Made by a program: the position numbers and the translations under genes
Source of the DNA: an uncultured Ruminococcus sp.
GTDB lineage: Bacteria > Bacillota > Clostridia > Lachnospirales > Lachnospiraceae
DNA: 64,000 bases
Assembly (NCBI GenBank): GCA_904377845.1
Contig: CAJFGR010000019.1
Location: 1 to 64,000, forward strand
Direction: 5' to 3'
Notes under the pieces: model-generated
The model's input: only the letters and a program-made list of their open reading frames with translations
Told to the model about the DNA's origin: nothing
The model's database searches: none
In this document: piece by piece, positions 1 through 64,000 of the stretch
How the letters are laid out: every line of letters begins with the position of its first letter
Numbering within the stretch: position 1 is the stretch's first letter

Positions 1-62
1 GCTCCTATGTACCGCTGCGTTACGGCCCGAGCGAAAGCGGGTGCGCTAGCAATACCTGCCTC

Positions 63-91
63 CCGGCGGATACTTTATCAGTCCGGAAAAT
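63..91. repeat. 29-bp dispersed repeat, copy 1
   Basis: This 29-base stretch recurs without mismatch at 9268-9296. Each copy begins and nearly ends with CCGG and holds GATA-CTT-TATC, so it can fold into an imperfect hairpin. This copy lies just past the 3' end of sigK (minus strand), and the other lies past groEL. The rest of 1-99 is GC-rich sequence in which I recognise nothing. It may be a REP-like intergenic repeat or a shared terminator-type element; only two copies are visible here. Confidence 0.6.
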
Positions 92-99
92 CGGAATTT

Positions 100-729
100 T
101 CATTCCTCCTCTTTGAAGTGTTCGCGGAGTTTCTGAATCGCACTTTTCTCTATCCTTGAGACGTAAGAGCGGGAAATTCCGATCTGCCGGGCGATTTCCC
201 GCTGCGTGTATTCTTCCCCGTTATATAGTCCGTATCGCATTTTTAAAACGAGCTTTTCTCTTGAGGAAAGCTCGTTTTCGACTTTTTCATAGAGTTTCTG
301 TATATTTTCTTTGAGATAGATTTTTTCGGGGACGTCTGCATCGTCGGTTTCAATGATATCATAGAGTTTGATCTCGTTTCCTTCCCGGTCTGTTCCAATT
401 GGCTCATATAAAGAGATCTCTTTTGAGACTTTCTTTTTGGAACGGAGATGCATAAGAATTTCATTTTCAACACATCTTGATGCATAAGCGGCAAGCCGGT
501 TGCCTTTATCAGGATTAAATGTCACAACTGCTTTGATCAGCCCGATCGTTCCGATTGAGATCAGGTCCTCAGGGTCTTCTTCAAGATTCTGATATTTCTT
601 GATGACATGAGCTACAAGCCTTAAGTTTCGCTCGATCAGGATATGCTTTGCCTCGAGGTCGCCCTCCGTGTACTTCTGGATGTAATATTTTTCTTCCGAG
701 GGAGTGAGGGGATTGGGAAAAGACTGCAC
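100..729 (-). CDS. sigK: RNA polymerase sporulation sigma factor SigK
   Basis: This 209-residue sigma-70 family protein should direct late mother-cell transcription during sporulation. Region 2 holds NLRLVAHVIKKY, DLISIGTIGLIKAV and AYASRCVENEILMHLR. Region 4 carries the helix-turn-helix TQREIARQIGISRSYVSRIE. I chose the GTG at 729 because AGAGGTG lies five bases upstream and the protein then starts MQSFPNPL, like mature SigK; another in-frame GTG at 747 has no good ribosome site. With this start there is no hydrophobic pro-sequence, as in several clostridia, so SpoIVFB cleavage is probably not needed. The gene is continuous, with no skin-type insertion. It faces away from comM. Confidence 0.9.
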   Translation of the reverse strand: MQSFPNPLTPSEEKYYIQKYTEGDLEAKHILIERNLRLVAHVIKKYQNLEEDPEDLISIGTIGLIKAVVTFNPDKGNRLAAYASRCVENEILMHLRSKKKVSKEISLYEPIGTDREGNEIKLYDIIETDDADVPEKIYLKENIQKLYEKVENELSSREKLVLKMRYGLYNGEEYTQREIARQIGISRSYVSRIEKSAIQKLREHFKEEE

Positions 730-858
730 GATGACACCTCTTAGCACATTTGATATAGTTTATGAAAAAAACAGAAAGATTGTGCTTTTCCACTTAAAAG
801 ATGGACGATATCATGACTTGACATTTAAGCAAAAACCGTTTTGCTGACTGAATAATCC

Positions 859-887
859 TTGACACCTGGCTACTCATAAGATATCAT
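859..887 (+). promoter_or_regulatory. sigma-A promoter for comM-dprA-topA, with leader hairpin
   Basis: TTGACA (859-864) and TATCAT (882-887) are separated by 17 bases. The leader of about 140 bases contains a 9-bp hairpin, CCGGGGAAA / TTTCCCCGG (900-920), without a following T-run. It is the only convincing promoter before comM. Confidence 0.65.
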
Positions 888-1032
888 AATTATACATTCC
901 CGGGGAAATCTTTTCCCCGGCAATCCTGCCTTTGAGGGAAGGCATCTGATCAATTCGATCGGGAAATTCAGATTTTAGTCAGTATGTATTTGCGTGTTGT
1001 ATTGTGCAGAGCGCGCCGGGAAAGGAGCGCAG

Positions 1033-2580
1033 ATGAGTTTCAATACAGTTTTGTCTGCTGCTATTGAAGGTATTAAAGCAGAGTTTGTCAGGGTGGAAGC
1101 TGATGTGTCAAACGGACTTCCGGTGTTTCATATGGTGGGATATCTGTCGTCGGAGGTAAAAGAGGCAGGAGAAAGGGTTCGCACTGCAATTAAAAATTCC
1201 GGGTATGAATATCCGGCAAAGCGTACGGTAATCAATCTGTCGCCGGCGACGCTCAGAAAGCGAGGGGCATCTTTTGATCTTCCGATTGCAGTGTCGATCC
1301 TGGCGTCACTGGGGCAGATTCCGGCGGGAAGAATGGAAAAATGCCTGATTATCGGAGAACTGAGCCTCAACGGCCGGGTGAGAAAAGTACCCGGAATCCT
1401 GCCGGTGGTGATGGAGGCGATGGAACATGGGATTACCCGCTGTATTATCCCCATGGAGAATGCGGCAGAGGGCGCACTGGTCAAGGGAATGCAGATTGTG
1501 GGCGTGGAAAGTCTGCAGGGAGCGGTTGATTTTCTGAGAAAGGGAGTACAGGTACAATGCGCAGATCCTGGAAGGAGTTCGGGCGGAGAGAGGATCTTGT
1601 CGGGAACAGACGGAAATATCCCTGATTTTTCTGAGCTCAGAGGTCAGGAAAATGTAAAGAGAGCGGCTGAAATCGCAGTATCAGGGGGACACAATCTTCT
1701 CATGATCGGGCCTCCCGGAAGCGGAAAATCAATGACTGCAAAGTGCATAGCAGGCATTCTTCCGCCGCTGGATATGAAGGAAAGCATGGAAATTACCAAG
1801 ATATACAGCGTGCTGGGGCTTTTAAAAGATGAGTCGCCTTTGATACGGACAAGACCTTTCAGGGAAGTGCATCATACAGCGACAAGGGCAGCCCTGATTG
1901 GTGGCGGCGTAATACCGAGACCCGGAGAAATAAGTCTTGCACACAAGGGCGTACTATTTCTTGATGAACTGCCTGAGTTTAGAAAAAATGTATTGGAAGT
2001 ACTGCGTCAGCCTCTGGAAGAACGCAGTATCCGTATATCCAGAACATATGGCAATTATGCATTTCCGGCAGATTTCATGCTCGTAGCGGCGATGAATCCG
2101 TGTCCCTGCGGGAGTTATCCTGATCCGGAAAAATGCACCTGTACACCGGCTCAGATTCAGATGTATTTAAGCAGAATCAGCCAGCCTTTTCTGGACCGGA
2201 TTGATTTGTGCGTAGAAGCCCCGAAAATCAGATATAAAGATCTGACAGAAACGAGGAGAGTGGAGTGCTCGGAAGAGATAAGGAAACGGGTATGCACGGC
2301 GAGAGAGATACAGAAGGAGCGCTATCAGGGGACAGATATCACAACGAATTCAGGTCTGGGACATGAGGAACTGAAACGTTACTGTTGGCTGGGTACAGCT
2401 GAAAGCAGGCTGATGGAGCAGGCGTTTATAAAGATGGATCTGTCGGTGCGAGGGTACTACAGGATTATTAAGACGGCGCGTACAATTGCTGATTTGGACG
2501 GCTCAGAGCAGATTCTGGAAAAGCATCTGCACGAGGCTCTCGGATACCGTATGATAGACAGGAAGTACTGGAGGAAATAG
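1033..2580 (+). CDS. comM: YifB/ComM family Mg-chelatase-like AAA ATPase
   Basis: This 515-residue member of the ComM/YifB family, AAA+ ATPases related to Mg-chelatase subunits, is implicated in other bacteria in branch migration during natural transformation. The N-terminal Lon-protease-like ChlI domain (about 1-170) is followed by Walker A GPPGSGKS near residue 226, Walker B VLFLDELPEF near 306, and the cysteine-rich NPCPCGSYPDPEKCTC near 355. The C-terminal Mg-chelatase domain ends in MIDRKYWRK. I prefer the ATG at 1033, preceded by AAAGGAG, over an in-frame upstream start at 994. dprA follows after two bases, so this is a ComM-DprA-TopA operon, a common clostridial order. Length is normal. 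Confidence 0.92.
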   Translation: MSFNTVLSAAIEGIKAEFVRVEADVSNGLPVFHMVGYLSSEVKEAGERVRTAIKNSGYEYPAKRTVINLSPATLRKRGASFDLPIAVSILASLGQIPAGRMEKCLIIGELSLNGRVRKVPGILPVVMEAMEHGITRCIIPMENAAEGALVKGMQIVGVESLQGAVDFLRKGVQVQCADPGRSSGGERILSGTDGNIPDFSELRGQENVKRAAEIAVSGGHNLLMIGPPGSGKSMTAKCIAGILPPLDMKESMEITKIYSVLGLLKDESPLIRTRPFREVHHTATRAALIGGGVIPRPGEISLAHKGVLFLDELPEFRKNVLEVLRQPLEERSIRISRTYGNYAFPADFMLVAAMNPCPCGSYPDPEKCTCTPAQIQMYLSRISQPFLDRIDLCVEAPKIRYKDLTETRRVECSEEIRKRVCTAREIQKERYQGTDITTNSGLGHEELKRYCWLGTAESRLMEQAFIKMDLSVRGYYRIIKTARTIADLDGSEQILEKHLHEALGYRMIDRKYWRK

Positions 2581-2582
2581 GA

Positions 2583-3674
2583 ATGAAATACGAATTCTGG
2601 ATGGCGGGTATAAATGGAATACGACCGGAGAAAAAAGTTATGCTCAGAGAGCGAATGAAAACGGCAGAAGCGATTTATTATATAGAAGAAACACAGCTGC
2701 AGAAATATGAGTTCTTGAATGACAATGACAGAAATAAAATAATGCAGGCGCAGAAAAATACTTCGTTCCACGAAGAATATAGAAAAATGCTGGAAAAGGG
2801 GATCCGGTTTCTTCCGTACTATGACGCTGAATATCCGAAAAGGCTCAGAGAGATAGAAGATTATCCGTATGCGCTTTATGTGAAAGGAAGTATACCGAGA
2901 AAAGATACAAAGAAGGCGGCGGTTATCGGGGCAAGGCGCTGTACGCCTTATGGTGAAAAGTACGCCATTGATTTTGCAAAGGCTCTGGCCGAGCGCGGAG
3001 TGGAGATCATCAGCGGTATGGCAAGAGGAATTGACGGTATGGGGCATCGAGGAGCCCTGCTTGGAGGCGGCAGAACATATGCTGTGCTCGGATCCGGAGC
3101 GGACGTTTGCTATCCAAGAGAGCATATAGGTCTTTATGTTGATATTATGGAACAGGGTGGCGGAATTATTAGCGAACAGCCTCCGGGAACAGCACCTCTG
3201 GCAATGAATTTCCCGGCGCGTAACAGGATTATAAGCGGGCTGTCGGATGTAATCCTTGTTATGGAGGCGGGACAGAAGAGCGGATCGCTCATAACAGTTG
3301 ATCTGGCTCTTGAACAGGGGAGGGATGTCTATGCTCTGCCGGGTCCGGTTAACAGCATATTGAGCGACGGGTGTAACCGTCTGATCCGGCAGGGCGCCGG
3401 AGTTCTGTTGTCTCCGGAGACCTTTCTGGAAGAGTGGGGAATAGAAAAAGAAGCAGAGGAAGGAGGCGGTAAAAAGAAAGTCAAAAATGAAAAAAAACTT
3501 GAAAGTGCAGAAAAATTGGTGTATAGTTGTCTCGGTTTGTATCCGAAGAACCCGGATCAGATTGTAAGTGAAACAAAACTGGAAATTAATGAAGTCCTTG
3601 CAATGCTGGTATCTCTGGAATTAAAGGGATATGTCCGGGAAATATCGAAGAATTATTATGTAATATCAGAATAA
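2583..3674 (+). CDS. dprA: DNA-processing protein DprA
   Basis: This 363-residue protein of the DprA/Smf family binds single-stranded DNA and loads RecA during transformation. The central Rossmann-like domain is clear, with AAVIGARRCTPYGE, IISGMARGIDGMGH, VLGSGADVCYP (near residue 170) and NFPARNRIISGLSD. The last 65 residues form the winged-helix domain seen in many DprA proteins. The gene starts two bases after comM and is followed closely by topA, implying co-transcription. Between the domains is a lysine/glutamate-rich linker (about residues 290-310). Nothing is missing. Confidence 0.93.
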   Translation: MKYEFWMAGINGIRPEKKVMLRERMKTAEAIYYIEETQLQKYEFLNDNDRNKIMQAQKNTSFHEEYRKMLEKGIRFLPYYDAEYPKRLREIEDYPYALYVKGSIPRKDTKKAAVIGARRCTPYGEKYAIDFAKALAERGVEIISGMARGIDGMGHRGALLGGGRTYAVLGSGADVCYPREHIGLYVDIMEQGGGIISEQPPGTAPLAMNFPARNRIISGLSDVILVMEAGQKSGSLITVDLALEQGRDVYALPGPVNSILSDGCNRLIRQGAGVLLSPETFLEEWGIEKEAEEGGGKKKVKNEKKLESAEKLVYSCLGLYPKNPDQIVSETKLEINEVLAMLVSLELKGYVREISKNYYVISE

Positions 3675-3709
3675 AAGGCATAAACCTGCCAATGGAGGGA
3701 GTCAGATAT

Positions 3710-5788
3710 ATGGCGCATTATCTTGTTATCGTGGAGTCACCTGCGAAGGTAAAAACGATTAAAAAGTTTCTGGGAAGCAATTATACGGTTGCGGCATCAC
3801 AGGGACACGTAAGAGATCTTCCGAAGAGTTCGCTCGGCATCGACATTGAGCATGATTATGAGCCGAAGTATATCACGATAAGAGGCAAGGGAGACATTCT
3901 TGCCAGTCTGAGAAAGGAAGTTAAAAAATCCGATAAAGTATATCTGGCAACCGACCCTGACCGGGAAGGAGAGGCAATTTCGTGGCATCTTGCTGCTGCA
4001 CTTAAGCTTGATGACAAGAAAATGCGGCGCATTACATTTAATGAGATTACGAAAAATGCGGTAAAGGCTTCATTGAAAGCTCCGAGAAGCATTGATATGA
4101 ATCTGGTAGATGCGCAGCAGGCAAGGCGTGTCCTTGACCGTATGGTGGGATATATGATAAGCCCGATCCTATGGGCGAAAGTAAAGCGCGGACTGAGTGC
4201 GGGGCGTGTTCAGTCTGTTGCGCTTCGCCTTGTGGCAGACCGGGAAGAGGAGATCAATGCTTTTATACCGGAAGAATACTGGACCCTCGATGCCGCGCTC
4301 AGAATTAAAGGTGAGAAGCGTCCGCTTATAGCCAGATTTTACGGCACAGATAAGAAAAAGATTATGATCCGCTCTGAAGAAGAATTAAAAGAGATTCTTC
4401 GCAAAATCGAAAACGAGGAATTTAAGATCACAGATATCAGGACTACGGAGCGTATCCGGAAGGCACCGCTGCCTTTTACAACGAGTACGCTTCAGCAGGA
4501 AGCAGCAAAAGCGCTGAATTTCGGAACGCAGAAGACGATGCGCATTGCCCAGCAGCTATATGAAGGTATTGATATCAAGGGAGACGGAACGGTCGGTGTG
4601 ATCACCTATCTGCGTACAGATTCAACAAGAATCGCAGATGAGGCGGATGTAGCTGCAAGAGAATATATTTCTGCAAATTATGGAGCAGAATATGCAGCCG
4701 CCAGACAGGCAAGCCCCGCCGGCGATAAAAAAATACAGGACGCGCACGAGGCCATCCGTCCGACTGATATAACACGGACTCCGGCATCTCTTAAAGATTC
4801 CCTGACAAGAGACCAGTTCAGGCTGTATCAGCTTATTTGGAAGCGCTTTGCAGCAAGCCGCATGAATCCGGCGCGTTATGAGGCGACGTCGGTTAAGATT
4901 TCAGCGGGAGAGTACTGTTTCACAGTCGCTGCTTCCAAGCTGTTGTTTGACGGTTTCCGTTCTGTGTACACAGAGGCAGATGAGGAAAAGGAAGAGAGTA
5001 ATGTGCTTGTGGGCCATCTGAGTATGGATTCTGTCCTTACGAAGGAGGAGCTTGATCCTAAACAGCATTTTACACAGCCCCCGGCGCATTACACGGAGGC
5101 CAGCCTTGTAAAGGCTCTGGAAGAGCTGGGAATTGGCCGCCCGAGCACTTATGCTCCGACAATTTCTATTATTCTGGGACGCCGTTATGTGACAAAAGAG
5201 GCGAAAAATCTTTATCTGACCGAGATTGGGGAAGTAGTAAATAATATGATGAAACAGTCTTTCCCCAGCATTGTGGATGTGAATTTTACTGCCAATATGG
5301 AAGGTCTTCTCGATATGGTAGAAGAAGGAAAAGTAGCGTGGAAAGAAATTATCCGCAACTTCTATCCGGATCTCGAAGAGGCGGTACAAAAAGCCGAAAA
5401 AGAGCTTGAGACAGTTAAAATAGAGGATGAAGTTACAGATGTTATCTGTGAAGAGTGCGGAAGAAATATGGTTATCAAGTACGGCCCGCATGGAAAATTC
5501 CTTGCATGTCCGGGCTTTCCGGAATGCCGTAATACAAAGCCGTATCTTGAAAAAATCGGAGTCCCCTGTCCTGTGTGCGGCAAAGATGTCGTAATCCGTA
5601 AGACGAAGAAAGGAAGAAAGTATTACGGATGTGAGAATAATCCGGAGTGCGAATTTATGTCCTGGCAGAAACCGTCCAGAGAAAAATGTCCGGAGTGCGG
5701 CGGATATATGGTGGAAAAAGGTAATAAACTGGTCTGTGCAAATGAAAAATGCGGTTACGTTACCACTTTGAACAAGAAGAAAGAATGA
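3710..5788 (+). CDS. topA: DNA topoisomerase I
   Basis: Type IA topoisomerase of 692 residues that relaxes negative supercoils. The Toprim domain opens with YLVIVESPAKVKTIKKFL and includes ATDPDREGEAISWHL near residue 81. The catalytic tyrosine lies in VITYLRTDSTRI near residue 299. The C-terminus (from about residue 580) has three C4 zinc ribbons, beginning CEECGRNMV. I chose the ATG at 3710, placed behind AGGGAG; the earlier in-frame ATG at 3692 overlaps that ribosome site. Third gene of the comM operon. Complete. Confidence 0.95.
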   Translation: MAHYLVIVESPAKVKTIKKFLGSNYTVAASQGHVRDLPKSSLGIDIEHDYEPKYITIRGKGDILASLRKEVKKSDKVYLATDPDREGEAISWHLAAALKLDDKKMRRITFNEITKNAVKASLKAPRSIDMNLVDAQQARRVLDRMVGYMISPILWAKVKRGLSAGRVQSVALRLVADREEEINAFIPEEYWTLDAALRIKGEKRPLIARFYGTDKKKIMIRSEEELKEILRKIENEEFKITDIRTTERIRKAPLPFTTSTLQQEAAKALNFGTQKTMRIAQQLYEGIDIKGDGTVGVITYLRTDSTRIADEADVAAREYISANYGAEYAAARQASPAGDKKIQDAHEAIRPTDITRTPASLKDSLTRDQFRLYQLIWKRFAASRMNPARYEATSVKISAGEYCFTVAASKLLFDGFRSVYTEADEEKEESNVLVGHLSMDSVLTKEELDPKQHFTQPPAHYTEASLVKALEELGIGRPSTYAPTISIILGRRYVTKEAKNLYLTEIGEVVNNMMKQSFPSIVDVNFTANMEGLLDMVEEGKVAWKEIIRNFYPDLEEAVQKAEKELETVKIEDEVTDVICEECGRNMVIKYGPHGKFLACPGFPECRNTKPYLEKIGVPCPVCGKDVVIRKTKKGRKYYGCENNPECEFMSWQKPSREKCPECGGYMVEKGNKLVCANEKCGYVTTLNKKKE

Positions 5789-5808
5789 AAGATTGATTGA
5801 ATTGCATT

Positions 5809-5823
5809 GCTATTCTGAAAATT
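5809..5823. promoter_or_regulatory. CodY-box-like site upstream of codY
   Basis: GCTATTCTGAAAATT matches the CodY consensus AATTTTCWGAAAATT at 12 of 15 positions. It lies 82 bases before the codY start, a position that would suit autoregulation. The match is seen in the sequence; the function is inferred. Confidence 0.45.
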
Positions 5824-5905
5824 GTGTGATAACATAGAACTATCTAGCAATTTGTCGGGATTTGTATATACAATTGTGATATACAGAAGATATGCGGAGG
5901 AAATA

Positions 5906-6685
5906 ATGAGTGTACAATTATTAGACAAAACAAGAAAAATTAATAAACTGCTCCATAACAATAATTCGAGCAAGGTTGTATTTAATGATATCTGTGCGGT
6001 TCTGACCGAGATCCTTGACTCGAATGTTCTTGTGGTCAGCCGGAAAGGAAAGATTCTCGGCGTAAGTAAATGTCCGAGCGTGAAAGAAATTCATGAATTG
6101 ATCACCGAGTCAGTCGGATCCCATATCGATGCAATGTTAAATGAGCGTCTTTTGAGTATTCTTTCTACGAAAGAAAATGTTAATCTGGAAACCCTGGGCT
6201 TTTCTCCGGAAGCGGTAGAGGGATATCAGGCAATCGTTACGCCGATTGATATTGCAGGAGAACGTCTCGGAACACTTTTTATCTATAAACAGAATGCAGT
6301 GTATTCTATTGACGATATTATTCTCAGCGAATACGGTACCGCTGTGGTTGGTCTTGAAATGCTTCGCTCTGTAAATGAAGAGAGCGCGGAAGAGACTAGA
6401 AAAGAACATATTGTTCAGTCGGCTATCGGAACACTGTCTTTCTCGGAGCTTGAAGCGATTATTCATATTTTTGACGAGCTGGGGGGCACAGAAGGTATTC
6501 TGGTTGCGAGCAAGATTGCCGACAGAGTCGGTATTACCAGGTCTGTAATTGTAAACGCCCTGCGGAAATTTGAAAGTGCGGGAGTGATTGAATCCCGCTC
6601 TTCAGGTATGAAAGGAACTTATATTAAGGTTCTCAACGACTATGTATTTACTGAACTTGAAAAGATAAAAAAAGAGCGTATGTAA
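5906..6685 (+). CDS. codY: GTP-sensing global repressor CodY
   Basis: CodY senses GTP and branched-chain amino acids and represses nutrient-scavenging genes in low-GC Gram-positives. The protein is 259 residues, the usual length, beginning SVQLLDKTRKINKLL. The N-terminal GAF domain covers about 1-155. The C-terminal winged helix contains ASKIADRVGITRSVIVNALRK from about residue 200. The ATG at 5906 behind GGAGG was chosen; a frame extension upstream to 5822 lacks a ribosome site. It is preceded by a CodY-like box and stands just after topA, though probably with its own promoter. Confidence 0.96.
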   Translation: MSVQLLDKTRKINKLLHNNNSSKVVFNDICAVLTEILDSNVLVVSRKGKILGVSKCPSVKEIHELITESVGSHIDAMLNERLLSILSTKENVNLETLGFSPEAVEGYQAIVTPIDIAGERLGTLFIYKQNAVYSIDDIILSEYGTAVVGLEMLRSVNEESAEETRKEHIVQSAIGTLSFSELEAIIHIFDELGGTEGILVASKIADRVGITRSVIVNALRKFESAGVIESRSSGMKGTYIKVLNDYVFTELEKIKKERM

Positions 6686-6701
6686 ACTGGAGGACTGAGA
6701 T

Positions 6702-7028
6702 ATGTACGAAGGAAATCCTGTTGATCTTAGAATGGAAAAAATTCTGTCTGCTGATGGTATTTTTGATGATTCGACACGGCAGTGCAGAGTTCGCAAATAT
6801 GATCCGGAGGAAGATTTTATCTATCTGGAACTCAAAGAAGATAAGTTGGAGACGATTTCTCTGGATGCCAAATACAGATGTTACATATCTACGAGAACAG
6901 AGCTTCTGTATTGCACAGGCGTGGTGAAAGAGAGATACCGCCAGGAGGATAAAAACCTGTTAAAGTTCAGAATTGAGAATGGGTTTTATAATGTATATGA
7001 AGGAAGAAAAATGACGAAACGTGCCTGA
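6702..7028 (+). CDS. Small PilZ/YcgR-N-like protein, function unknown
   Basis: A 108-residue protein with no signal peptide or membrane segment. The pattern IYLELKEDKLETISLDAKYRCYI followed by CTGVVKERY and FRIENGFY resembles the short beta-barrel of YcgR-N/PilZ-like proteins found in clostridia. I do not see a clear c-di-GMP binding RxxxR...D/NxSxxG motif. It starts 16 bases after codY behind GGAGGA and is likely co-transcribed with it. Its stop codon lies in the loop region of the terminator at 7018-7042. Family assignment is tentative. Confidence 0.7.
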   Translation: MYEGNPVDLRMEKILSADGIFDDSTRQCRVRKYDPEEDFIYLELKEDKLETISLDAKYRCYISTRTELLYCTGVVKERYRQEDKNLLKFRIENGFYNVYEGRKMTKRA

Positions 7029-7042
7029 GGGCACGTTTTTTT
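7018..7042 (+). terminator. Rho-independent terminator after codY unit
   Basis: AACGTGCC (7018-7025) pairs with GGCACGTT (7030-7037), followed by a T-run to 7042. The hairpin overlaps the stop codon of the preceding small gene. Confidence 0.85.
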
Positions 7043-7063
7043 GCTCATTTACAGGCGCTCAGC

Positions 7064-7126
7064 TCATCTGAATATCAGTCGCCGGATTCTTATGCAAGCA
7101 TAAATCCGTCTCCTGATATCAGATGA
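7064..7126. repeat. 63-nt nested inverted repeat upstream of groES
   Basis: TCATCTG-A-ATATCAG (7064-7078) pairs with CTGATAT-CAGATGA (7113-7126), with one bulged base. The interior can extend the stem with CGGAT/ATCCG and TTATGC/GCATAA. It lies between the terminator and the groES promoter, so it is not an obvious part of either transcript. Role unknown. Confidence 0.5.
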
Positions 7127-7166
7127 CTGAACTGTTACAGAAAATATAAAAACCTTGTAAACTGTG

Positions 7167-7195
7167 TTGACAAATTTAAAACGGAGTGCTATTTT
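7167..7195 (+). promoter_or_regulatory. groESL sigma-A promoter
   Basis: TTGACA (7167-7172), 17-base spacer, TATTTT (7190-7195). The CIRCE operator lies directly downstream, the usual arrangement for HrcA control. Confidence 0.8.
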
Positions 7196-7208
7196 ATATT
7201 CATGAGGC

Positions 7209-7235
7209 TTAGCACTCGTAAGAAATGAGTGCTAA
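7209..7235 (+). promoter_or_regulatory. CIRCE operator (HrcA binding site)
   Basis: Perfect CIRCE: TTAGCACTC, nine bases, GAGTGCTAA. It predicts HrcA-mediated heat-shock control of groES-groEL. hrcA itself is not in the window. Confidence 0.97.
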
Positions 7236-7261
7236 CAAAACAAAATCAAGGAGGAATTACA

Positions 7262-7549
7262 ATGAAGTTAGTACCATTAGGTGACAAAATTGTTTTAAAA
7301 CAGTTAGAAGCAGAAGAGACAACAAAATCCGGTATCGTTCTTCCGGGACAGGCAAAAGAAAAACCCCAGGAAGCAGAAGTTATCGCTGTGGGACCGGGTG
7401 GAAATATAGATGGAAAAGAAGTCGTAATGCAGGTAAAAACCGGCGATAAAGTAATCTACTCCAAATATGCAGGCACAGATGTTGAACTTGACGGAGAAGA
7501 ATATATCATCGTAAAACAGAATGACATTTTAGCAATTGTTGAAGAATAA
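7262..7549 (+). CDS. groES: Co-chaperonin GroES
   Basis: A 95-residue GroES that caps the GroEL folding chamber. MKLVPLGDKIVLKQ, SGIVLPGQAKEKP, GDKVIYSKYAGTDV and the C-terminal DILAIVEE are characteristic. The ATG at 7262 lies behind AAGGAGG; an upstream in-frame extension to 7229 runs through CIRCE and was rejected. It is the first gene of the CIRCE-controlled operon, with groEL 27 bases downstream. Confidence 0.97.
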   Translation: MKLVPLGDKIVLKQLEAEETTKSGIVLPGQAKEKPQEAEVIAVGPGGNIDGKEVVMQVKTGDKVIYSKYAGTDVELDGEEYIIVKQNDILAIVEE

Positions 7550-7558
7550 AAACATTAA

Positions 7559-9199
<1,641 letters not shown>

Positions 9200-9219
9200 T
9201 TTCATATTCGTAATATATA

Positions 9220-9256
9220 GAGTGAAGAGGATAACAACTCTTCGCTCTTTTATTTT
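9220..9256 (+). terminator. Terminator after groEL
   Basis: GAGTGAAGAG (9220-9229) pairs with CTCTTCGCTC (9238-9247) with one G-U pair, followed by a T-rich run. Confidence 0.8.
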
Positions 9257-9267
9257 CGAATTAATTG

Positions 9268-9296
9268 CCGGCGGATACTTTATCAGTCCGGAAAAT
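9268..9296. repeat. 29-bp dispersed repeat, copy 2
   Basis: Identical over 29 bases to positions 63-91. It follows the groEL terminator and precedes the guaB promoter. It holds the same imperfect CCGG...GATA-CTT-TATC...CCGG hairpin. Confidence 0.6.
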
Positions 9297-9382
9297 GCTA
9301 TTTTATAGACACATAAGCACCGCTTATAAATAAAGCTTAAAATAAATCAAGTCTGATTCATGGCTGCTTCGGCTGAAAATGG

Positions 9383-9411
9383 TTGACATCTTCATTGAAT
9401 TTCGTTAGTAT
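9383..9411 (+). promoter_or_regulatory. guaB promoter
   Basis: TTGACA (9383-9388), 17-base spacer, TAGTAT (9406-9411), about 65 bases before the guaB start. I saw no purine riboswitch in the leader. Confidence 0.65.
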
Positions 9412-9430
9412 ATCAGTTAAATATTTATAA

Positions 9431-10930
<1,500 letters not shown>

Positions 10931-10947
10931 ATAACAGATATTCAAAA

Positions 10948-10977
10948 AAGAATCCTGTTCTGCAGGGTTCTTTTTTT
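10948..10977 (+). terminator. Terminator after guaB
   Basis: AAGAATCCTG / CAGGGTTCTT hairpin with a five-base loop and a T-run. Confidence 0.85.
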
Positions 10978-11054
10978 ATAAATTCATAAGATTTTGTTCA
11001 CTTCCGCTACAGAATTATCTGCTATTATCATAAATTGGAAGGCGGGGCTTACAG

Positions 11055-11681
11055 ATGAAAAAACATAAGAAGAACGGATACTTAATATGGGGGATGATTA
11101 TTCTTGTAATTCTGACTCTCGTGCTTGCCGTGAGGGGATTTACGTCGCTCGGCACGGGGTATATTAATGCGGATGCATCAGAGCCGGATCTGGATGTGCA
11201 GCTTCTGGACGTCAATCCCTATTCGAGACCGGGGATACAGAGCAATGGGATTACCGGCATTGTGATCCATTATACAGCCAATCCGGGAAGTACGGCGCAG
11301 GAAAACAGAGATTATTTCAACGGACTTCAGTACTCGCATGAGACGTCTGCCAGCAGTAATTTTATTGTGGGACTTGACGGAGAGATTATACAGTGCGTTC
11401 CGACATGGGAAGTGGCTTATGCATCCAATGACAGGAATTATGATACGGTATCTATTGAGGTGTGTCATCCGGATGAAAGCGGAAAGTTTACGGATGCGAC
11501 ATATCGATCTCTCGTACAGCTTACCGCATGGCTGTGTGTAAAATTCAATCTTACATCGGAGGATGTGATCCGGCACTATGATGTGACTGGAAAAAACTGC
11601 CCGAAATATTTTGTAGAACACGAAGATGCATGGGGGACATTTAAAGAAAATGTGAGTCTTGCTATCGCATCTGAAAATTGA
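11055..11681 (+). CDS. N-acetylmuramoyl-L-alanine amidase (Amidase_2), membrane-anchored
   Basis: Predicted zinc amidase that cleaves the MurNAc-L-Ala bond of peptidoglycan outside the cell. In its 208 residues an N-terminal membrane segment (about 9-27) is followed by an amidase_2/PGRP domain. Zinc-ligand motifs are visible: VIHYTANPG near residue 70, and RHYDVTGKNCP with His and Cys near 173-183; SIEVCHPDESG is also conserved. There is no binding repeat. It precedes a shikimate kinase fusion with about 50 bases between, so the two may share a transcript. Its role could be sporulation or growth; I cannot tell which. Confidence 0.85.
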   Translation: MKKHKKNGYLIWGMIILVILTLVLAVRGFTSLGTGYINADASEPDLDVQLLDVNPYSRPGIQSNGITGIVIHYTANPGSTAQENRDYFNGLQYSHETSASSNFIVGLDGEIIQCVPTWEVAYASNDRNYDTVSIEVCHPDESGKFTDATYRSLVQLTAWLCVKFNLTSEDVIRHYDVTGKNCPKYFVEHEDAWGTFKENVSLAIASEN

Positions 11682-11730
11682 TATAATATGATGGTTGTAT
11701 ACGTCGATTTTGCAGATGTGGAGGAAGAAC

Positions 11731-12516
11731 ATGAACGATTTGGAAATGTACCGGGAGCAGCTGGCGCTTTGTGATGATAAAATCATAGATGCACTTGTTG
11801 AGCGAAACGGTATTGTAGAGAAGATCATGACTTATAAAGAGACATACGGAATGCCGATTCTGCAGCCTGCACAGGAGGAAAAGCAGCAGAAACGTCTTGA
11901 TGATAAACTTCGGGACAATAAATACCGGGAAGAAATTCAGGATGTGTTCAGCCGGATTCTGAGAAACAGCAAACGCATTCAGGCAAGAAAACTGTTCCCA
12001 TATAATATCGTTCTTATCGGTTTTATGGGAGCCGGAAAGTCAACTATATCGGATTATCTGAGTACCGTGTTTGATATGCGGCTGGTGGAGATGGACCAGG
12101 AGATCTCCGAGCGCCAGGAAATGAGCATACCGGATATCTTTGCGACTTACGGGGAAGAATATTTCCGTAATCTTGAGACAGAACTCCTGAAAGAACTTCA
12201 GGCCGGAAGCGGCTGCATAATATCCTGCGGAGGCGGTGTTGCTCTCCGCGAGGAAAACGTGGTGGAAATGAAGAAAAACGGAAGGGTTGTCCTTCTTACG
12301 GCCAGCCCGGAAACGATTTACGAGCGGGTGAAAGACAGCAATGACAGGCCTCTTCTTAAGGGGAATAATAATGTAGAGTTCATTGCGGATTTGATGGAGA
12401 AGCGCAGGGAAAAATACGAGGCTGCGGCCGATGTTGTGATACAGACGGACAACAAGTCGATTCTTCAGATCTGTGAGGAACTGATCACAAAGCTCATGAG
12501 GTTGGATGTAGAATAA
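11731..12516 (+). CDS. Bifunctional chorismate mutase-shikimate kinase
   Basis: Two aromatic-amino-acid enzymes in one 261-residue chain. Residues 1-85 look like an AroQ-type chorismate mutase (YREQLALCDDKIIDALVERN and the later QEEKQQKRLDDKL). From residue 90 there is a shikimate kinase with P-loop GFMGAGKST (97-105), EMDQEISERQEMSI, ETELLKEL, SCGGGVALRE and NDRPLL. The ATG at 11731 behind GAGGAA gives the mutase its normal start. The stop overlaps the next start as TAATG. The order of the domains places steps five and branch-point of the same pathway in one protein. Confidence 0.88.
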   Translation: MNDLEMYREQLALCDDKIIDALVERNGIVEKIMTYKETYGMPILQPAQEEKQQKRLDDKLRDNKYREEIQDVFSRILRNSKRIQARKLFPYNIVLIGFMGAGKSTISDYLSTVFDMRLVEMDQEISERQEMSIPDIFATYGEEYFRNLETELLKELQAGSGCIISCGGGVALREENVVEMKKNGRVVLLTASPETIYERVKDSNDRPLLKGNNNVEFIADLMEKRREKYEAAADVVIQTDNKSILQICEELITKLMRLDVE

Positions 12517-13025
12517 TGTTTGAAAGATTTTTTCCGGATGAATATGTGGCCTCCACATATGTTATCCCATTCGAAAAACTGTATGAGGAAGGTTACAGGG
12601 GAGTTATTTTTGATATTGACAATACGCTGGTACCTCACGGGGCGCCGGCTGATGAGCGCGCAGTAAAACTGTTCCGAAAGCTGGAAAATATCGGATTCTC
12701 ATCCTGTCTGATCTCAAACAATCAGGAACCGAGAGTGAAAATGTTCAATAAGGACATTGGTACAAACTATATTTTTAATGCACATAAGCCCTCAACAAAA
12801 AATTATGTCAGGGCAATGGAGATAATGGGAACCGACAAAACCAATACAGTCTTTGTCGGAGACCAGCTGTTTACGGATGTGTGGGGAGCAAAAAGGGCGG
12901 GAATTCACAATATTCTCGTGAAGCCGATACACCCCAGAGAAGAAATTCAGATTGTGTTAAAAAGGTATCTGGAGAAGATCGTTCTTCATTTCTATAAAAA
13001 AAGATTGAAAAATAAGGAAAATTAG
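12516..13025 (+). CDS. YqeG family HAD-type phosphatase
   Basis: A 169-residue HAD hydrolase of the YqeG/PhoP2-like (HAD IIIA) family. The nucleophile motif is FDIDNTLVPHG near residue 32, motif II is the SNN of LISNNQEP, and motif IV is VFVGDQLFTDVWGA. Substrate is unknown for this family, though it commonly sits beside aroK or efp in clostridia as here. It overlaps the preceding gene by one base. Confidence 0.88.
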   Translation: MFERFFPDEYVASTYVIPFEKLYEEGYRGVIFDIDNTLVPHGAPADERAVKLFRKLENIGFSSCLISNNQEPRVKMFNKDIGTNYIFNAHKPSTKNYVRAMEIMGTDKTNTVFVGDQLFTDVWGAKRAGIHNILVKPIHPREEIQIVLKRYLEKIVLHFYKKRLKNKEN

Positions 13026-13081
13026 TATAAAATTAATTAATGGAGTGCCGGTACGGCGCGCAAATCGAAGGAGGAAGATAA

Positions 13082-13616
13082 ATGGTCGCAGCAGGAGATT
13101 TTAAGAATGGCATTACCGTTGAGATTGACGGAAATATTTATCAGATTTTGGAATTGAGCAGCGTTTGTAAGAACAAAGCTGAAAAATATTATCAGCGGCG
13201 GTGTGGTTGAGAAGACATTCCGTCCGACTGAGAAGTTCGAAAATGCTCACATTGACAGAAAAGATATGCAGTATCTTTATAAAGATGGAGATCTGTACAA
13301 TTTTATGGACGTTGAGACATATGACCAGATCGCACTTGATTCTGAAGTGGTAGGGGATGCTCTCAAGTTTGTCAAGGAGAATGAAACAGTTAAGATCTGT
13401 TCTCACAAGGGAAATGTATTTTCTGTAGAGCCGCCGCTTTTCGTAGAGCTGGCAATTACAGAGACAGAGCCCGGATTCAAAGGAGATACAGCTCAGGGAG
13501 CTACAAAGCCGGCTACTGTTGAGACAGGTGCAGTTGTCAATGTACCGCTGTTCTGTGAGACAGGCGATGTGCTTAAGATTGATACACGTACAGGCGAGTA
13601 TCTGTCAAGAGTATAG
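13082..13616 (+). pseudogene. efp: Elongation factor P, frameshifted by a small deletion
   Basis: EF-P relieves ribosome stalling at proline runs. The 5' frame starts at 13082 behind AAGGAGG with MVAAGDFKNGITVEIDGNIYQ, but after ILEL the family's conserved loop (...HVKPGKGAAFVRTK) is missing. The sequence jumps to bases that in another frame encode the [10 protein letters not shown] stretch. The first frame stops at about 13210; the rest of EF-P (from [11 protein letters not shown] to GEYLSRV) is open to 13616 in the +1 frame. Alignment by eye suggests about 23 bases lost near 13155, including the codon for the lysine at the loop tip. Either the gene is broken or the assembly is wrong here. 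Confidence 0.85.
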
Positions 13617-13650
13617 TATGTTCAGTCTGTAAAAAGCTGATTCAGATTCG

Positions 13651-13681
13651 AGGATGCACTGTGAAGTGCATCCTTTTTTTA
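13651..13681 (+). terminator. Terminator after efp
   Basis: AGGATGCACT / AGTGCATCCT perfect 10-bp stem, loop GTGA, then seven T. Confidence 0.9.
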
Positions 13682-13738
13682 TCTCGTCTTTGTGAAATAG
13701 GGAGAAATTTCCTGATTCTTTTTGTGAAATGTGCCCCA

Positions 13739-13767
13739 TTGATTTTGGGCTTTGACTCGACTATAAT
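13739..13767 (+). promoter_or_regulatory. Promoter of the DUF5688-SpaA operon with 125-base leader
   Basis: TTGATT (13739-13744), 17-base spacer, TATAAT (13762-13767). The leader to 13892 holds GGTAC/GTACC and other short pairings, but I recognise no known riboswitch. The segment 13682-13738 is featureless. Confidence 0.65.
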
Positions 13768-13892
13768 CAAGAGCACATAATATTGTTCAATTAATTTTTT
13801 AGCATTTCATGGAGCTTATGTTTTCATGAGGTACATATCGTACCGGTTTTCTCATCTAATTTATAATGCACCGCGTTACAGAAAGGAGAAAA

Positions 13893-14846
13893 ATGGATTA
13901 CAGAACATTTACAGGCGCGGTAGAGAAACAGATGAATCAGAGAATGACAGGAGGTGTTAAGGCAGGTCTTTATACGGCCGAGAAAAATAACGGGATTGAA
14001 CGTACTGGTGTGATGATTGAGACACCGGGTATTAATATTTCTCCGACCATCTATCTGGAAGAATACTATCAGAACTATAAAAACGGGACTTCAATCGAGA
14101 AGATTGTTGATGAGATACTGATGTTTTATGAGAGCATTAAACAGGAAAAGTCGTGGGATTGCGAAAAAATCCTGAATTATGAAGGGGTAAGAGACAGGAT
14201 TGTTTTCAAATTGATCAATACGGCGAAAAACAGACATTTTCTGAGTACAGTGCCTCATATTCCGTTTCTGGATCTTTCGGCGGTATTTTATGTGCTGCTT
14301 GAAGCAACAGACGAGGGCACAGCTGTAATGACGGTAAGCAGACGGCATATGGAACAGTGGAAGGTTGAGAAAGACACATTGTGGGTGGATTCGGTAAGAA
14401 ATTCCAGGCGGCTTCTTCCGGCAGAATTCTTTACGATGAATTACGCTTTAAAAGAAATGCTCGGTGGAAATGCCGGAACCGGAGAATCCGGCGCGGCAGA
14501 GAATCTGCTTGCAGGGAATGTGGCTTCCAGGGATGGGATGTATGTACTTTCGAATAAGTCAAGAAGCTACGGGGCAGCCTGCATTGCATATCCTCATATT
14601 CTGGAAATGATCGGCGGGATACTGAGATCGGATTACTATGTGCTGCCCAGCAGTGTACATGAAGTTGTGATTGTGCCCTGCTGTGGAAATATCAGTGCTG
14701 CGGAACTGGACGAGATGATCCGTGAGATAAATATAACACAGGTGGATGATGAGGAAGTTCTGAGCGACCATGCATACCTGTATGAGCTTAAGGCCGGCTA
14801 TCTGAGACGGGGAACCGAGTTTATGACAGGAGGGCTGATGGGATGA
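13893..14846 (+). CDS. DUF5688 family protein
   Basis: A 317-residue protein of the DUF5688 type, which is abundant in Lachnospiraceae and has no known function. It has no signal peptide or membrane segment, so it is probably cytoplasmic. Recognisable family stretches are the N-terminal ERTGVMIETPGINISPTIYL and the later RRLLPAEFFTMNYALKEML, SYGAACIAYPHILEMI and VLSDHAYLYE. I chose the ATG at 13893 behind GAAAGGAG. Its stop overlaps the start of the giant SpaA gene by four bases (ATGA), so the two are translationally coupled. That pairing with a surface protein is unusual. Confidence 0.8.
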   Translation: MDYRTFTGAVEKQMNQRMTGGVKAGLYTAEKNNGIERTGVMIETPGINISPTIYLEEYYQNYKNGTSIEKIVDEILMFYESIKQEKSWDCEKILNYEGVRDRIVFKLINTAKNRHFLSTVPHIPFLDLSAVFYVLLEATDEGTAVMTVSRRHMEQWKVEKDTLWVDSVRNSRRLLPAEFFTMNYALKEMLGGNAGTGESGAAENLLAGNVASRDGMYVLSNKSRSYGAACIAYPHILEMIGGILRSDYYVLPSSVHEVVIVPCCGNISAAELDEMIREINITQVDDEEVLSDHAYLYELKAGYLRRGTEFMTGGLMG

Positions 14847-17800
14847 AACAGTGGTTGAAGAAAGTAACAGCCTGCCTGTGCGCCGGACTGATGCTTGCAG
14901 CACCGGGGAAAACTGCGAATGCAGGGGAAAATCAGGCAGAAACGTATAATATTACATTCCGGATACAGGGAGAGGGAACTGTAAAGCTGAAAAATGCGGA
15001 TTATGGGGAGACAGTGTTTGATGAAGGAGAGAGAACATTCAGCCTGACACCCGGAAGCTATGTGTCGGTAACTGCACGGACGGAAGACTCGGAAAAGGAA
15101 TCGGAGGATGCAGGTAAACAGAAGATTTCTATGGCCGTAACAACTCCCGACGGCATTGAACTGGAACCGGTATCCTCCTGGGAAACAGATGTTTTTACCC
15201 GGGAGATTACGGTGACAGAGATCGACAAGGTAGTTGATATCAGATTCGGAAACAGCCGTGATGTGAGAAATAAAGTTATGAGAGCGGCAGCAGAGCCAAG
15301 CGAAGCATTCCCGGAACGGGGAGATAAGTTTACGGGAACTTGTACGGTAAAATCGGTGATAGGGGGAAATGGACATACCGTTCACGGAGTTACGCTTACG
15401 GGGATAACAGGAATACTGACAGGGGAGGGGGATATTGATGCGGACTGTGCACAGCATTCCGCAGCAGCTCCTGTTGCCGGCATGAAATATAATTATACAT
15501 ACACCATCACATCTGTGGATAAATCCTCAGGAAGGGTAACAGGAAGCATATACTTTGTTTCCCAGACACAGCCTGCTACGGGAGCGGTTGACAGCGAGGG
15601 GTATCTGATTGGCTATCAGGCGCTTTCCGGAATATTTTCGATCCAAAGAGAGTATAGTGGAAAACTGCTGCTGAAAAAAACGTCAGCAAATGAATCCATG
15701 ACGGATGGAAACAGCTGTTACAGTCTGAATGGCGCAAAATACAGCGTATACTCTGATGCGGACTGCAAAAGTCAGCTGACTGTTCTGACCGTGAAAGAGG
15801 ACGGATCTTCTGATATGGCGGAACTCGCGGCAGGCAGATACTATATAAAGGAATCGGCCGCTCCGAAGGGGTATGCACTGGATGAAAAAATATATACGGT
15901 AGATGTGACCTCGGGTAATACAGCTGTTGTAAATGTAAAAGATGTTCCTCAGAGTGCTTCGGTAAATATTTTACTGGAAAAGACAGATGCACAGACAGGG
16001 GAAAAATCACCGGAAGGAACTGCTTCTTTCGCAGATGCAGAATTTACGGTCAGATACTACGCGGGTTATTATGATCAGGACCCTGCTCTTAAAGGCGCTA
16101 AAGCAGAGCGCACATGGGTCATGAGGACAGACTCTTCCGGACAGATCATGCTTCAGGATGCGCAGAAAGTGTCAGGGGATGCGTTTTACAGGAATTCTGC
16201 AGGAAAAAATGTGCTGCCTCTCGGCACAGTGACTATCCAGGAGACAAAGGCGCCGGCCGGATATCTTATTAATGAAAAGGTATTTGTAGAACAGATCACG
16301 TCAGAGGGAAATGCAGAGACTGTGGAGACCTATAACAGTCCGGATATACCTGAGGATATTATACGAGGAGATCTCCAGATCGTTAAATTTTCCCGGAATC
16401 CCGAAGAAGAACAGGATCAGAAAACTCCGCTTGCAGGAATATGTTTTGAGATTACATCGAAAACAACCGGTGAGACGGTGGAGATTACAACGGATGAGAA
16501 CGGATATGCTTCTACAGCTCAGCTGGATGACGGCCTGATATATGATACTTATACCGTGCATGAAAAAAACACGCCGGACGGACTTAAACCGGTAGAGGAT
16601 TTTGAAGTTACGATTTCAGAGGAGGGAAAAACATTATACTATATTCTGGAAGATACGACAGTTGTTTCTCCTGTGCAGCTTGTAAAAACGGACAGTACAA
16701 CCGGAAAAAACATTCCTGTGGCAGGTGTGAAATTCCGGCTGCTTGATTCGGAAAAACAGCCGGTCACCATGACGACTTATTATCCGGAAAAAAAGATTTA
16801 CGATATTTTTGAGACAAATGAAAAAGGAATGTTTCTTCTGCCTGAGAAGCTCCCGGCCGGTGACTACTATTTCCGGGAACTTCATGCGCCGGACGGATAT
16901 CTGATCTGTGACGAAGATATCCGGTTTACAATAGAAGAAAGCCATGAATGGGATTCTCCGCTTGAAATTCCGTTTCCAAATGTTCCGGTCAAAGGCAGAA
17001 TACAGGTAACAAAGACAGATGCTGAATCGGGATCTCTGCTGGAAGGAGCGGAGTTTGTTATAGAAGCGGCGGAAGATATCACTACTCCGGACGGCACGGT
17101 CCGCGCTGTAAAAGGGGAGACCGTAGATACTATTCGTACGGATGAAAAAGGCATTGCAGTCTCAAAAGACCTCTTTTTGGGAAAATATACTGTGACGGAA
17201 TCAAAGCAGCCGTCAGGTTACGTGCGCATGGACAGAAAGCTGGAGACAGAGATACGCTGGGAGGATCAGGTGACAGCTGTAGTCACGGAAAATATCGAGG
17301 TGGAGAATGTTCCGACTAAACTTCTGCTTGCAAAGAAAGAGACCGGAACAGAAAATTATCTGCCCGGCGTAAAGTTTGAAATGTGGGGACAATCAGGAGA
17401 TACGATCACTATGACAACGGGTGAAGACGGGACAGTAACTGTTGAAAAACTTGAACCGGGGACTTATTGTATCCGGGAAACCGGGACAGTGCCGGGGTAT
17501 CTGCTGGATGATACGGTCTATAAATTTACGGTAGATGAAGATGGAAAAATTGACGGAAAAGAGACGGGAATTCTGACAGTGGACAATGACCGTACAAAAA
17601 TTATACAGACAAAAGCAGTAAATGCGGATACCGGAGAACAGGAGATTCTGCCGCAGAAAAGCAGAGTAATTGACACAGTAAGTATGGAAAACCTGCAGAC
17701 CGGCACAGAATATATGCTCAGAGGTATACTGATGGATAAACAGACAGGAAAACCGCTTCGTGAAAATGGTGCTGCTGACGGAGCTGTACTGCTGGCGGAA

Positions 17801-18142
17801 AAGAAGTTTACGGCATCAGGAGCAAAAATGGACATTGAGATGGAATTTGCCTTTGATGCGGCGGCGTTCGCAGGGCAGACAATTGTGGTATTTGAATACC
17901 TGTATCAGGATGAGATCGAGATCGGGCGGCACGCGGATCTGGATGATTTGATGCAGCAGCTGTATGTAAAGGACGCAGAGCAGCAGTCCGGAGAAAAGAA
18001 AGAAAATGATTCAGGGAAGGAAAATGTACCACGGACAGGTGATATGTCAGATCCGCTGTCGGTGGCAGCAGCTGCGGCCGGGGCAGGAAGCGCTGCAATG
18101 TTATTGGCTGTACGTATGAGGGAGAAGCGCAGGAGAAGGTAA
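14843..18142 (+). CDS. Sortase-anchored SpaA/CnaB-repeat surface protein with VaFE domain
   Basis: A 1099-residue predicted wall-anchored adhesin or pilin-like protein. The signal peptide covers about 1-27 (ends TANAGE). After a unique region (30-270), about six CnaB/SpaA-type immunoglobulin-like domains follow, starting near residues 272, 371, 508, 608, 717 and 825. Each begins with a K-T-D-like strand and ends with an E-containing strand such as YYIKESAAPKGYALD or YTVTESKQPSGYV, consistent with Lys-Asn isopeptide bonds. A VaFE-like domain (about 916-1050, TKAVNADTGEQ... VVFEYLY) precedes the wall signal VPRTGD near 1062, a hydrophobic stretch and RRRR. It is coupled to the DUF5688 gene. No sortase gene is nearby. 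Confidence 0.88.
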   Translation: MKQWLKKVTACLCAGLMLAAPGKTANAGENQAETYNITFRIQGEGTVKLKNADYGETVFDEGERTFSLTPGSYVSVTARTEDSEKESEDAGKQKISMAVTTPDGIELEPVSSWETDVFTREITVTEIDKVVDIRFGNSRDVRNKVMRAAAEPSEAFPERGDKFTGTCTVKSVIGGNGHTVHGVTLTGITGILTGEGDIDADCAQHSAAAPVAGMKYNYTYTITSVDKSSGRVTGSIYFVSQTQPATGAVDSEGYLIGYQALSGIFSIQREYSGKLLLKKTSANESMTDGNSCYSLNGAKYSVYSDADCKSQLTVLTVKEDGSSDMAELAAGRYYIKESAAPKGYALDEKIYTVDVTSGNTAVVNVKDVPQSASVNILLEKTDAQTGEKSPEGTASFADAEFTVRYYAGYYDQDPALKGAKAERTWVMRTDSSGQIMLQDAQKVSGDAFYRNSAGKNVLPLGTVTIQETKAPAGYLINEKVFVEQITSEGNAETVETYNSPDIPEDIIRGDLQIVKFSRNPEEEQDQKTPLAGICFEITSKTTGETVEITTDENGYASTAQLDDGLIYDTYTVHEKNTPDGLKPVEDFEVTISEEGKTLYYILEDTTVVSPVQLVKTDSTTGKNIPVAGVKFRLLDSEKQPVTMTTYYPEKKIYDIFETNEKGMFLLPEKLPAGDYYFRELHAPDGYLICDEDIRFTIEESHEWDSPLEIPFPNVPVKGRIQVTKTDAESGSLLEGAEFVIEAAEDITTPDGTVRAVKGETVDTIRTDEKGIAVSKDLFLGKYTVTESKQPSGYVRMDRKLETEIRWEDQVTAVVTENIEVENVPTKLLLAKKETGTENYLPGVKFEMWGQSGDTITMTTGEDGTVTVEKLEPGTYCIRETGTVPGYLLDDTVYKFTVDEDGKIDGKETGILTVDNDRTKIIQTKAVNADTGEQEILPQKSRVIDTVSMENLQTGTEYMLRGILMDKQTGKPLRENGAADGAVLLAEKKFTASGAKMDIEMEFAFDAAAFAGQTIVVFEYLYQDEIEIGRHADLDDLMQQLYVKDAEQQSGEKKENDSGKENVPRTGDMSDPLSVAAAAAGAGSAAMLLAVRMREKRRRR

Positions 18143-18206
18143 TGAAAATCCCTGGTCATATCAGATGAATGACTGTTATGAATCAGGAAATTCCGGGATA
18201 AAGTGC

Positions 18207-18235
18207 TTTACATTTTGTACAAATTATGCTAGGAT
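18207..18235 (+). promoter_or_regulatory. Promoter of tRNA-Arg, followed by a hairpin
   Basis: TTTACA (18207-18212), 17 bases, TAGGAT (18230-18235). The transcript would start just before a perfect 10-bp hairpin, AAAGGGGAAC / GTTCCCCTTT (18248-18273), which lies in the 5' leader. Confidence 0.55.
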
Positions 18236-18285
18236 AATTAAGGCTGTAAAGGGGAACGGTACAGTTCCCCTTTCATAGCCGGAAT

Positions 18286-18357
18286 GCGTCTGTAGCTCAG
18301 TGGATAGAGCAATGCCCTCCGGAGGCATGTGCGGCGGTTCGACTCCGCTCAGACGCT
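18286..18357 (+). tRNA. tRNA-Arg (anticodon CCG)
   Basis: The acceptor stem GCGTCTG pairs with CAGACGC. The D arm includes GCTCAGTGGATAGAGC, the anticodon stem is ATGCC/GGCAT with loop CTCCGGA, and the T loop is TTCGACT. Anticodon CCG reads CGG. CCA is not encoded. Confidence 0.95.
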
Positions 18358-18367
18358 GACAGAAGAA

Positions 18368-18421
18368 GGGAGCTGCTGTAAAACAGTTGAGTAATCGTCT
18401 GTTTTGCAGCAGCTCCCTTTT
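18368..18421. terminator. Strong terminator after tRNA-Arg, possibly bidirectional
   Basis: A 19-bp stem, GGGAGCTGCTG... / ...CAGCAGCTCCC, with one G-U pair and a 12-base loop, ending in a T-run. It also separates the converging minus-strand ABC operon. Confidence 0.85.
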
Positions 18422-18460
18422 CTATCTGAAAAACGGACCCCGAAGAGTCCGTAATCCTTT

Positions 18461-19261
18461 TTACTGAAGATTTATTTTCTTTTTCATAATGTAATGAGAT
18501 GCAATGTATTGAGCGACAGTAATGACCAGCATGAGTACTGATGACAGGGTCAGAAGCCGGAACATATGATCCATCATTGCTTTTCCGTCAAGCAAAGCGG
18601 TATTGTATCCGGGTAAAAATCCCAGCACAAACATGATTATTACGGAAATGATCTGTACGATAAAACTTGTTATAAAGTAGGCGGCAACTGCACCGAGCAC
18701 TCTGTGACTTGGGAACAGTTGGCCTACTACAACAGAAAAGTAGATCATAATTACAGAGCTGATACAGCTTACAAGGCATACAGCAAACAAAATCAGCGAA
18801 AGTGTACTGAGCGAGAAGCCGAGCTCTGCTGTCAGTTCATCCGCAATCATACCGTAGGCTGTAGTCACGTTGCTGCCTGTTACGAGTAACAGGATACCTG
18901 CTGCAATAATAATCAAATCTGCAGCCATCAGTATATAACCCGATATAATCTTTGCCCACAGATGCTGCGGCCCGGATACAGGAAGTGTCCATGAAAGATA
19001 GCCTTCTTTGCTGAAAAGGTTTCGGTAGAACCGGAAAGCAACCTGCAGCCACGTAATGATTGAAAGGGCAGAAACAAGGAGTGTCATCAGAGAGATAAAG
19101 AGGATGAGCGAAAAAATCAGAGGCTCTGACGGTTCTGCAAAATTCAAGCTGTCCATATAAAGAAAACGAGCCGCAAAGCATATAAACATATAGACTGCGT
19201 GTATCAGTATAAATATTTTTGCAGCTGCTTTTAAATCATATTTTACCAGTTTACCTAACAT
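18461..19261 (-). CDS. ABC-2 type transporter permease
   Basis: A 266-residue integral membrane protein with about six hydrophobic helices, starting with an amphipathic MLGKLVKYDLKAAAK typical of ABC-2 permeases in YtrA-regulated cassettes. The motif SKEGYLSWTLPVSGPQHLWAKI in the first half is shared with family members. It overlaps the upstream ATPase by seven bases and forms the membrane part of the same transporter. Substrate unknown; antibiotic-stress export is typical of such cassettes. Confidence 0.85.
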   Translation of the reverse strand: MLGKLVKYDLKAAAKIFILIHAVYMFICFAARFLYMDSLNFAEPSEPLIFSLILFISLMTLLVSALSIITWLQVAFRFYRNLFSKEGYLSWTLPVSGPQHLWAKIISGYILMAADLIIIAAGILLLVTGSNVTTAYGMIADELTAELGFSLSTLSLILFAVCLVSCISSVIMIYFSVVVGQLFPSHRVLGAVAAYFITSFIVQIISVIIMFVLGFLPGYNTALLDGKAMMDHMFRLLTLSSVLMLVITVAQYIASHYIMKKKINLQ

Positions 19262-19953
19262 TTAAATACCTCCCGGAATAAAGCATCTACAGATTTTCCG
19301 TATTTGGTTCGTATTTCATCCACGGTTTCATTAAGCGCCAGACGTCCGTTCTGCAGAAAGATCACCCGGTCCAGTACATTTTCTATGTCAGAAATCAGAT
19401 GGGTTGAGATCAGAACTGTGGCGTTCTCGTTATAGTTTGTAAGTATTGTGCGCAGAATGTAATCTCTGGCCGCCGGATCTACTCCGCCGATCGGTTCGTC
19501 AAGTATATAAAGATCGGCGTCACGGCTCATGACAAGTACGAGCTGAACTTTTTCTTTCGTGCCTTTTGAAAGAGCACTGAACCGTATATTCCGGTCTATT
19601 TCCAGAGTGCCCAGCATTCCGGAAGCACGTTCCGTGCTGAAATTCTTATAGAAATCAGAGTAATAGGCAACGATATCCTTAACTTTCATGTTGTCGCTGA
19701 AATAACTTCGGTCCGGAAGATAGGAAACGATCTTCTTTGTTGCAGTGCCCGGAGCAAGACCATTGATCATTATATGTCCGTCCGTAGGAACGAGAAGTCC
19801 GTTCGCAAGTTTGATTAAGGTAGTCTTTCCGCTTCCGTTCGGCCCAAGCAGTCCCACAATCTGCCCGCGCTCCAGTGAAAGATTCAGATCAGAAAGAGCG
19901 AAAAAGCTGCCGTATTTTTTTGTCAGTCTGTTGCATTCAAGAATCGGTCTCAT
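19255..19953 (-). CDS. ABC transporter ATP-binding protein
   Basis: A 232-residue nucleotide-binding subunit. Walker A is GPNGSGKTTLIKL, the signature is LSKGTKEKVQL (a C-loop variant seen in YtrB/EcsA relatives), Walker B is LYILDEPIGGVD, and the H-loop is LISTHL. It overlaps the GntR regulator by 17 bases and the permease by seven, so the three genes form a tight operon. Confidence 0.92.
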   Translation of the reverse strand: MRPILECNRLTKKYGSFFALSDLNLSLERGQIVGLLGPNGSGKTTLIKLANGLLVPTDGHIMINGLAPGTATKKIVSYLPDRSYFSDNMKVKDIVAYYSDFYKNFSTERASGMLGTLEIDRNIRFSALSKGTKEKVQLVLVMSRDADLYILDEPIGGVDPAARDYILRTILTNYNENATVLISTHLISDIENVLDRVIFLQNGRLALNETVDEIRTKYGKSVDALFREVFKC

Positions 19954-20323
19954 TATAACCTCCCTTTTTAATAGTGTCTCTGATTATTTCCAGTGTATCT
20001 TCATCGGAGTACCCAAGCTTTCTCATCTGTCCGAAAAAGTCCCGGATGTGTTCCTGAGCCAGTTCATTTCGCATCTCTTTTATCATTTCTTTATCGTCTG
20101 TTATAAAACGGCCGCTTGTGCGCTGGGAGTATACAAGCCCGCAGCGTTCTAGTTCAGACAGTGCTTTCTGCATTGTATTCGGATTGACAGCAGCCTCGAC
20201 AGCGAGATCGCGTACAGAGGGAAGCTTGTCTCCGGGCTGATAGACACCGGAAATGATGTCGTGTTGAATTCGTTCCATCAATTGAAGATAGATGGGACGG
20301 TCGTTATCCAGATTCCATGGCAT
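19937..20323 (-). CDS. GntR family (YtrA-type) transcriptional regulator
   Basis: A 128-residue repressor. The N-terminal winged helix carries PIYLQLMERIQHDIISGVYQ, GDKLPSVRDLAVEAAVNPNTMQKAL and GLVYSQRTSGRFI. The short C-terminal helical region, without a large ligand domain, is the YtrA subfamily pattern. It heads the minus-strand transporter operon and presumably represses it through the palindrome at 20404-20423. Confidence 0.92.
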   Translation of the reverse strand: MPWNLDNDRPIYLQLMERIQHDIISGVYQPGDKLPSVRDLAVEAAVNPNTMQKALSELERCGLVYSQRTSGRFITDDKEMIKEMRNELAQEHIRDFFGQMRKLGYSDEDTLEIIRDTIKKGGYNETDS

Positions 20324-20349
20324 TCGATCACCTCGTATTCTTTTTTGGC

Positions 20350-20399
20350 GGAACTGCCAAAGGCAGTTCCATGCAGGGACGGGGATATCCCCGTCCCTG
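20350..20399. repeat. Two adjacent palindromes between endonuclease IV and gntR
   Basis: GGAACTGCC-AAA-GGCAGTTCC (20350-20370) is a perfect 9-bp hairpin. At 20374-20399 lies a perfect 26-bp palindrome built from CAGGGACGGGGA and its complement. They lie in the untranslated leader of the gntR operon. The GGGACGGGG core resembles REP-type sequences of Clostridia. A leader attenuator is possible, but neither hairpin has a following T-run on the minus strand. Confidence 0.65.
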
Positions 20400-20403
20400 T
20401 ATC

Positions 20404-20423
20404 TGTATTATATCAATAATACA
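20404..20423 (-). promoter_or_regulatory. Candidate GntR operator
   Basis: TGTATTAT-ATCA-ATAATACA, perfect 8-bp arms, directly downstream of the -10 of the promoter at 20424-20452. Position and symmetry fit autoregulation by the YtrA-type repressor. Confidence 0.6.
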
Positions 20424-20452
20424 ATAATATACTGTTCAAATGGGATTGTCAA
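20424..20452 (-). promoter_or_regulatory. Promoter of the gntR-ABC operon
   Basis: On the minus strand TTGACA (20452-20447), 17 bases, TATTAT (20429-20424). Confidence 0.75.
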
Positions 20453-20469
20453 GATTGTTTTCGGAAATG

Positions 20470-21381
20470 TCAGAGAGAGCTTTCGTTTTCTTTAATGATC
20501 TGTTCTTTCATGCCTGGCTCAAATTCGCCGTTTCTCAGCATCCTGATTTCATGCTTATAAGGTGCATAAGATTTTCTGGGAGCCGTTGGAGAAGGAATGT
20601 ACGGGGTTTCAAGGATCTTCGGAATAGCTTCAAAATCGGGATGGCTGACGATATAATTCAGCGCATCAAATCCGATCTGGCCAAAACCGATATTTTCATG
20701 TCTGTCCTTTGCTGCTCCGGGAACATTTTTGCTGTCATTAATATGAAACACAGCAATCTGGTCTTTGCCTATAATGCGGTCAAATTCCTCCATGACGTCA
20801 TCAAAATGATGAATGATATCGTAACCGCTGTCGCTTGTATGACAGGTGTCAAAACATACTCTCAGCTTATTATTATGCGTTACGCCGTCGTATATCCGGG
20901 CCAGCTCCTCAAAGGTGCGGCCGATCTCAGAGCCTTTTCCAGCCATGGTTTCGAGCGCTATGCAGCATTCGGTATCTGCGGTGAGCACTTCGTTTAGGCC
21001 TTTGATAATCTGGGCGGTGCCTGCATCGATCCCGGCTCCCACGTGTGCGCCGGGATGGAGAATAAGAGTGTGGCTTTTACAGCTGATTGTTCGGTCGATC
21101 TCTTTGGCGAGAAATTCCACGGCAAGAGAGAAGGTCTCCGGTTTTACAGAATTCCCCAGATTGATAATGTACGGCGCGTGTACAATGATTTCGTCGATCC
21201 CATGCTCCCTCATATACTCCCATGCAGGTTCGATATTCAGCTCGCTGATATCCTTGCGTTTTGTATTCTGCGGGGCTCCGGTATAGAACATAAAAGTGTC
21301 GGCTCCGTAAGACACAGCTTCCTTAGCAGAGCCAAGGAGCATCTCTTTTCCGCTCATGCCGACGTGTGAACCTAATATCAT
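20470..21381 (-). CDS. nfo: Endonuclease IV (AP endonuclease)
   Basis: A 303-residue TIM-barrel enzyme that cuts DNA 5' of abasic sites in base-excision repair using three zinc ions. Metal-binding motifs are present: [35 protein letters not shown] and [10 protein letters not shown] chose the ATG at 21381 ([14 protein letters not shown]) behind AGGAGA; the ATG at 21399 would place the ribosome site inside the gene. It lies upstream of the gntR operon on the same strand. Confidence 0.94.
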
Positions 21382-21565
21382 ACTTTGTCTCCTTTTCATA
21401 TCAAAATATGATATATTATAAAATAGGCATGAAGGTTTCTCAAGAGGATAAATTCGCTATATTTATAATATAGAAATATAAGCTGTATCCGGCGAATAAG
21501 CAGAAAATGAGGTGGGGGAAATGGTTCAGGTAGCCTGCAGCCTGTGATCAGTGAGGAAGGAATCA

Positions 21566-21655
21566 GAGCATGGCTGTATTAATATGCCCCTTGATAAGGC
21601 GGCAGCTCTGTATGATATGCTGGAAGTGGGTACACCGGTTGTGATTCATTATTAA
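21566..21655 (+). pseudogene. C-terminal remnant of an L,D-transpeptidase (YkuD)
   Basis: The frame reads EHGCINMPLDKAAALYDML and then EVGTPVVIHY with a stop, which matches the end of YkuD-type L,D-transpeptidases, including the catalytic HGC. Eight codons upstream of this stretch a TGA closes the frame. The preceding 21500-21565 begins with ATGAGGTGGGGG... but reaches a stop after eight codons. Nearly all of the enzyme is therefore missing. In intact relatives the motif is SHGC. This is either a decayed gene or a collapsed assembly. Confidence 0.65.
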
Positions 21656-21678
21656 AGAAAAACGATGATTTGCCAGAA

Positions 21679-21709
21679 AAAAGGCGGAGTGAATTTCACT
21701 CCGCCTTTT
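21679..21709. terminator. Bidirectional terminator overlapping the end of the GNAT gene
   Basis: AAAAGGCGGAGTGAA / TTCACTCCGCCTTTT, a perfect 15-base dyad around one central base. The A- and T-runs on both sides suit termination in both directions. It covers the last codons of the acetyltransferase at 21696. Confidence 0.8.
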
Positions 21710-22181
21710 GATATGCCATGCGTTCGCTGCCGTCATCTGTGTAGATGATCCCGCAGTATGTAAAACCGTTTTTATCAAGAAGATGCTGCATGATCCGGTT
21801 GTCTTTATGGGTGTCAATCTTTAAATTGCCGCATTGTTCAAACGCCCAGTCCAGACAGAAAGATGCCGCACCTTTTACCGTGCCGTTGGAGGTAATGCGG
21901 TGAACGACTCCGTATGGGCGCTCATTCAGCCAATCGCCGCAGTAAATTCTGCGATAGGTATCATCAGGCCCTTTTTTGTAATAAAAAGTGGCAATGATTT
22001 GTCCGTGTTCTTCACAGACATAGGAGCAGCCGGAATCAATATCGGCTGCGATAAGCGTCCGTTTTGGATAGCTCTGTCCCCATTGTGCGGGATTTCCGTG
22101 ACCAGCCATGAACAGGCGGGCGTGTTCATACATTTTCATTAGCAAATCCAGTTCATCCGGACGTGTTTTTCGTATTATCAT
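21696..22181 (-). CDS. GNAT family N-acetyltransferase
   Basis: A 161-residue acetyltransferase. The N-terminus MIIRKTRPDELDLLMKMYEHARLFM and a central GVVHRITSN segment, with C-terminal LKIDTHKDNRIMQHLLDKNGF, follow the GNAT fold of a clostridial subgroup. Acetyl-CoA is the likely donor; the acceptor cannot be read. The segment 22182-22388 upstream contains a GAAAC-GAAGC hairpin near 22230-22255 and no gene. Confidence 0.85.
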   Translation of the reverse strand: MIIRKTRPDELDLLMKMYEHARLFMAGHGNPAQWGQSYPKRTLIAADIDSGCSYVCEEHGQIIATFYYKKGPDDTYRRIYCGDWLNERPYGVVHRITSNGTVKGAASFCLDWAFEQCGNLKIDTHKDNRIMQHLLDKNGFTYCGIIYTDDGSERMAYQKAE

Positions 22182-22388
22182 ATTAATAGTCTGCCTTTCA
22201 AATTACATAGAAGTCTGGGTGAGAAAGATATAGAAACTGAAGCAGATTTAAGCTTCTGTTTCTCCAAGTATTATATCAGAATGTGAAAATAGTATCAATC
22301 CACTAAAAAGAGTACTTTGATAATTATTGTTATACAATATATTGAGAAAATACCATATTTTGTATAAAATCAAATACATGAACAGAAA

Positions 22389-22403
22389 TGATAACTATTA
22401 TCA
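22389..22403. promoter_or_regulatory. Fur-box-like site upstream of pflB promoter
   Basis: TGATAACTATTATCA matches the 7-1-7 Fur heptamer pattern TGATAAT-N-ATTATCA with one mismatch. It ends nine bases before the -35. A Fur-family gene is present at 49712. Function inferred only. Confidence 0.5.
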
Positions 22404-22412
22404 TAATAAAGC

Positions 22413-22441
22413 TTGCATTTTTACATTTGTGATGATATACT
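22413..22441 (+). promoter_or_regulatory. pflB promoter
   Basis: TTGCAT (22413-22418), 17-base spacer, TATACT (22436-22441); start codon about 50 bases downstream. Confidence 0.75.
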
Positions 22442-22478
22442 AGCGCTTGGCAATAAGAGATTCAAAGATTTCAGAGGA

Positions 22479-22493
22479 GGTTTTCAGAAAATG
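22479..22493. promoter_or_regulatory. CodY-box-like site covering the pflB start codon
   Basis: GGTTTTCAGAAAATG matches AATTTTCWGAAAATT at 12 of 15 positions and lies between the ribosome site and the ATG. It could be a roadblock-type CodY site or a chance match due to the RBS composition. Confidence 0.35.
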
Positions 22494-24749
22494 GCAAAAG
22501 CTAATTTTGACCAGTGGGAAGGTTTTGGCGGACATCTCTGGAAAGAGGAAGTCAATGTGCGTGATTTCATTCAGCACAACTATACTCAGTATGATGGAGA
22601 TGAGTCTTTCCTTGCAGGCCCCACAGAGGCGACAAATAAACTTTGGGGAGAGCTCTCCAAACTTCAGAAAGAGGAGCGCGCAAAAGGCGGCGTTCTTGAT
22701 ATGGAGACAGAAGTCGTTTCCGGACTGACAGCATATGGCCCGGGATATATTAATGAAGATATGAAAGATCTGGAGCAGGTTGTAGGACTTCAGACAGATA
22801 AACCGCTTAAGAGAGCATTCATGCCGTACGGCGGAATCAAGATGGCGGAGCAGGCTTGTACAACTTACGGATATACTCCGAGTGAAAAACTGCATGAAAT
22901 CTTTACAAAATATCATAAGACACACAACCAGGCAGTATTTGATATTTATACTCCTGAAATGAAAAAAGCGCGTCACAACAAGATCATCACAGGACTTCCG
23001 GACACATACGGAAGAGGACGTATCGTAGGCGACTACCGTCGTGTGGCTCTCTACGGTATCGATTACCTGATTGAGAAGAAACAGTCTGATTTTGTTGAGT
23101 ATGAGAGACATGGAATGAAGGGAACAGATTTCCGTCTCCGTGAAGAGATCGCTGATCAGATCCGCGCGCTCAACGGCATGAAAGAAATGGCAGAGTCCTA
23201 TGGCTATGACATTTCCAAACCGGCTACAAACGCAAAAGAGGCTGTACAGTGGCTGTACTTCGGATACCTTGCAGCGATCAAGACTCAGAACGGCGCAGCA
23301 ATGAGTGTAGGACGTATTTCCACATTCCTTGACATTTATATCCAGAGAGATATGGAGAAAGGTATCCTGACAGAGGAGCAGGCTCAGGAGCTCATCGACC
23401 ATATGGTAATGAAGTTCAGAATGGTGAAGTTCGCAAGAATCCCGTCTTACAACGAGCTGTTCTCCGGAGACCCGGTATGGGCTACACTGGAGATGGCAGG
23501 AATCGGAATGGACGGACGCCACATGGTAACAAAGAACGATTACCGTTTCCTCCACACACTGGAGAACATGGGACCGTCACCGGAGCCGAACCTGACAGTG
23601 CTGTATTCATCACACCTGCCGGAGAACTTCAAGAAATATGCAGCTTATATTTCTGTTAAGACAAGTTCCATCCAGTATGAGAACGACGATGTAATGCGTC
23701 CGGTATGGGGCGACGATTACTCTATCTGCTGCTGCGTATCCGCAACAGAGACAGGTAAGGAGATCCAGTTCTTCGGAGCTCGTGCGAACCTTGCAAAATG
23801 CCTTCTGTACGCGATCAACGGCGGCGTTGACGAGAAGACAAAACAGCAGGTATCTCCGCTGTACAGACCGATCACATCCGAGTACCTTGACTATGACGAG
23901 GTTATGGAGAAATATGATCAGATGATGGAGTGGCTGTCCAAGCTGTATGTAGATACACTGAATATGATCCACTATATGCATGACAAGTACTACTATGAGG
24001 CTGCTGAGATGGCACTTATCGACACAAATGTAAGACGTACATTTGCTACAGGTATCGCAGGATTTTCACACGTAGTTGACTCCTTAAGCGCGATCAAATA
24101 CGCAAAGGTAAAAGTAATCCGTGACGAGGACGGCGTGGCAACAGACTTTGAGGTTGAGGGTGATTTCCCGAGATACGGAAATGACGACGACCGCGCAGAT
24201 GAAATCGCAGTATGGCTGCTCCGCACATTCATGAGCAAGCTGAAAAAGTGCCACACATACAGAAACTCCGAGCCGACTACATCCATCCTTACGATCACGT
24301 CCAACGTGGTATATGGTAAGGCTACAGGATCTCTTCCGGACGGAAGAAAAGCAGGCGAGCCGCTGGCACCGGGAGCTAACCCGTCTTACGGCGCAGAGAA
24401 GAACGGCCTTCTTGCTTCTCTGAACTCTGTGGCAAAACTGCCGTACGAGCAGGCACTTGACGGAATCTCAAATACACAGACAATCAGCCCGGGAGCACTG
24501 GGACACGACGATGACGAGCGCAAGAACAACCTTGTCCATGTAATGGACGGATACTTCGATCAGGGAGCACATCACCTGAACGTGAACGTATTCGGTACAG
24601 AGAAACTGATCGATGCAATGGAGCATCCGGAGAAAGAAGAGTATGCAAACTTCACGATCCGTGTATCAGGATACGCTGTTAAGTTCATCGACCTGACAAG
24701 AGAGCAGCAGCTTGACGTAATCGCAAGAACCTGCCACGATAGAATGTAA
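22491..24749 (+). CDS. pflB: Formate C-acetyltransferase (pyruvate formate-lyase)
   Basis: A glycyl-radical enzyme of 752 residues converting pyruvate and CoA to acetyl-CoA and formate in anaerobic fermentation. The active-site cysteines lie in [12 protein letters not shown] (about 414-416). The radical glycine is in RVSGYAVKF (about 727), and the ending is IARTCHDRM. The ATG at 22491 sits behind GAGGAGG; a longer frame to 22413 has no ribosome site. The activating enzyme pflA follows after 324 bases. Codon use is that of a highly expressed gene. Confidence 0.97.
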
Positions 24750-24829
24750 AACGTAGGTTCCAGTCGACTGCCTGCGGTAGCAGGCGTGGACTTATGAGCA
24801 AGAAGCGTAAGCGGATTGCGAATAATATT

Positions 24830-25062
24830 CGGGGACGTAGTAAAATCGGATTTCACTACGTCCCCGATTAGGATTTACCCTGTCCCTTTTTGAGAATCGG
24901 CCTGTCCCCTCTGAAAAAATACACAAAAGGCAAACGGTTTAATCATGTAGTTTGTCGATGGTTTTGGTTATTTTCACGAGGGGGGGACATGATAAAATCA
25001 GAAAGGGGACGGGGCTTTTTTTAATTCGGGACGTAGACAAACCGAATTTTACTACGTCCCCG
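24830..25062. mobile_element. REPIN/MITE-like inverted-repeat element between pflB and pflA
   Basis: The segment of 233 bp is bounded by inverted ends of about 24 bases. The left end starts CGGGGACGTAGTAAAATCGG, and the right end reads the same in reverse complement with an added T. Each end is itself a hairpin (24830-24866, 12-bp arms; 25027-25062, 9-bp arms GGGACGTAG/CTACGTCCC). The interior has GGGGACGGGG/CTGTCCC-type words and no open frame. I see no transposase and no clear target duplication. It resembles REPIN or RAYT-linked repeats. It separates the two pfl genes and could form a terminator-like barrier. Confidence 0.6.
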
Positions 25063-25073
25063 AAAGGAGATAT

Positions 25074-25808
25074 ATGAACGGTTATATTCATTCAACCGAA
25101 AGTTTCGGTTCGGTCGACGGACCGGGCGTGCGTTTCGTTATTTTTGTCGCCGGATGTCCGATGCGCTGTCAGTTCTGCCATAATCCGGATACCTGGAATA
25201 TGCAGGTGGGAGAGCAGAGAAGCACGGATGAGCTTCTTGCTCAGGCGATGCGCTATAAATCCTACTGGAAAGACGGCGGCGGGATCACGGTAAGCGGCGG
25301 CGAGCCTCTTATGCAGATGGATTTTATGATCGAGCTTTTCAGAAAGGCTAAGGAAAAGGGCATCAACACGACGATCGATACAAGCGGGGCGCCGTTTACA
25401 AAGGAGGAGCCTTTTTTCAGCAAGTTTAATGAGCTGATGAAGTACACGGATCTGCTGCTTGTTGATATCAAACATATCGACGACGAGCAGCACAAGATCC
25501 TGACAGGCCGCACCAATCAGAATATTCTGGATATGGCGCGTTATCTGTCTGATATCGGGAAGCCGATATGGATCCGTCATGTTCTGGTTCCGGAAAGAAA
25601 TGATAATGATGAATATCTTGAGAAATTATATGCCTTTATCAGTACATTGAAAAATGTACAGAAGGTAGAAGTGCTCCCCTATCATACGTTTGGAGAATAT
25701 AAGTGGAAAGAGCTCGGATATGAGTATCCGCTGGCAGGAATCGAGCCTCCCACGAAAGAGCGGATTGAAAACGCAAACAGGATACTGCATACAGACAGTA
25801 AACTTTGA
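25074..25808 (+). CDS. pflA: Pyruvate formate-lyase activating enzyme
   Basis: A 244-residue radical-SAM enzyme that installs the glycyl radical on PflB. The [4Fe-4S] cluster motif CPMRCQFC uses C28, C32 and C35. SVDGPGVRFVIFVAGC precedes it, and GGITVSGGEPL is the SAM-binding GGE motif. The ATG at 25074 lies behind AAAGGAG, directly after the repeat element. Confidence 0.96.
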   Translation: MNGYIHSTESFGSVDGPGVRFVIFVAGCPMRCQFCHNPDTWNMQVGEQRSTDELLAQAMRYKSYWKDGGGITVSGGEPLMQMDFMIELFRKAKEKGINTTIDTSGAPFTKEEPFFSKFNELMKYTDLLLVDIKHIDDEQHKILTGRTNQNILDMARYLSDIGKPIWIRHVLVPERNDNDEYLEKLYAFISTLKNVQKVEVLPYHTFGEYKWKELGYEYPLAGIEPPTKERIENANRILHTDSKL

Positions 25809-25893
25809 CTTCGATCTGCAAGTGAGGTATGATAATAGAGATTTGCGCAGAAAGTGCGGCAGGCAATGAAGAAGGCAAGAGAGGAGTACAGAT

Positions 25894-27069
25894 ATGAATA
25901 AGAAAGAAATACTTGAGATCCGCAAGCAGTTTACTCCCGCAAACTGTGCGATCACGCGCATATGCGGATGTTATGTGGATCACGAGAAGAATAAGAAAAT
26001 GGAGTCAAAGGAAGCGTTTCTTTCGCTCCCTGAAGAAGAGGCTTTCAAATATTTCGATATATTTAAAAAGACGCTTTCGGGAACTGTAGGGAAAAATATG
26101 TTGAATATGGAATTCCCCCTTGACGCGGAGATGCCGGGCGGAACGCAGGAGTTCCTGCTGAAACTGCGCAACAGCAAGCTGGAAGATGATATGCTTCTGG
26201 AAGAATTTTACGATAAGGTAATCGCTACATATGAGTATGCGGAGAATTATTATATTATCCTGATCCATGCGATGTATGATATCCCGGGCAGGACCTCGGA
26301 TGATCTGGAAATGTTTGACGCTTCAGATGAAGTATATGAATATCTGCTCATGAGCATCTGTCCGGTGTCGCTGTCCAAGGCCGGGCTCTGTTATAATGCG
26401 GAGGACAATCGGATCGAGGACCGGATAAGGGACTGGATCGTGGATATGCCGGATAAAGGCTTCCTGTTCCCGGCATTTAATGACCGCGGGACTGATCTGC
26501 ACAGTGTGCTCTACTATACAAAAAAATCAGCGGATCTGCAGCCGGAGATGATCGATCAGCTTTTAGGGGCAAAAATGCCCATGTCTGCGGATGATCAGAA
26601 GGAAACATTCCAGATGATCATTGAAGATACTCTGGGAGAGGATGGAGATTACGAGACAGTGCGCAATATCCATGAGACGCTGAATGATCTGATCGAGGAA
26701 CATAAGGAAGAACCGGAGCCGCTTGCCCTTGACATGACGGAGATGAAGAAAGTCTTCGAAAAAAGCGGTGTGGATGCAGAGAAAATGGAGAATTTTGACC
26801 GCAATTTTGAGGAAAATGCAGGTGAGAAAGCTTCACTTCTCGCTTCCAATATCGCAGAGACTAAGAAGTTCAATATCGAGACGCCGGATGTAATCATCAA
26901 AGTTAATCCGGATCGCGCAGACCTGATCGAGACAAGAATCATCGATGGCCGGCAGTGCCTTGTGATCCCGGTGGACGACCATATTGAGGTGAACGGGATT
27001 AATGTCAGGACGATCAGCCGGAAGAGCAGCTTGGCGGATGAAGAAGCGTCTGATCTGACGGAAGAATAG
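25894..27069 (+). CDS. DUF4317 family protein
   Basis: A 391-residue cytoplasmic protein of the DUF4317 family, widespread in Lachnospiraceae with no known role. It starts MNKKEILEIRKQFTPANCAITRICGCYVD and has an acidic middle and a C-terminal QCLVIPVDDHIEVNGI. No enzyme motif or membrane segment is visible. It is 85 bases from pflA, with GAGAGGAG before the start. Complete compared with relatives of about 390 residues. Confidence 0.82.
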   Translation: MNKKEILEIRKQFTPANCAITRICGCYVDHEKNKKMESKEAFLSLPEEEAFKYFDIFKKTLSGTVGKNMLNMEFPLDAEMPGGTQEFLLKLRNSKLEDDMLLEEFYDKVIATYEYAENYYIILIHAMYDIPGRTSDDLEMFDASDEVYEYLLMSICPVSLSKAGLCYNAEDNRIEDRIRDWIVDMPDKGFLFPAFNDRGTDLHSVLYYTKKSADLQPEMIDQLLGAKMPMSADDQKETFQMIIEDTLGEDGDYETVRNIHETLNDLIEEHKEEPEPLALDMTEMKKVFEKSGVDAEKMENFDRNFEENAGEKASLLASNIAETKKFNIETPDVIIKVNPDRADLIETRIIDGRQCLVIPVDDHIEVNGINVRTISRKSSLADEEASDLTEE

Positions 27070-27076
27070 TAAATAA

Positions 27077-27130
27077 AAATACCGAAGAGGCGTTGGACAG
27101 TATATAAAGAGTCCCGTTTCGTCGGTATTT
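27077..27130. terminator. Probable bidirectional terminator
   Basis: AAATACCGA (27077-27085) pairs with TCGGTATTT (27122-27130), with weaker pairing inside. It lies between converging DUF4317 and GNAT genes. Confidence 0.5.
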
Positions 27131-27133
27131 CAT

Positions 27134-27646
27134 TTAATTTGATGTGTATAATGTCAGCTCCTGCTGCTTTGCAGTATCAAGAATAACTTCCATACCCACT
27201 TTCTGGGGCTTCAGACCGCATTTCTCATAAAACTTCATTGCGTTCTCATTGCAGCTCCATACATTCAGCGTTACATTATAACACCCCTGCTCCCTCGCAA
27301 AATCAAGGACTGCTTCATAGATTGTCTTACCGATATGTATGCCGCGTTTTGTCTCGTCTACACAGAGATCGTCGATGTACAGTGTCTTGATATCGGTCAG
27401 TATATTATCATCTAAATGCTGCTGGAAAATGCAGAATGCATATCCCTGCAGACAGTCGTCTTCATCTACAGCGGCAAAGATAGGCCTCTGTTTATCGTGC
27501 AGGATTTCCTTTAACTGGTCATCCGTATATTTCCTCTGCCCATACTTAAACAGGTCGGGCCGCCCTTTGTGATGTACGAGCGCTACCTGCGAGAGCAGGT
27601 CGTGGATCCGTGGGATGTCTCTTTCTTCTGCCATACGTACTTTCAT
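27134..27646 (-). CDS. GNAT family N-acetyltransferase
   Basis: A 170-residue GNAT protein. MKVRMAEERDIPRIHDLLSQV begins the fold, the beta-4 strand LYIDDLCVDETKRGIHIGKTIYE contains the acetyl-CoA binding R/QxxGxG/A variant RGIHIG, and NVWSCNENAMKFYEKCGLKP is the classic C-terminal motif. I chose the ATG at 27646 behind GGAGAG; an upstream frame to 27772 lacks a ribosome site. Substrate unknown. Confidence 0.9.
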   Translation of the reverse strand: MKVRMAEERDIPRIHDLLSQVALVHHKGRPDLFKYGQRKYTDDQLKEILHDKQRPIFAAVDEDDCLQGYAFCIFQQHLDDNILTDIKTLYIDDLCVDETKRGIHIGKTIYEAVLDFAREQGCYNVTLNVWSCNENAMKFYEKCGLKPQKVGMEVILDTAKQQELTLYTSN

Positions 27647-27800
27647 CTGTAATTCTCTCCTTTCATCATTCACCTTATCATTATATCGCCCGGAGAAAAT
27701 ATGTACAATAAAAACAGTTATTTTCGCATAATGTATTGACCTTATACAGTGTATAACCTTTATAATAGACAAAGAAAAACGGGAAGGGTGGGGAAAGTAT

Positions 27801-28265
27801 ATGGGAATTAAAGAAGCTTATAAAAAGGCGGCTCTGGCGGAAACGAAACGCTCCTTTGGATTTCATCCTGACACGATGTGCGGTACGCCGGAGGAGTTTA
27901 CGATGGAACTATGCAAATATGCAGACGAAAATGGTTTGAATCTTGTGGTCACAAAGGAGGGTATGACTCCGGAATTTACGATAGACGGGATTGAGTACGC
28001 TGCATACCGGAGATCCGGAAGATACGGGATCAGCATTCACTGTGAGATGAAACATCCTGAAGATTACATCCCGTCAGATATGCCGGAAGACAGATATAAT
28101 CGTGTCCGCAGGACTTACCGCATAGTCAATGTGTGCTTCCTTCTGGTGATCATTGCGGGAGGAGTGTATGCATGGGAAGAAAATGCAGAAGCGCTCATCA
28201 TCCCGCTGCTGGCATTTGCTGTTTATATCGGAATACTGATCCGATGGCATCAGAAGAATAAGTGA
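27801..28265 (+). CDS. Hypothetical membrane protein with two C-terminal helices
   Basis: I do not recognise a family. The 154-residue protein has a soluble N-terminal part (1-105) and two C-terminal hydrophobic segments (about 109-126 and 130-147) ending in KNK. It begins MGIKEAYKKAALAETKRSFGF behind a GGGAAAG region. The next gene starts 43 bases later on the same strand and may be co-transcribed. Confidence 0.7.
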   Translation: MGIKEAYKKAALAETKRSFGFHPDTMCGTPEEFTMELCKYADENGLNLVVTKEGMTPEFTIDGIEYAAYRRSGRYGISIHCEMKHPEDYIPSDMPEDRYNRVRRTYRIVNVCFLLVIIAGGVYAWEENAEALIIPLLAFAVYIGILIRWHQKNK

Positions 28266-28308
28266 TTTCTGTCATATAATAGAATAAGTGAAACAGGTGA
28301 TTGAAAGA

Positions 28309-28905
28309 ATGAAGAAAATTTTAGACTATTTTTCAATAGACGGGGCAGTCGGCGGAAACCAGGAATGGTTCAAAAATGTAGTTATGTACATCGGCGGATG
28401 CGCTGCGGCAACGGCCTGCGACTGCTGCATCTATCTGGCGCTGCGCCGCGGCATGACACATTTGTATCCATACAATGTCCATGCGCTGACAAAGCAGGAC
28501 TACATCGACTTTTCCATGAAGATGAAGCCCTATCTCAGACCAAGAGTGAACGGAGTTAATAAGCTCTGGATGTTCACGGAAGGCTTTGGAAATTACCTGA
28601 AAGATATCGGGGAGAACAGCCTTAAGATGAGAGAACTGTCCGGGACAGAAGATTTTTTGACAGCGGAACGTTTTATCAGACAGCAGATTAACAAAGAGTA
28701 TCCCGTGCCTTATCTCATGCTGAGACACAGGAAGGCATACTACAAAGATTTTGTGTGGCACTGGTTTTTGTGCTATGGATATGAGGAACGAAAAGACGGA
28801 TTGTGGATCACGGTCGCGACATACGGCGAGTCATATACATTTCAGCTCAAAGATCTGTGGGATACGGGGTATGAGGAAAAAGGCGGTCTGATCGGGCTGG
28901 CATAA
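28309..28905 (+). CDS. Hypothetical protein, possible papain-fold (C39-like) peptidase
   Basis: A 198-residue protein with no signal peptide. GNQEWFKNVVMYIGGCAAATACDC near the N-terminus, WHWFLCYGYEE near residue 150 and ITVATYGESYTFQLKDLW could supply the Cys, His and Asp/Asn of a C39-like cysteine peptidase or related fold. That is inference from motif order only. I chose the ATG at 28309 behind AGGTGA over the GTG at 28288. Confidence 0.65.
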   Translation: MKKILDYFSIDGAVGGNQEWFKNVVMYIGGCAAATACDCCIYLALRRGMTHLYPYNVHALTKQDYIDFSMKMKPYLRPRVNGVNKLWMFTEGFGNYLKDIGENSLKMRELSGTEDFLTAERFIRQQINKEYPVPYLMLRHRKAYYKDFVWHWFLCYGYEERKDGLWITVATYGESYTFQLKDLWDTGYEEKGGLIGLA

Positions 28906-28949
28906 TTGTTCTTTTTTTCTCATTAAAATATTAATAGAGCGGAAGAAAC

Positions 28950-28978
28950 TTGACGACAGAAAAGTCACATATTACAAT
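28950..28978 (+). promoter_or_regulatory. Promoter of the first ABC exporter pair
   Basis: TTGACG (28950-28955), 17-base spacer, TACAAT (28973-28978). The palindrome at 28977-29002 overlaps its -10. Confidence 0.6.
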
Positions 28979-29002
28979 CAGGTTAGTTGTAACTAACCTG
29001 AT
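28977..29002. promoter_or_regulatory. 26-bp palindromic operator before ABC exporter pair
   Basis: Two perfect 12-base arms, ATCAGGTTAGTT and its complement, with GT between. The core TTAGTT-GT-AACTAA shares half-sites with the palindrome at the MarR promoter at 34387, suggesting one regulator for both. Confidence 0.6.
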
Positions 29003-29068
29003 GTTTTTCGCAGGGAGTATGGTTATGACATATCTATAATATCTGTTTTACAGGAAGGGTGGGAAGAT

Positions 29069-30820
29069 ATGTTTAAGGTTTACAGTAAGCTGTTTGCCTA
29101 TGTGCCGGAGAAACGATATCTGATCTATGTATCCGTTGTTTTGTCGGTTCTGTCTACGTTTGCAGTAGTCGGCGCATATTATTATCTCTATGTATTTTTT
29201 GACCGGCTGATTGTTGAAGAAGATTTCTCGGGCAGTGTTTTCTACGCATGGATCATCTTCGGACTGCTGATTGGCGGAAATGCCGTCTATTTTATCGGCG
29301 TGCTCGCATCTCATGTGCTGGGATTCCGTCTGGAGACCAACTTAAGGAAACGGGGGATTGACGGGCTTGCCGGCGCAAGTTTCCGTTTCTTTGATCTGAA
29401 CTCCAGCGGCAGGATCCGTAAGATTATTGATGACAATGCCTCACAGACACATACGATCGTGGCGCATCTTCTTCCGGATATTGCGAACGCTCTGGCAAAG
29501 CCGTTTCTGCTTCTGATCGTGGGTTATATTGTCAGCCTGCGGGTGGGAATCTGCCTGACGATCCTGACAGTAGCGGCTGTTCTGCTTTACGCCGGTATGT
29601 CCGGAGAGACACAGTTTATGAAATATTACCAGCAGGCTCTGGAGCGCCTGAGTGCGGAGTCTGTGGAATATGTCCGAGGCATTCAGGTCGTAAAGATCTT
29701 CAATGCGGACGCGCGCTCATTTAAGGCTTTGTATGAGGCAATCAGGGATTATGCGAAATTTGCTCTGAATTATTCTATGAGCTGTAAGGTGCCGTGGGTG
29801 CTGCTCCAGTGGCTCATGTTTGCGATTACTGCGATCCTCGTTCCGTTTATTTTCCTGCTTTCGGGGATATTTATCCATGGCCCGGAGACGGCGCTGGAGC
29901 TTCTGATGCTGATGCTGCTATCTGGAGTAATGTTCTCCACGATCATGAAAGTCATGTATGTGGTCATGTATTCTTTTAACGGCGGCATGGCGGTAGATAA
30001 ACTGGAGAATATGTATGAGGAAATGCATAAAGACGCCCTGCAGCACGGCACCCGCGAGTCTTTTAAAAACTATGATATTCAATTTGACCATGTGACCTTT
30101 GGTTACGGGGAGAAGGCGGTGCTTAAGGACGTCAGTTTTACATTAAAGCAGAACCGCAGCTACGCTCTGGTGGGAGCAAGCGGCAGCGGAAAATCTACGA
30201 TTGCCAAGCTGATCTCCGGGTTTTACAAGGTGGATAAGGGCGCGGTCAAGATCGGCGGTTATCCGCTGGAAGAATACAGTGAAAAGGCGATTCTGGAAAA
30301 TATCGCGTTTGTATTTCAGGATGTAAAGCTGTTTAAAACAACCCTGTATGAAAATGTAGCTCTTGCAGACCGGAACGCCGGACGGGAGAAGGTGATGGAG
30401 GCGTTCAGAAGAGCAGGGTGTGAGAGCATACTGAATAAGTTTAAGGATCGGGGAAATACGATGATCGGCTCAAAGGGCGTCTATCTGTCCGGAGGTGAAA
30501 AACAGCGCATCGGAATTGCAAGAGCCATCTTGAAAGACGCAAAGATCGTTATCATGGACGAGGCAAGCGCTGCCGTAGATCCGGAAAACGAGCATGAACT
30601 GCAGAAAGCTTTTGCAGAGCTCATGAAGGATAAGACGGTCATTATGATCGCCCACCGTCTGACCAGTGTCCGCAATGTGGATGAGATTCTTGTCATTGAG
30701 GACGGAGAGGTGATCGAACGAGGAAACGATAAGGAACTGATGGCAGAAGATTCGCGCTACAGATTCTTCCAGAACTTGTATGCGCAGGCGAATGAATGGA
30801 GGGTGAGGGAACATGCGTAA
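29069..30820 (+). CDS. ABC transporter, fused permease and ATPase (subunit A)
   Basis: A type IV ABC exporter half-transporter of 583 residues. Six membrane helices occupy about 1-300. The ATPase domain has Walker A GASGSGKST (near 370), signature LSGGEKQRIGIA, Walker B IVIMDEASAAVD with the catalytic Glu, and H-loop IAHRL. The sequence style resembles siderophore- or drug-linked pairs such as IrtAB/YbtPQ, but the cargo cannot be read. Its last eight bases overlap the next gene, so a heterodimer is expected. Confidence 0.9.
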   Translation: MFKVYSKLFAYVPEKRYLIYVSVVLSVLSTFAVVGAYYYLYVFFDRLIVEEDFSGSVFYAWIIFGLLIGGNAVYFIGVLASHVLGFRLETNLRKRGIDGLAGASFRFFDLNSSGRIRKIIDDNASQTHTIVAHLLPDIANALAKPFLLLIVGYIVSLRVGICLTILTVAAVLLYAGMSGETQFMKYYQQALERLSAESVEYVRGIQVVKIFNADARSFKALYEAIRDYAKFALNYSMSCKVPWVLLQWLMFAITAILVPFIFLLSGIFIHGPETALELLMLMLLSGVMFSTIMKVMYVVMYSFNGGMAVDKLENMYEEMHKDALQHGTRESFKNYDIQFDHVTFGYGEKAVLKDVSFTLKQNRSYALVGASGSGKSTIAKLISGFYKVDKGAVKIGGYPLEEYSEKAILENIAFVFQDVKLFKTTLYENVALADRNAGREKVMEAFRRAGCESILNKFKDRGNTMIGSKGVYLSGGEKQRIGIARAILKDAKIVIMDEASAAVDPENEHELQKAFAELMKDKTVIMIAHRLTSVRNVDEILVIEDGEVIERGNDKELMAEDSRYRFFQNLYAQANEWRVREHA

Positions 30821-32534
30821 ATGGCTGGAAAAACGGTTTGCACTGACGCCGCAGGGGGCAGGGGACACGATGAAAGCAATCCTGGCGTCGTTTCTTGTCT
30901 CGCTGTCTGCCTATGCTCCGGCGTGCCTGCTCCTGCTGGTGATCGATGATTTTGTCCTCGGCCATCACCGGCCGGCGGCATTCTATATTGTTTTGTCTAT
31001 CGTGATCCTCGTGGTGATCCTTATACTCATGTTTATCGAATATGACAGTATGTACAACACTACGTACCGGGAGAGCGCAAACTTGAGGATCGAAATCGCA
31101 GACCGGCTGAACCGGCTTCCACTTTCGTATTTCTCCCGGCATGATATGTCGGATCTGACACAGACGATTATGTCAGATGTGGAAGCCGTCGAACACGCCA
31201 TGAGCCATTCAATTCCGAAGTTTGTTGCATTTTTCTTCTATTTTCCGCTTCTTGCCGTCATGCTGATCGGATATAACTGGAAGCTGGGGCTGATCGTGAT
31301 TGTGCCGATCGCTTTGGGCTACGGACTGATCGCGCTGTCGAAACGGGTGCAGATCCGGATGAGCAAAAAGTACTATCTCCAGCTTCGGAAGAATTCCGAG
31401 AGTTTTCAGGAGGCAATCGAAAATGCCCAGGAGATCCGGAGCTTCGGTTTGAATAAGACACTGCGTTCCGGGCTCAATGCCCAGATGGAGGGAAGCGAGA
31501 AACTGCATCTTCTCAGCGAGATCACCTCAGCAATTCCACTCCTCTCATCGAATATTGTCATGCAGCTGTCTCTGGCGCTGGTGATCATCGTCGGTATCAA
31601 TATGATGATAAACGGAGAGATAAACATACTGGTCCTCACAGCATATATCATCGCGGCACTAAAGATCAAGGAGGCTGTGGATACGATCAGTGAAAATGTA
31701 TCGGAACTCTACCATCTGGATGCGCGCATTGAGCGGATCAACGCGATCCGCAATGCTGATGTACAGGAGGGTAAAGACACAGAGATCAACAGCTGCGATA
31801 TCTCCCTGCAGGATGTTACCTTTGCTTACAACGAAGACACACCTGTGTTAAACGGCGTGACCTTTGAGGCAAAGCAGGATGAAGTGACAGCTCTTGTAGG
31901 TGTCAGCGGATGCGGAAAGACGAGCATTCTGAGACTGATCTCACGTCTGTATGATTATGACGGCGGAGCAATCAAAATTGACGGAAAAGACATAAAAGGG
32001 ATATCCACGAACTCACTGTTTAAAAAGGTTTCCATCGTATTTCAGGATGTGACCCTGTTCAATACTTCTGTAATGGAAAATATCAGGCTGGGAGATAAGA
32101 ATGCGTCAGACGCTCAGGTGAAAGAAGCGGCGCGGCTTGCCGGCTGTGACGAGTTTATCTTGAATCTTCCGGAGGGCTATGACACGAAGATCGGGGAGAA
32201 CGGGATCACTCTGTCCGGCGGTGAGCGGCAGCGGCTGTCGATCGCCAGGGCATTTCTCAAGGACGCTCCGATCGTGATCCTGGATGAGATCGCGGCCGCG
32301 CTGGACGTGGAGAATGAAAAGAAGATTCAGGACAGCTTAAACCAGCTGATCGCGGGAAAAACTGTTATCATCATCTCGCACAGGCTGAAGTCGGTGGAGC
32401 ACGTGAATAAGATTGTGGTGATCGATGCCGGAAAGGTTGAGGCGTCCGGTACCCATGAGGAATTGATGAAAGTCTCCCCGACCTATCAGAAACTTGTAAA
32501 AAATGCAACACTGGCGGAACAGTTTATGTATTGA
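30813..32534 (+). CDS. ABC transporter, fused permease and ATPase (subunit B)
   Basis: Partner half-transporter of 573 residues. Six hydrophobic helices lie within 1-300. Walker A is GVSGCGKTS (near 363), signature LSGGERQRLSIA, Walker B IVILDEIAAALD, H-loop ISHRL. Both partners keep canonical catalytic residues, unlike the asymmetric pair at 34901-39002. It starts inside the end of subunit A. No terminator is obvious before the MarR promoter. Confidence 0.9.
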   Translation: MRKWLEKRFALTPQGAGDTMKAILASFLVSLSAYAPACLLLLVIDDFVLGHHRPAAFYIVLSIVILVVILILMFIEYDSMYNTTYRESANLRIEIADRLNRLPLSYFSRHDMSDLTQTIMSDVEAVEHAMSHSIPKFVAFFFYFPLLAVMLIGYNWKLGLIVIVPIALGYGLIALSKRVQIRMSKKYYLQLRKNSESFQEAIENAQEIRSFGLNKTLRSGLNAQMEGSEKLHLLSEITSAIPLLSSNIVMQLSLALVIIVGINMMINGEINILVLTAYIIAALKIKEAVDTISENVSELYHLDARIERINAIRNADVQEGKDTEINSCDISLQDVTFAYNEDTPVLNGVTFEAKQDEVTALVGVSGCGKTSILRLISRLYDYDGGAIKIDGKDIKGISTNSLFKKVSIVFQDVTLFNTSVMENIRLGDKNASDAQVKEAARLAGCDEFILNLPEGYDTKIGENGITLSGGERQRLSIARAFLKDAPIVILDEIAAALDVENEKKIQDSLNQLIAGKTVIIISHRLKSVEHVNKIVVIDAGKVEASGTHEELMKVSPTYQKLVKNATLAEQFMY

Positions 32535-32543
32535 AATACACAG

Positions 32544-32571
32544 TTGACATTCTTACGATTCTGAATATAAT
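32544..32571 (+). promoter_or_regulatory. Promoter of the marR-MFS operon
   Basis: TTGACA (32544-32549), 16-base spacer, TATAAT (32566-32571), a near-consensus promoter. Confidence 0.75.
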
Positions 32572-32580
32572 TATTATAGA

Positions 32581-32599
32581 TAATTACTTATAGTAATTA
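32581..32599. promoter_or_regulatory. Candidate MarR operator
   Basis: TAATTAC-TTATA-GTAATTA, perfect 7-base arms, ten bases after the -10 and before the MarR start. The half-site differs from the TTAGTT/AACTAA palindromes at the other two efflux promoters. Confidence 0.55.
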
Positions 32600-32626
32600 A
32601 ATTGAGAAAAAGTAAGAGGTGATATT

Positions 32627-33082
32627 GTGGATATAACAGCAGTAAAAAATTTCCTTGGCGCCTGCCATGAAGCAAAGCGCATAACGGAGCTGATGCCAGA
32701 GCTTCCTAAAGGGATGACTCCGAGGCATATTCAGGTTCTTGACGTCATCTGGCAGATGGAAGCGGCCGGGCAGTCGGTAAAAGTAAGTGATATCAGTGAC
32801 TTTCTGAACGTGACCCGGCCCAGTATCACAAAACTGATAAGAGAACTGGAAGGTTTTGGCGCGGTTGTGAAACTTCAGGACGGTGCGGACAGAAGAGTCG
32901 TCAGGATAAGCCTGACAGACCTCGGCCGGCAGTATTACGGGTTCTATGTGGAAAAATATCAGAACTGGCTGGCGGAAAGGTTTTCGGACATTGATCAGGA
33001 AGATCTGGAGACGGCAGCCCGTACGATCAGCCGTGTATACAAGATTATGCGTACAAGCAGGATGGAGGAAATTTCAGAATGA
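32627..33082 (+). CDS. MarR family transcriptional regulator
   Basis: A 151-residue winged-helix repressor. The DNA-binding core is VKVSDISDFLNVTRPSITKLIRELE, followed by the wing DGADRRVVRISLTDLG. It uses a GTG start behind AAGAGGTGA. Its stop overlaps the MFS start by four bases, so it most likely regulates that pump and itself. Confidence 0.9.
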   Translation: MDITAVKNFLGACHEAKRITELMPELPKGMTPRHIQVLDVIWQMEAAGQSVKVSDISDFLNVTRPSITKLIRELEGFGAVVKLQDGADRRVVRISLTDLGRQYYGFYVEKYQNWLAERFSDIDQEDLETAARTISRVYKIMRTSRMEEISE

Positions 33083-34103
33083 ATACAATAGAGAAAAAGA
33101 TTGATGCAAAACTGATCCTTTCCATTGTCGCTGCGGGAATCATGTCGTTTTCCGGGGTGGTGGTGGAAACGGCAATGAATGTTACTTTTCCTACATTGAT
33201 GAAAGAATTTAATATCGATACTGCGACCGTGCAGTGGATCACCACCGGATATCTGCTTGTCCTTGCCTGCATTATTCCGGCATCTTCGTATCTGAAGAAA
33301 CGTTTTACGACAAAATCACTCTTTGTCACTGCAATCTGTCTGTTTATAATCGGAACTGTGATGGCAGCAGCAGCTCCGGTGTTTTCCCTGCTTCTGGCCG
33401 GAAGGCTGATTCAGGGGATCGGAACCGGAATTGCATTGCCGCTTATGTTTAATATTGTTCTGGAACAGGTGCCGGAAGAGCGGCTGGACTTATGATGGGA
33501 ATCGCTTCTCTGATCACGGCGATGGCTCCGGCAGTGGGACCGTCTCTTGGAGGGCTGATCGTGAATAATTTCGGATGGCGGATGATCTTTATCGCTCTGC
33601 TCCCGGGATGTCTTGCAGGTGCAGTACTCTCACCGGTGAGCGGCCGGTTCCTTGACCGGTTCGGAGCCCAAAGGCCGATTCTGTTCGGCAATGTCTGCAT
33701 TATCGGGGCTCTGTTCTGCTTCAGTGTTTTTTCGGGAAGTCTTGCTGCCGTGCCGGCGATTATATTTTATCTGTTTTTTGCTCTGGGACAGGGATTTTCA
33801 GTGGGAAACAGCATGACCAACGGTCTGAGCCATCTTGCTCCGGAGAAAAATCCGGACGGAAACGCAGTGATCAATACACTGCAGCAGCTGGCCGGAGCAG
33901 TGGGAACGTCCGTTGTATCGACGATCGTCGCATCCGCACAGGCGGCATCGTCTGATATGGCAGCAGCCACCAGAGAGGGGAGCAGCTATGCATTTTATTT
34001 TCTTGCTGCTTTATCTGTGTTTATGATCCTTTGCTCAGTGGGAGCGTTTGTCTCTGCCAGACAGATACACAGAGAGAACTCCGGGTGTGCGCAGACACAA
34101 TGA
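33079..34103 (+). pseudogene. MFS (DHA2-type) efflux pump, frameshifted and internally shortened
   Basis: The protein should be a 14-helix drug:proton antiporter of about 460 residues. The first frame (33079-33495) encodes helices 1-4, through LAGRLIQGIGTGIALPLMFN, then hits TGA one base out of phase. The second frame (from 33492) continues with MMGIASLITAMAPAVGPSLGG, so one base is missing near 33485. After GWRMIF (ending about 33590) the text jumps to ALLPGCLAGAVLSPVSGRFLD, which in relatives lies about 100 residues later. The gene therefore has both a single-base loss and an in-frame gap and is unlikely to be functional as read. Confidence 0.75.
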
Positions 34104-34135
34104 CAGATGAATTCTGAAAATAAAAAAGAAAATGG

Positions 34136-34175
34136 AAATATCCCGGCGTCGGAATACGGCGCCGGGATATTTTGC
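34136..34175 (+). terminator. Terminator after the MFS gene
   Basis: AAATATCCCGGCG / CGCCGGGATATTT, 13-bp stem with an 11-base loop and a short T-run. Confidence 0.85.
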
Positions 34176-34238
34176 GCGATAAGCCCGGCAAGCGGACAGC
34201 GAACGGCTTAGCCGTGAGCTGCGCGAGGCATTACGTTG

Positions 34239-34272
34239 ATCGGATATGGGGAAAGGACCTACCCTATCCGAT
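34239..34272. repeat. Inverted repeat in the gap before marR
   Basis: ATCGGATA / TATCCGAT with additional GGG/CCC pairing inside. The neighbouring 34176-34238 is GC-rich, contains short GC-palindromes and no gene. Confidence 0.45.
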
Positions 34273-34352
34273 TTAAAAAAGAAGATGAACAGTATCAATG
34301 TAAAACTTTGTGAATAAAGTATAAAAAAACTGTGAAAGCATACAACTTATCC

Positions 34353-34381
34353 TTGACCATTTTGTGTAATAGTACTAGAAT
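34353..34381 (+). promoter_or_regulatory. Promoter of the marR-ABC efflux operon
   Basis: TTGACC (34353-34358), 17-base spacer, TAGAAT (34376-34381). Confidence 0.7.
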
Positions 34382-34386
34382 ATCGT

Positions 34387-34398
34387 TTAGTTAACTAA
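34387..34398. promoter_or_regulatory. MarR-type operator
   Basis: TTAGTTAACTAA is a perfect 12-bp palindrome five bases after the -10, where a bound repressor would block initiation. Confidence 0.6.
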
Positions 34399-34427
34399 CT
34401 AATTACAAATGCGGAAAGGAGTATGGT

Positions 34428-34862
34428 ATGCAGTGTGAAGAAAAGGATATACCGGCATTCGGCCTGATGGGTATGTTGATGCACAAGATGATGAACCGTG
34501 CGAAGGGAATGTATCAGGAATTCGACCTGAATAAGAGCCAGGCAGGAATCCTGTTTACCCTTCACCGCAGCGATTCCATGTCTCAGAAAGAGCTGGCTGC
34601 CCGGTTAAATGTAACGCCGCCGTCTATCACTTCTTCCATACAGAAGATGGAGAGAGACGGATATCTGACGCGGCATCCCGATCCGGCAGATCAGCGGATA
34701 ATGCGGCTGACACTGACGGAAAAAGGAAAATCCTGTATTAAAGGGGTTTATACAGTGGCGGAGCAGATGGAAGAGCTTATGTTCCGGGGGATGACAAGAG
34801 AGGAGATCATGCTTTTCAAGCGTCTGCTTTTTCAGATCAGGGATAACCTGAATGAGAAATAA
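34428..34862 (+). CDS. MarR family transcriptional regulator
   Basis: A 144-residue repressor with the winged helix MSQKELAARLNVTPPSITSSIQKME and wing RHPDPADQRIMRLTLTEKG. It is followed 38 bases later by a heterodimeric ABC exporter and is the expected regulator of it. GGAAAGGAG precedes the ATG. Confidence 0.92.
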   Translation: MQCEEKDIPAFGLMGMLMHKMMNRAKGMYQEFDLNKSQAGILFTLHRSDSMSQKELAARLNVTPPSITSSIQKMERDGYLTRHPDPADQRIMRLTLTEKGKSCIKGVYTVAEQMEELMFRGMTREEIMLFKRLLFQIRDNLNEK

Positions 34863-34900
34863 ATAGTTCAAGGCAAAATAAATGAAAGGAAAGACAGACA

Positions 34901-37189
34901 ATGAAGAACTTATTTAAATACGCGGCAGAGCACTGGAAGACTCTAATCGCTATCATTATCGTGCTGTTCATACAGGCGTACTGCGACCTTTCCCTTCCGG
35001 CCTACACTTCGGATATCGTTAATGTGGGTATCCAGCAGGGCGGAGTCGAGGAACAGGTGCCGGAGGCGATATCGGCGGATGAAATGAGCCGTCTGCTGCT
35101 GTTCGTACCGTCCGAGGATCAGAATACAGTACTTGATGCATATGAAGAGGACGACAGTACTTATGATGTAGAAGCTTATGTTTTGAAGGATGATATTTCA
35201 GATGAAGATATCAGCACTCTGGAGGATATCCTGGCATATCCTATGATGATGACCGCAGGTTTTGAATCCGGCAGTGATATGACAGCTCAGATCGAGGAGC
35301 AGCTGAAAGCGTCTCTTCCGGCAGAAATGGTGACAGACGACATGACTGTGTTTGATATCCTGCAGATGATGCCGGCGGATCAGAGAGAAGCGATGCTGGA
35401 CGCTATGGAAGAGCAGATGGGAGATTTGCCGGATACGATTCTTGATCAGGCGGCAATCAGCTATGTGGGAACGGCCTATGAAAACCTCGGAATGGATATG
35501 GATGATATACAGATCCATTATCTCCTGACCACAGGTGGAAAGATGGCGGGTCTTGCATTCCTTGGAATGGCGGCAAGCATTCTGGTAGGCTTTATGGCGT
35601 CCCGCGTGGGAGCTGCCACAGGACGCGATCTGAGAGGCAGAGTGTTCCACAAGGTTGTAGGATTCTCTAACAACGAGTTTGACCATTTCTCCACAGCGTC
35701 GCTTATTACGAGAAGCACAAACGATATCCAGCAGATCCAGCTTATTATCGTTATGCTGCTCAGGATTGTGCTTTATGCACCGATCCTTGCCATCGGCGGT
35801 ATCATTCAGGTATTCCAGACGAATGTGTCCATGTCCTGGATCATAGGATTGGCTGTTGTGCTGATCGGTCTGGTTATTCTCGTGCTGTTCCTTGTTGCCA
35901 TACCGAAGTTCAGGATCATGCAGACTCTGGTAGACAAGGTCAATCTGGTCATGAGAGAGATCCTGACGGGTCTGTCGGTCATCCGGGCCTTCAGCACGCA
36001 GAAATATGAGGAAGAGCGTTTTGATAAAGCAAACCGCGACCTGACGAGAACAAACCTTTTTGTAAACCGCGCCATGACATTTATGATGCCGGTCATGATG
36101 CTTGTTATGAATGGAATTTCCGTACTTATTATGTGGAACGGCGCCCATGGGATCGATAACGGTGAAATGCAGGTCGGAGATATGATGGCGTTCATCCAGT
36201 ATACAATGCAGATCATCATGGGATTCCTGATGCTCTGTATGCTCTCCATTATGCTGCCGAGGGCGGCGGTTGCTGCAGACCGTGTGCAGGAAGTGCTTGA
36301 CAGCCAGACTGCGATCCTTGATCCGGATCAGCCGGAGAAATTTTCCGGAAATGAGAAAGGGCTGCTTAAGTTTGACCATGTATCCTTCCGCTATCCCGGT
36401 GCTGATGAAAACGTGATCCACGATATTTCATTTACGGCGCGCCCGGGAGAGACGACAGCTATTATCGGAAGTACCGGAAGCGGTAAATCTACACTTGTCA
36501 ATCTGATCCCCCGTTTCTATGACGTGACGGAGGGAAGCATTACTCTTGACGGCGTGGATATCCGCAATGTATCTCAGCATGAACTGAGAGAGAAACTCGG
36601 ATACGTTCCGCAGAAAGGCATACTTTTCTCGGGAGACATTGCCTCCAATATTATGTTTGGTAATCCGGAAGGCGGCGAAGAGGAAATGGTCGAGGCAGCT
36701 GAGATCGCTCAGGCAACAGAGTTTATCGACCAGAAACCGGATGGATATAAGAGTCCTATTGCACAGGGCGGCTCCAATGTTTCGGGCGGACAGAAGCAGA
36801 GGCTTTCCATTGCCCGTGCAATTGCAAAGCATCCGGAAGTGTTTATATTCGACGACAGTTTCTCCGCACTGGACTTTAAGACAGACGTTACTCTGAGAAA
36901 AGCCCTGAAAAAGAGGACAAAGAACAGTACAGTGCTGATCGTGGCACAGAGGATCAGTACGATCCTCAATGCGGAACAGATTATTGTGCTTGATGACGGG
37001 AAGATCGCGGGTATGGGAACCCATCAGGAGCTTCTGAAGACCTGTGAGGTATATCAGCAGATCGCTGCTTCCCAGCTCTCCGAATCCGAACTGAAAGCAG
37101 GACAGGAGAAAGCAGAAAGCGGATCTTCAGAAAACAACAGCGGTCAGCAGACTGCGGACAATGGAAAGGAGGTGCCGGTACATGCCTAG
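34901..37189 (+). CDS. Heterodimeric ABC multidrug exporter, degenerate-site subunit
   Basis: A 762-residue half-transporter, longer than usual because a Met- and acid-rich domain of about 150 residues (about 45-205) is inserted between helices 1 and 2 and should lie outside the cell, as in BmrD-type subunits. The ATPase domain has Walker A GSTGSGKST, signature VSGGQKQRLSIARA and Walker B VFIFDDSFSALD, where the catalytic Glu is Asp. That is typical of the TM287/288 asymmetric class. The charged C-terminal tail (about 715-762) is unusual. It overlaps the partner gene by eight bases. Confidence 0.9.
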   Translation: MKNLFKYAAEHWKTLIAIIIVLFIQAYCDLSLPAYTSDIVNVGIQQGGVEEQVPEAISADEMSRLLLFVPSEDQNTVLDAYEEDDSTYDVEAYVLKDDISDEDISTLEDILAYPMMMTAGFESGSDMTAQIEEQLKASLPAEMVTDDMTVFDILQMMPADQREAMLDAMEEQMGDLPDTILDQAAISYVGTAYENLGMDMDDIQIHYLLTTGGKMAGLAFLGMAASILVGFMASRVGAATGRDLRGRVFHKVVGFSNNEFDHFSTASLITRSTNDIQQIQLIIVMLLRIVLYAPILAIGGIIQVFQTNVSMSWIIGLAVVLIGLVILVLFLVAIPKFRIMQTLVDKVNLVMREILTGLSVIRAFSTQKYEEERFDKANRDLTRTNLFVNRAMTFMMPVMMLVMNGISVLIMWNGAHGIDNGEMQVGDMMAFIQYTMQIIMGFLMLCMLSIMLPRAAVAADRVQEVLDSQTAILDPDQPEKFSGNEKGLLKFDHVSFRYPGADENVIHDISFTARPGETTAIIGSTGSGKSTLVNLIPRFYDVTEGSITLDGVDIRNVSQHELREKLGYVPQKGILFSGDIASNIMFGNPEGGEEEMVEAAEIAQATEFIDQKPDGYKSPIAQGGSNVSGGQKQRLSIARAIAKHPEVFIFDDSFSALDFKTDVTLRKALKKRTKNSTVLIVAQRISTILNAEQIIVLDDGKIAGMGTHQELLKTCEVYQQIAASQLSESELKAGQEKAESGSSENNSGQQTADNGKEVPVHA

Positions 37190-39002
37190 AATGCACGGCC
37201 GTAATGCGGCAGGAGAGAAAGCAAAAGATTTTAAAGGAACAATCAAAAAGCTGATCCGGTATATGAGCGCTTTTAAATTCCATATGCTGTTCGTGGCAAT
37301 ATTTGCTATCTGCGGGACGATCTTTAATATAGCCGGCCCTAAGATTCTCGGAAAAGCGACTACGGAGATTTTCAACGGCCTTGTGAGCAAGGTGTCAGGC
37401 GGGGCAGGCATTGATTTTGGAAAGGTAGGACAGATCCTCCTTCTCACGCTGGGACTGTATGTGATCAGTGCACTCTGTACATTTATCCAGGGAATTATCA
37501 TGACCGGGGTATCTCAGAAAACAACTTACCGGCTGAGAAAAGAAATCTCTGAGAAGATCAACCGTATGCCGATGAACTACTTTGACACGAAACCGGTAGG
37601 AGAGGTTCTCTCCCGTGTGACGAACGATGTGGATACGCTCGGACAGAGCTTGAACCAGAGTGCCACACAGATGATCACATCCGTTACTACATTGATAGGT
37701 GTGCTGATCATGATGCTCTCTATCAGCCCGCTTATGACGCTGATCGCGATCCTGATCCTTCCGGTCTCCCTGATCCTGATCTCGTTTGTGATGAGTCATT
37801 CCCAGAAATACTTCCGCGGGCAGCAGGAGTATCTGGGAAATGTTAACGGACAGGTGGAGGAGATCTACAGCGGTCATAACATTATCAAAGCCTTTAATAA
37901 GGAAGAAGATGTGATAAAAACGTTTAATGAGACGAACGGAAAACTCTATGATTCCGCATGGAAATCACAGTTCTTCTCCGGAATGATGATGCCGGTGATG
38001 CAGTTTATCGGAAATCTCGGCTATGTCGGAGTGGCGATCCTCGGAGGATTTCTTGCGATCCGCAATGTGATCGAAGTAGGAGATATCCAGTCATTTATCC
38101 AGTATGTGAGAAACTTCACCCAGCCGATCCAGCAGGTGGCACAGGTCACCAATATGCTGCAGCTCACCGCTGCGGCTTCGGAGAGAGTCTTTGAGTTCCT
38201 CGAGGAAGATGAGGAAGTTCAGACCGTGGAGAATCCGGTTTCCACAGAAGGGTTAAAGGGAAGAGTAGAATTCGACCATGTACACTTCGGTTACAATCCG
38301 GATAAGATCATCATCAATGACTTCTCTGCAAATGTAGAAGAAGGACAGAAGATCGCTATCGTAGGTCCGACAGGTGCCGGAAAGACGACAATGATCAAAC
38401 TGCTCATGCGTTTCTATGATGTAAACAGCGGTGCGATCAAGATCGACGGACACGATATCAGAGACTTTAACCGGAACGACCTGAGAAAGATGTTCGGCAT
38501 GGTGCTTCAGGACACATGGCTTTTCCACGGAACGATCATGGAGAACCTGCGTTACGGAAGGCTTGATGCTACAGACGAGGAAGTAATCCAGGCGGCAAAG
38601 GCGGCCCATGTACACCGTTTTGTACAGACACTGCCGGGCGGTTATAACATGGAACTCAACGAAGAGGCAAGCAATGTCTCACAGGGACAGAAACAGCTTC
38701 TTACGATCGCCCGTGCAATTCTGGCAGATCCGAAGATCCTGATCCTCGATGAAGCCACCAGCTCCGTTGACACAAGGACAGAAGTGCTGATCCAGAAAGC
38801 CATGGACAGCCTGATGAAAGGCAGAACAAGCTTTATCATAGCTCACCGGCTCTCAACGATCCGCGATGCTGATCTGATCCTCGTCATGAAAGACGGCGAC
38901 ATCGTCGAACAGGGAACCCACGAGGACCTGCTCGCCAGAAACGGCTTCTACGCCGACCTGTATAACAGTCAATTTGAATCAACAGATCAGACCTGCGCAT
39001 AA
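37182..39002 (+). CDS. Heterodimeric ABC multidrug exporter, catalytic subunit
   Basis: A 606-residue partner half-transporter. Walker A is GPTGAGKTTM, the signature is VSQGQKQLLTIARA (a TM288-like variant), Walker B is ILILDEATSSVD with the catalytic Glu, and the H-loop is IAHRLSTIRDAD. I chose the ATG at 37182 behind AAAGGAGG; an upstream extension to 37161 overlaps this ribosome site. Together with the previous gene it should form one exporter with one active ATP site. Confidence 0.92.
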   Translation: MPRMHGRNAAGEKAKDFKGTIKKLIRYMSAFKFHMLFVAIFAICGTIFNIAGPKILGKATTEIFNGLVSKVSGGAGIDFGKVGQILLLTLGLYVISALCTFIQGIIMTGVSQKTTYRLRKEISEKINRMPMNYFDTKPVGEVLSRVTNDVDTLGQSLNQSATQMITSVTTLIGVLIMMLSISPLMTLIAILILPVSLILISFVMSHSQKYFRGQQEYLGNVNGQVEEIYSGHNIIKAFNKEEDVIKTFNETNGKLYDSAWKSQFFSGMMMPVMQFIGNLGYVGVAILGGFLAIRNVIEVGDIQSFIQYVRNFTQPIQQVAQVTNMLQLTAAASERVFEFLEEDEEVQTVENPVSTEGLKGRVEFDHVHFGYNPDKIIINDFSANVEEGQKIAIVGPTGAGKTTMIKLLMRFYDVNSGAIKIDGHDIRDFNRNDLRKMFGMVLQDTWLFHGTIMENLRYGRLDATDEEVIQAAKAAHVHRFVQTLPGGYNMELNEEASNVSQGQKQLLTIARAILADPKILILDEATSSVDTRTEVLIQKAMDSLMKGRTSFIIAHRLSTIRDADLILVMKDGDIVEQGTHEDLLARNGFYADLYNSQFESTDQTCA

Positions 39003-39005
39003 AAG

Positions 39006-39055
39006 ATGGCGCTTCCCATGCAAGCTTGCTTGCTGATGGGGAGCGTTATCTTTTT
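39006..39055 (+). terminator. Terminator after ABC exporter operon
   Basis: CGCTTCCCAT pairs with ATGGGGAGCG (one G-U), with inner GCAAGC/GCTTGC and a downstream T-run (ATCTTTTTA). Confidence 0.7.
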
Positions 39056-39061
39056 ATGCAT

Positions 39062-39182
39062 AGGGCGGACGCCCTACAGCGAGATGGAGCGCGAAGCGCG
39101 GAATCGAGCTGAGGTCTGATCGGACGGCGGGAGAGCAGCCTGCGCGTGGGAAGGGCGGACGCCCTACAGCGAGATGGAGCGC
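39062..39182. repeat. Two direct copies of a 31-bp repeat
   Basis: The bases at 39062-39092 recur exactly at 39152-39182, 90 bases apart. Each copy begins with the small hairpin AGGGC-GGAC-GCCCT. Similarity continues weakly beyond each copy for about 25 bases. The stretch 39003-39305 has no gene apart from the terminator and this repeat. Two copies are too few for a CRISPR, and no cas gene is present. Confidence 0.7.
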
Positions 39183-39305
39183 AAGGCGTACAGTGAAAAT
39201 TGAGGATGGTATCTGCCCTGAAAGTATGTTAGAATACATTCAAAATCCATTTTAAAGTGGAGGGCGTATGAGGGAATATTGCGTGTACAGGAGGAAATAA
39301 ACGTC

Positions 39306-39848
39306 ATGGGATTCACACATTTTGACGAAAACGGCAAAGCTGTCATGGTCGACGTGACGGCAAAAACGGAGACTGTAAGAAAAGCTGCGGCTACAGGAAA
39401 AATTACTGTGAACAGAGAAGTGTTTCACGCGATAAAAGAAGGAACTGTCAGTAAGGGAGATGTGCTTGGCGTTGCCGCCACGGCGGGAATCATGGCAGCC
39501 AAGAAAACCTCAGAACTGATACCGATGTGCCATATTCTGCCGCTTACAAACTGCAGAATCAACTTTGAAATGGATGAGGACGAGTGCGCCGTTTACTGTG
39601 ACTGCACTGTGAAAGTTACAGGAAAGACCGGGGTAGAGATGGAGGCTCTGACAGGAGTGAGCGTGGCTCTTCTTACGATTTACGATATGTGCAAGGCCAT
39701 GGATAAGACGATGGAGATTGGTGAGATTTATCTCGTACAGAAGACAGGCGGAAAAAGCGGAAATGTATACAATGATCTTCATTCCCGCAAGGTAAATATA
39801 CCGGATGAAAAGAGTGAAACTGTACAGAGAGAACTAAACATACTTTAA
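39306..39848 (+). CDS. moaC: Cyclic pyranopterin monophosphate synthase MoaC
   Basis: With MoaA, converts GTP to cyclic pyranopterin monophosphate in molybdenum cofactor synthesis. The 180-residue protein has [54 protein letters not shown] and the conserved KSG. I chose the ATG at 39306, eight bases after AGGAGGAAAT. First gene of a moaC-mogA-moaA-MOSC cluster. The C-terminal 20 residues extend past the usual end. Confidence 0.94.
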
Positions 39849-39866
39849 CCGGACGGAGATGATATT

Positions 39867-40367
39867 ATGTCGGAATACAGATGGAAAGCTGCAGTAGTGA
39901 CTTTGAGCGACAGCGGATACAGAGGGGAGCGCGAGGACAAAAGCGGTCCTCTTCTCTGTGAAATACTCACAGAAAAAGGATATATTATAGAGAAAAAAAT
40001 ATTGCTGCCTGATGATAAACAGAAAATAAAAGATTGTCTTTGCAGGCTGTGTGATGAAGAGAAGATGGATATAGTATTTACAACAGGCGGTACCGGATTT
40101 TCCCCCAGAGATTGTACGCCGGAGGCTACCATGGAGATAGCCGGACGAAATGTGCCGGGAATCGCCGAGGCAATGCGCCTTGCTTCGCTTAAAATAACAC
40201 CGCGCGCCATGCTCAGCCGCGGAGCATCCGTTATCCGGGGACAGACGTTGATTATCAATCTACCGGGAAGTCCGAAAGCAGTCCGGGAAAATCTTGAAGC
40301 TGTTCTTCCTGCACTGGATCACGGGCTGGCGATTCTGACCGGCCGGGACGGAGAGTGCGCCGGATGA
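39867..40367 (+). CDS. mogA: MogA/MoaB family molybdopterin adenylyltransferase
   Basis: A 166-residue protein that activates molybdopterin with AMP before metal insertion. AAVVTLSDSGYRGEREDKSGP, VFTTGGTGFSPRDCTPEAT and INLPGSPKAVRENLEAVLPAL are typical. The TGA stop overlaps the moaA start as ATGA. MogA and MoaB cannot be separated from this sequence. Confidence 0.92.
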   Translation: MSEYRWKAAVVTLSDSGYRGEREDKSGPLLCEILTEKGYIIEKKILLPDDKQKIKDCLCRLCDEEKMDIVFTTGGTGFSPRDCTPEATMEIAGRNVPGIAEAMRLASLKITPRAMLSRGASVIRGQTLIINLPGSPKAVRENLEAVLPALDHGLAILTGRDGECAG

Positions 40368-41383
40368 AAGATCAGTTTGGCAGAGAGATCAATTATATGA
40401 GAGTATCTGTGACGGATCGGTGCAATCTTCGATGTATATACTGTATGCCCGAAGAGGGGATCCCCTGTGTCAGTCATAAAGACATTCTCTCTTATGATGA
40501 GATTGCACGGATATGCCGCATCGGAGCACAGCTGGGAATCAGCAGGATAAAGCTGACAGGAGGAGAGCCTCTTGTAAGGCGCGGTCTTCCTGAACTCGTC
40601 GGAATGCTGAAGAAGATATCGGGAGTTGAGCAGGTTACCCTGACTACAAATGGTATCCTTTTAAAGGAACATATAAAAGAAATGGTTTCTAACGGACTGG
40701 ACGCGGTGAACATCAGTATTGATACACTTGATCCGGGACAGTACCGGAGAATTACACGCAGAGGAGAACTGCAGGAAGCACTTGGCGGTTTGGATGCCGC
40801 ACTTGCATATCCTTCTCTTAAGGTAAAGGTTAACTGTGTTCCCCTGAAAGAAATGCCGCGGGAAATATATGTACAGCTGGCTGCAATGGCTGTGGACAGG
40901 GAGATGGATGTCCGCTTTATTGAGATGATGCCTATAGGACTGGGAAAGAATTTTTCCGGGATGAGCGGACAAGAGATATATGATGAACTCAGGAAGAAAT
41001 TCGGTGAAGCCGTGCCCTGTACCGGAAGATACGGAAACGGACCGGCAGTCTATGTGAGATTCCCGGGATTCAGAGGAAAAATCGGTTTTATAGATGCCGT
41101 GACACATCAGTTCTGCAGTTTATGCAGCCGTGTCCGGCTTACTTCGGAAGGCCGGCTGAAACTCTGCCTGCAGTATGACTGCGGCGCAGATCTTAAGGAA
41201 CTGCTCAGAAGCGGGGCGGATGATGAAGTGATCCGGCAGACGATGAGAAAATCAATCTGTGAAAAGCCGGCCTGCCATCAGTTCTCCCGAAACTGTGCGG
41301 ATCCGGATAGGGCACTGAAGGATGAGTCTGCCAAATATGAAGAGAAACTTGAGACGCGGGATATGTCTCAGATCGGAGGATAA
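40364..41383 (+). CDS. moaA: GTP 3',8-cyclase MoaA
   Basis: A radical-SAM enzyme of 339 residues. The N-terminal cluster motif is CNLRCIYC, with LTGGEPLVRRGL for SAM binding. The C-terminal cluster residues lie in FCSLCSRVRLTSEGRLKLCL. I chose the ATG at 40364, overlapping the mogA stop; a GTG at 40355 is nine bases earlier in frame. The tail past residue 300 (KSICEKPACHQF) is slightly longer than average. Confidence 0.94.
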   Translation: MKDQFGREINYMRVSVTDRCNLRCIYCMPEEGIPCVSHKDILSYDEIARICRIGAQLGISRIKLTGGEPLVRRGLPELVGMLKKISGVEQVTLTTNGILLKEHIKEMVSNGLDAVNISIDTLDPGQYRRITRRGELQEALGGLDAALAYPSLKVKVNCVPLKEMPREIYVQLAAMAVDREMDVRFIEMMPIGLGKNFSGMSGQEIYDELRKKFGEAVPCTGRYGNGPAVYVRFPGFRGKIGFIDAVTHQFCSLCSRVRLTSEGRLKLCLQYDCGADLKELLRSGADDEVIRQTMRKSICEKPACHQFSRNCADPDRALKDESAKYEEKLETRDMSQIGG

Positions 41384-41390
41384 ACAAAAT

Positions 41391-41852
41391 ATGGGTAAAG
41401 TTATTGCGGTCTGCACAAGCCCGGCCAGAGGAACACAGAAAACAAATGTATCTGAAGCAGTGTTTGTGGAGAACTACGGAATCAAAGGGGACGCCCACGC
41501 AGGAAACTGGCATCGTCAGGTAAGCCTGCTTTCCTACGATAAGATCTGCGAGTTCAGAGAAAGAGGAGCAGAAGTGGAGGACGGCGCTTTCGGAGAGAAT
41601 CTTGTGGTGGAGGGAATCGATTTTAGTTCCCTGCCTGTGGGAACCAGGCTTTACTGCGGGGATGTAGTCCTTGAGATGACTCAGATCGGGAAAGAGTGTC
41701 ATCACGGATGTCAGATATTTCAGAAGATGGGAGACTGCATTATGCCCAGAGAGGGCGTTTTTGCCAGAGTGCTTAAGGGTGGCATTATACGAACCGGTGA
41801 TAAGATGGAGACGGAGACACAGAAATTGAAGCAGGGGGCTGAAGATGAATAA
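41391..41852 (+). CDS. MOSC domain-containing protein
   Basis: A 153-residue stand-alone MOSC domain, the molybdenum-cofactor sulfurase C-terminal fold. GDAHAGNWHRQVSLLS, FGENLVVEGIDFSSLPVGTRL and the conserved cysteines in IGKECHHGCQIF are visible. It stands eight bases after moaA with GGAGGA before the ATG, so it belongs to the Moco operon. Its reaction is unknown; sulfur handling or a Moco-linked detoxification is plausible. Confidence 0.88.
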   Translation: MGKVIAVCTSPARGTQKTNVSEAVFVENYGIKGDAHAGNWHRQVSLLSYDKICEFRERGAEVEDGAFGENLVVEGIDFSSLPVGTRLYCGDVVLEMTQIGKECHHGCQIFQKMGDCIMPREGVFARVLKGGIIRTGDKMETETQKLKQGAEDE

Positions 41853-42747
41853 AAGAAAACTGTGTCCGGCTTTTCTGGCTCTGACACTTCTTCTGGGGGG
41901 ATGTGCCGTCCGGGACGAAACGGCTATGGCAGAAGGCGGAGAGAATATCCATATGACAGACGCAGGCGAAGTATATACGTTCCAGGATGTGGAGGGCAAT
42001 GAGTACGAGGCGCCTCTTCTGGAAAATGTGCCGCAGTGCACATATGATTTTGACTGCCTGCAGACAGATGAAACAACGGGATATAAAAGCTACCACGATG
42101 TTGAGAATGGCGTGACCGCACGGATGGGAATCGATGTCTCTGAATTTCAGGGTGAAGAGATTGACTGGAAACAGGTAAGAGAGAGCGGTGTGGAATTTGT
42201 CATTATCCGTCTTGGATACCGCGCTTACGGTGCGACAGGAGAGCTTGTCCTCGATGCCATGTATGAAAACAACATTAAAGGAGCGATTGACGCGGGACTT
42301 GATGTGGGAGTATACTTTTTTTCTCAGGCGGTCAGCGCAGCGGAAGCTGTGGAAGAAGCAGAATTTGTCCTGGATCAGATCAAACCTTATAAGATTACGG
42401 GGCCTGTTGTCTATGACACAGAGGAAATTAAGTGGGATACTGCCCGCACGGACAATAATACAAAACAGGAGTTTACAAATTACTGCAAGGTATTCTGCGA
42501 TACAGTTGAGGCCGCAGGGTATGATCCCATGATTTATTCTAATATGAAATGGATGGCGTTTACGCTTGATATGTCGGAGCTTTCGGGGTATGATTTCTGG
42601 TATGCGGATTATCATGAGATTCCGCAGTGCCCGTATGACTATCAGATATGGCAGTACAGTGAGTCCGGCTCAGTGCCGGGTATCAATGCAAATGTAGACC
42701 TGAATCTCTGGTTCCAGAAAGGAGAAAAGAACGATGAAATGGAATAA
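41845..42747 (+). CDS. GH25 lysozyme-family lipoprotein
   Basis: A 300-residue predicted lipoprotein muramidase. The lipobox LLLGGC places Cys near residue 21. A linker of about 75 residues leads to a GH25 domain with GIDVSEFQGEEIDW, FVIIRLGYRAYG, VGVYFFSQAVS, GPVVYDTEEIKWDT (catalytic Asp/Glu) and YDYQIWQYSESGSV. Its ATG lies within the last codons of the MOSC gene, and its stop is within prmA, so it is co-transcribed with both. Role in wall turnover is inferred. Confidence 0.9.
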   Translation: MNKRKLCPAFLALTLLLGGCAVRDETAMAEGGENIHMTDAGEVYTFQDVEGNEYEAPLLENVPQCTYDFDCLQTDETTGYKSYHDVENGVTARMGIDVSEFQGEEIDWKQVRESGVEFVIIRLGYRAYGATGELVLDAMYENNIKGAIDAGLDVGVYFFSQAVSAAEAVEEAEFVLDQIKPYKITGPVVYDTEEIKWDTARTDNNTKQEFTNYCKVFCDTVEAAGYDPMIYSNMKWMAFTLDMSELSGYDFWYADYHEIPQCPYDYQIWQYSESGSVPGINANVDLNLWFQKGEKNDEME

Positions 42748-43687
42748 ATTTCGATTAAAGACAACGACTGAGGCGGAGGATATTGTCAGCAGTATGCTGA
42801 TGGATCTCGGCATCCAGGGTGTGGAGATCGAAGATAAGATCCCTCTGACACAGTCAGATAAAGAGCAGATGTTCGTGGATATCCTGCCGGACATAGAGGA
42901 GGATGACGGAGTCGCATATCTGAACTTTTATCTGGAGCCGGAGGAGGATAAAGAGAAAGTCCTGTCCCGGATCAGACAGGAGCTTGAAGAAATGTCTTCT
43001 TATCTGAATGTGGGAGAATGCCGGATTGAAGAATCTGAGACAGAGGATGTGGACTGGGTAAATAACTGGAAACAGTATTTTCACCAGTTTTATGTGGATG
43101 ACATACTAATCATTCCGTCATGGGAGGATGTCAGACCGGAGGATAAGGATAAGATGTTGATCCACATAGATCCAGGTACGGCTTTCGGAACAGGTATGCA
43201 TGAGACGACCCAGCTCTGTATCCGGCAGATCCGCAAGTATGTGACAGAGAATACACGGATTCTGGATGTGGGATGCGGAAGCGGGATTCTGGGGATGCTG
43301 GCGCTTAAATTCGGGGCGGCCTACTCTGTGGGAACAGACCTTGATCCCTGTGCCATAGAGGCAACTTATGAAAATATGGAAGTAAACGGCATATCAAGGG
43401 ATCAGTATGAAGTGATGATCGGAAATATTATAGATGATAAGTCGGTGCAGGATAAGGTCGGATATGAATGTTATGATATTGTCGCTGCAAATATTCTCGC
43501 GGATGTGCTGGTACAGCTTACGCCTGTGGTCGTAAATCAGTTAAAGACCGGCGGCGTCTATATTACGAGCGGTATTATTGATGATAAAGAACAGACCGTG
43601 GTCGATGCGGTAAAAGCTGCAGGACTTGAAGTCCTTGATGTGACATATCAGGGTGAATGGGTCTGTGTGACTGCAAGGAAAAACTGA
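42734..43687 (+). CDS. prmA: Ribosomal protein L11 methyltransferase
   Basis: A 317-residue SAM-dependent methyltransferase modifying L11. The substrate domain (1-60) precedes DPGTAFGTGMHETTQLC, SAM motif I ILDVGCGSGILGMLALKFGA and the motif AANILADVL. It overlaps the GH25 gene by 14 bases and is followed by rsmE, the common PrmA-RsmE pair. Confidence 0.95.
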   Translation: MKWNKFRLKTTTEAEDIVSSMLMDLGIQGVEIEDKIPLTQSDKEQMFVDILPDIEEDDGVAYLNFYLEPEEDKEKVLSRIRQELEEMSSYLNVGECRIEESETEDVDWVNNWKQYFHQFYVDDILIIPSWEDVRPEDKDKMLIHIDPGTAFGTGMHETTQLCIRQIRKYVTENTRILDVGCGSGILGMLALKFGAAYSVGTDLDPCAIEATYENMEVNGISRDQYEVMIGNIIDDKSVQDKVGYECYDIVAANILADVLVQLTPVVVNQLKTGGVYITSGIIDDKEQTVVDAVKAAGLEVLDVTYQGEWVCVTARKN

Positions 43688-43702
43688 CAGGAGAGAGGAA
43701 AT

Positions 43703-44455
43703 ATGCAGCAGTTTTTTGCAGAGCCGTCCTGGATCAGAGACGGCAGAATCTATCTGACAGGCCCGGATGTAAATCATATCAGAAATGTCCTGCGCATGAA
43801 GCCGGGTGAAGATGTGCGCGTCAGTGACGGAAACGGTGCTGTGTACCTGTGCTGTATCAGTGCTTATGAGGAGAAAACGGCAGTTCTCGATATTCTCAGA
43901 GAACTGGATCCGGATACAGAGCTCCCTTCAAAGATCGTTCTTTTTCAGGGCCTGCCCAAAGGTGACAAGATGGATCTGATTGTGCAGAAAGCAGTAGAGC
44001 TGGGCGCGTACAGTGTGATCCCTTTTGCGGCGAAGCGTTCAATTGTAAAACTGGATGATAAGAAAGCGCAGAAAAGACAGCAGCGGTGGCAGGCCATTGC
44101 AAAAGGGGCAGCGGAGCAGTCGGGAAGAAGCCTTATCCCTGAAATCGGACGGGTGCGGAGCTTTACAGAGGCTCTTGAGGCGGCGTCCGCACTTGATGTA
44201 GTACTGATCCCCTATGAGCTGGAGGAAGGGATGAAGAGATCTGCGCAGCTAATCGGCAATATTATGCCAGGACAGTCAGTGGGCATCTTTATCGGGCCGG
44301 AAGGCGGATTTGAGGAGGATGAAGTAAATCGGGCAAAAGAATCCGGAGCGGAGCCGATTACATTGGGAAAGCGAATTCTGCGCACTGAGACGGCGGGAAT
44401 GGCGGTCCTTTCGATTCTCATGTATCATCTGGAGAGCAGAAATCATAATTTATAA
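43703..44455 (+). CDS. rsmE: 16S rRNA (uracil-1498-N3)-methyltransferase
   Basis: A 250-residue SPOUT methyltransferase that modifies U1498. The N-terminal PUA-like domain leads to a C-terminal knot with IFIGPEGGFEEDEV and LGKRILRTETAGMAVLSIL. It starts 15 bases after prmA with GGAGAGAGGA before its ATG. Confidence 0.95.
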   Translation: MQQFFAEPSWIRDGRIYLTGPDVNHIRNVLRMKPGEDVRVSDGNGAVYLCCISAYEEKTAVLDILRELDPDTELPSKIVLFQGLPKGDKMDLIVQKAVELGAYSVIPFAAKRSIVKLDDKKAQKRQQRWQAIAKGAAEQSGRSLIPEIGRVRSFTEALEAASALDVVLIPYELEEGMKRSAQLIGNIMPGQSVGIFIGPEGGFEEDEVNRAKESGAEPITLGKRILRTETAGMAVLSILMYHLESRNHNL

Positions 44456-44484
44456 GTAAGAAATATGTAAAAGGAAGAAAGCAA

Positions 44485-45642
44485 ATGGAAGTTTATCTTG
44501 ACAATTCCGCTACAACCATGTGCTATCCGGAAGTAGGGGAGTTAGTATATAAAGTGATGTGCCGGGATTACGGAAATCCGTCCTCGATGCATCGAAAAGG
44601 CGTACAGGCGGAACATTATATCCGGGAGTCGAAGGAGACGATTGCAAAACTTCTGAAAGTGAATGCAAAAGAGATCTTTTTTACATCCGGAGGCACAGAG
44701 AGTGACAATCTTGCCCTGATCGGCTGTGCAAGAGCTAACCGGAGAAACGGAAATCATCTCATCACATCTTCGATCGAGCATCCTGCTATCTTAAATACAA
44801 TGCGTTATCTCGAAGAGGAAGAGGGATTCCGCGTAACCTACCTTCCGGTGGATGCGAACGGGAGAGTCAAACTCGAGGCATTAAAGGAAGCACTCTGTCC
44901 TGAGACAATCCTCGTGTCGATTATGTATGTAAACAATGAGGTGGGAACGGTGCAGCCGGTTCAGGAAGCTGCCCGGATCGTTAAGAACTATAAGTCTTCG
45001 ATCCTGTTCCATACGGATGCTGTGCAGGGATACGGCAAATACAGGATCTTGCCGAAACGGATGGGGATAGATCTTCTGACAGCGAGCGGACATAAGATTC
45101 ACGGTCCGAAAGGAATCGGATTTCTCTATATTGACAGCAAAGTAAAGATCAGGCCTATTGTGTTCGGAGGAGAACAGCAGAAGAATATCCGCTCCGGTAC
45201 GGAGAATGTACCCGGAATTGCGGGGCTGGGGCTTGCTTCGAAGATGATTTATCAGGACCTGGAGATGAAGACAGCTCTTATGAGAGAGTTAAAAGCCCGC
45301 TTTATCGAGGGAGTCTCAAAAATTGAGAATACTACGATACACGGCTTTACCGATGAGGGAAGCGCACCCCACATTATCAGCCTCGGAGTGGCGGGCGTGC
45401 GCAGTGAAGTGCTTCTTCACACACTTGAAGACAAAGGAATCTATGTGTCATCGGGCTCGGCGTGTTCGTCAAATCATCCGGCGGTAAGCGGCGTGCTTAA
45501 AGGAATCGGAGCTGCGAGGGAATATCTGGATGCAACACTGCGGTTCAGTATGTCCGAGTTCACTACGAAAGAAGAAATTGACTATACACTGGAAACACTA
45601 TATAATTGTATACCGATGCTTAGAAGATATACACGGCACTGA
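44485..45642 (+). CDS. Cysteine desulfurase (NifS/IscS family)
   Basis: A 385-residue PLP enzyme moving sulfur from cysteine. LDNSATTMCYPEV at the start, FTSGGTESDNLALIG, the PLP lysine in TASGHKIHGPKG, and the active cysteine in VSSGSACSSNHPAV are present. It lies next to thiI, which lacks a rhodanese domain here, so it is probably the NifZ-type sulfur donor for 4-thiouridine. No iscU or mnmA is nearby. Confidence 0.92.
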   Translation: MEVYLDNSATTMCYPEVGELVYKVMCRDYGNPSSMHRKGVQAEHYIRESKETIAKLLKVNAKEIFFTSGGTESDNLALIGCARANRRNGNHLITSSIEHPAILNTMRYLEEEEGFRVTYLPVDANGRVKLEALKEALCPETILVSIMYVNNEVGTVQPVQEAARIVKNYKSSILFHTDAVQGYGKYRILPKRMGIDLLTASGHKIHGPKGIGFLYIDSKVKIRPIVFGGEQQKNIRSGTENVPGIAGLGLASKMIYQDLEMKTALMRELKARFIEGVSKIENTTIHGFTDEGSAPHIISLGVAGVRSEVLLHTLEDKGIYVSSGSACSSNHPAVSGVLKGIGAAREYLDATLRFSMSEFTTKEEIDYTLETLYNCIPMLRRYTRH

Positions 45643-45686
45643 AGAGACGCCGCGTTCGGCGGCGTGCGTCAGCAAAGGAGAGAAAT

Positions 45687-46877
45687 ATGAGATTTCATTC
45701 ATTTTTGATCAAGTACGGTGAGATCGGAATCAAGGGAAAGAATCGCTATATGTTCGAGGACGCCCTTGTGCGCCAGATCAGATATGCGCTGAAGGACGTA
45801 GAAGGAGAGTTTATTGTACACAAATGCCACGGCAGGGTGTATGTAGACTGCGAAGGAGAATACGATTACGAGGAGACTGTAGACAGTCTCAGAAAAGTAT
45901 TCGGAATCGTAGGGATCTGTCCTGTTGTCAGAAAACCGGTCAGAGAAATCGAAGAACTGAAAAAGGATATTGTCGCTTATGTAGGACAGATGTATCCTGA
46001 AGGCGACAAGACATTCAAGGTTGAAGCCAGACGCGCCAACAAGCGGTATCCTATGAATTCCATGGAGATTAACTGCGAATTGGGCGAGGCGGTTCTCAAC
46101 GCATATCCGGAGATGAGAGTGGACGTTCATAAACCCGATGTCAGACTGAATGTGGAGATCCGTGAGGAAGTCTATATCTACTCGGAGATTATTCCCGGAC
46201 CGGGAGGTATGCCGGTGGGGACAAATGGAAGCGCCATGCTGCTTTTATCAGGTGGAATCGACAGTCCGGTAGCGGGATATATGATAGCCAAGAGAGGTGT
46301 GGAGATCGAAGCGGTTTATTTCCATGCCCCGCCGTATACGAGCGAGCGTGCCAAAGAAAAAGTGGTTGATCTTGCAAAACTGGTATCGGCATATGCAGGG
46401 CCGATAAAGCTTCATATTGTGAATTTTACGGATATCCAGCTTTATATTTACGAAAAGTGTCCGCATGACGAGCTGACAATTATCATGCGCAGATATATGA
46501 TGCGCATAGCAGAGCATTTCGCGAAGAAAGACGGCTGTCTCGGACTTATTACCGGGGAAAGTATCGGTCAGGTGGCAAGCCAGACGATGCAGAGTCTTGC
46601 GGCGACAAATGCGGTGTGTACACTTCCGGTCTACAGGCCGCTGATCGGTTTCGATAAGAAAGAGATTGTGGAGATATCGGAAAAAATAGATACGTATGAG
46701 ACTTCAATTCTGCCCTACGAGGACTGCTGTACGATTTTTGTGGCAAAACACCCTGTGACTAAGCCGAATGTGGATCGGATTGCAAAATCAGAGCTGAATC
46801 TGGAAGAGAAGATAGATGAGCTGATGCAGACGGCGATTGAGACAGCGGAAGTGGTTTCCGTGTCATACGGAGAGTAA
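45687..46877 (+). CDS. thiI: tRNA 4-thiouridine synthetase ThiI
   Basis: A 396-residue protein with an N-terminal ferredoxin-like and THUMP region (1-165) and a PP-loop ATPase domain LLSGGIDSPVAGYMIAKRG. It ends without a rhodanese domain, as in B. subtilis-type ThiI, consistent with the upstream cysteine desulfurase providing persulfide. The start lies behind AAAGGAGAG. Confidence 0.94.
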   Translation: MRFHSFLIKYGEIGIKGKNRYMFEDALVRQIRYALKDVEGEFIVHKCHGRVYVDCEGEYDYEETVDSLRKVFGIVGICPVVRKPVREIEELKKDIVAYVGQMYPEGDKTFKVEARRANKRYPMNSMEINCELGEAVLNAYPEMRVDVHKPDVRLNVEIREEVYIYSEIIPGPGGMPVGTNGSAMLLLSGGIDSPVAGYMIAKRGVEIEAVYFHAPPYTSERAKEKVVDLAKLVSAYAGPIKLHIVNFTDIQLYIYEKCPHDELTIIMRRYMMRIAEHFAKKDGCLGLITGESIGQVASQTMQSLAATNAVCTLPVYRPLIGFDKKEIVEISEKIDTYETSILPYEDCCTIFVAKHPVTKPNVDRIAKSELNLEEKIDELMQTAIETAEVVSVSYGE

Positions 46878-46883
46878 TGGGAC

Positions 46884-46921
46884 AGCAAAAAAGCTGCCTC
46901 GTAATGAGACAGCTTTTTATG
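46884..46921. terminator. Terminator after thiI
   Basis: AAAAAGCTG pairs with the CAGCTTTTT arm across a CTC-GTAAT-GAG inner stem. It also serves the converging HPr gene. Confidence 0.75.
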
Positions 46922-46934
46922 TACCATAATTCAA

Positions 46935-47138
46935 TTATTTGATGATGTAAGCGTCCAGAGCTGCGAGAATGTCATCTACATTGCCGTCAGCGTGAATGTT
47001 GAGGTCAATCGGTTTAGAGAGATCCAGACTGAAGATTCCCATGATTGATTTGGCATCTATAACATATCTTCCGGATACTAAATCAAAGTCATTGTCATAC
47101 TTTGTGATCTCGTTTACAATAGTCCCTCCTTGAATCAT
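46935..47138 (-). pseudogene. HPr-family protein lacking its N-terminal segment
   Basis: This minus-strand frame encodes VNEITKYDNDFDLVSGRYVI and AKSIMGIFSLDLSKPIDLNI, the clear core of a HPr-like family common in Lachnospiraceae. In intact members roughly the first 18 residues (starting MK...) precede VNEI. Here a strong ribosome site AAGGAGGG is followed at once by ACTATTGTAAACGAG, so the start codon and early codons seem deleted. The only in-frame ATG (47138) lies upstream of that ribosome site. The family's missing region would include the area of the HPr phosphohistidine. Likely broken or misassembled, though a rare ATT start cannot be excluded. Confidence 0.65.
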
Positions 47139-47228
47139 ACAATAAAGTAAGGCTCTCCGCCTCATGTATATTCTACGAGATGCACTGGGAAAAGTCAAGA
47201 AACAAGAGGAAAAAAGAGGTAAATAATT

Positions 47229-48560
47229 ATGAAAAAAGCAGCGCTGCACAACCTTGGCTGTAAAGTAAATGCGTATGAGACAGAAGCAATGCAGGAGATG
47301 CTTGAAAATGCAGGATATGAGGTTGTTCCTTTCAGAGAAGGAGCAGATATCTATATTATAAATACGTGCACAGTGACCAACATTGCGGACAGGAAGTCCC
47401 GGCAGATGCTTCATCGGGCAAGAAAGATGAATCCGGATGCTGTCGTGGTGGCGGCAGGGTGTTATGTACAGGCACAGGACGGTAAAGAAGTCGATCCGTG
47501 TATTGATATTGTGCTGGGAAATAATCACAAAAAGGATCTGATAAAGATACTTGAGGAATATGATTTAAAAAGAAAAGCTGAAAAGGCAGGGACAGACTGT
47601 GCAGAGAAAGCATATCCGGCCGTTGCAGAAATTGAAGATATCAGTCAGACACATGAGTATGAAAAACTGCATCTGACAAAACCCGGTGATCATACGAGAG
47701 CATATATTAAAGTTCAGGACGGATGCAACCAGTTCTGCACATATTGTATTATTCCTTATGCAAGAGGAAGAGTTCGAAGCAGAGAACAGACGGATGTTGT
47801 AAGCGAAGTGAAGAGTCTCGCAGCCAATGGGTATAAGGAGATCGTGCTGACAGGAATCCATCTGAGTTCTTACGGGATTGATTTTGACGGAGAGAGACAT
47901 CTTCTGGATCTGATCCGTGCGGTACATGAGATTGAAGACATTGTAAGAATTCGCCTTGGTTCGCTGGAACCGGGAATTATTACGGAAGATTTTGCATCAG
48001 AATTGAGCAGACTCCCGAAAATCTGCCCTCATTTCCATCTGTCGCTCCAGAGCGGAAGCGATGCTACGCTGAAGCGGATGAACCGGCGCTATACAAGTGC
48101 GGAGTATTATGAAAAATGCTGTATTCTCCGGAAATATTTTAATGATCCTGCTCTTACAACCGACGTGATCGTAGGCTTTCCGGGCGAGACGGAAGAAGAA
48201 TTCCGTCAGTCGCTTGCATTTGTAGACAAGATTGATTTTTACGAAACGCATATTTTCAAATATTCAAAGCGCGAGGGCACAAAGGCAGCCCGTATGGACG
48301 GGCAGATTGACGAGCAGGTAAAAACAGCAAGAAGTGCAGAAATGATCGAGCTGGACAGGAGAAAAAGAAAAGCCTATGAGCAGAAATTCATCGGGAAGAC
48401 AGTGGATGTTCTGGTGGAGGAAGACGCACTGATCAATGGGGAAAAAGTTCAGACAGGTCATACAAAAGAGTATATAAAAATTGCAGTGAAAAGCAGTGAA
48501 AATCTAAAAAATTGTATTGTAAAAGTGCAAATTGAAAACGATTCACAAATTATACGTTGA
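47229..48560 (+). CDS. mtaB: tRNA t6A37 methylthiotransferase MtaB
   Basis: A 443-residue radical-SAM methylthiotransferase converting t6A37 to ms2t6A in tRNA. The UPF0004 domain starts LGCKVNAYETEAMQEML with cysteines in NTCTVTNIADRKS and AAGCYVQ. The radical-SAM motif is CNQFCTYC, followed by PYARGRVRSR, and the TRAM domain ends the protein. It starts behind AAGAGG. Complete. Confidence 0.93.
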   Translation: MKKAALHNLGCKVNAYETEAMQEMLENAGYEVVPFREGADIYIINTCTVTNIADRKSRQMLHRARKMNPDAVVVAAGCYVQAQDGKEVDPCIDIVLGNNHKKDLIKILEEYDLKRKAEKAGTDCAEKAYPAVAEIEDISQTHEYEKLHLTKPGDHTRAYIKVQDGCNQFCTYCIIPYARGRVRSREQTDVVSEVKSLAANGYKEIVLTGIHLSSYGIDFDGERHLLDLIRAVHEIEDIVRIRLGSLEPGIITEDFASELSRLPKICPHFHLSLQSGSDATLKRMNRRYTSAEYYEKCCILRKYFNDPALTTDVIVGFPGETEEEFRQSLAFVDKIDFYETHIFKYSKREGTKAARMDGQIDEQVKTARSAEMIELDRRKRKAYEQKFIGKTVDVLVEEDALINGEKVQTGHTKEYIKIAVKSSENLKNCIVKVQIENDSQIIR

Positions 48561-48585
48561 ATTTTGACGGTGATTATATTAGAAT
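48557..48585 (+). promoter_or_regulatory. Promoter of ireB-ruvX-DUF1292-fur
   Basis: TTGAAT (48557-48562), 17 bases, TAGAAT (48580-48585). Confidence 0.55.
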
Positions 48586-48637
48586 TGTAAATAGGGATTT
48601 TATGTAATTTGAGAATACTGAGAAGGAGGAAGATACG

Positions 48638-48901
48638 ATGAGTGATCTTAGCAATACACAATTCTTTCAGGTAGAGCCGGGTCCGCAGATCTCAGCAAAA
48701 GATATTCTCGAGATCGTGTTCAAGGCTCTGAAAGAAAAAGGATACAACCCGGTCAACCAGATTGTCGGATATATTATGTCAGGTGATCCTACTTACATTA
48801 CCAGCTATAACGGAGCGAGAAGTCTTGTTATGAAAGTCGAGAGGGACGAACTGGTTGAAGAGCTTTTAAAAGCGTATATTGAACACAACTCATGGGAATA
48901 A
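48638..48901 (+). CDS. ireB: IreB family regulatory phosphoprotein
   Basis: An 87-residue UPF0297/IreB protein. In enterococci IreB is a substrate of the IreK kinase and affects cephalosporin resistance. KGYNPVNQIVGYIMSGDPTYITSYNGARSL is the family core (residues about 35-64), given here only in part by position. AGGAGGAAGATACG precedes the ATG. First of the common clostridial order ireB-ruvX-DUF1292. Confidence 0.93.
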   Translation: MSDLSNTQFFQVEPGPQISAKDILEIVFKALKEKGYNPVNQIVGYIMSGDPTYITSYNGARSLVMKVERDELVEELLKAYIEHNSWE

Positions 48902-48907
48902 TCTGTT

Positions 48908-49375
48908 ATGAGGATTATGGGACTTGACTATGGCACAAAAACTGTGGGAGTGGCGATAAGCGATCCGCTGGGGATTACGGCCCAGGCCATAGAGACAATC
49001 AGCCGTAAAGAGGAAAACAAGCTGAGAAGAACCTGCGCCCGTATTGAAGAATTAATCGGGAAATACGGGGTAGAGAAGATTGTTCTCGGATTTCCGAAAC
49101 ATATGAACAATGATATCGGGGAGCGCGCGGAAAAGTCACTTGAGTTTAAAGATATGCTTCACAGGCGGACAGGTCTTGAGGTCATTATGTGGGATGAGAG
49201 ACTTACTACTGTGGAGGCAGAGAGGACTTTGATCGAAAGCGGAGTCAGAAGAGAGAACCGCAAGAAACATATCGATCAGATCGCGGCAGTTTTTATCCTG
49301 CAGGGGTATCTTGACCATCTGTATATGAAAGCAGGTACAGGGGAAGCGGCAGGAGAACAGCAGGCAGGAGAATGA
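48908..49375 (+). CDS. ruvX: Pre-16S rRNA nuclease RuvX/YqgF
   Basis: A 155-residue RNase H-fold nuclease of the YqgF family, acting in 16S rRNA 5' maturation. [18 protein letters not shown] carries the first catalytic Asp, [16 protein letters not shown] the second motif, and [12 protein letters not shown] the third. Six bases from ireB. Confidence 0.94.
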
Positions 49376-49394
49376 TGATAAGGGGGCATTTTTT

Positions 49395-49655
49395 ATGGAA
49401 AAAGTAAGATTTGCTTTCGCAGACGGAAATGGGGAAGATGAATTTTTCGTTCTTGAAGAGACTATGATCAACGGAAGCGTGTACATACTCGTTACAGATT
49501 CCGAAGAAGATGATGCAGAGTGCCTGATTCTGAAAGAGACAGACCGAAGAGGCGAGGGAGACTGTGTCTATGAGATTGTTGAGGACGAGACAGAACTTCT
49601 GGCAGTTTCAAAAGTTTTTGAAGAACTGCTGGAGGATGTGAATATAGAAATGTAA
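49395..49655 (+). CDS. DUF1292 domain-containing protein
   Basis: A small acidic protein of 86 residues, with EDEFFVLEETMINGSVYILV and EDDAECLILKE as the family core. Role unknown. Conserved position after ruvX and before Fur in Firmicutes supports it as a real gene. Confidence 0.9.
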   Translation: MEKVRFAFADGNGEDEFFVLEETMINGSVYILVTDSEEDDAECLILKETDRRGEGDCVYEIVEDETELLAVSKVFEELLEDVNIEM

Positions 49656-49711
49656 GGCATTTACAGCCTTTACAATAGATCTATTTACTGCGGGGAGACG
49701 AAAGAACGCGG

Positions 49712-50176
49712 ATGGAACAGCAGAAAAAAACAGAGGAACTGCTCAAACAGAGACTGAAGGAAAAGGGATTGAAAGTTACGCATCAGCGTATCCTGGTTCT
49801 CTCAGTGCTTGAGCAGAACAGCGGCGTGCATATGACTGCAGAAGAAATCTATGATCTGGTGTCAAGGGATTATCCTGAGATCGGACTGGCAACGGTATAC
49901 CGTACACTGCAGCTTCTGTGGGATATGCAGCTTGTGGACAGGATCAATCTGGATGACGGATGTGTGCGGTATGAGATCGGCCACCTGTTAAGAGGGGACA
50001 CACAGCATAACCATCATCATCTGATATGCAGAAAGTGTAATAAGGTAATTCCTTTCACGGATGACCTTCTGGATGACCTGGAGCATCATATCGAGAAAAT
50101 CACAGGATTTCATGTCCTGGATCATGAACTGAAGTTCTACGGCTTATGCAGGGAATGCATGGAAAAAGAGAAATAA
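49712..50176 (+). CDS. Fur family transcriptional regulator
   Basis: A 154-residue metal-dependent repressor. The winged helix covers 15-85 (LKVTHQRILVLSVLEQ, TVYRTLQLLWDM). Metal-binding residues are seen in HNHHHLICRKCNKVI, GFHVLDHELKFYG and the second CxxC in LCRECMEK. It is Fur-like; PerR or Zur functions cannot be excluded by eye. A Fur-type box lies upstream of pflB at 22389. The ribosome site (GGGGAGACG) is weak and distant. Confidence 0.92.
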   Translation: MEQQKKTEELLKQRLKEKGLKVTHQRILVLSVLEQNSGVHMTAEEIYDLVSRDYPEIGLATVYRTLQLLWDMQLVDRINLDDGCVRYEIGHLLRGDTQHNHHHLICRKCNKVIPFTDDLLDDLEHHIEKITGFHVLDHELKFYGLCRECMEKEK

Positions 50177-50268
50177 CTGTCTTTTGAGAAAGCAGCCTGA
50201 GCACACTGCTGTTCTTTTGGCGCCCGGAAGTAATGTGATACATAAATCATAATGGAGGTGCTTATTTT

Positions 50269-51939
50269 TTGAAAAAAGAAAAAAAAGGAAAATTGCGTAT
50301 CATACCGCTCGGTGGACTGGAACAGATCGGTATGAACATTACTGCCTTTGAGTATGAGGACAGTATTGTTGTAGTGGACTGCGGCCTGGCCTTCCCGGAA
50401 GATGATATGCTGGGAATTGATCTTGTGATCCCGGATGTGACTTACCTGAAGGATAATGCGTCCAAGGTAAAAGGGTTTGTTATCACCCATGGCCATGAGG
50501 ATCATATCGGGGCGCTGCCCTATGTGCTCAAAGAGATCAATCTGCCGATTTACACTACGAAACTTACGATGGGTATTATTGAAAATAAATTAAAGGAACA
50601 TAATCTTCTGCGCAGCACAAGGCGCAAAGTGGTTCAGCATGGGCAGTCCATCAATCTGGGCAAATTCCGGATCGAATTTATTAAAACAAACCACAGTATC
50701 CAGGATGCGTCTGCCCTGGCGATCTATTCGCCTGCGGGAGTTGTTGTTCATACAGGAGATTTTAAAGTAGATTACACTCCGGTATTCGGCGATGCAATCG
50801 ATCTCCAGAGATTTGCTGAGATCGGAAAGAAGGGTGTACTCGCACTGATGTCCGACAGTACCAATGCAGAGAGAAAAGGATTTACCCAGTCCGAGCGCAC
50901 TGTGGGAATTACGTTTGACCACATTTTTGCAGAGCATCAGAACACAAGACTGATCATCGCCACATTTGCATCGAATGTAGACCGTGTGCAGCAGATTATC
51001 AACTCAGCATACAAATACAGAAGAAAAGTTGTTGTGGAAGGACGGAGTATGGTAAATATTATCTCTACTGCGTCTGAGCTTGGATATTTGAATGTGCCGG
51101 ACAACACGCTGATCGAGATTGATGAGATGAAAAACTACCCGCCGGAAAAGATGGTGCTTATTACAACGGGCAGCCAGGGAGAATCCATGGCGGCACTTTC
51201 AAGAATGGCTGCGGATGTACACCGCAAGGTTACGATTCAGCCGAATGATACGATTATCTTCAGTTCCAATCCTATCCCTGGAAATGAGAAATCTGTATCT
51301 CGTGTGATCAACGAGCTTTCTGCAAAGGGCGCGGAGGTAATCTTCCAGGATACTCATGTATCGGGCCATGCCTGTCAGGAAGAACTGAAACTGATCTATT
51401 CTCTCGTAAAACCGAAATATGCGATTCCGGTGCACGGTGAGTACCGGCATCTGAAAGCAAACGCCCAGGTGGCAAAATCTCTCGGTATACCGAAAGAAAA
51501 TGTTTTTATTATCCAGTCAGGCGATGTGCTTGAACTCGATGACGAGTCTGCAAAAGTTGTGGACAAGGTACACACAGGCGCTGTACTCGTGGACGGCCTG
51601 GGAGTCGGCGATGTGGGAAATATCGTGCTCAGAGACCGCCAGCATCTGGCAGAGGACGGAATTATCATTGTGGTTCTTACCCTGGAGCGCAGAACAAACC
51701 GCCTGCTTGCAGGGCCGGACATTGTGTCACGTGGTTTTGTATATGTCAGAGAATCAGAACAGCTCATGGAAGATGCGAGAAAAGCAGTGTCGGATGCGCT
51801 TGATAAATGTTTGAGCGGCCGCCATACGGACTGGAACAAGATCAAGCTTACGATCCGTGATGCGATGAATGATTACATCTGGAAGAAAACCAAGAGAAGA
51901 CCGATGGTAATTCCGATCATCATGGATGTGGACGTCTAG
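50269..51939 (+). CDS. rnj: Ribonuclease J
   Basis: A 556-residue metallo-beta-lactamase/beta-CASP RNase for RNA decay and maturation. The zinc site is HGHEDHIGALPY, with VHTGDFKVD, SDSTNAERKGFTQSE, DTHVSGHACQEELK and IPVHGEYRHLKANA for beta-CASP motifs. It starts with TTG at 50269, eight bases after GGAGGTG; no ATG fits. It is followed by a gap of 130 bases with no visible terminator. Confidence 0.94.
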   Translation: MKKEKKGKLRIIPLGGLEQIGMNITAFEYEDSIVVVDCGLAFPEDDMLGIDLVIPDVTYLKDNASKVKGFVITHGHEDHIGALPYVLKEINLPIYTTKLTMGIIENKLKEHNLLRSTRRKVVQHGQSINLGKFRIEFIKTNHSIQDASALAIYSPAGVVVHTGDFKVDYTPVFGDAIDLQRFAEIGKKGVLALMSDSTNAERKGFTQSERTVGITFDHIFAEHQNTRLIIATFASNVDRVQQIINSAYKYRRKVVVEGRSMVNIISTASELGYLNVPDNTLIEIDEMKNYPPEKMVLITTGSQGESMAALSRMAADVHRKVTIQPNDTIIFSSNPIPGNEKSVSRVINELSAKGAEVIFQDTHVSGHACQEELKLIYSLVKPKYAIPVHGEYRHLKANAQVAKSLGIPKENVFIIQSGDVLELDDESAKVVDKVHTGAVLVDGLGVGDVGNIVLRDRQHLAEDGIIIVVLTLERRTNRLLAGPDIVSRGFVYVRESEQLMEDARKAVSDALDKCLSGRHTDWNKIKLTIRDAMNDYIWKKTKRRPMVIPIIMDVDV

Positions 51940-52073
51940 TGCCGGATCAGGTGCAGAGACGGATCATGCAGAGGTATGCGGCAAATCTGTATGCTGCACA
52001 AACAAATATGGAAACAAATCAGATGCACAGGGGATGTTCTCTGTGCATCTGTGTCGGATAAGGGTAAGAATTT

Positions 52074-52724
52074 ATGATAGTAGATGAGCGCATTGTTACA
52101 TTTATTAATTCGCTGGACACGAAGAACAGTGAAATACTGGAGAAGATAGAGAGCGAGGCAAGAGCAGCAGACGTACCGATCATACGAAGAGAGATGCAGA
52201 GCTTCCTTAAAATTCTTTTGATGCTGAAAAAGCCTGCACGTGTGCTGGAGGTTGGCGCTGCCGTGGGATTTTCTGCACTGCTGATGAGTGAATATGTGCC
52301 GGAAGAATGCCGGATTACGACAATTGAAAATTATGAGAAGAGAATTCCCATTGCCCGGGAGAATTTCCGCCGTGCGGGGAAAGAAGAGCAGATCGATCTC
52401 ATTGAAGGTGATGCCGCTGAAGTCCTGAAGAAACTGAAAGGGCCCTATGACTTTATCTTTATGGATGCCGCAAAAGGACAGTACATCCATTATCTTCCGG
52501 ATATACTCCGGCTCCTGCCGCCCGGGGGCTGCCTTGTCTCTGATAATGTAATGCAGGACGGAGATGTGATCGAATCAAGGTTTGCTGTCGAGCGCAGAAA
52601 CCGGACGATCCATGCCCGTATGAGAGAATACCTTTATGAACTGAAACACAATGATGAGCTCACGACTTCGATCATCCCTCTGGGAGACGGTGTTGCAGTG
52701 AGTATTAAAAAGGAAAGGATATGA
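52074..52724 (+). CDS. Class I SAM O-methyltransferase (TrmR-like)
   Basis: A 216-residue O-methyltransferase with motif I RVLEVGAAVGFSALLMSEY and DFIFMDAAKGQY. In B. subtilis, TrmR beside U32 proteins TrhP1/TrhP2 makes 5-methoxyuridine at tRNA position 34; here the next gene, three bases on, is a U32 protein, so the same role is likely. Ribosome site is weak (AAGGGTAAG). Confidence 0.88.
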   Translation: MIVDERIVTFINSLDTKNSEILEKIESEARAADVPIIRREMQSFLKILLMLKKPARVLEVGAAVGFSALLMSEYVPEECRITTIENYEKRIPIARENFRRAGKEEQIDLIEGDAAEVLKKLKGPYDFIFMDAAKGQYIHYLPDILRLLPPGGCLVSDNVMQDGDVIESRFAVERRNRTIHARMREYLYELKHNDELTTSIIPLGDGVAVSIKKERI

Positions 52725-52727
52725 AAA

Positions 52728-57400
<4,673 letters not shown>

Positions 57401-57429
57401 AAGTTTTCCTCCTTTTCCGGCCAGGTAAT

Positions 57430-57496
57430 AAAAAAGACCAAGACAAAAGGTACACTTATAGACTACTATAGAATGTTCCTTGTTGATCTTGGTCTT
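57430..57496 (-). terminator. LicT-controlled leader terminator
   Basis: On the minus strand AAGACCAAGA (57496-57487) pairs with TCTTGGTCTT (57443-57434), followed by TTTTTT. Its 5' arm overlaps the end of the RAT element, so an antiterminator bound to the RAT would prevent this hairpin. Confidence 0.8.
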
Positions 57497-57519
57497 GCCT
57501 GCATTACCAGTAACAGCCG
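57491..57519 (-). promoter_or_regulatory. RAT (ribonucleic antiterminator) of LicT/BglG type
   Basis: The minus strand reads GGCTGTTACTG, five bases, GCAGGCAAGACC, a near-perfect match to the BglG-family RAT consensus (GGATTGTTACTG...GCAGGCAAAACC). It lies upstream of the terminator and of the EIIBCA gene. Confidence 0.85.
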
Positions 57520-57619
57520 CTGCTATTATTTTTACAAAGTCTTTCTAGCAGACCTGTCAGAAAAATGCAAGGTATATTCTACATAAAATTCCTGCATTTT
57601 GGTTTTGCTTCCGGTTTGA

Positions 57620-58126
57620 TCAAAAAGGCTGAAATTTGCTTTTCACACGTTCCAGCTCTATCGCCTGTTTCCCTGACAGATGTTCTATCTCCATCTCCAG
57701 CATACACAGCGGCTTCCACTCCCTTTCGATGGCTTTCTCCCGGTTTTCGTCTGTGTCATCAGGTGAATATTTAAGCGCCAGTTTTTCGATAGCGGAGCGT
57801 TTCTCCGTGTCATCTTCTGCAATATGTATCCTGCCAAAGGCGATAACGCTGCGGAAGTATGTGGTATATTCTTCCGGTACGATCTGGTCCTGGTCGATGA
57901 CACAGAATGAAGCTTTGTCATTTTTTAGTACAGCATCGATTTTATGACCGCTTTTTGCACTGTGGAACCAGAGTTTCTCTCCGTCGTAGACATAGCTTAT
58001 GGGCACTGTGTAGGGGTAACCGTCATCCCCGTGGAGAGCCAGAACTCCTGATGTTCCATCATATAAGATACGTTCACATTCTTCTTTTGATAATTTCTGC
58101 TTTTTTCTGCGCATTTCACGAAACAT
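57620..58126 (-). CDS. Pyridoxamine 5'-phosphate oxidase-family (NimA-like) flavoprotein
   Basis: A 168-residue split-barrel FMN-binding protein. It begins MFREMRRKKQKLSKEECERIL and has VLALHGDDGYPYTVPISYVYDGEKLWFHSAKSGHK, the NimA/nitroimidazole-resistance-like pattern. Reaction unknown; the family includes nitroreductase-like and heme-binding proteins. Its minus-strand start lies behind GGAGG (plus CCTCC at 58134-58138). Confidence 0.88.
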   Translation of the reverse strand: MFREMRRKKQKLSKEECERILYDGTSGVLALHGDDGYPYTVPISYVYDGEKLWFHSAKSGHKIDAVLKNDKASFCVIDQDQIVPEEYTTYFRSVIAFGRIHIAEDDTEKRSAIEKLALKYSPDDTDENREKAIEREWKPLCMLEMEIEHLSGKQAIELERVKSKFQPF

Positions 58127-58153
58127 AGTATTTCCTCCATTGTTCTGAATTGG

Positions 58154-58181
58154 TTGATTACGGATTTATTTCCAATAATAT
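58154..58181 (+). promoter_or_regulatory. Promoter of the giant protease gene
   Basis: TTGATT (58154-58159), 16-base spacer, TAATAT (58176-58181). Transcription would begin close to 58188, which disfavours the in-frame ATG at 58198 as start. Confidence 0.5.
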
Positions 58182-58254
58182 CATATTGTACACAAAAATG
58201 AAAACCGATACAATCAGTCCGGATAACGTAAAGCAGAAAGGACTGAAACAGAGA

Positions 58255-61200
58255 ATGAGAAAAGTAAGAGCCTTGCTGGCAGCGGTACTGGTGTGCGGAC
58301 TCTTATTAAAAGGCGCGGATGTATTCGGAGCGGACATTCCGAAAATACAGGTGTCCTCCGGGACGACAGAAGCGGCGCCCGGAGAGAAAATTACACTTAC
58401 ATTTTCGCTTGCCGGCTATGATGATATTCAGGAGGGAATCTACGCGCTGAAAGCAACTATTGAATACGATCCAGATATATTTGAGGCTGTGGAGGAGCCG
58501 GATTTTGAGACATTGTCCGGCTGGGAACAGCTTCAGTATAATGCCGATAACGGGCAGTTTGCAGTGATCAATAAAAGCGGGAGCGTGAAGAACGAAGACG
58601 CGTTCCGGCTGACGCTGACAGCAAAGGCCCAGGCTGAAATAAAAGAGACGACAATTCTGCTAAAGGGCATCTCCGTATCTGAAGGAAAAGAAGATATTTT
58701 CCTGAAGGATACTGAATTTCAAATGACAGTGAATTCAGATGAACAGCCGGAGAACGGCGGCGGGGAGGGCGTGCTGGAAGACCCGGATGAAACGCCGGAG
58801 GATTCGGATAAAGAGACGGAAATCCCGGAAGAAAATTCGGAGGAGACACTGGATGGAGCGGATGCAGATCGTGAGGATTCAGCGGAGCTGCCTTCGGAAC
58901 AGCAGTCCGAGGAAAAGCAGAGTATACAGACAGGTAACACTGACGTCGGGATAATCTTTTTTATTATGATGCTGCTGGTTTCTCTATCGATATTGGGAGG
59001 AATCCTAATTACCAGGACAAGAAAGAAAAAACAGAATAAGAATGGCCCTAAGTTACTTGCCGGGCTGATCCTCTGCAGTGTGCTTGCCGTATCGGCGGGC
59101 GTCCGAACGGAGGCGGCAGCAGAAAAGGGCGATGTAGACGGAAACGGGAATATAGATTATACAGATGTGGAACTGATTCAGAGGCATCTGATCGAACTGC
59201 AGCTTCTCGAGCAGGACGCACAGGAACCGGCGGATATCAATGATGATGGGCAGCTTACAGTGACTGACTTGGCGCTTCTCGTCCATAGGATAGAAAATCC
59301 GCCGGAATCTGAGAACCCATCAGGGCCGTCAGAACCTGAGAAGCCTTCAGACCCGGAGGAGGAGATACAGGAGGCCATTGAGCTGAAGGATGTCACAGAT
59401 ACAACTCTGTATTATAGCGGAGACGGAAAGACAGAAGAAATAGACATACTGGATATTACAAAAGGGCTTCCGAAAGATCCGGAGAATTACTTTGCAGTGA
59501 TCGGGATGGAGAGTCTGCCGGATCTTTATACGGGGATTTCGGAGTTCAGACAGGAGAAAAGCGGAACAGTTTCGGCGGTGATCGATCAGGCGGATGTGAT
59601 CCGGTATGATGCTGACGGAAATCGCATAGAAGAGTATGCTTTTCCGGTCGCTTACAGAGATAAAGAAGGTGAGCATCCTCTGATCAAGAGCGCTCAGGAG
59701 CTGTTTGATAAGATGGCCGCTGATTCGAAGGGAACATTTGAGCTTACGGAGGATCTGGACGCTTCGGGGATTTCTGCGGACGCGCCTGCGGTCGCAGGCA
59801 CATTTACCGGGGAGCTGGATGGAAACGGCTTTCGGATACGGAACCTGCCGACTTCATTATTCGGCACGCTGAGCGGGGCGCATATCCATGACCTTGTGAT
59901 CGAGGATGCGGCGGTCACTGCACAGAGAAGCGGAATCCTTGCCAATTTTATCCAGAGACAGTCCATTGTGGAAAATGTTTTCATTGTAGATTCGTCAGTG
60001 TCAAACAGTGTGGATGAGATGGGAGCTTTTGCGGGTAAACTTTCGGACTCGACGATACGCAGAAGTGCCTCTGTCAATGTTTCGTTAAGAGGACTGGTGG
60101 CGGTCGGCGGAATCGTTGGCAGGACGGAGGCGGGAGCTCTTATCGAAGACTGCTATGTTACAGGCAAGGTGCAGGGAACTTACGACCACCCCAGCCTTGG
60201 AGCCAGAACAGGAGGAATCACCGGCTGGCACGGAGGAGGAAAGATCAGCCGCTGTTATACGAATGCGGAGATCATTGCTCCGGCGAAAAAAGGAAACGGA
60301 GGCATTATCGGCGGACCGAATACGGGAAGTCCGGTGATTGAGTACAGTCTGAGTATGAGCACAGGAGCGGGCTACCGGATTGCAGGATTCGACGTTCTGA
60401 ACGGCGTGAAAGAAGTATATGAGTATTCCGGTTCCGGCAGTTCAACAAATGTGACAGAAGCCAATGGAAACAATGTAAAAGAAACAGATGCGGTTTTTGA
60501 TCGGACATTTTATGAGGATATCCTCGGGTTTGACGGAAAAGTCTGGGATCTGGATGGGCTTGCCCTTAAGAAGCTTCCGATACTTTCAGATTCTCCTGTC
60601 GAGGACAACAGTTACGGAATCCCTTCCTATAGTGAAGTGAAAGACCACGAAGACTATCAGGCAGAGAGAGAGACGGCTTATGCCAATATGGCGGAAATCA
60701 TGCCGTTCGCAGACACCGCGCTGTGGGTGGAATATGGAAACGGGCTGTCCGCATCAGATGCCCTTGCAGTTAAAAAGATCAAATATGTACTTCCCCTTGA
60801 TGAGCAGGGGGCGTATGTGGCGGGAATCCACAGGGAAAGCACAGACAGAGCTGTCAAAGTGCGGGTTGTATTTGAAGATGATACGAGGCAGGAATATTCC
60901 CTTACTGAAGCAAAATTAGTGGGAAATATCGTGGCGTCTTACGGAATCGAAGGGCAGCAGTTCCCTTATCAGTTCCATAATTATGCGGCGGCTTTCAATG
61001 AGAGTGTCCTATCCGGTCTGACGGCGCTGGCTTCTGCGTATGACTATAATACAGAAATAGCCGGAATCACGCAGGAGGATGAGAGCCGGCTGTATACGGA
61101 CTATTATAATGAGAGTGTAAAGGGAAAACTGGAGCGTGTGCTGGCGGATCTGTTCACTTCTCAGGAGCGGTATCCGTCCTATTGCGCACACCCGGCTGTG

Positions 61201-64000
61201 AAGGCGCTGACAGAAGAACGCATGAAAGATGAGGAAGAGCTGAAACGCTATCTGTACTCATACAATTATTATGATAAATGGTATCACATCGATTACGATG
61301 GCGTAGTATTGAGCGATCTGATGTTTTTCGGAAAGGAAGTACTGTCGGAGGATATCAATGCTTCTGAGCTTACAGAGCAGCTTCTCAATGCTTCATCGGA
61401 CTGGAGGGCAACGAAACAGACGGTAACATTTTATAACAATGTACTGAAAAATATCACCGGAAAAGATTTTATGGAATTTCTGGGAGGCTTCTCAAAAAGC
61501 ATTGCCGGTTATGAGGATGCAAATGCATGGTTTGCGGATACATTCGGCGGTATCTTAGTAGAGCAGAATGCGGCCGGCGATGAGGGCAGGATCCGATATC
61601 GGATCTGGGACAATCTGAAAGGTCTGCCCGAAAGCAGAAAAAATATTGTTCTGCCTGTCCTGACCGCCCCGCAGGAGGATATGTATCTGATCTCGGTGCC
61701 TTCTCAGATCGTGATTGGAAGTATGAACCGGTACGAGACGTATCTGAAGAAAGACGGGCAGGAGCGGGAGAGAGTCCGCGCCATCGCGGAGGAGTATGCC
61801 GGAAAGATGGGCATATTCTACGGAGTATCATCGCAGTGGATGAGTAATTCAGCGGAGCAGCTGAACAGTTTTGTAAATCTGCAGTTTGATACAAGACTTT
61901 CCTTCCCGGAGAGCCCGGCGGCAGCGGCAGGAGCACAGGAAAAAGGGGTGACTCGCGATCCGGTTATGAAATGGGTATATGAATCGGTCGATATGCTGAG
62001 CGCCCTGAACGGAAGCGCGGCGGTGGCGGACGGCACAATTGTGATCTGGATGTGGAGCCCGGCTCTCGGGACGGATGATTATACGTTCTTTACGTTCAGT
62101 CATGAAACGGCTCACAATCAGGACGGAAAATATTTTTACGGCGGAGCCGGAAGAAGAATCGGAACCGGCGGCGAAGCACATGCGGACGGAAATATCGCGC
62201 AGGAGATGCGGGATGGCATCATGGTGTTTAACATCTCTAAAAAGATGGATATAGGCACAGAGATGACCAATAATTTCAGCTATGAACGGATCAACTCCGC
62301 GGAGAAAGTCCACAGCTACTATAAGAAAATGTTTGAGACGGGATATGTGCTGGATTATCTGGCGGCCCAGGCATTCTTTGAGCTGACACCGCAGCAGCAG
62401 GCGGCGGTGGCTGTACAGGCGGAGCATACCGCAGGCGGAAATGCATCTATGAGCACAACCTATAAAAAGCTTACGGCGGAGGAGATCGGCGCCATGAACC
62501 TGAACAGCATGGAAGCATTGTGGGATCATAAGATCTCCATCCGGAACGCATTCTCTTATCCGGAAAAGGTAGGAACGGCTACAGACGGAAGTTATGGATT
62601 CGAGTCATTTTACACGATGAACTGGTACCAGTCGCACAATGACAGCGGCTCTCCGGACACCCATTCATTCAAGCGGCTGGGGCAGGAGATGCTTGCTCTT
62701 GCAGGTTATGAAAAGGGATATCAGGTATATATATCCGCACTCAGTGAAAATGATCTGGATGCACTGCGCAAGATTACCGGTGATCCGAATATCACATGGA
62801 GGGATTATAAATTGAACCGTTACCGCGATGTGGCGCAGAAGCTGGATCAGATCCCGTATTTTGATAAAGACGCGGTTATTGCGCAGTTTAAGGCAGCATT
62901 TGAGGCAGATACAGCGAATGGGAATACGAACCAGAGCTTTGAAACAAAACGGATGATCTACGGTATGGTCAAGCGTGTAACGGGAGACTTCAGCACCGGC
63001 GGTATTTATGAGAGCCCCGCGGTGATACCGGTCACATCCGCAGAAGAACTGATCCGGTATGCCGCACAGAATCCATATGGGTATTACAGGCTGGAACAGG
63101 ATATAGATTTTACGAATGCAGCAGCCTCCGGCGGAAGCTATATCCCGGGAAGGTTTATCGGTGTGGTGGACGGAAACGGTCACAGCCTGACCGGGATGAA
63201 ATATCCGCTGTTCGGGGATCTGCAGTATGCGCAGGTGACTGACCTGACGATTTCCGCTCCGTCTTATGCGGGGGATGCGCAGGCGCTCTTCGCGATGAAA
63301 ACAAAGAAAGTGACACTTGGAAATGTTAAAGTGGAGGGCGCGGATATGCCGCTCCCCCTTGTGAAGAACAAGACGGAAGGATACTACGAGTACGGCGATA
63401 TGAGCGTGACGGTGGACGACAGGAAAATCACCACAGTGGAGGAATTCCTTGCAATCGGTGATTCTGCCGAATCTCTGAAGAAACAGTACGTACTCGAGAC
63501 AGACCTTGATTTTGGCTCATCGGTGTCTTCTGATTTTGCTGTGACCGGAACATTTTCCGGGGAACTGGCAGGAAACGGTCATACCATATCCGGGCTTGAC
63601 GCAGTTCTTTTTGAAAGAATGGACGGGGCTTCTGTCTCGGACCTGACGATCAAAGGAACGAATCTTACTCAAAATACCCAGAAGGGAGCCCTTGCCAATG
63701 ATATCAGGAATTCGATAGTGGAAGACGTCAGGGTAAAAGACCTGACGATCCAAAACGATACCAATCAGGCGGGAGGGCTTGCCGGAACCATTTCAAACAG
63801 CGAGATCAGGCGGATCTCGGCGGAGAATCTTTCGATCAGATCCAATAATACCATAGGCGGCATTGCAGGCCAGTTTGACGGAAGGATCCTGGAGGACTGT
63901 ATCGTTACCGGCGCCATCGAGGGCACAAGCCGCCATCAGATGGGCGCCCGCATCGGTGGGATCACCGGATGGCAGGGCGGAGGGATCATAAGAAGAGTGG
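58255..64000 (+). CDS. Giant cohesin-like/dockerin/M26 (ZmpB-type) zinc metalloprotease, 3' end beyond window
   Basis: This frame is open from the ATG at 58255 (weak AAAGGA site upstream) to the window edge, at least 1915 codons. In order: signal peptide (about 1-25); cohesin-like domain (about 27-160, with KATIEYDPDIFEAV); acidic linker; a wall-signal-like SIQTGN near 222 followed by a hydrophobic helix (231-250) and RTRKKKQNK; a second hydrophobic segment (267-283) ending TEAAAEK like a signal-peptidase site; a type I dockerin with two calcium repeats, DVDGNGNIDYTDV (near 293) and DINDDGQLTVTDL (near 328); a Pro-rich linker; M26-N/GLUG-type repeats (about 480-720); and the zinc site HETAH (1283-1287) with Glu 1307 in GGEAH. 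GLUG repeats resume from about 1590. Topology puts both cohesin and dockerin outside. M26 proteases cut IgA1 or host glycoproteins; the substrate here is unknown. Confidence 0.85.
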   Translation, partial: MRKVRALLAAVLVCGLLLKGADVFGADIPKIQVSSGTTEAAPGEKITLTFSLAGYDDIQEGIYALKATIEYDPDIFEAVEEPDFETLSGWEQLQYNADNGQFAVINKSGSVKNEDAFRLTLTAKAQAEIKETTILLKGISVSEGKEDIFLKDTEFQMTVNSDEQPENGGGEGVLEDPDETPEDSDKETEIPEENSEETLDGADADREDSAELPSEQQSEEKQSIQTGNTDVGIIFFIMMLLVSLSILGGILITRTRKKKQNKNGPKLLAGLILCSVLAVSAGVRTEAAAEKGDVDGNGNIDYTDVELIQRHLIELQLLEQDAQEPADINDDGQLTVTDLALLVHRIENPPESENPSGPSEPEKPSDPEEEIQEAIELKDVTDTTLYYSGDGKTEEIDILDITKGLPKDPENYFAVIGMESLPDLYTGISEFRQEKSGTVSAVIDQADVIRYDADGNRIEEYAFPVAYRDKEGEHPLIKSAQELFDKMAADSKGTFELTEDLDASGISADAPAVAGTFTGELDGNGFRIRNLPTSLFGTLSGAHIHDLVIEDAAVTAQRSGILANFIQRQSIVENVFIVDSSVSNSVDEMGAFAGKLSDSTIRRSASVNVSLRGLVAVGGIVGRTEAGALIEDCYVTGKVQGTYDHPSLGARTGGITGWHGGGKISRCYTNAEIIAPAKKGNGGIIGGPNTGSPVIEYSLSMSTGAGYRIAGFDVLNGVKEVYEYSGSGSSTNVTEANGNNVKETDAVFDRTFYEDILGFDGKVWDLDGLALKKLPILSDSPVEDNSYGIPSYSEVKDHEDYQAERETAYANMAEIMPFADTALWVEYGNGLSASDALAVKKIKYVLPLDEQGAYVAGIHRESTDRAVKVRVVFEDDTRQEYSLTEAKLVGNIVASYGIEGQQFPYQFHNYAAAFNESVLSGLTALASAYDYNTEIAGITQEDESRLYTDYYNESVKGKLERVLADLFTSQERYPSYCAHPAVKALTEERMKDEEELKRYLYSYNYYDKWYHIDYDGVVLSDLMFFGKEVLSEDINASELTEQLLNASSDWRATKQTVTFYNNVLKNITGKDFMEFLGGFSKSIAGYEDANAWFADTFGGILVEQNAAGDEGRIRYRIWDNLKGLPESRKNIVLPVLTAPQEDMYLISVPSQIVIGSMNRYETYLKKDGQERERVRAIAEEYAGKMGIFYGVSSQWMSNSAEQLNSFVNLQFDTRLSFPESPAAAAGAQEKGVTRDPVMKWVYESVDMLSALNGSAAVADGTIVIWMWSPALGTDDYTFFTFSHETAHNQDGKYFYGGAGRRIGTGGEAHADGNIAQEMRDGIMVFNISKKMDIGTEMTNNFSYERINSAEKVHSYYKKMFETGYVLDYLAAQAFFELTPQQQAAVAVQAEHTAGGNASMSTTYKKLTAEEIGAMNLNSMEALWDHKISIRNAFSYPEKVGTATDGSYGFESFYTMNWYQSHNDSGSPDTHSFKRLGQEMLALAGYEKGYQVYISALSENDLDALRKITGDPNITWRDYKLNRYRDVAQKLDQIPYFDKDAVIAQFKAAFEADTANGNTNQSFETKRMIYGMVKRVTGDFSTGGIYESPAVIPVTSAEELIRYAAQNPYGYYRLEQDIDFTNAAASGGSYIPGRFIGVVDGNGHSLTGMKYPLFGDLQYAQVTDLTISAPSYAGDAQALFAMKTKKVTLGNVKVEGADMPLPLVKNKTEGYYEYGDMSVTVDDRKITTVEEFLAIGDSAESLKKQYVLETDLDFGSSVSSDFAVTGTFSGELAGNGHTISGLDAVLFERMDGASVSDLTIKGTNLTQNTQKGALANDIRNSIVEDVRVKDLTIQNDTNQAGGLAGTISNSEIRRISAENLSIRSNNTIGGIAGQFDGRILEDCIVTGAIEGTSRHQMGARIGGITGWQGGGIIRRV

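Follow-up and report, generated by a model that had tools for sequence, protein, structure and literature searches.

A conserved reading frame of gut bacteria places a cohesin and a dockerin on either side of two hydrophobic segments in an M26 protease: a candidate self-docking surface enzyme

Results

A single reading frame holds cohesin, dockerin and M26 protease modules

The window (the whole stretch of DNA that was analysed, 64,000 nucleotides) ends within a forward-strand reading frame that begins with the ATG at 58255. The frame runs past the window end and reaches its stop codon at 64348-64350 on the same contig, so that the full-length gene, of which a preliminary description had covered the part inside the window, encodes a protein of 2031 amino acids. 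The source genome is a draft assembly of 74 contigs with a completeness of 98.87%. From the N terminus, the protein consists of a signal peptide, a cohesin, an acidic linker, the motif SIQTGN, hydrophobic segment 1, the basic stretch RTRKKKQNK, hydrophobic segment 2, the sequence RTEAAA/EKGD (here and below, a slash marks a proposed cut), a type I dockerin, M26_N, a GLUG motif, M26_C and a tail. The features are located as follows.

58255..64000, + strand: the reading frame as far as it lies in the window (2031 aa in full; stop codon 64348-64350 outside the window)
58255..58332, + strand: N-terminal signal peptide (MRKVRALLAAVLVCGLLLKGADVFGA, aa 1-26), read from the sequence, with an inferred cleavage point
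58333..58734, + strand: cohesin module (aa 27-160; Pfam PF00963 at aa 31-148), by Pfam, with the fold by structure search
58735..58920, + strand: acidic, low-complexity linker (aa 161-222), mostly at pLDDT < 50 and weakly constrained
58921..59040, + strand: putative internal sortase-type sorting signal, comprising SIQTGN (aa 223-228), hydrophobic segment 1 and RTRKKKQNK, from the sequence and its relatives
59041..59121, + strand: hydrophobic segment 2 with an AxA-like end (RTEAAA/EKGD, aa 284-293), whose equivalent is N-terminal in split relatives
59125..59292, + strand: type I dockerin (aa 291-346) with two calcium-loop repeats, DVDGNGNIDYTD and DINDDGQLTVTD, by Pfam, alignment A1 and pLDDT
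59347..59982, + strand: Peptidase_M26_N (aa 365-576), Pfam, 149.5 bits, cut-off 27.7
60097..60171, + strand: GLUG motif (aa 615-639), Pfam, above its cut-off
61003..62754, + strand: Peptidase_M26_C catalytic region (aa 917-1500), Pfam, 126.7 bits, cut-off 22
62101..62175, + strand: zinc site, HETAH (aa 1283-1287) and Glu at aa 1307, read from the sequence
62755..64000, + strand: C-terminal tail with a second M26_N-like stretch, running on to 64347

The preliminary description had claimed that one frame carries a cohesin, two membrane-type segments, a dockerin and an M26 protease, and this was borne out by Pfam scores above the cut-offs. Chance matches to the domain models were ruled out, as the scores exceed curated cut-offs. 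The proposed M26 domain with HETAH and a glutamate at a distance of 20 was likewise recovered by the Pfam M26_N and M26_C models and in the sequence itself, where an HExxH motif is followed by Glu 20 residues after its second His (HETAHNQDGKYFYGGAGRRIGTGGE). Such a motif, with Glu 20-22 residues on, was found in 55 of the 58 M26_C sequences checked. Solved structures related to the protease part come from M26 enzymes, most of them bearing the title IgA1 protease; the best match was 7uvk (E 2e-50, query residues 362-1499). Assignment as an IgA1 protease (ZmpA) proper was rejected at 213.3 bits against the NCBIfam ZmpA cut-off of 3000. The species names of the carriers point to the poultry gut in several cases, and avian IgA is not known to have the human IgA1 hinge, so IgA1 is no obvious target.

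The cohesin scored 33 bits with PF00963, above the Pfam cut-off. The preliminary description had staked its reading on a cohesin fold, and this fold was found by the Pfam model, by AlphaFold2 and by a fold search of the PDB. In an AlphaFold2 model of residues 1-350, mean pLDDT exceeded 90 in 11 of 13 cohesin blocks, and the block means of the dockerin lay between 92 and 98. A structure search with the cohesin matched PDB cohesins, those of Clostridium perfringens first (2vo8, 2jh2, 2w1n). Pilin chains (9m00, 9uvr) also lay near the cohesin in the fold search. The cohesin profile (alignment A3) gave weak matches to PDB sequences, the best being 3ul4 at E 0.012, with no M26 chain among the six listed, and a search of a viral structure library returned no useful match. 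The type I dockerin scored 38.5 bits with PF00404 (cut-off 22.9) and has the duplicated calcium-loop-helix; its model matched all 50 members of alignment A2 at E 0.1. Both calcium loops are kept, and Asp columns 293, 304, 327, 331 and 338 are invariant in all 28 sequences of alignment A1, as is Ala 26 at the end of the signal peptide.

The fused layout is conserved

We searched 58 genomes of the same genus with the whole protein and then read the loci. The cohesin-dockerin module was present in 24 of them, with both modules in one frame in 23; in the remaining carrier (G433) the frame is broken between the modules. A further same-genus genome (G399) has a cohesin fragment alone. For a wider scan of contigs, with one genome per species, two dockerin stretches served as patterns and yielded 63 loci, some of which share a genome and from which the window's own genome records were possibly left out. 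Because this search was seeded with the dockerin, the presence of a cohesin was not built into the patterns. Cohesin and dockerin nevertheless lie in one frame in 53 of the 63 loci, giving 54 one-frame cases with the window; in three loci they fall into broken frames next to each other (L135, L136, L149), and in two into two adjacent frames (L141, L150). The other five have a dockerin without a cohesin within the piece examined (L145, L146, L151, L152, L153). L146 is probably a contig-end piece of a fused gene and no true cohesin-less gene: both L146, at its start, and the cohesin frame L161 of that genome, at its stop, abut a contig end, and the letters there are identical.

Carriers include Mediterraneibacter (M. 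catenae), Sellimonas caecigallum, Ruminococcus turbiniformis and Candidatus Fusicatenibacter merdavium and, by record title, Oscillospiraceae, Bacilli (MAGs) and Tenericutes. M26_C lies in the same frame in 48 of the 54 one-frame cases. Among the six others, two are cut by a contig end (L098, L123), and in three the frame is interrupted and M26 pieces follow in the next one (L099, L117, L125). The sixth, L147, seems truly to be without M26: the gene stops beyond a set of repeat-like regions and is followed by genes that look unrelated. In comparisons with six relatives, dN/dS was 0.15-0.27 for the cohesin, 0.21-0.34 for the junction, 0.14-0.50 for the dockerin and 0.03-0.06 for M26_C.

The junction resembles a sorting signal followed by a signal peptide

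Exactly two hydrophobic segments separate the modules in all 54 one-frame cases, and a basic loop lies between them in every case. The preliminary description had both modules facing outward, and the predicted topology fits: following the signal peptide, the cohesin would lie outside, the basic loop inside and the dockerin and protease outside. This constancy also suits the main rival to a cleaved protein, namely an uncut hairpin in which both segments hold the whole protein in the membrane and the cohesin clasps the dockerin within its own chain, fixing or shielding the protease near the membrane. We consider this rival unlikely.

Segment 1 and its surroundings look like an internal sortase sorting signal. 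An xTG motif stands just before the segment in 37 of the 54 frames (canonical [LI]PxTG in 13, such as LPKTG in L128, L130 and others, LPQTG in L120 and IPNTG in L124; other xTG in 24), and [AS]G[DN] takes its place in six more, a pattern that speaks against the hairpin; the 11 frames without any such motif, L121 and L126 among them, speak for it. The window's own motif, IQTGN, is non-canonical for sortase, with the hydrophobic and basic parts present. In alignment A1 the Gly 227 column is invariant, and the next column is Asp in at least 90% of the sequences and Asn in the window. The signal is internal (aa 223-262 of 2031) and not at the C terminus, the position expected of a sortase substrate; in this it is comparable to the N-terminal motif of streptococcal M26 enzymes (PMC9637739). 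The Pfam Gram_pos_anchor model, applied to 50 members, matched five of them even at E 0.1. The shape is that of an ordinary sorting signal found at the C terminus of a protein from this genus (L088, SVKTGDNTSVIFWGAAVILAAGTAVLARKRKAD), and the window's genome encodes two sortases. With such a motif missing from 11 of 54 frames and non-canonical in the window, wall attachment cannot be general across the family; in the 11 motif-less frames the cohesin is more likely to be membrane-held than wall-held.

Segment 2, for its part, looks like a signal peptide. An AxA-like site precedes the dockerin in 54 of 54 frames, as a loose pattern that would match many sequences, and the proposed cut in the window protein (RTEAAA/E) falls 64 residues past the T of IQTG. 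In split relatives, described below, segment 2 forms the N terminus of the dockerin-bearing protein, as a signal peptide would, and this favours two products over the uncut hairpin. A further point against the hairpin is that streptococcal M26 enzymes are described, in the accessible part of one source, as cut 56 residues past their motif (PMC9637739). The preliminary description had suggested two products, with a membrane-held cohesin and a released protease; the two products thus appear the better reading, and the membrane hold fares less well, since segment 1 looks like a sorting signal and a wall hold is more likely.

Some distant relatives carry the two halves as separate genes

In five of seven genomes searched (G453, G454, G455, G456, G459), a cohesin adaptor frame lies 3-11 bases upstream of a frame that encodes a signal peptide and a dockerin; the pair was not seen in the other two (G457, G458). 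The second frame reaches M26 in three of five with enough sequence (G453, G454, G459). The adaptor frames, of 316-332 aa, comprise a signal peptide, a cohesin of the fused family, an intervening region and a different, C-terminal dockerin. Their cohesins scored 131-140 bits with a model of the fused family, compared with 38-57 bits for other cohesins fetched from the same five genomes. Two further genes follow in G454, encoding an Ig-cohesin-dockerin protein (400 aa) and a cohesin-LPKTG protein (250 aa), and L176 is a four-gene cluster; these split relatives use a stand-alone adaptor together with LPKTG-anchored cohesins. The M26 proteins of the clusters (L141, L176, L179) have HETGH and no Glu at +20, and their zinc site may differ. 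The fused gene looks like a one-piece version of this protease scaffold cluster.

A second kind of relative has the dockerin-M26 gene without the cohesin half. The DNA of L151 and L152 is collinear with that of the fused locus L134 until some 50 bases ahead of the probable start codon (L152), where 972 bases of L134, encoding the signal peptide, cohesin and sorting signal, are replaced by 99. Homology resumes inside segment 2, which is now the N terminus (MKKQISIMISVIIVILIGTVYGVVTA...) of the dockerin-M26 gene, with a ribosome-site-like AAGGAA upstream. Among the three fused relatives compared, upstream synteny of the cohesin-less genes was found with L134 and not with L131 or L129. L150 carries the same dockerin-M26 gene and starts too near the end of its locus for the synteny comparison. 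In a tree of M26_C, L150 and L151 nest beside L131 within the fused clade, which makes loss of the cohesin half the most likely history; L152 was too short for the tree, and this nesting is the one feature we used, the tree having long branches (L141, L128 frame 1-9801, L145, L142 and others). A stand-alone cohesin adaptor is present as well in the genomes of L150, L151 and L152 (G454, G455 and G456); in G454 it lies about 2 kb downstream.

Cohesin and dockerin are candidate partners

That the cohesin and dockerin of the window protein are partners is suggested by comparative genomics and by one of the two AlphaFold2 models. Profile searches of the window's genome found one dockerin and one cohesin over the cut-off. 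A weak cohesin-like membrane protein (G000:C32:43148-43384), with 18.4 bits in the genome search and 21.4 bits as a protein, was considered as the partner of the dockerin and not adopted; same-genus genomes that have no dockerin at E 0.001 (e.g. G402, G409, G423, G438) also give cohesin matches, in frames some 500 aa long. Among the 24 same-genus carriers, 20 showed no other dockerin at E 0.001, and four carry further ones (G411, G412, G431, G440), G411 having nine in all.

A rival reading is docking in trans, in which the dockerin would bind a cohesin on a different protein or cell and other dockerins would occupy the cohesin, so as to form a small surface hub. The single pair of modules in the window's genome and the 20 carriers with no additional dockerin speak against such a hub, and in the split forms it is the adaptor cohesin that scores as a member of the fused family, far above the other cohesins fetched. 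Carriers such as G411, together with the stand-alone adaptors and LPKTG-anchored cohesins of the split relatives, are what the hub would predict; we consider it quite improbable.

For the homologue L130, AlphaFold2 with 50 sequences gave a single-chain model with a mean pLDDT of 86.5 and a pTM of 0.78. By a simple estimate, a free dockerin would give a pTM of 0.63-0.67 and full placement 0.82-0.83, so that 0.78 would need both modules to be placed together, a placement that the uncut hairpin would predict as well. The window protein, modelled with 28 sequences, had a pTM of 0.58, which fits both a placed dockerin and a placed hairpin alone. As the pTM argument is an estimate, only the value for L130 was used as support.

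This predicted joint placement also speaks against a reading without any binding, in which the dockerin serves only as a stalk stabilised by calcium and the cohesin is an adhesin with no relation to it. In some relatives the cohesin half has changed faster than the dockerin, which counts against strict co-evolution and, like the pilins near the cohesin in the fold search, would suit that reading. We give it very little credence, given the frame shared by both modules in 53 of the 63 loci from the dockerin-seeded scan, the adjacent frames in five of seven genomes and the calcium loops with their five invariant Asp columns. An assembly or sequencing artefact that joins two genes can be dismissed despite the draft state of the assembly, since other records show the identical join at 53 loci, some of them from isolates (Mediterraneibacter catenae, Sellimonas caecigallum), and purifying selection extends across it. 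The domains, the conserved layout, the selection across the junction, the natural splits and the predicted joint placement in a homologue are all computed results.

Discussion

The arrangement that we regard as probable is a split surface protease that docks to itself. In this scheme, the N-terminal signal peptide would export the polypeptide, a sortase would cut the internal TG motif (IQT/GN) and link the cohesin to the cell wall, and signal peptidase would cut after segment 2 (RTEAAA/EKGD), giving a protease headed by the dockerin. With calcium, the dockerin would then bind the wall-linked cohesin, either its own or that of a sister molecule. The two cuts would leave a wall-held cohesin and a re-docking protease, and the M26 zinc protease would be displayed non-covalently, 1:1 with its receptor. 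We infer both cuts, the binding, the stoichiometry and the display. We also lean, if only slightly, towards the wider view that one gene supplies both halves of a receptor-ligand pair, for a 1:1 self-assembling display with calcium-controlled release, in a family rearranged among the fused gene, a scaffold cluster of two to four genes and a free dockerin protease. The natural series of fused, split and cohesin-less genes offers material for the study of partner specificity.

In cellulosomes, the cohesin sits on the cell surface and the dockerin on the enzyme. Scaffoldins carry cohesin and dockerin in one chain, yet these are not known to be each other's partners. The window protein shares the cohesin and dockerin family models with these systems and differs in that receptor and ligand are one translation product; a cellulosome or mucinolysome has a multi-cohesin scaffoldin and several dockerin enzymes, whereas the window's genome has one cohesin over the cut-off and one dockerin. 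The window protein also shows cohesin and dockerin serving a single enzyme of gut bacteria, outside a cellulosome. The closest solved cohesin folds belong to the X82 cohesin-dockerin enzymes of C. perfringens, which are secreted, host-targeting enzymes with single cohesins. In that species several secreted proteins bind mutually to form multi-toxin complexes, and an internal sorting signal is not mentioned in the accessible part of the source (PMC12997984). The mucinolysome of Limousia, as described there, is likewise a gut-bacterial system, in which peptidases bear dockerins and a cohesin protein, cSca5, is LPxTG-anchored; it differs in having several scaffoldins and many separate dockerin proteins, and the term "M26" is absent from the main text (PMC12997984).

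The nearest comparison is with the M26 enzymes of streptococci and Gemella (IgA1 protease/ZmpA, ZmpB, ZmpC and ZmpD), which share M26_N, M26_C and HExxH with Glu with the window protein. Streptococcal M26 proteases have two hydrophobic segments. According to the accessible part of a later source, their N-terminal LPXTG is recognised by sortase A and the cut lies 56 residues downstream, compared with the proposed 64 here (PMC9637739). The same part assigns them a G5 domain, of which a Pfam scan of the window protein at E up to 1 found none, and does not mention cohesin or dockerin, both of which the window protein has (PMC9637739). An excerpt of another source states that sortase A attaches the mature M26 enzyme of pneumococcus covalently to the surface (PMC7695701). 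The covalent-link account fits poorly with a cut after the motif, which makes the precedent itself an uncertain one.

The preliminary description had known of no described system of this kind. That stands for the cohesin before the sorting signal and the dockerin after it, and not for the N-terminal sorting motif with a cut downstream, which the streptococcal M26 enzymes were already described as having. Among the literature matches listed (open-licence papers, by titles and the beginnings of abstracts), none names a cohesin-dockerin M26 protein. An M26 sorting motif and cohesin-dockerin anchoring are each already known; new here, as far as these matches show, are both modules in one polypeptide, flanking the proposed cuts. 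With a cohesin before the proposed cut and a dockerin after it, the layout would give a direct answer to how this branch of M26 proteases is held at the surface, and a non-covalent hold is worth seeking in the streptococcal enzymes too.

Divergence and module content of cohesin and M26 proteins

When the related proteins at L059 and L061 were compared with the window protein, the cohesin (aa 27-160) gave dS values of 2.5 and 1.3, respectively, against about 0.4 for the dockerin and about 0.6 for M26_C, and thus recombination seems to exchange the cohesin half of the gene. Part of the M26_N region is repeated in the tail of the window protein (aa 1501-2031), with 44% identity over some 290 aa.

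Proteins with fewer of these modules were also found:

L147 (a relative), 10001-12778: single protein with a cohesin, a dockerin and two hydrophobic segments, terminating without M26
L022 (same genus), 5285-10645, minus strand: M26 paralogue without cohesin or dockerin
L076 (same genus), 4301-9682, plus strand: M26 paralogue without cohesin or dockerin
L078 (same genus), starting at the contig edge: M26 paralogue without cohesin or dockerin
G000:C32:43148-43384 (L005, window's own genome): weak match in a cohesin-like membrane protein of 500 aa with an acidic tail

In L022 and L076, a signal peptide leads into M26_N, and the C-termini, IVQSGNTLE or IVQKGDTLEKETNL, are like a truncated sorting signal. 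Frames about as long as that of L005 also give weak cohesin matches elsewhere in the genus, and some of the genomes concerned have no dockerins.

Elsewhere in the window lies a frame with an unusual C-terminal end:

53708-55492, minus strand: 594-aa frame, presumably a partial family 1 glycosidase joined directly to a BglG/LicT-type antiterminator

It is possibly a recombinant, a decayed gene or an assembly join.

Split-form cluster

The M26 proteins of the relatives' loci L141, L176 and L179, and that of their tree neighbour L128:1-9801, carry HETGH and lack the Glu 20 residues on. One of them, a 3563-aa frame, belongs to a cluster:

L176, 780-14520 (G454): four genes, encoding a cohesin-dockerin adaptor, the dockerin-M26 protease, an Ig-cohesin-dockerin protein and a cohesin-LPKTG anchor

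This cluster is a putative small protease scaffold of its own.
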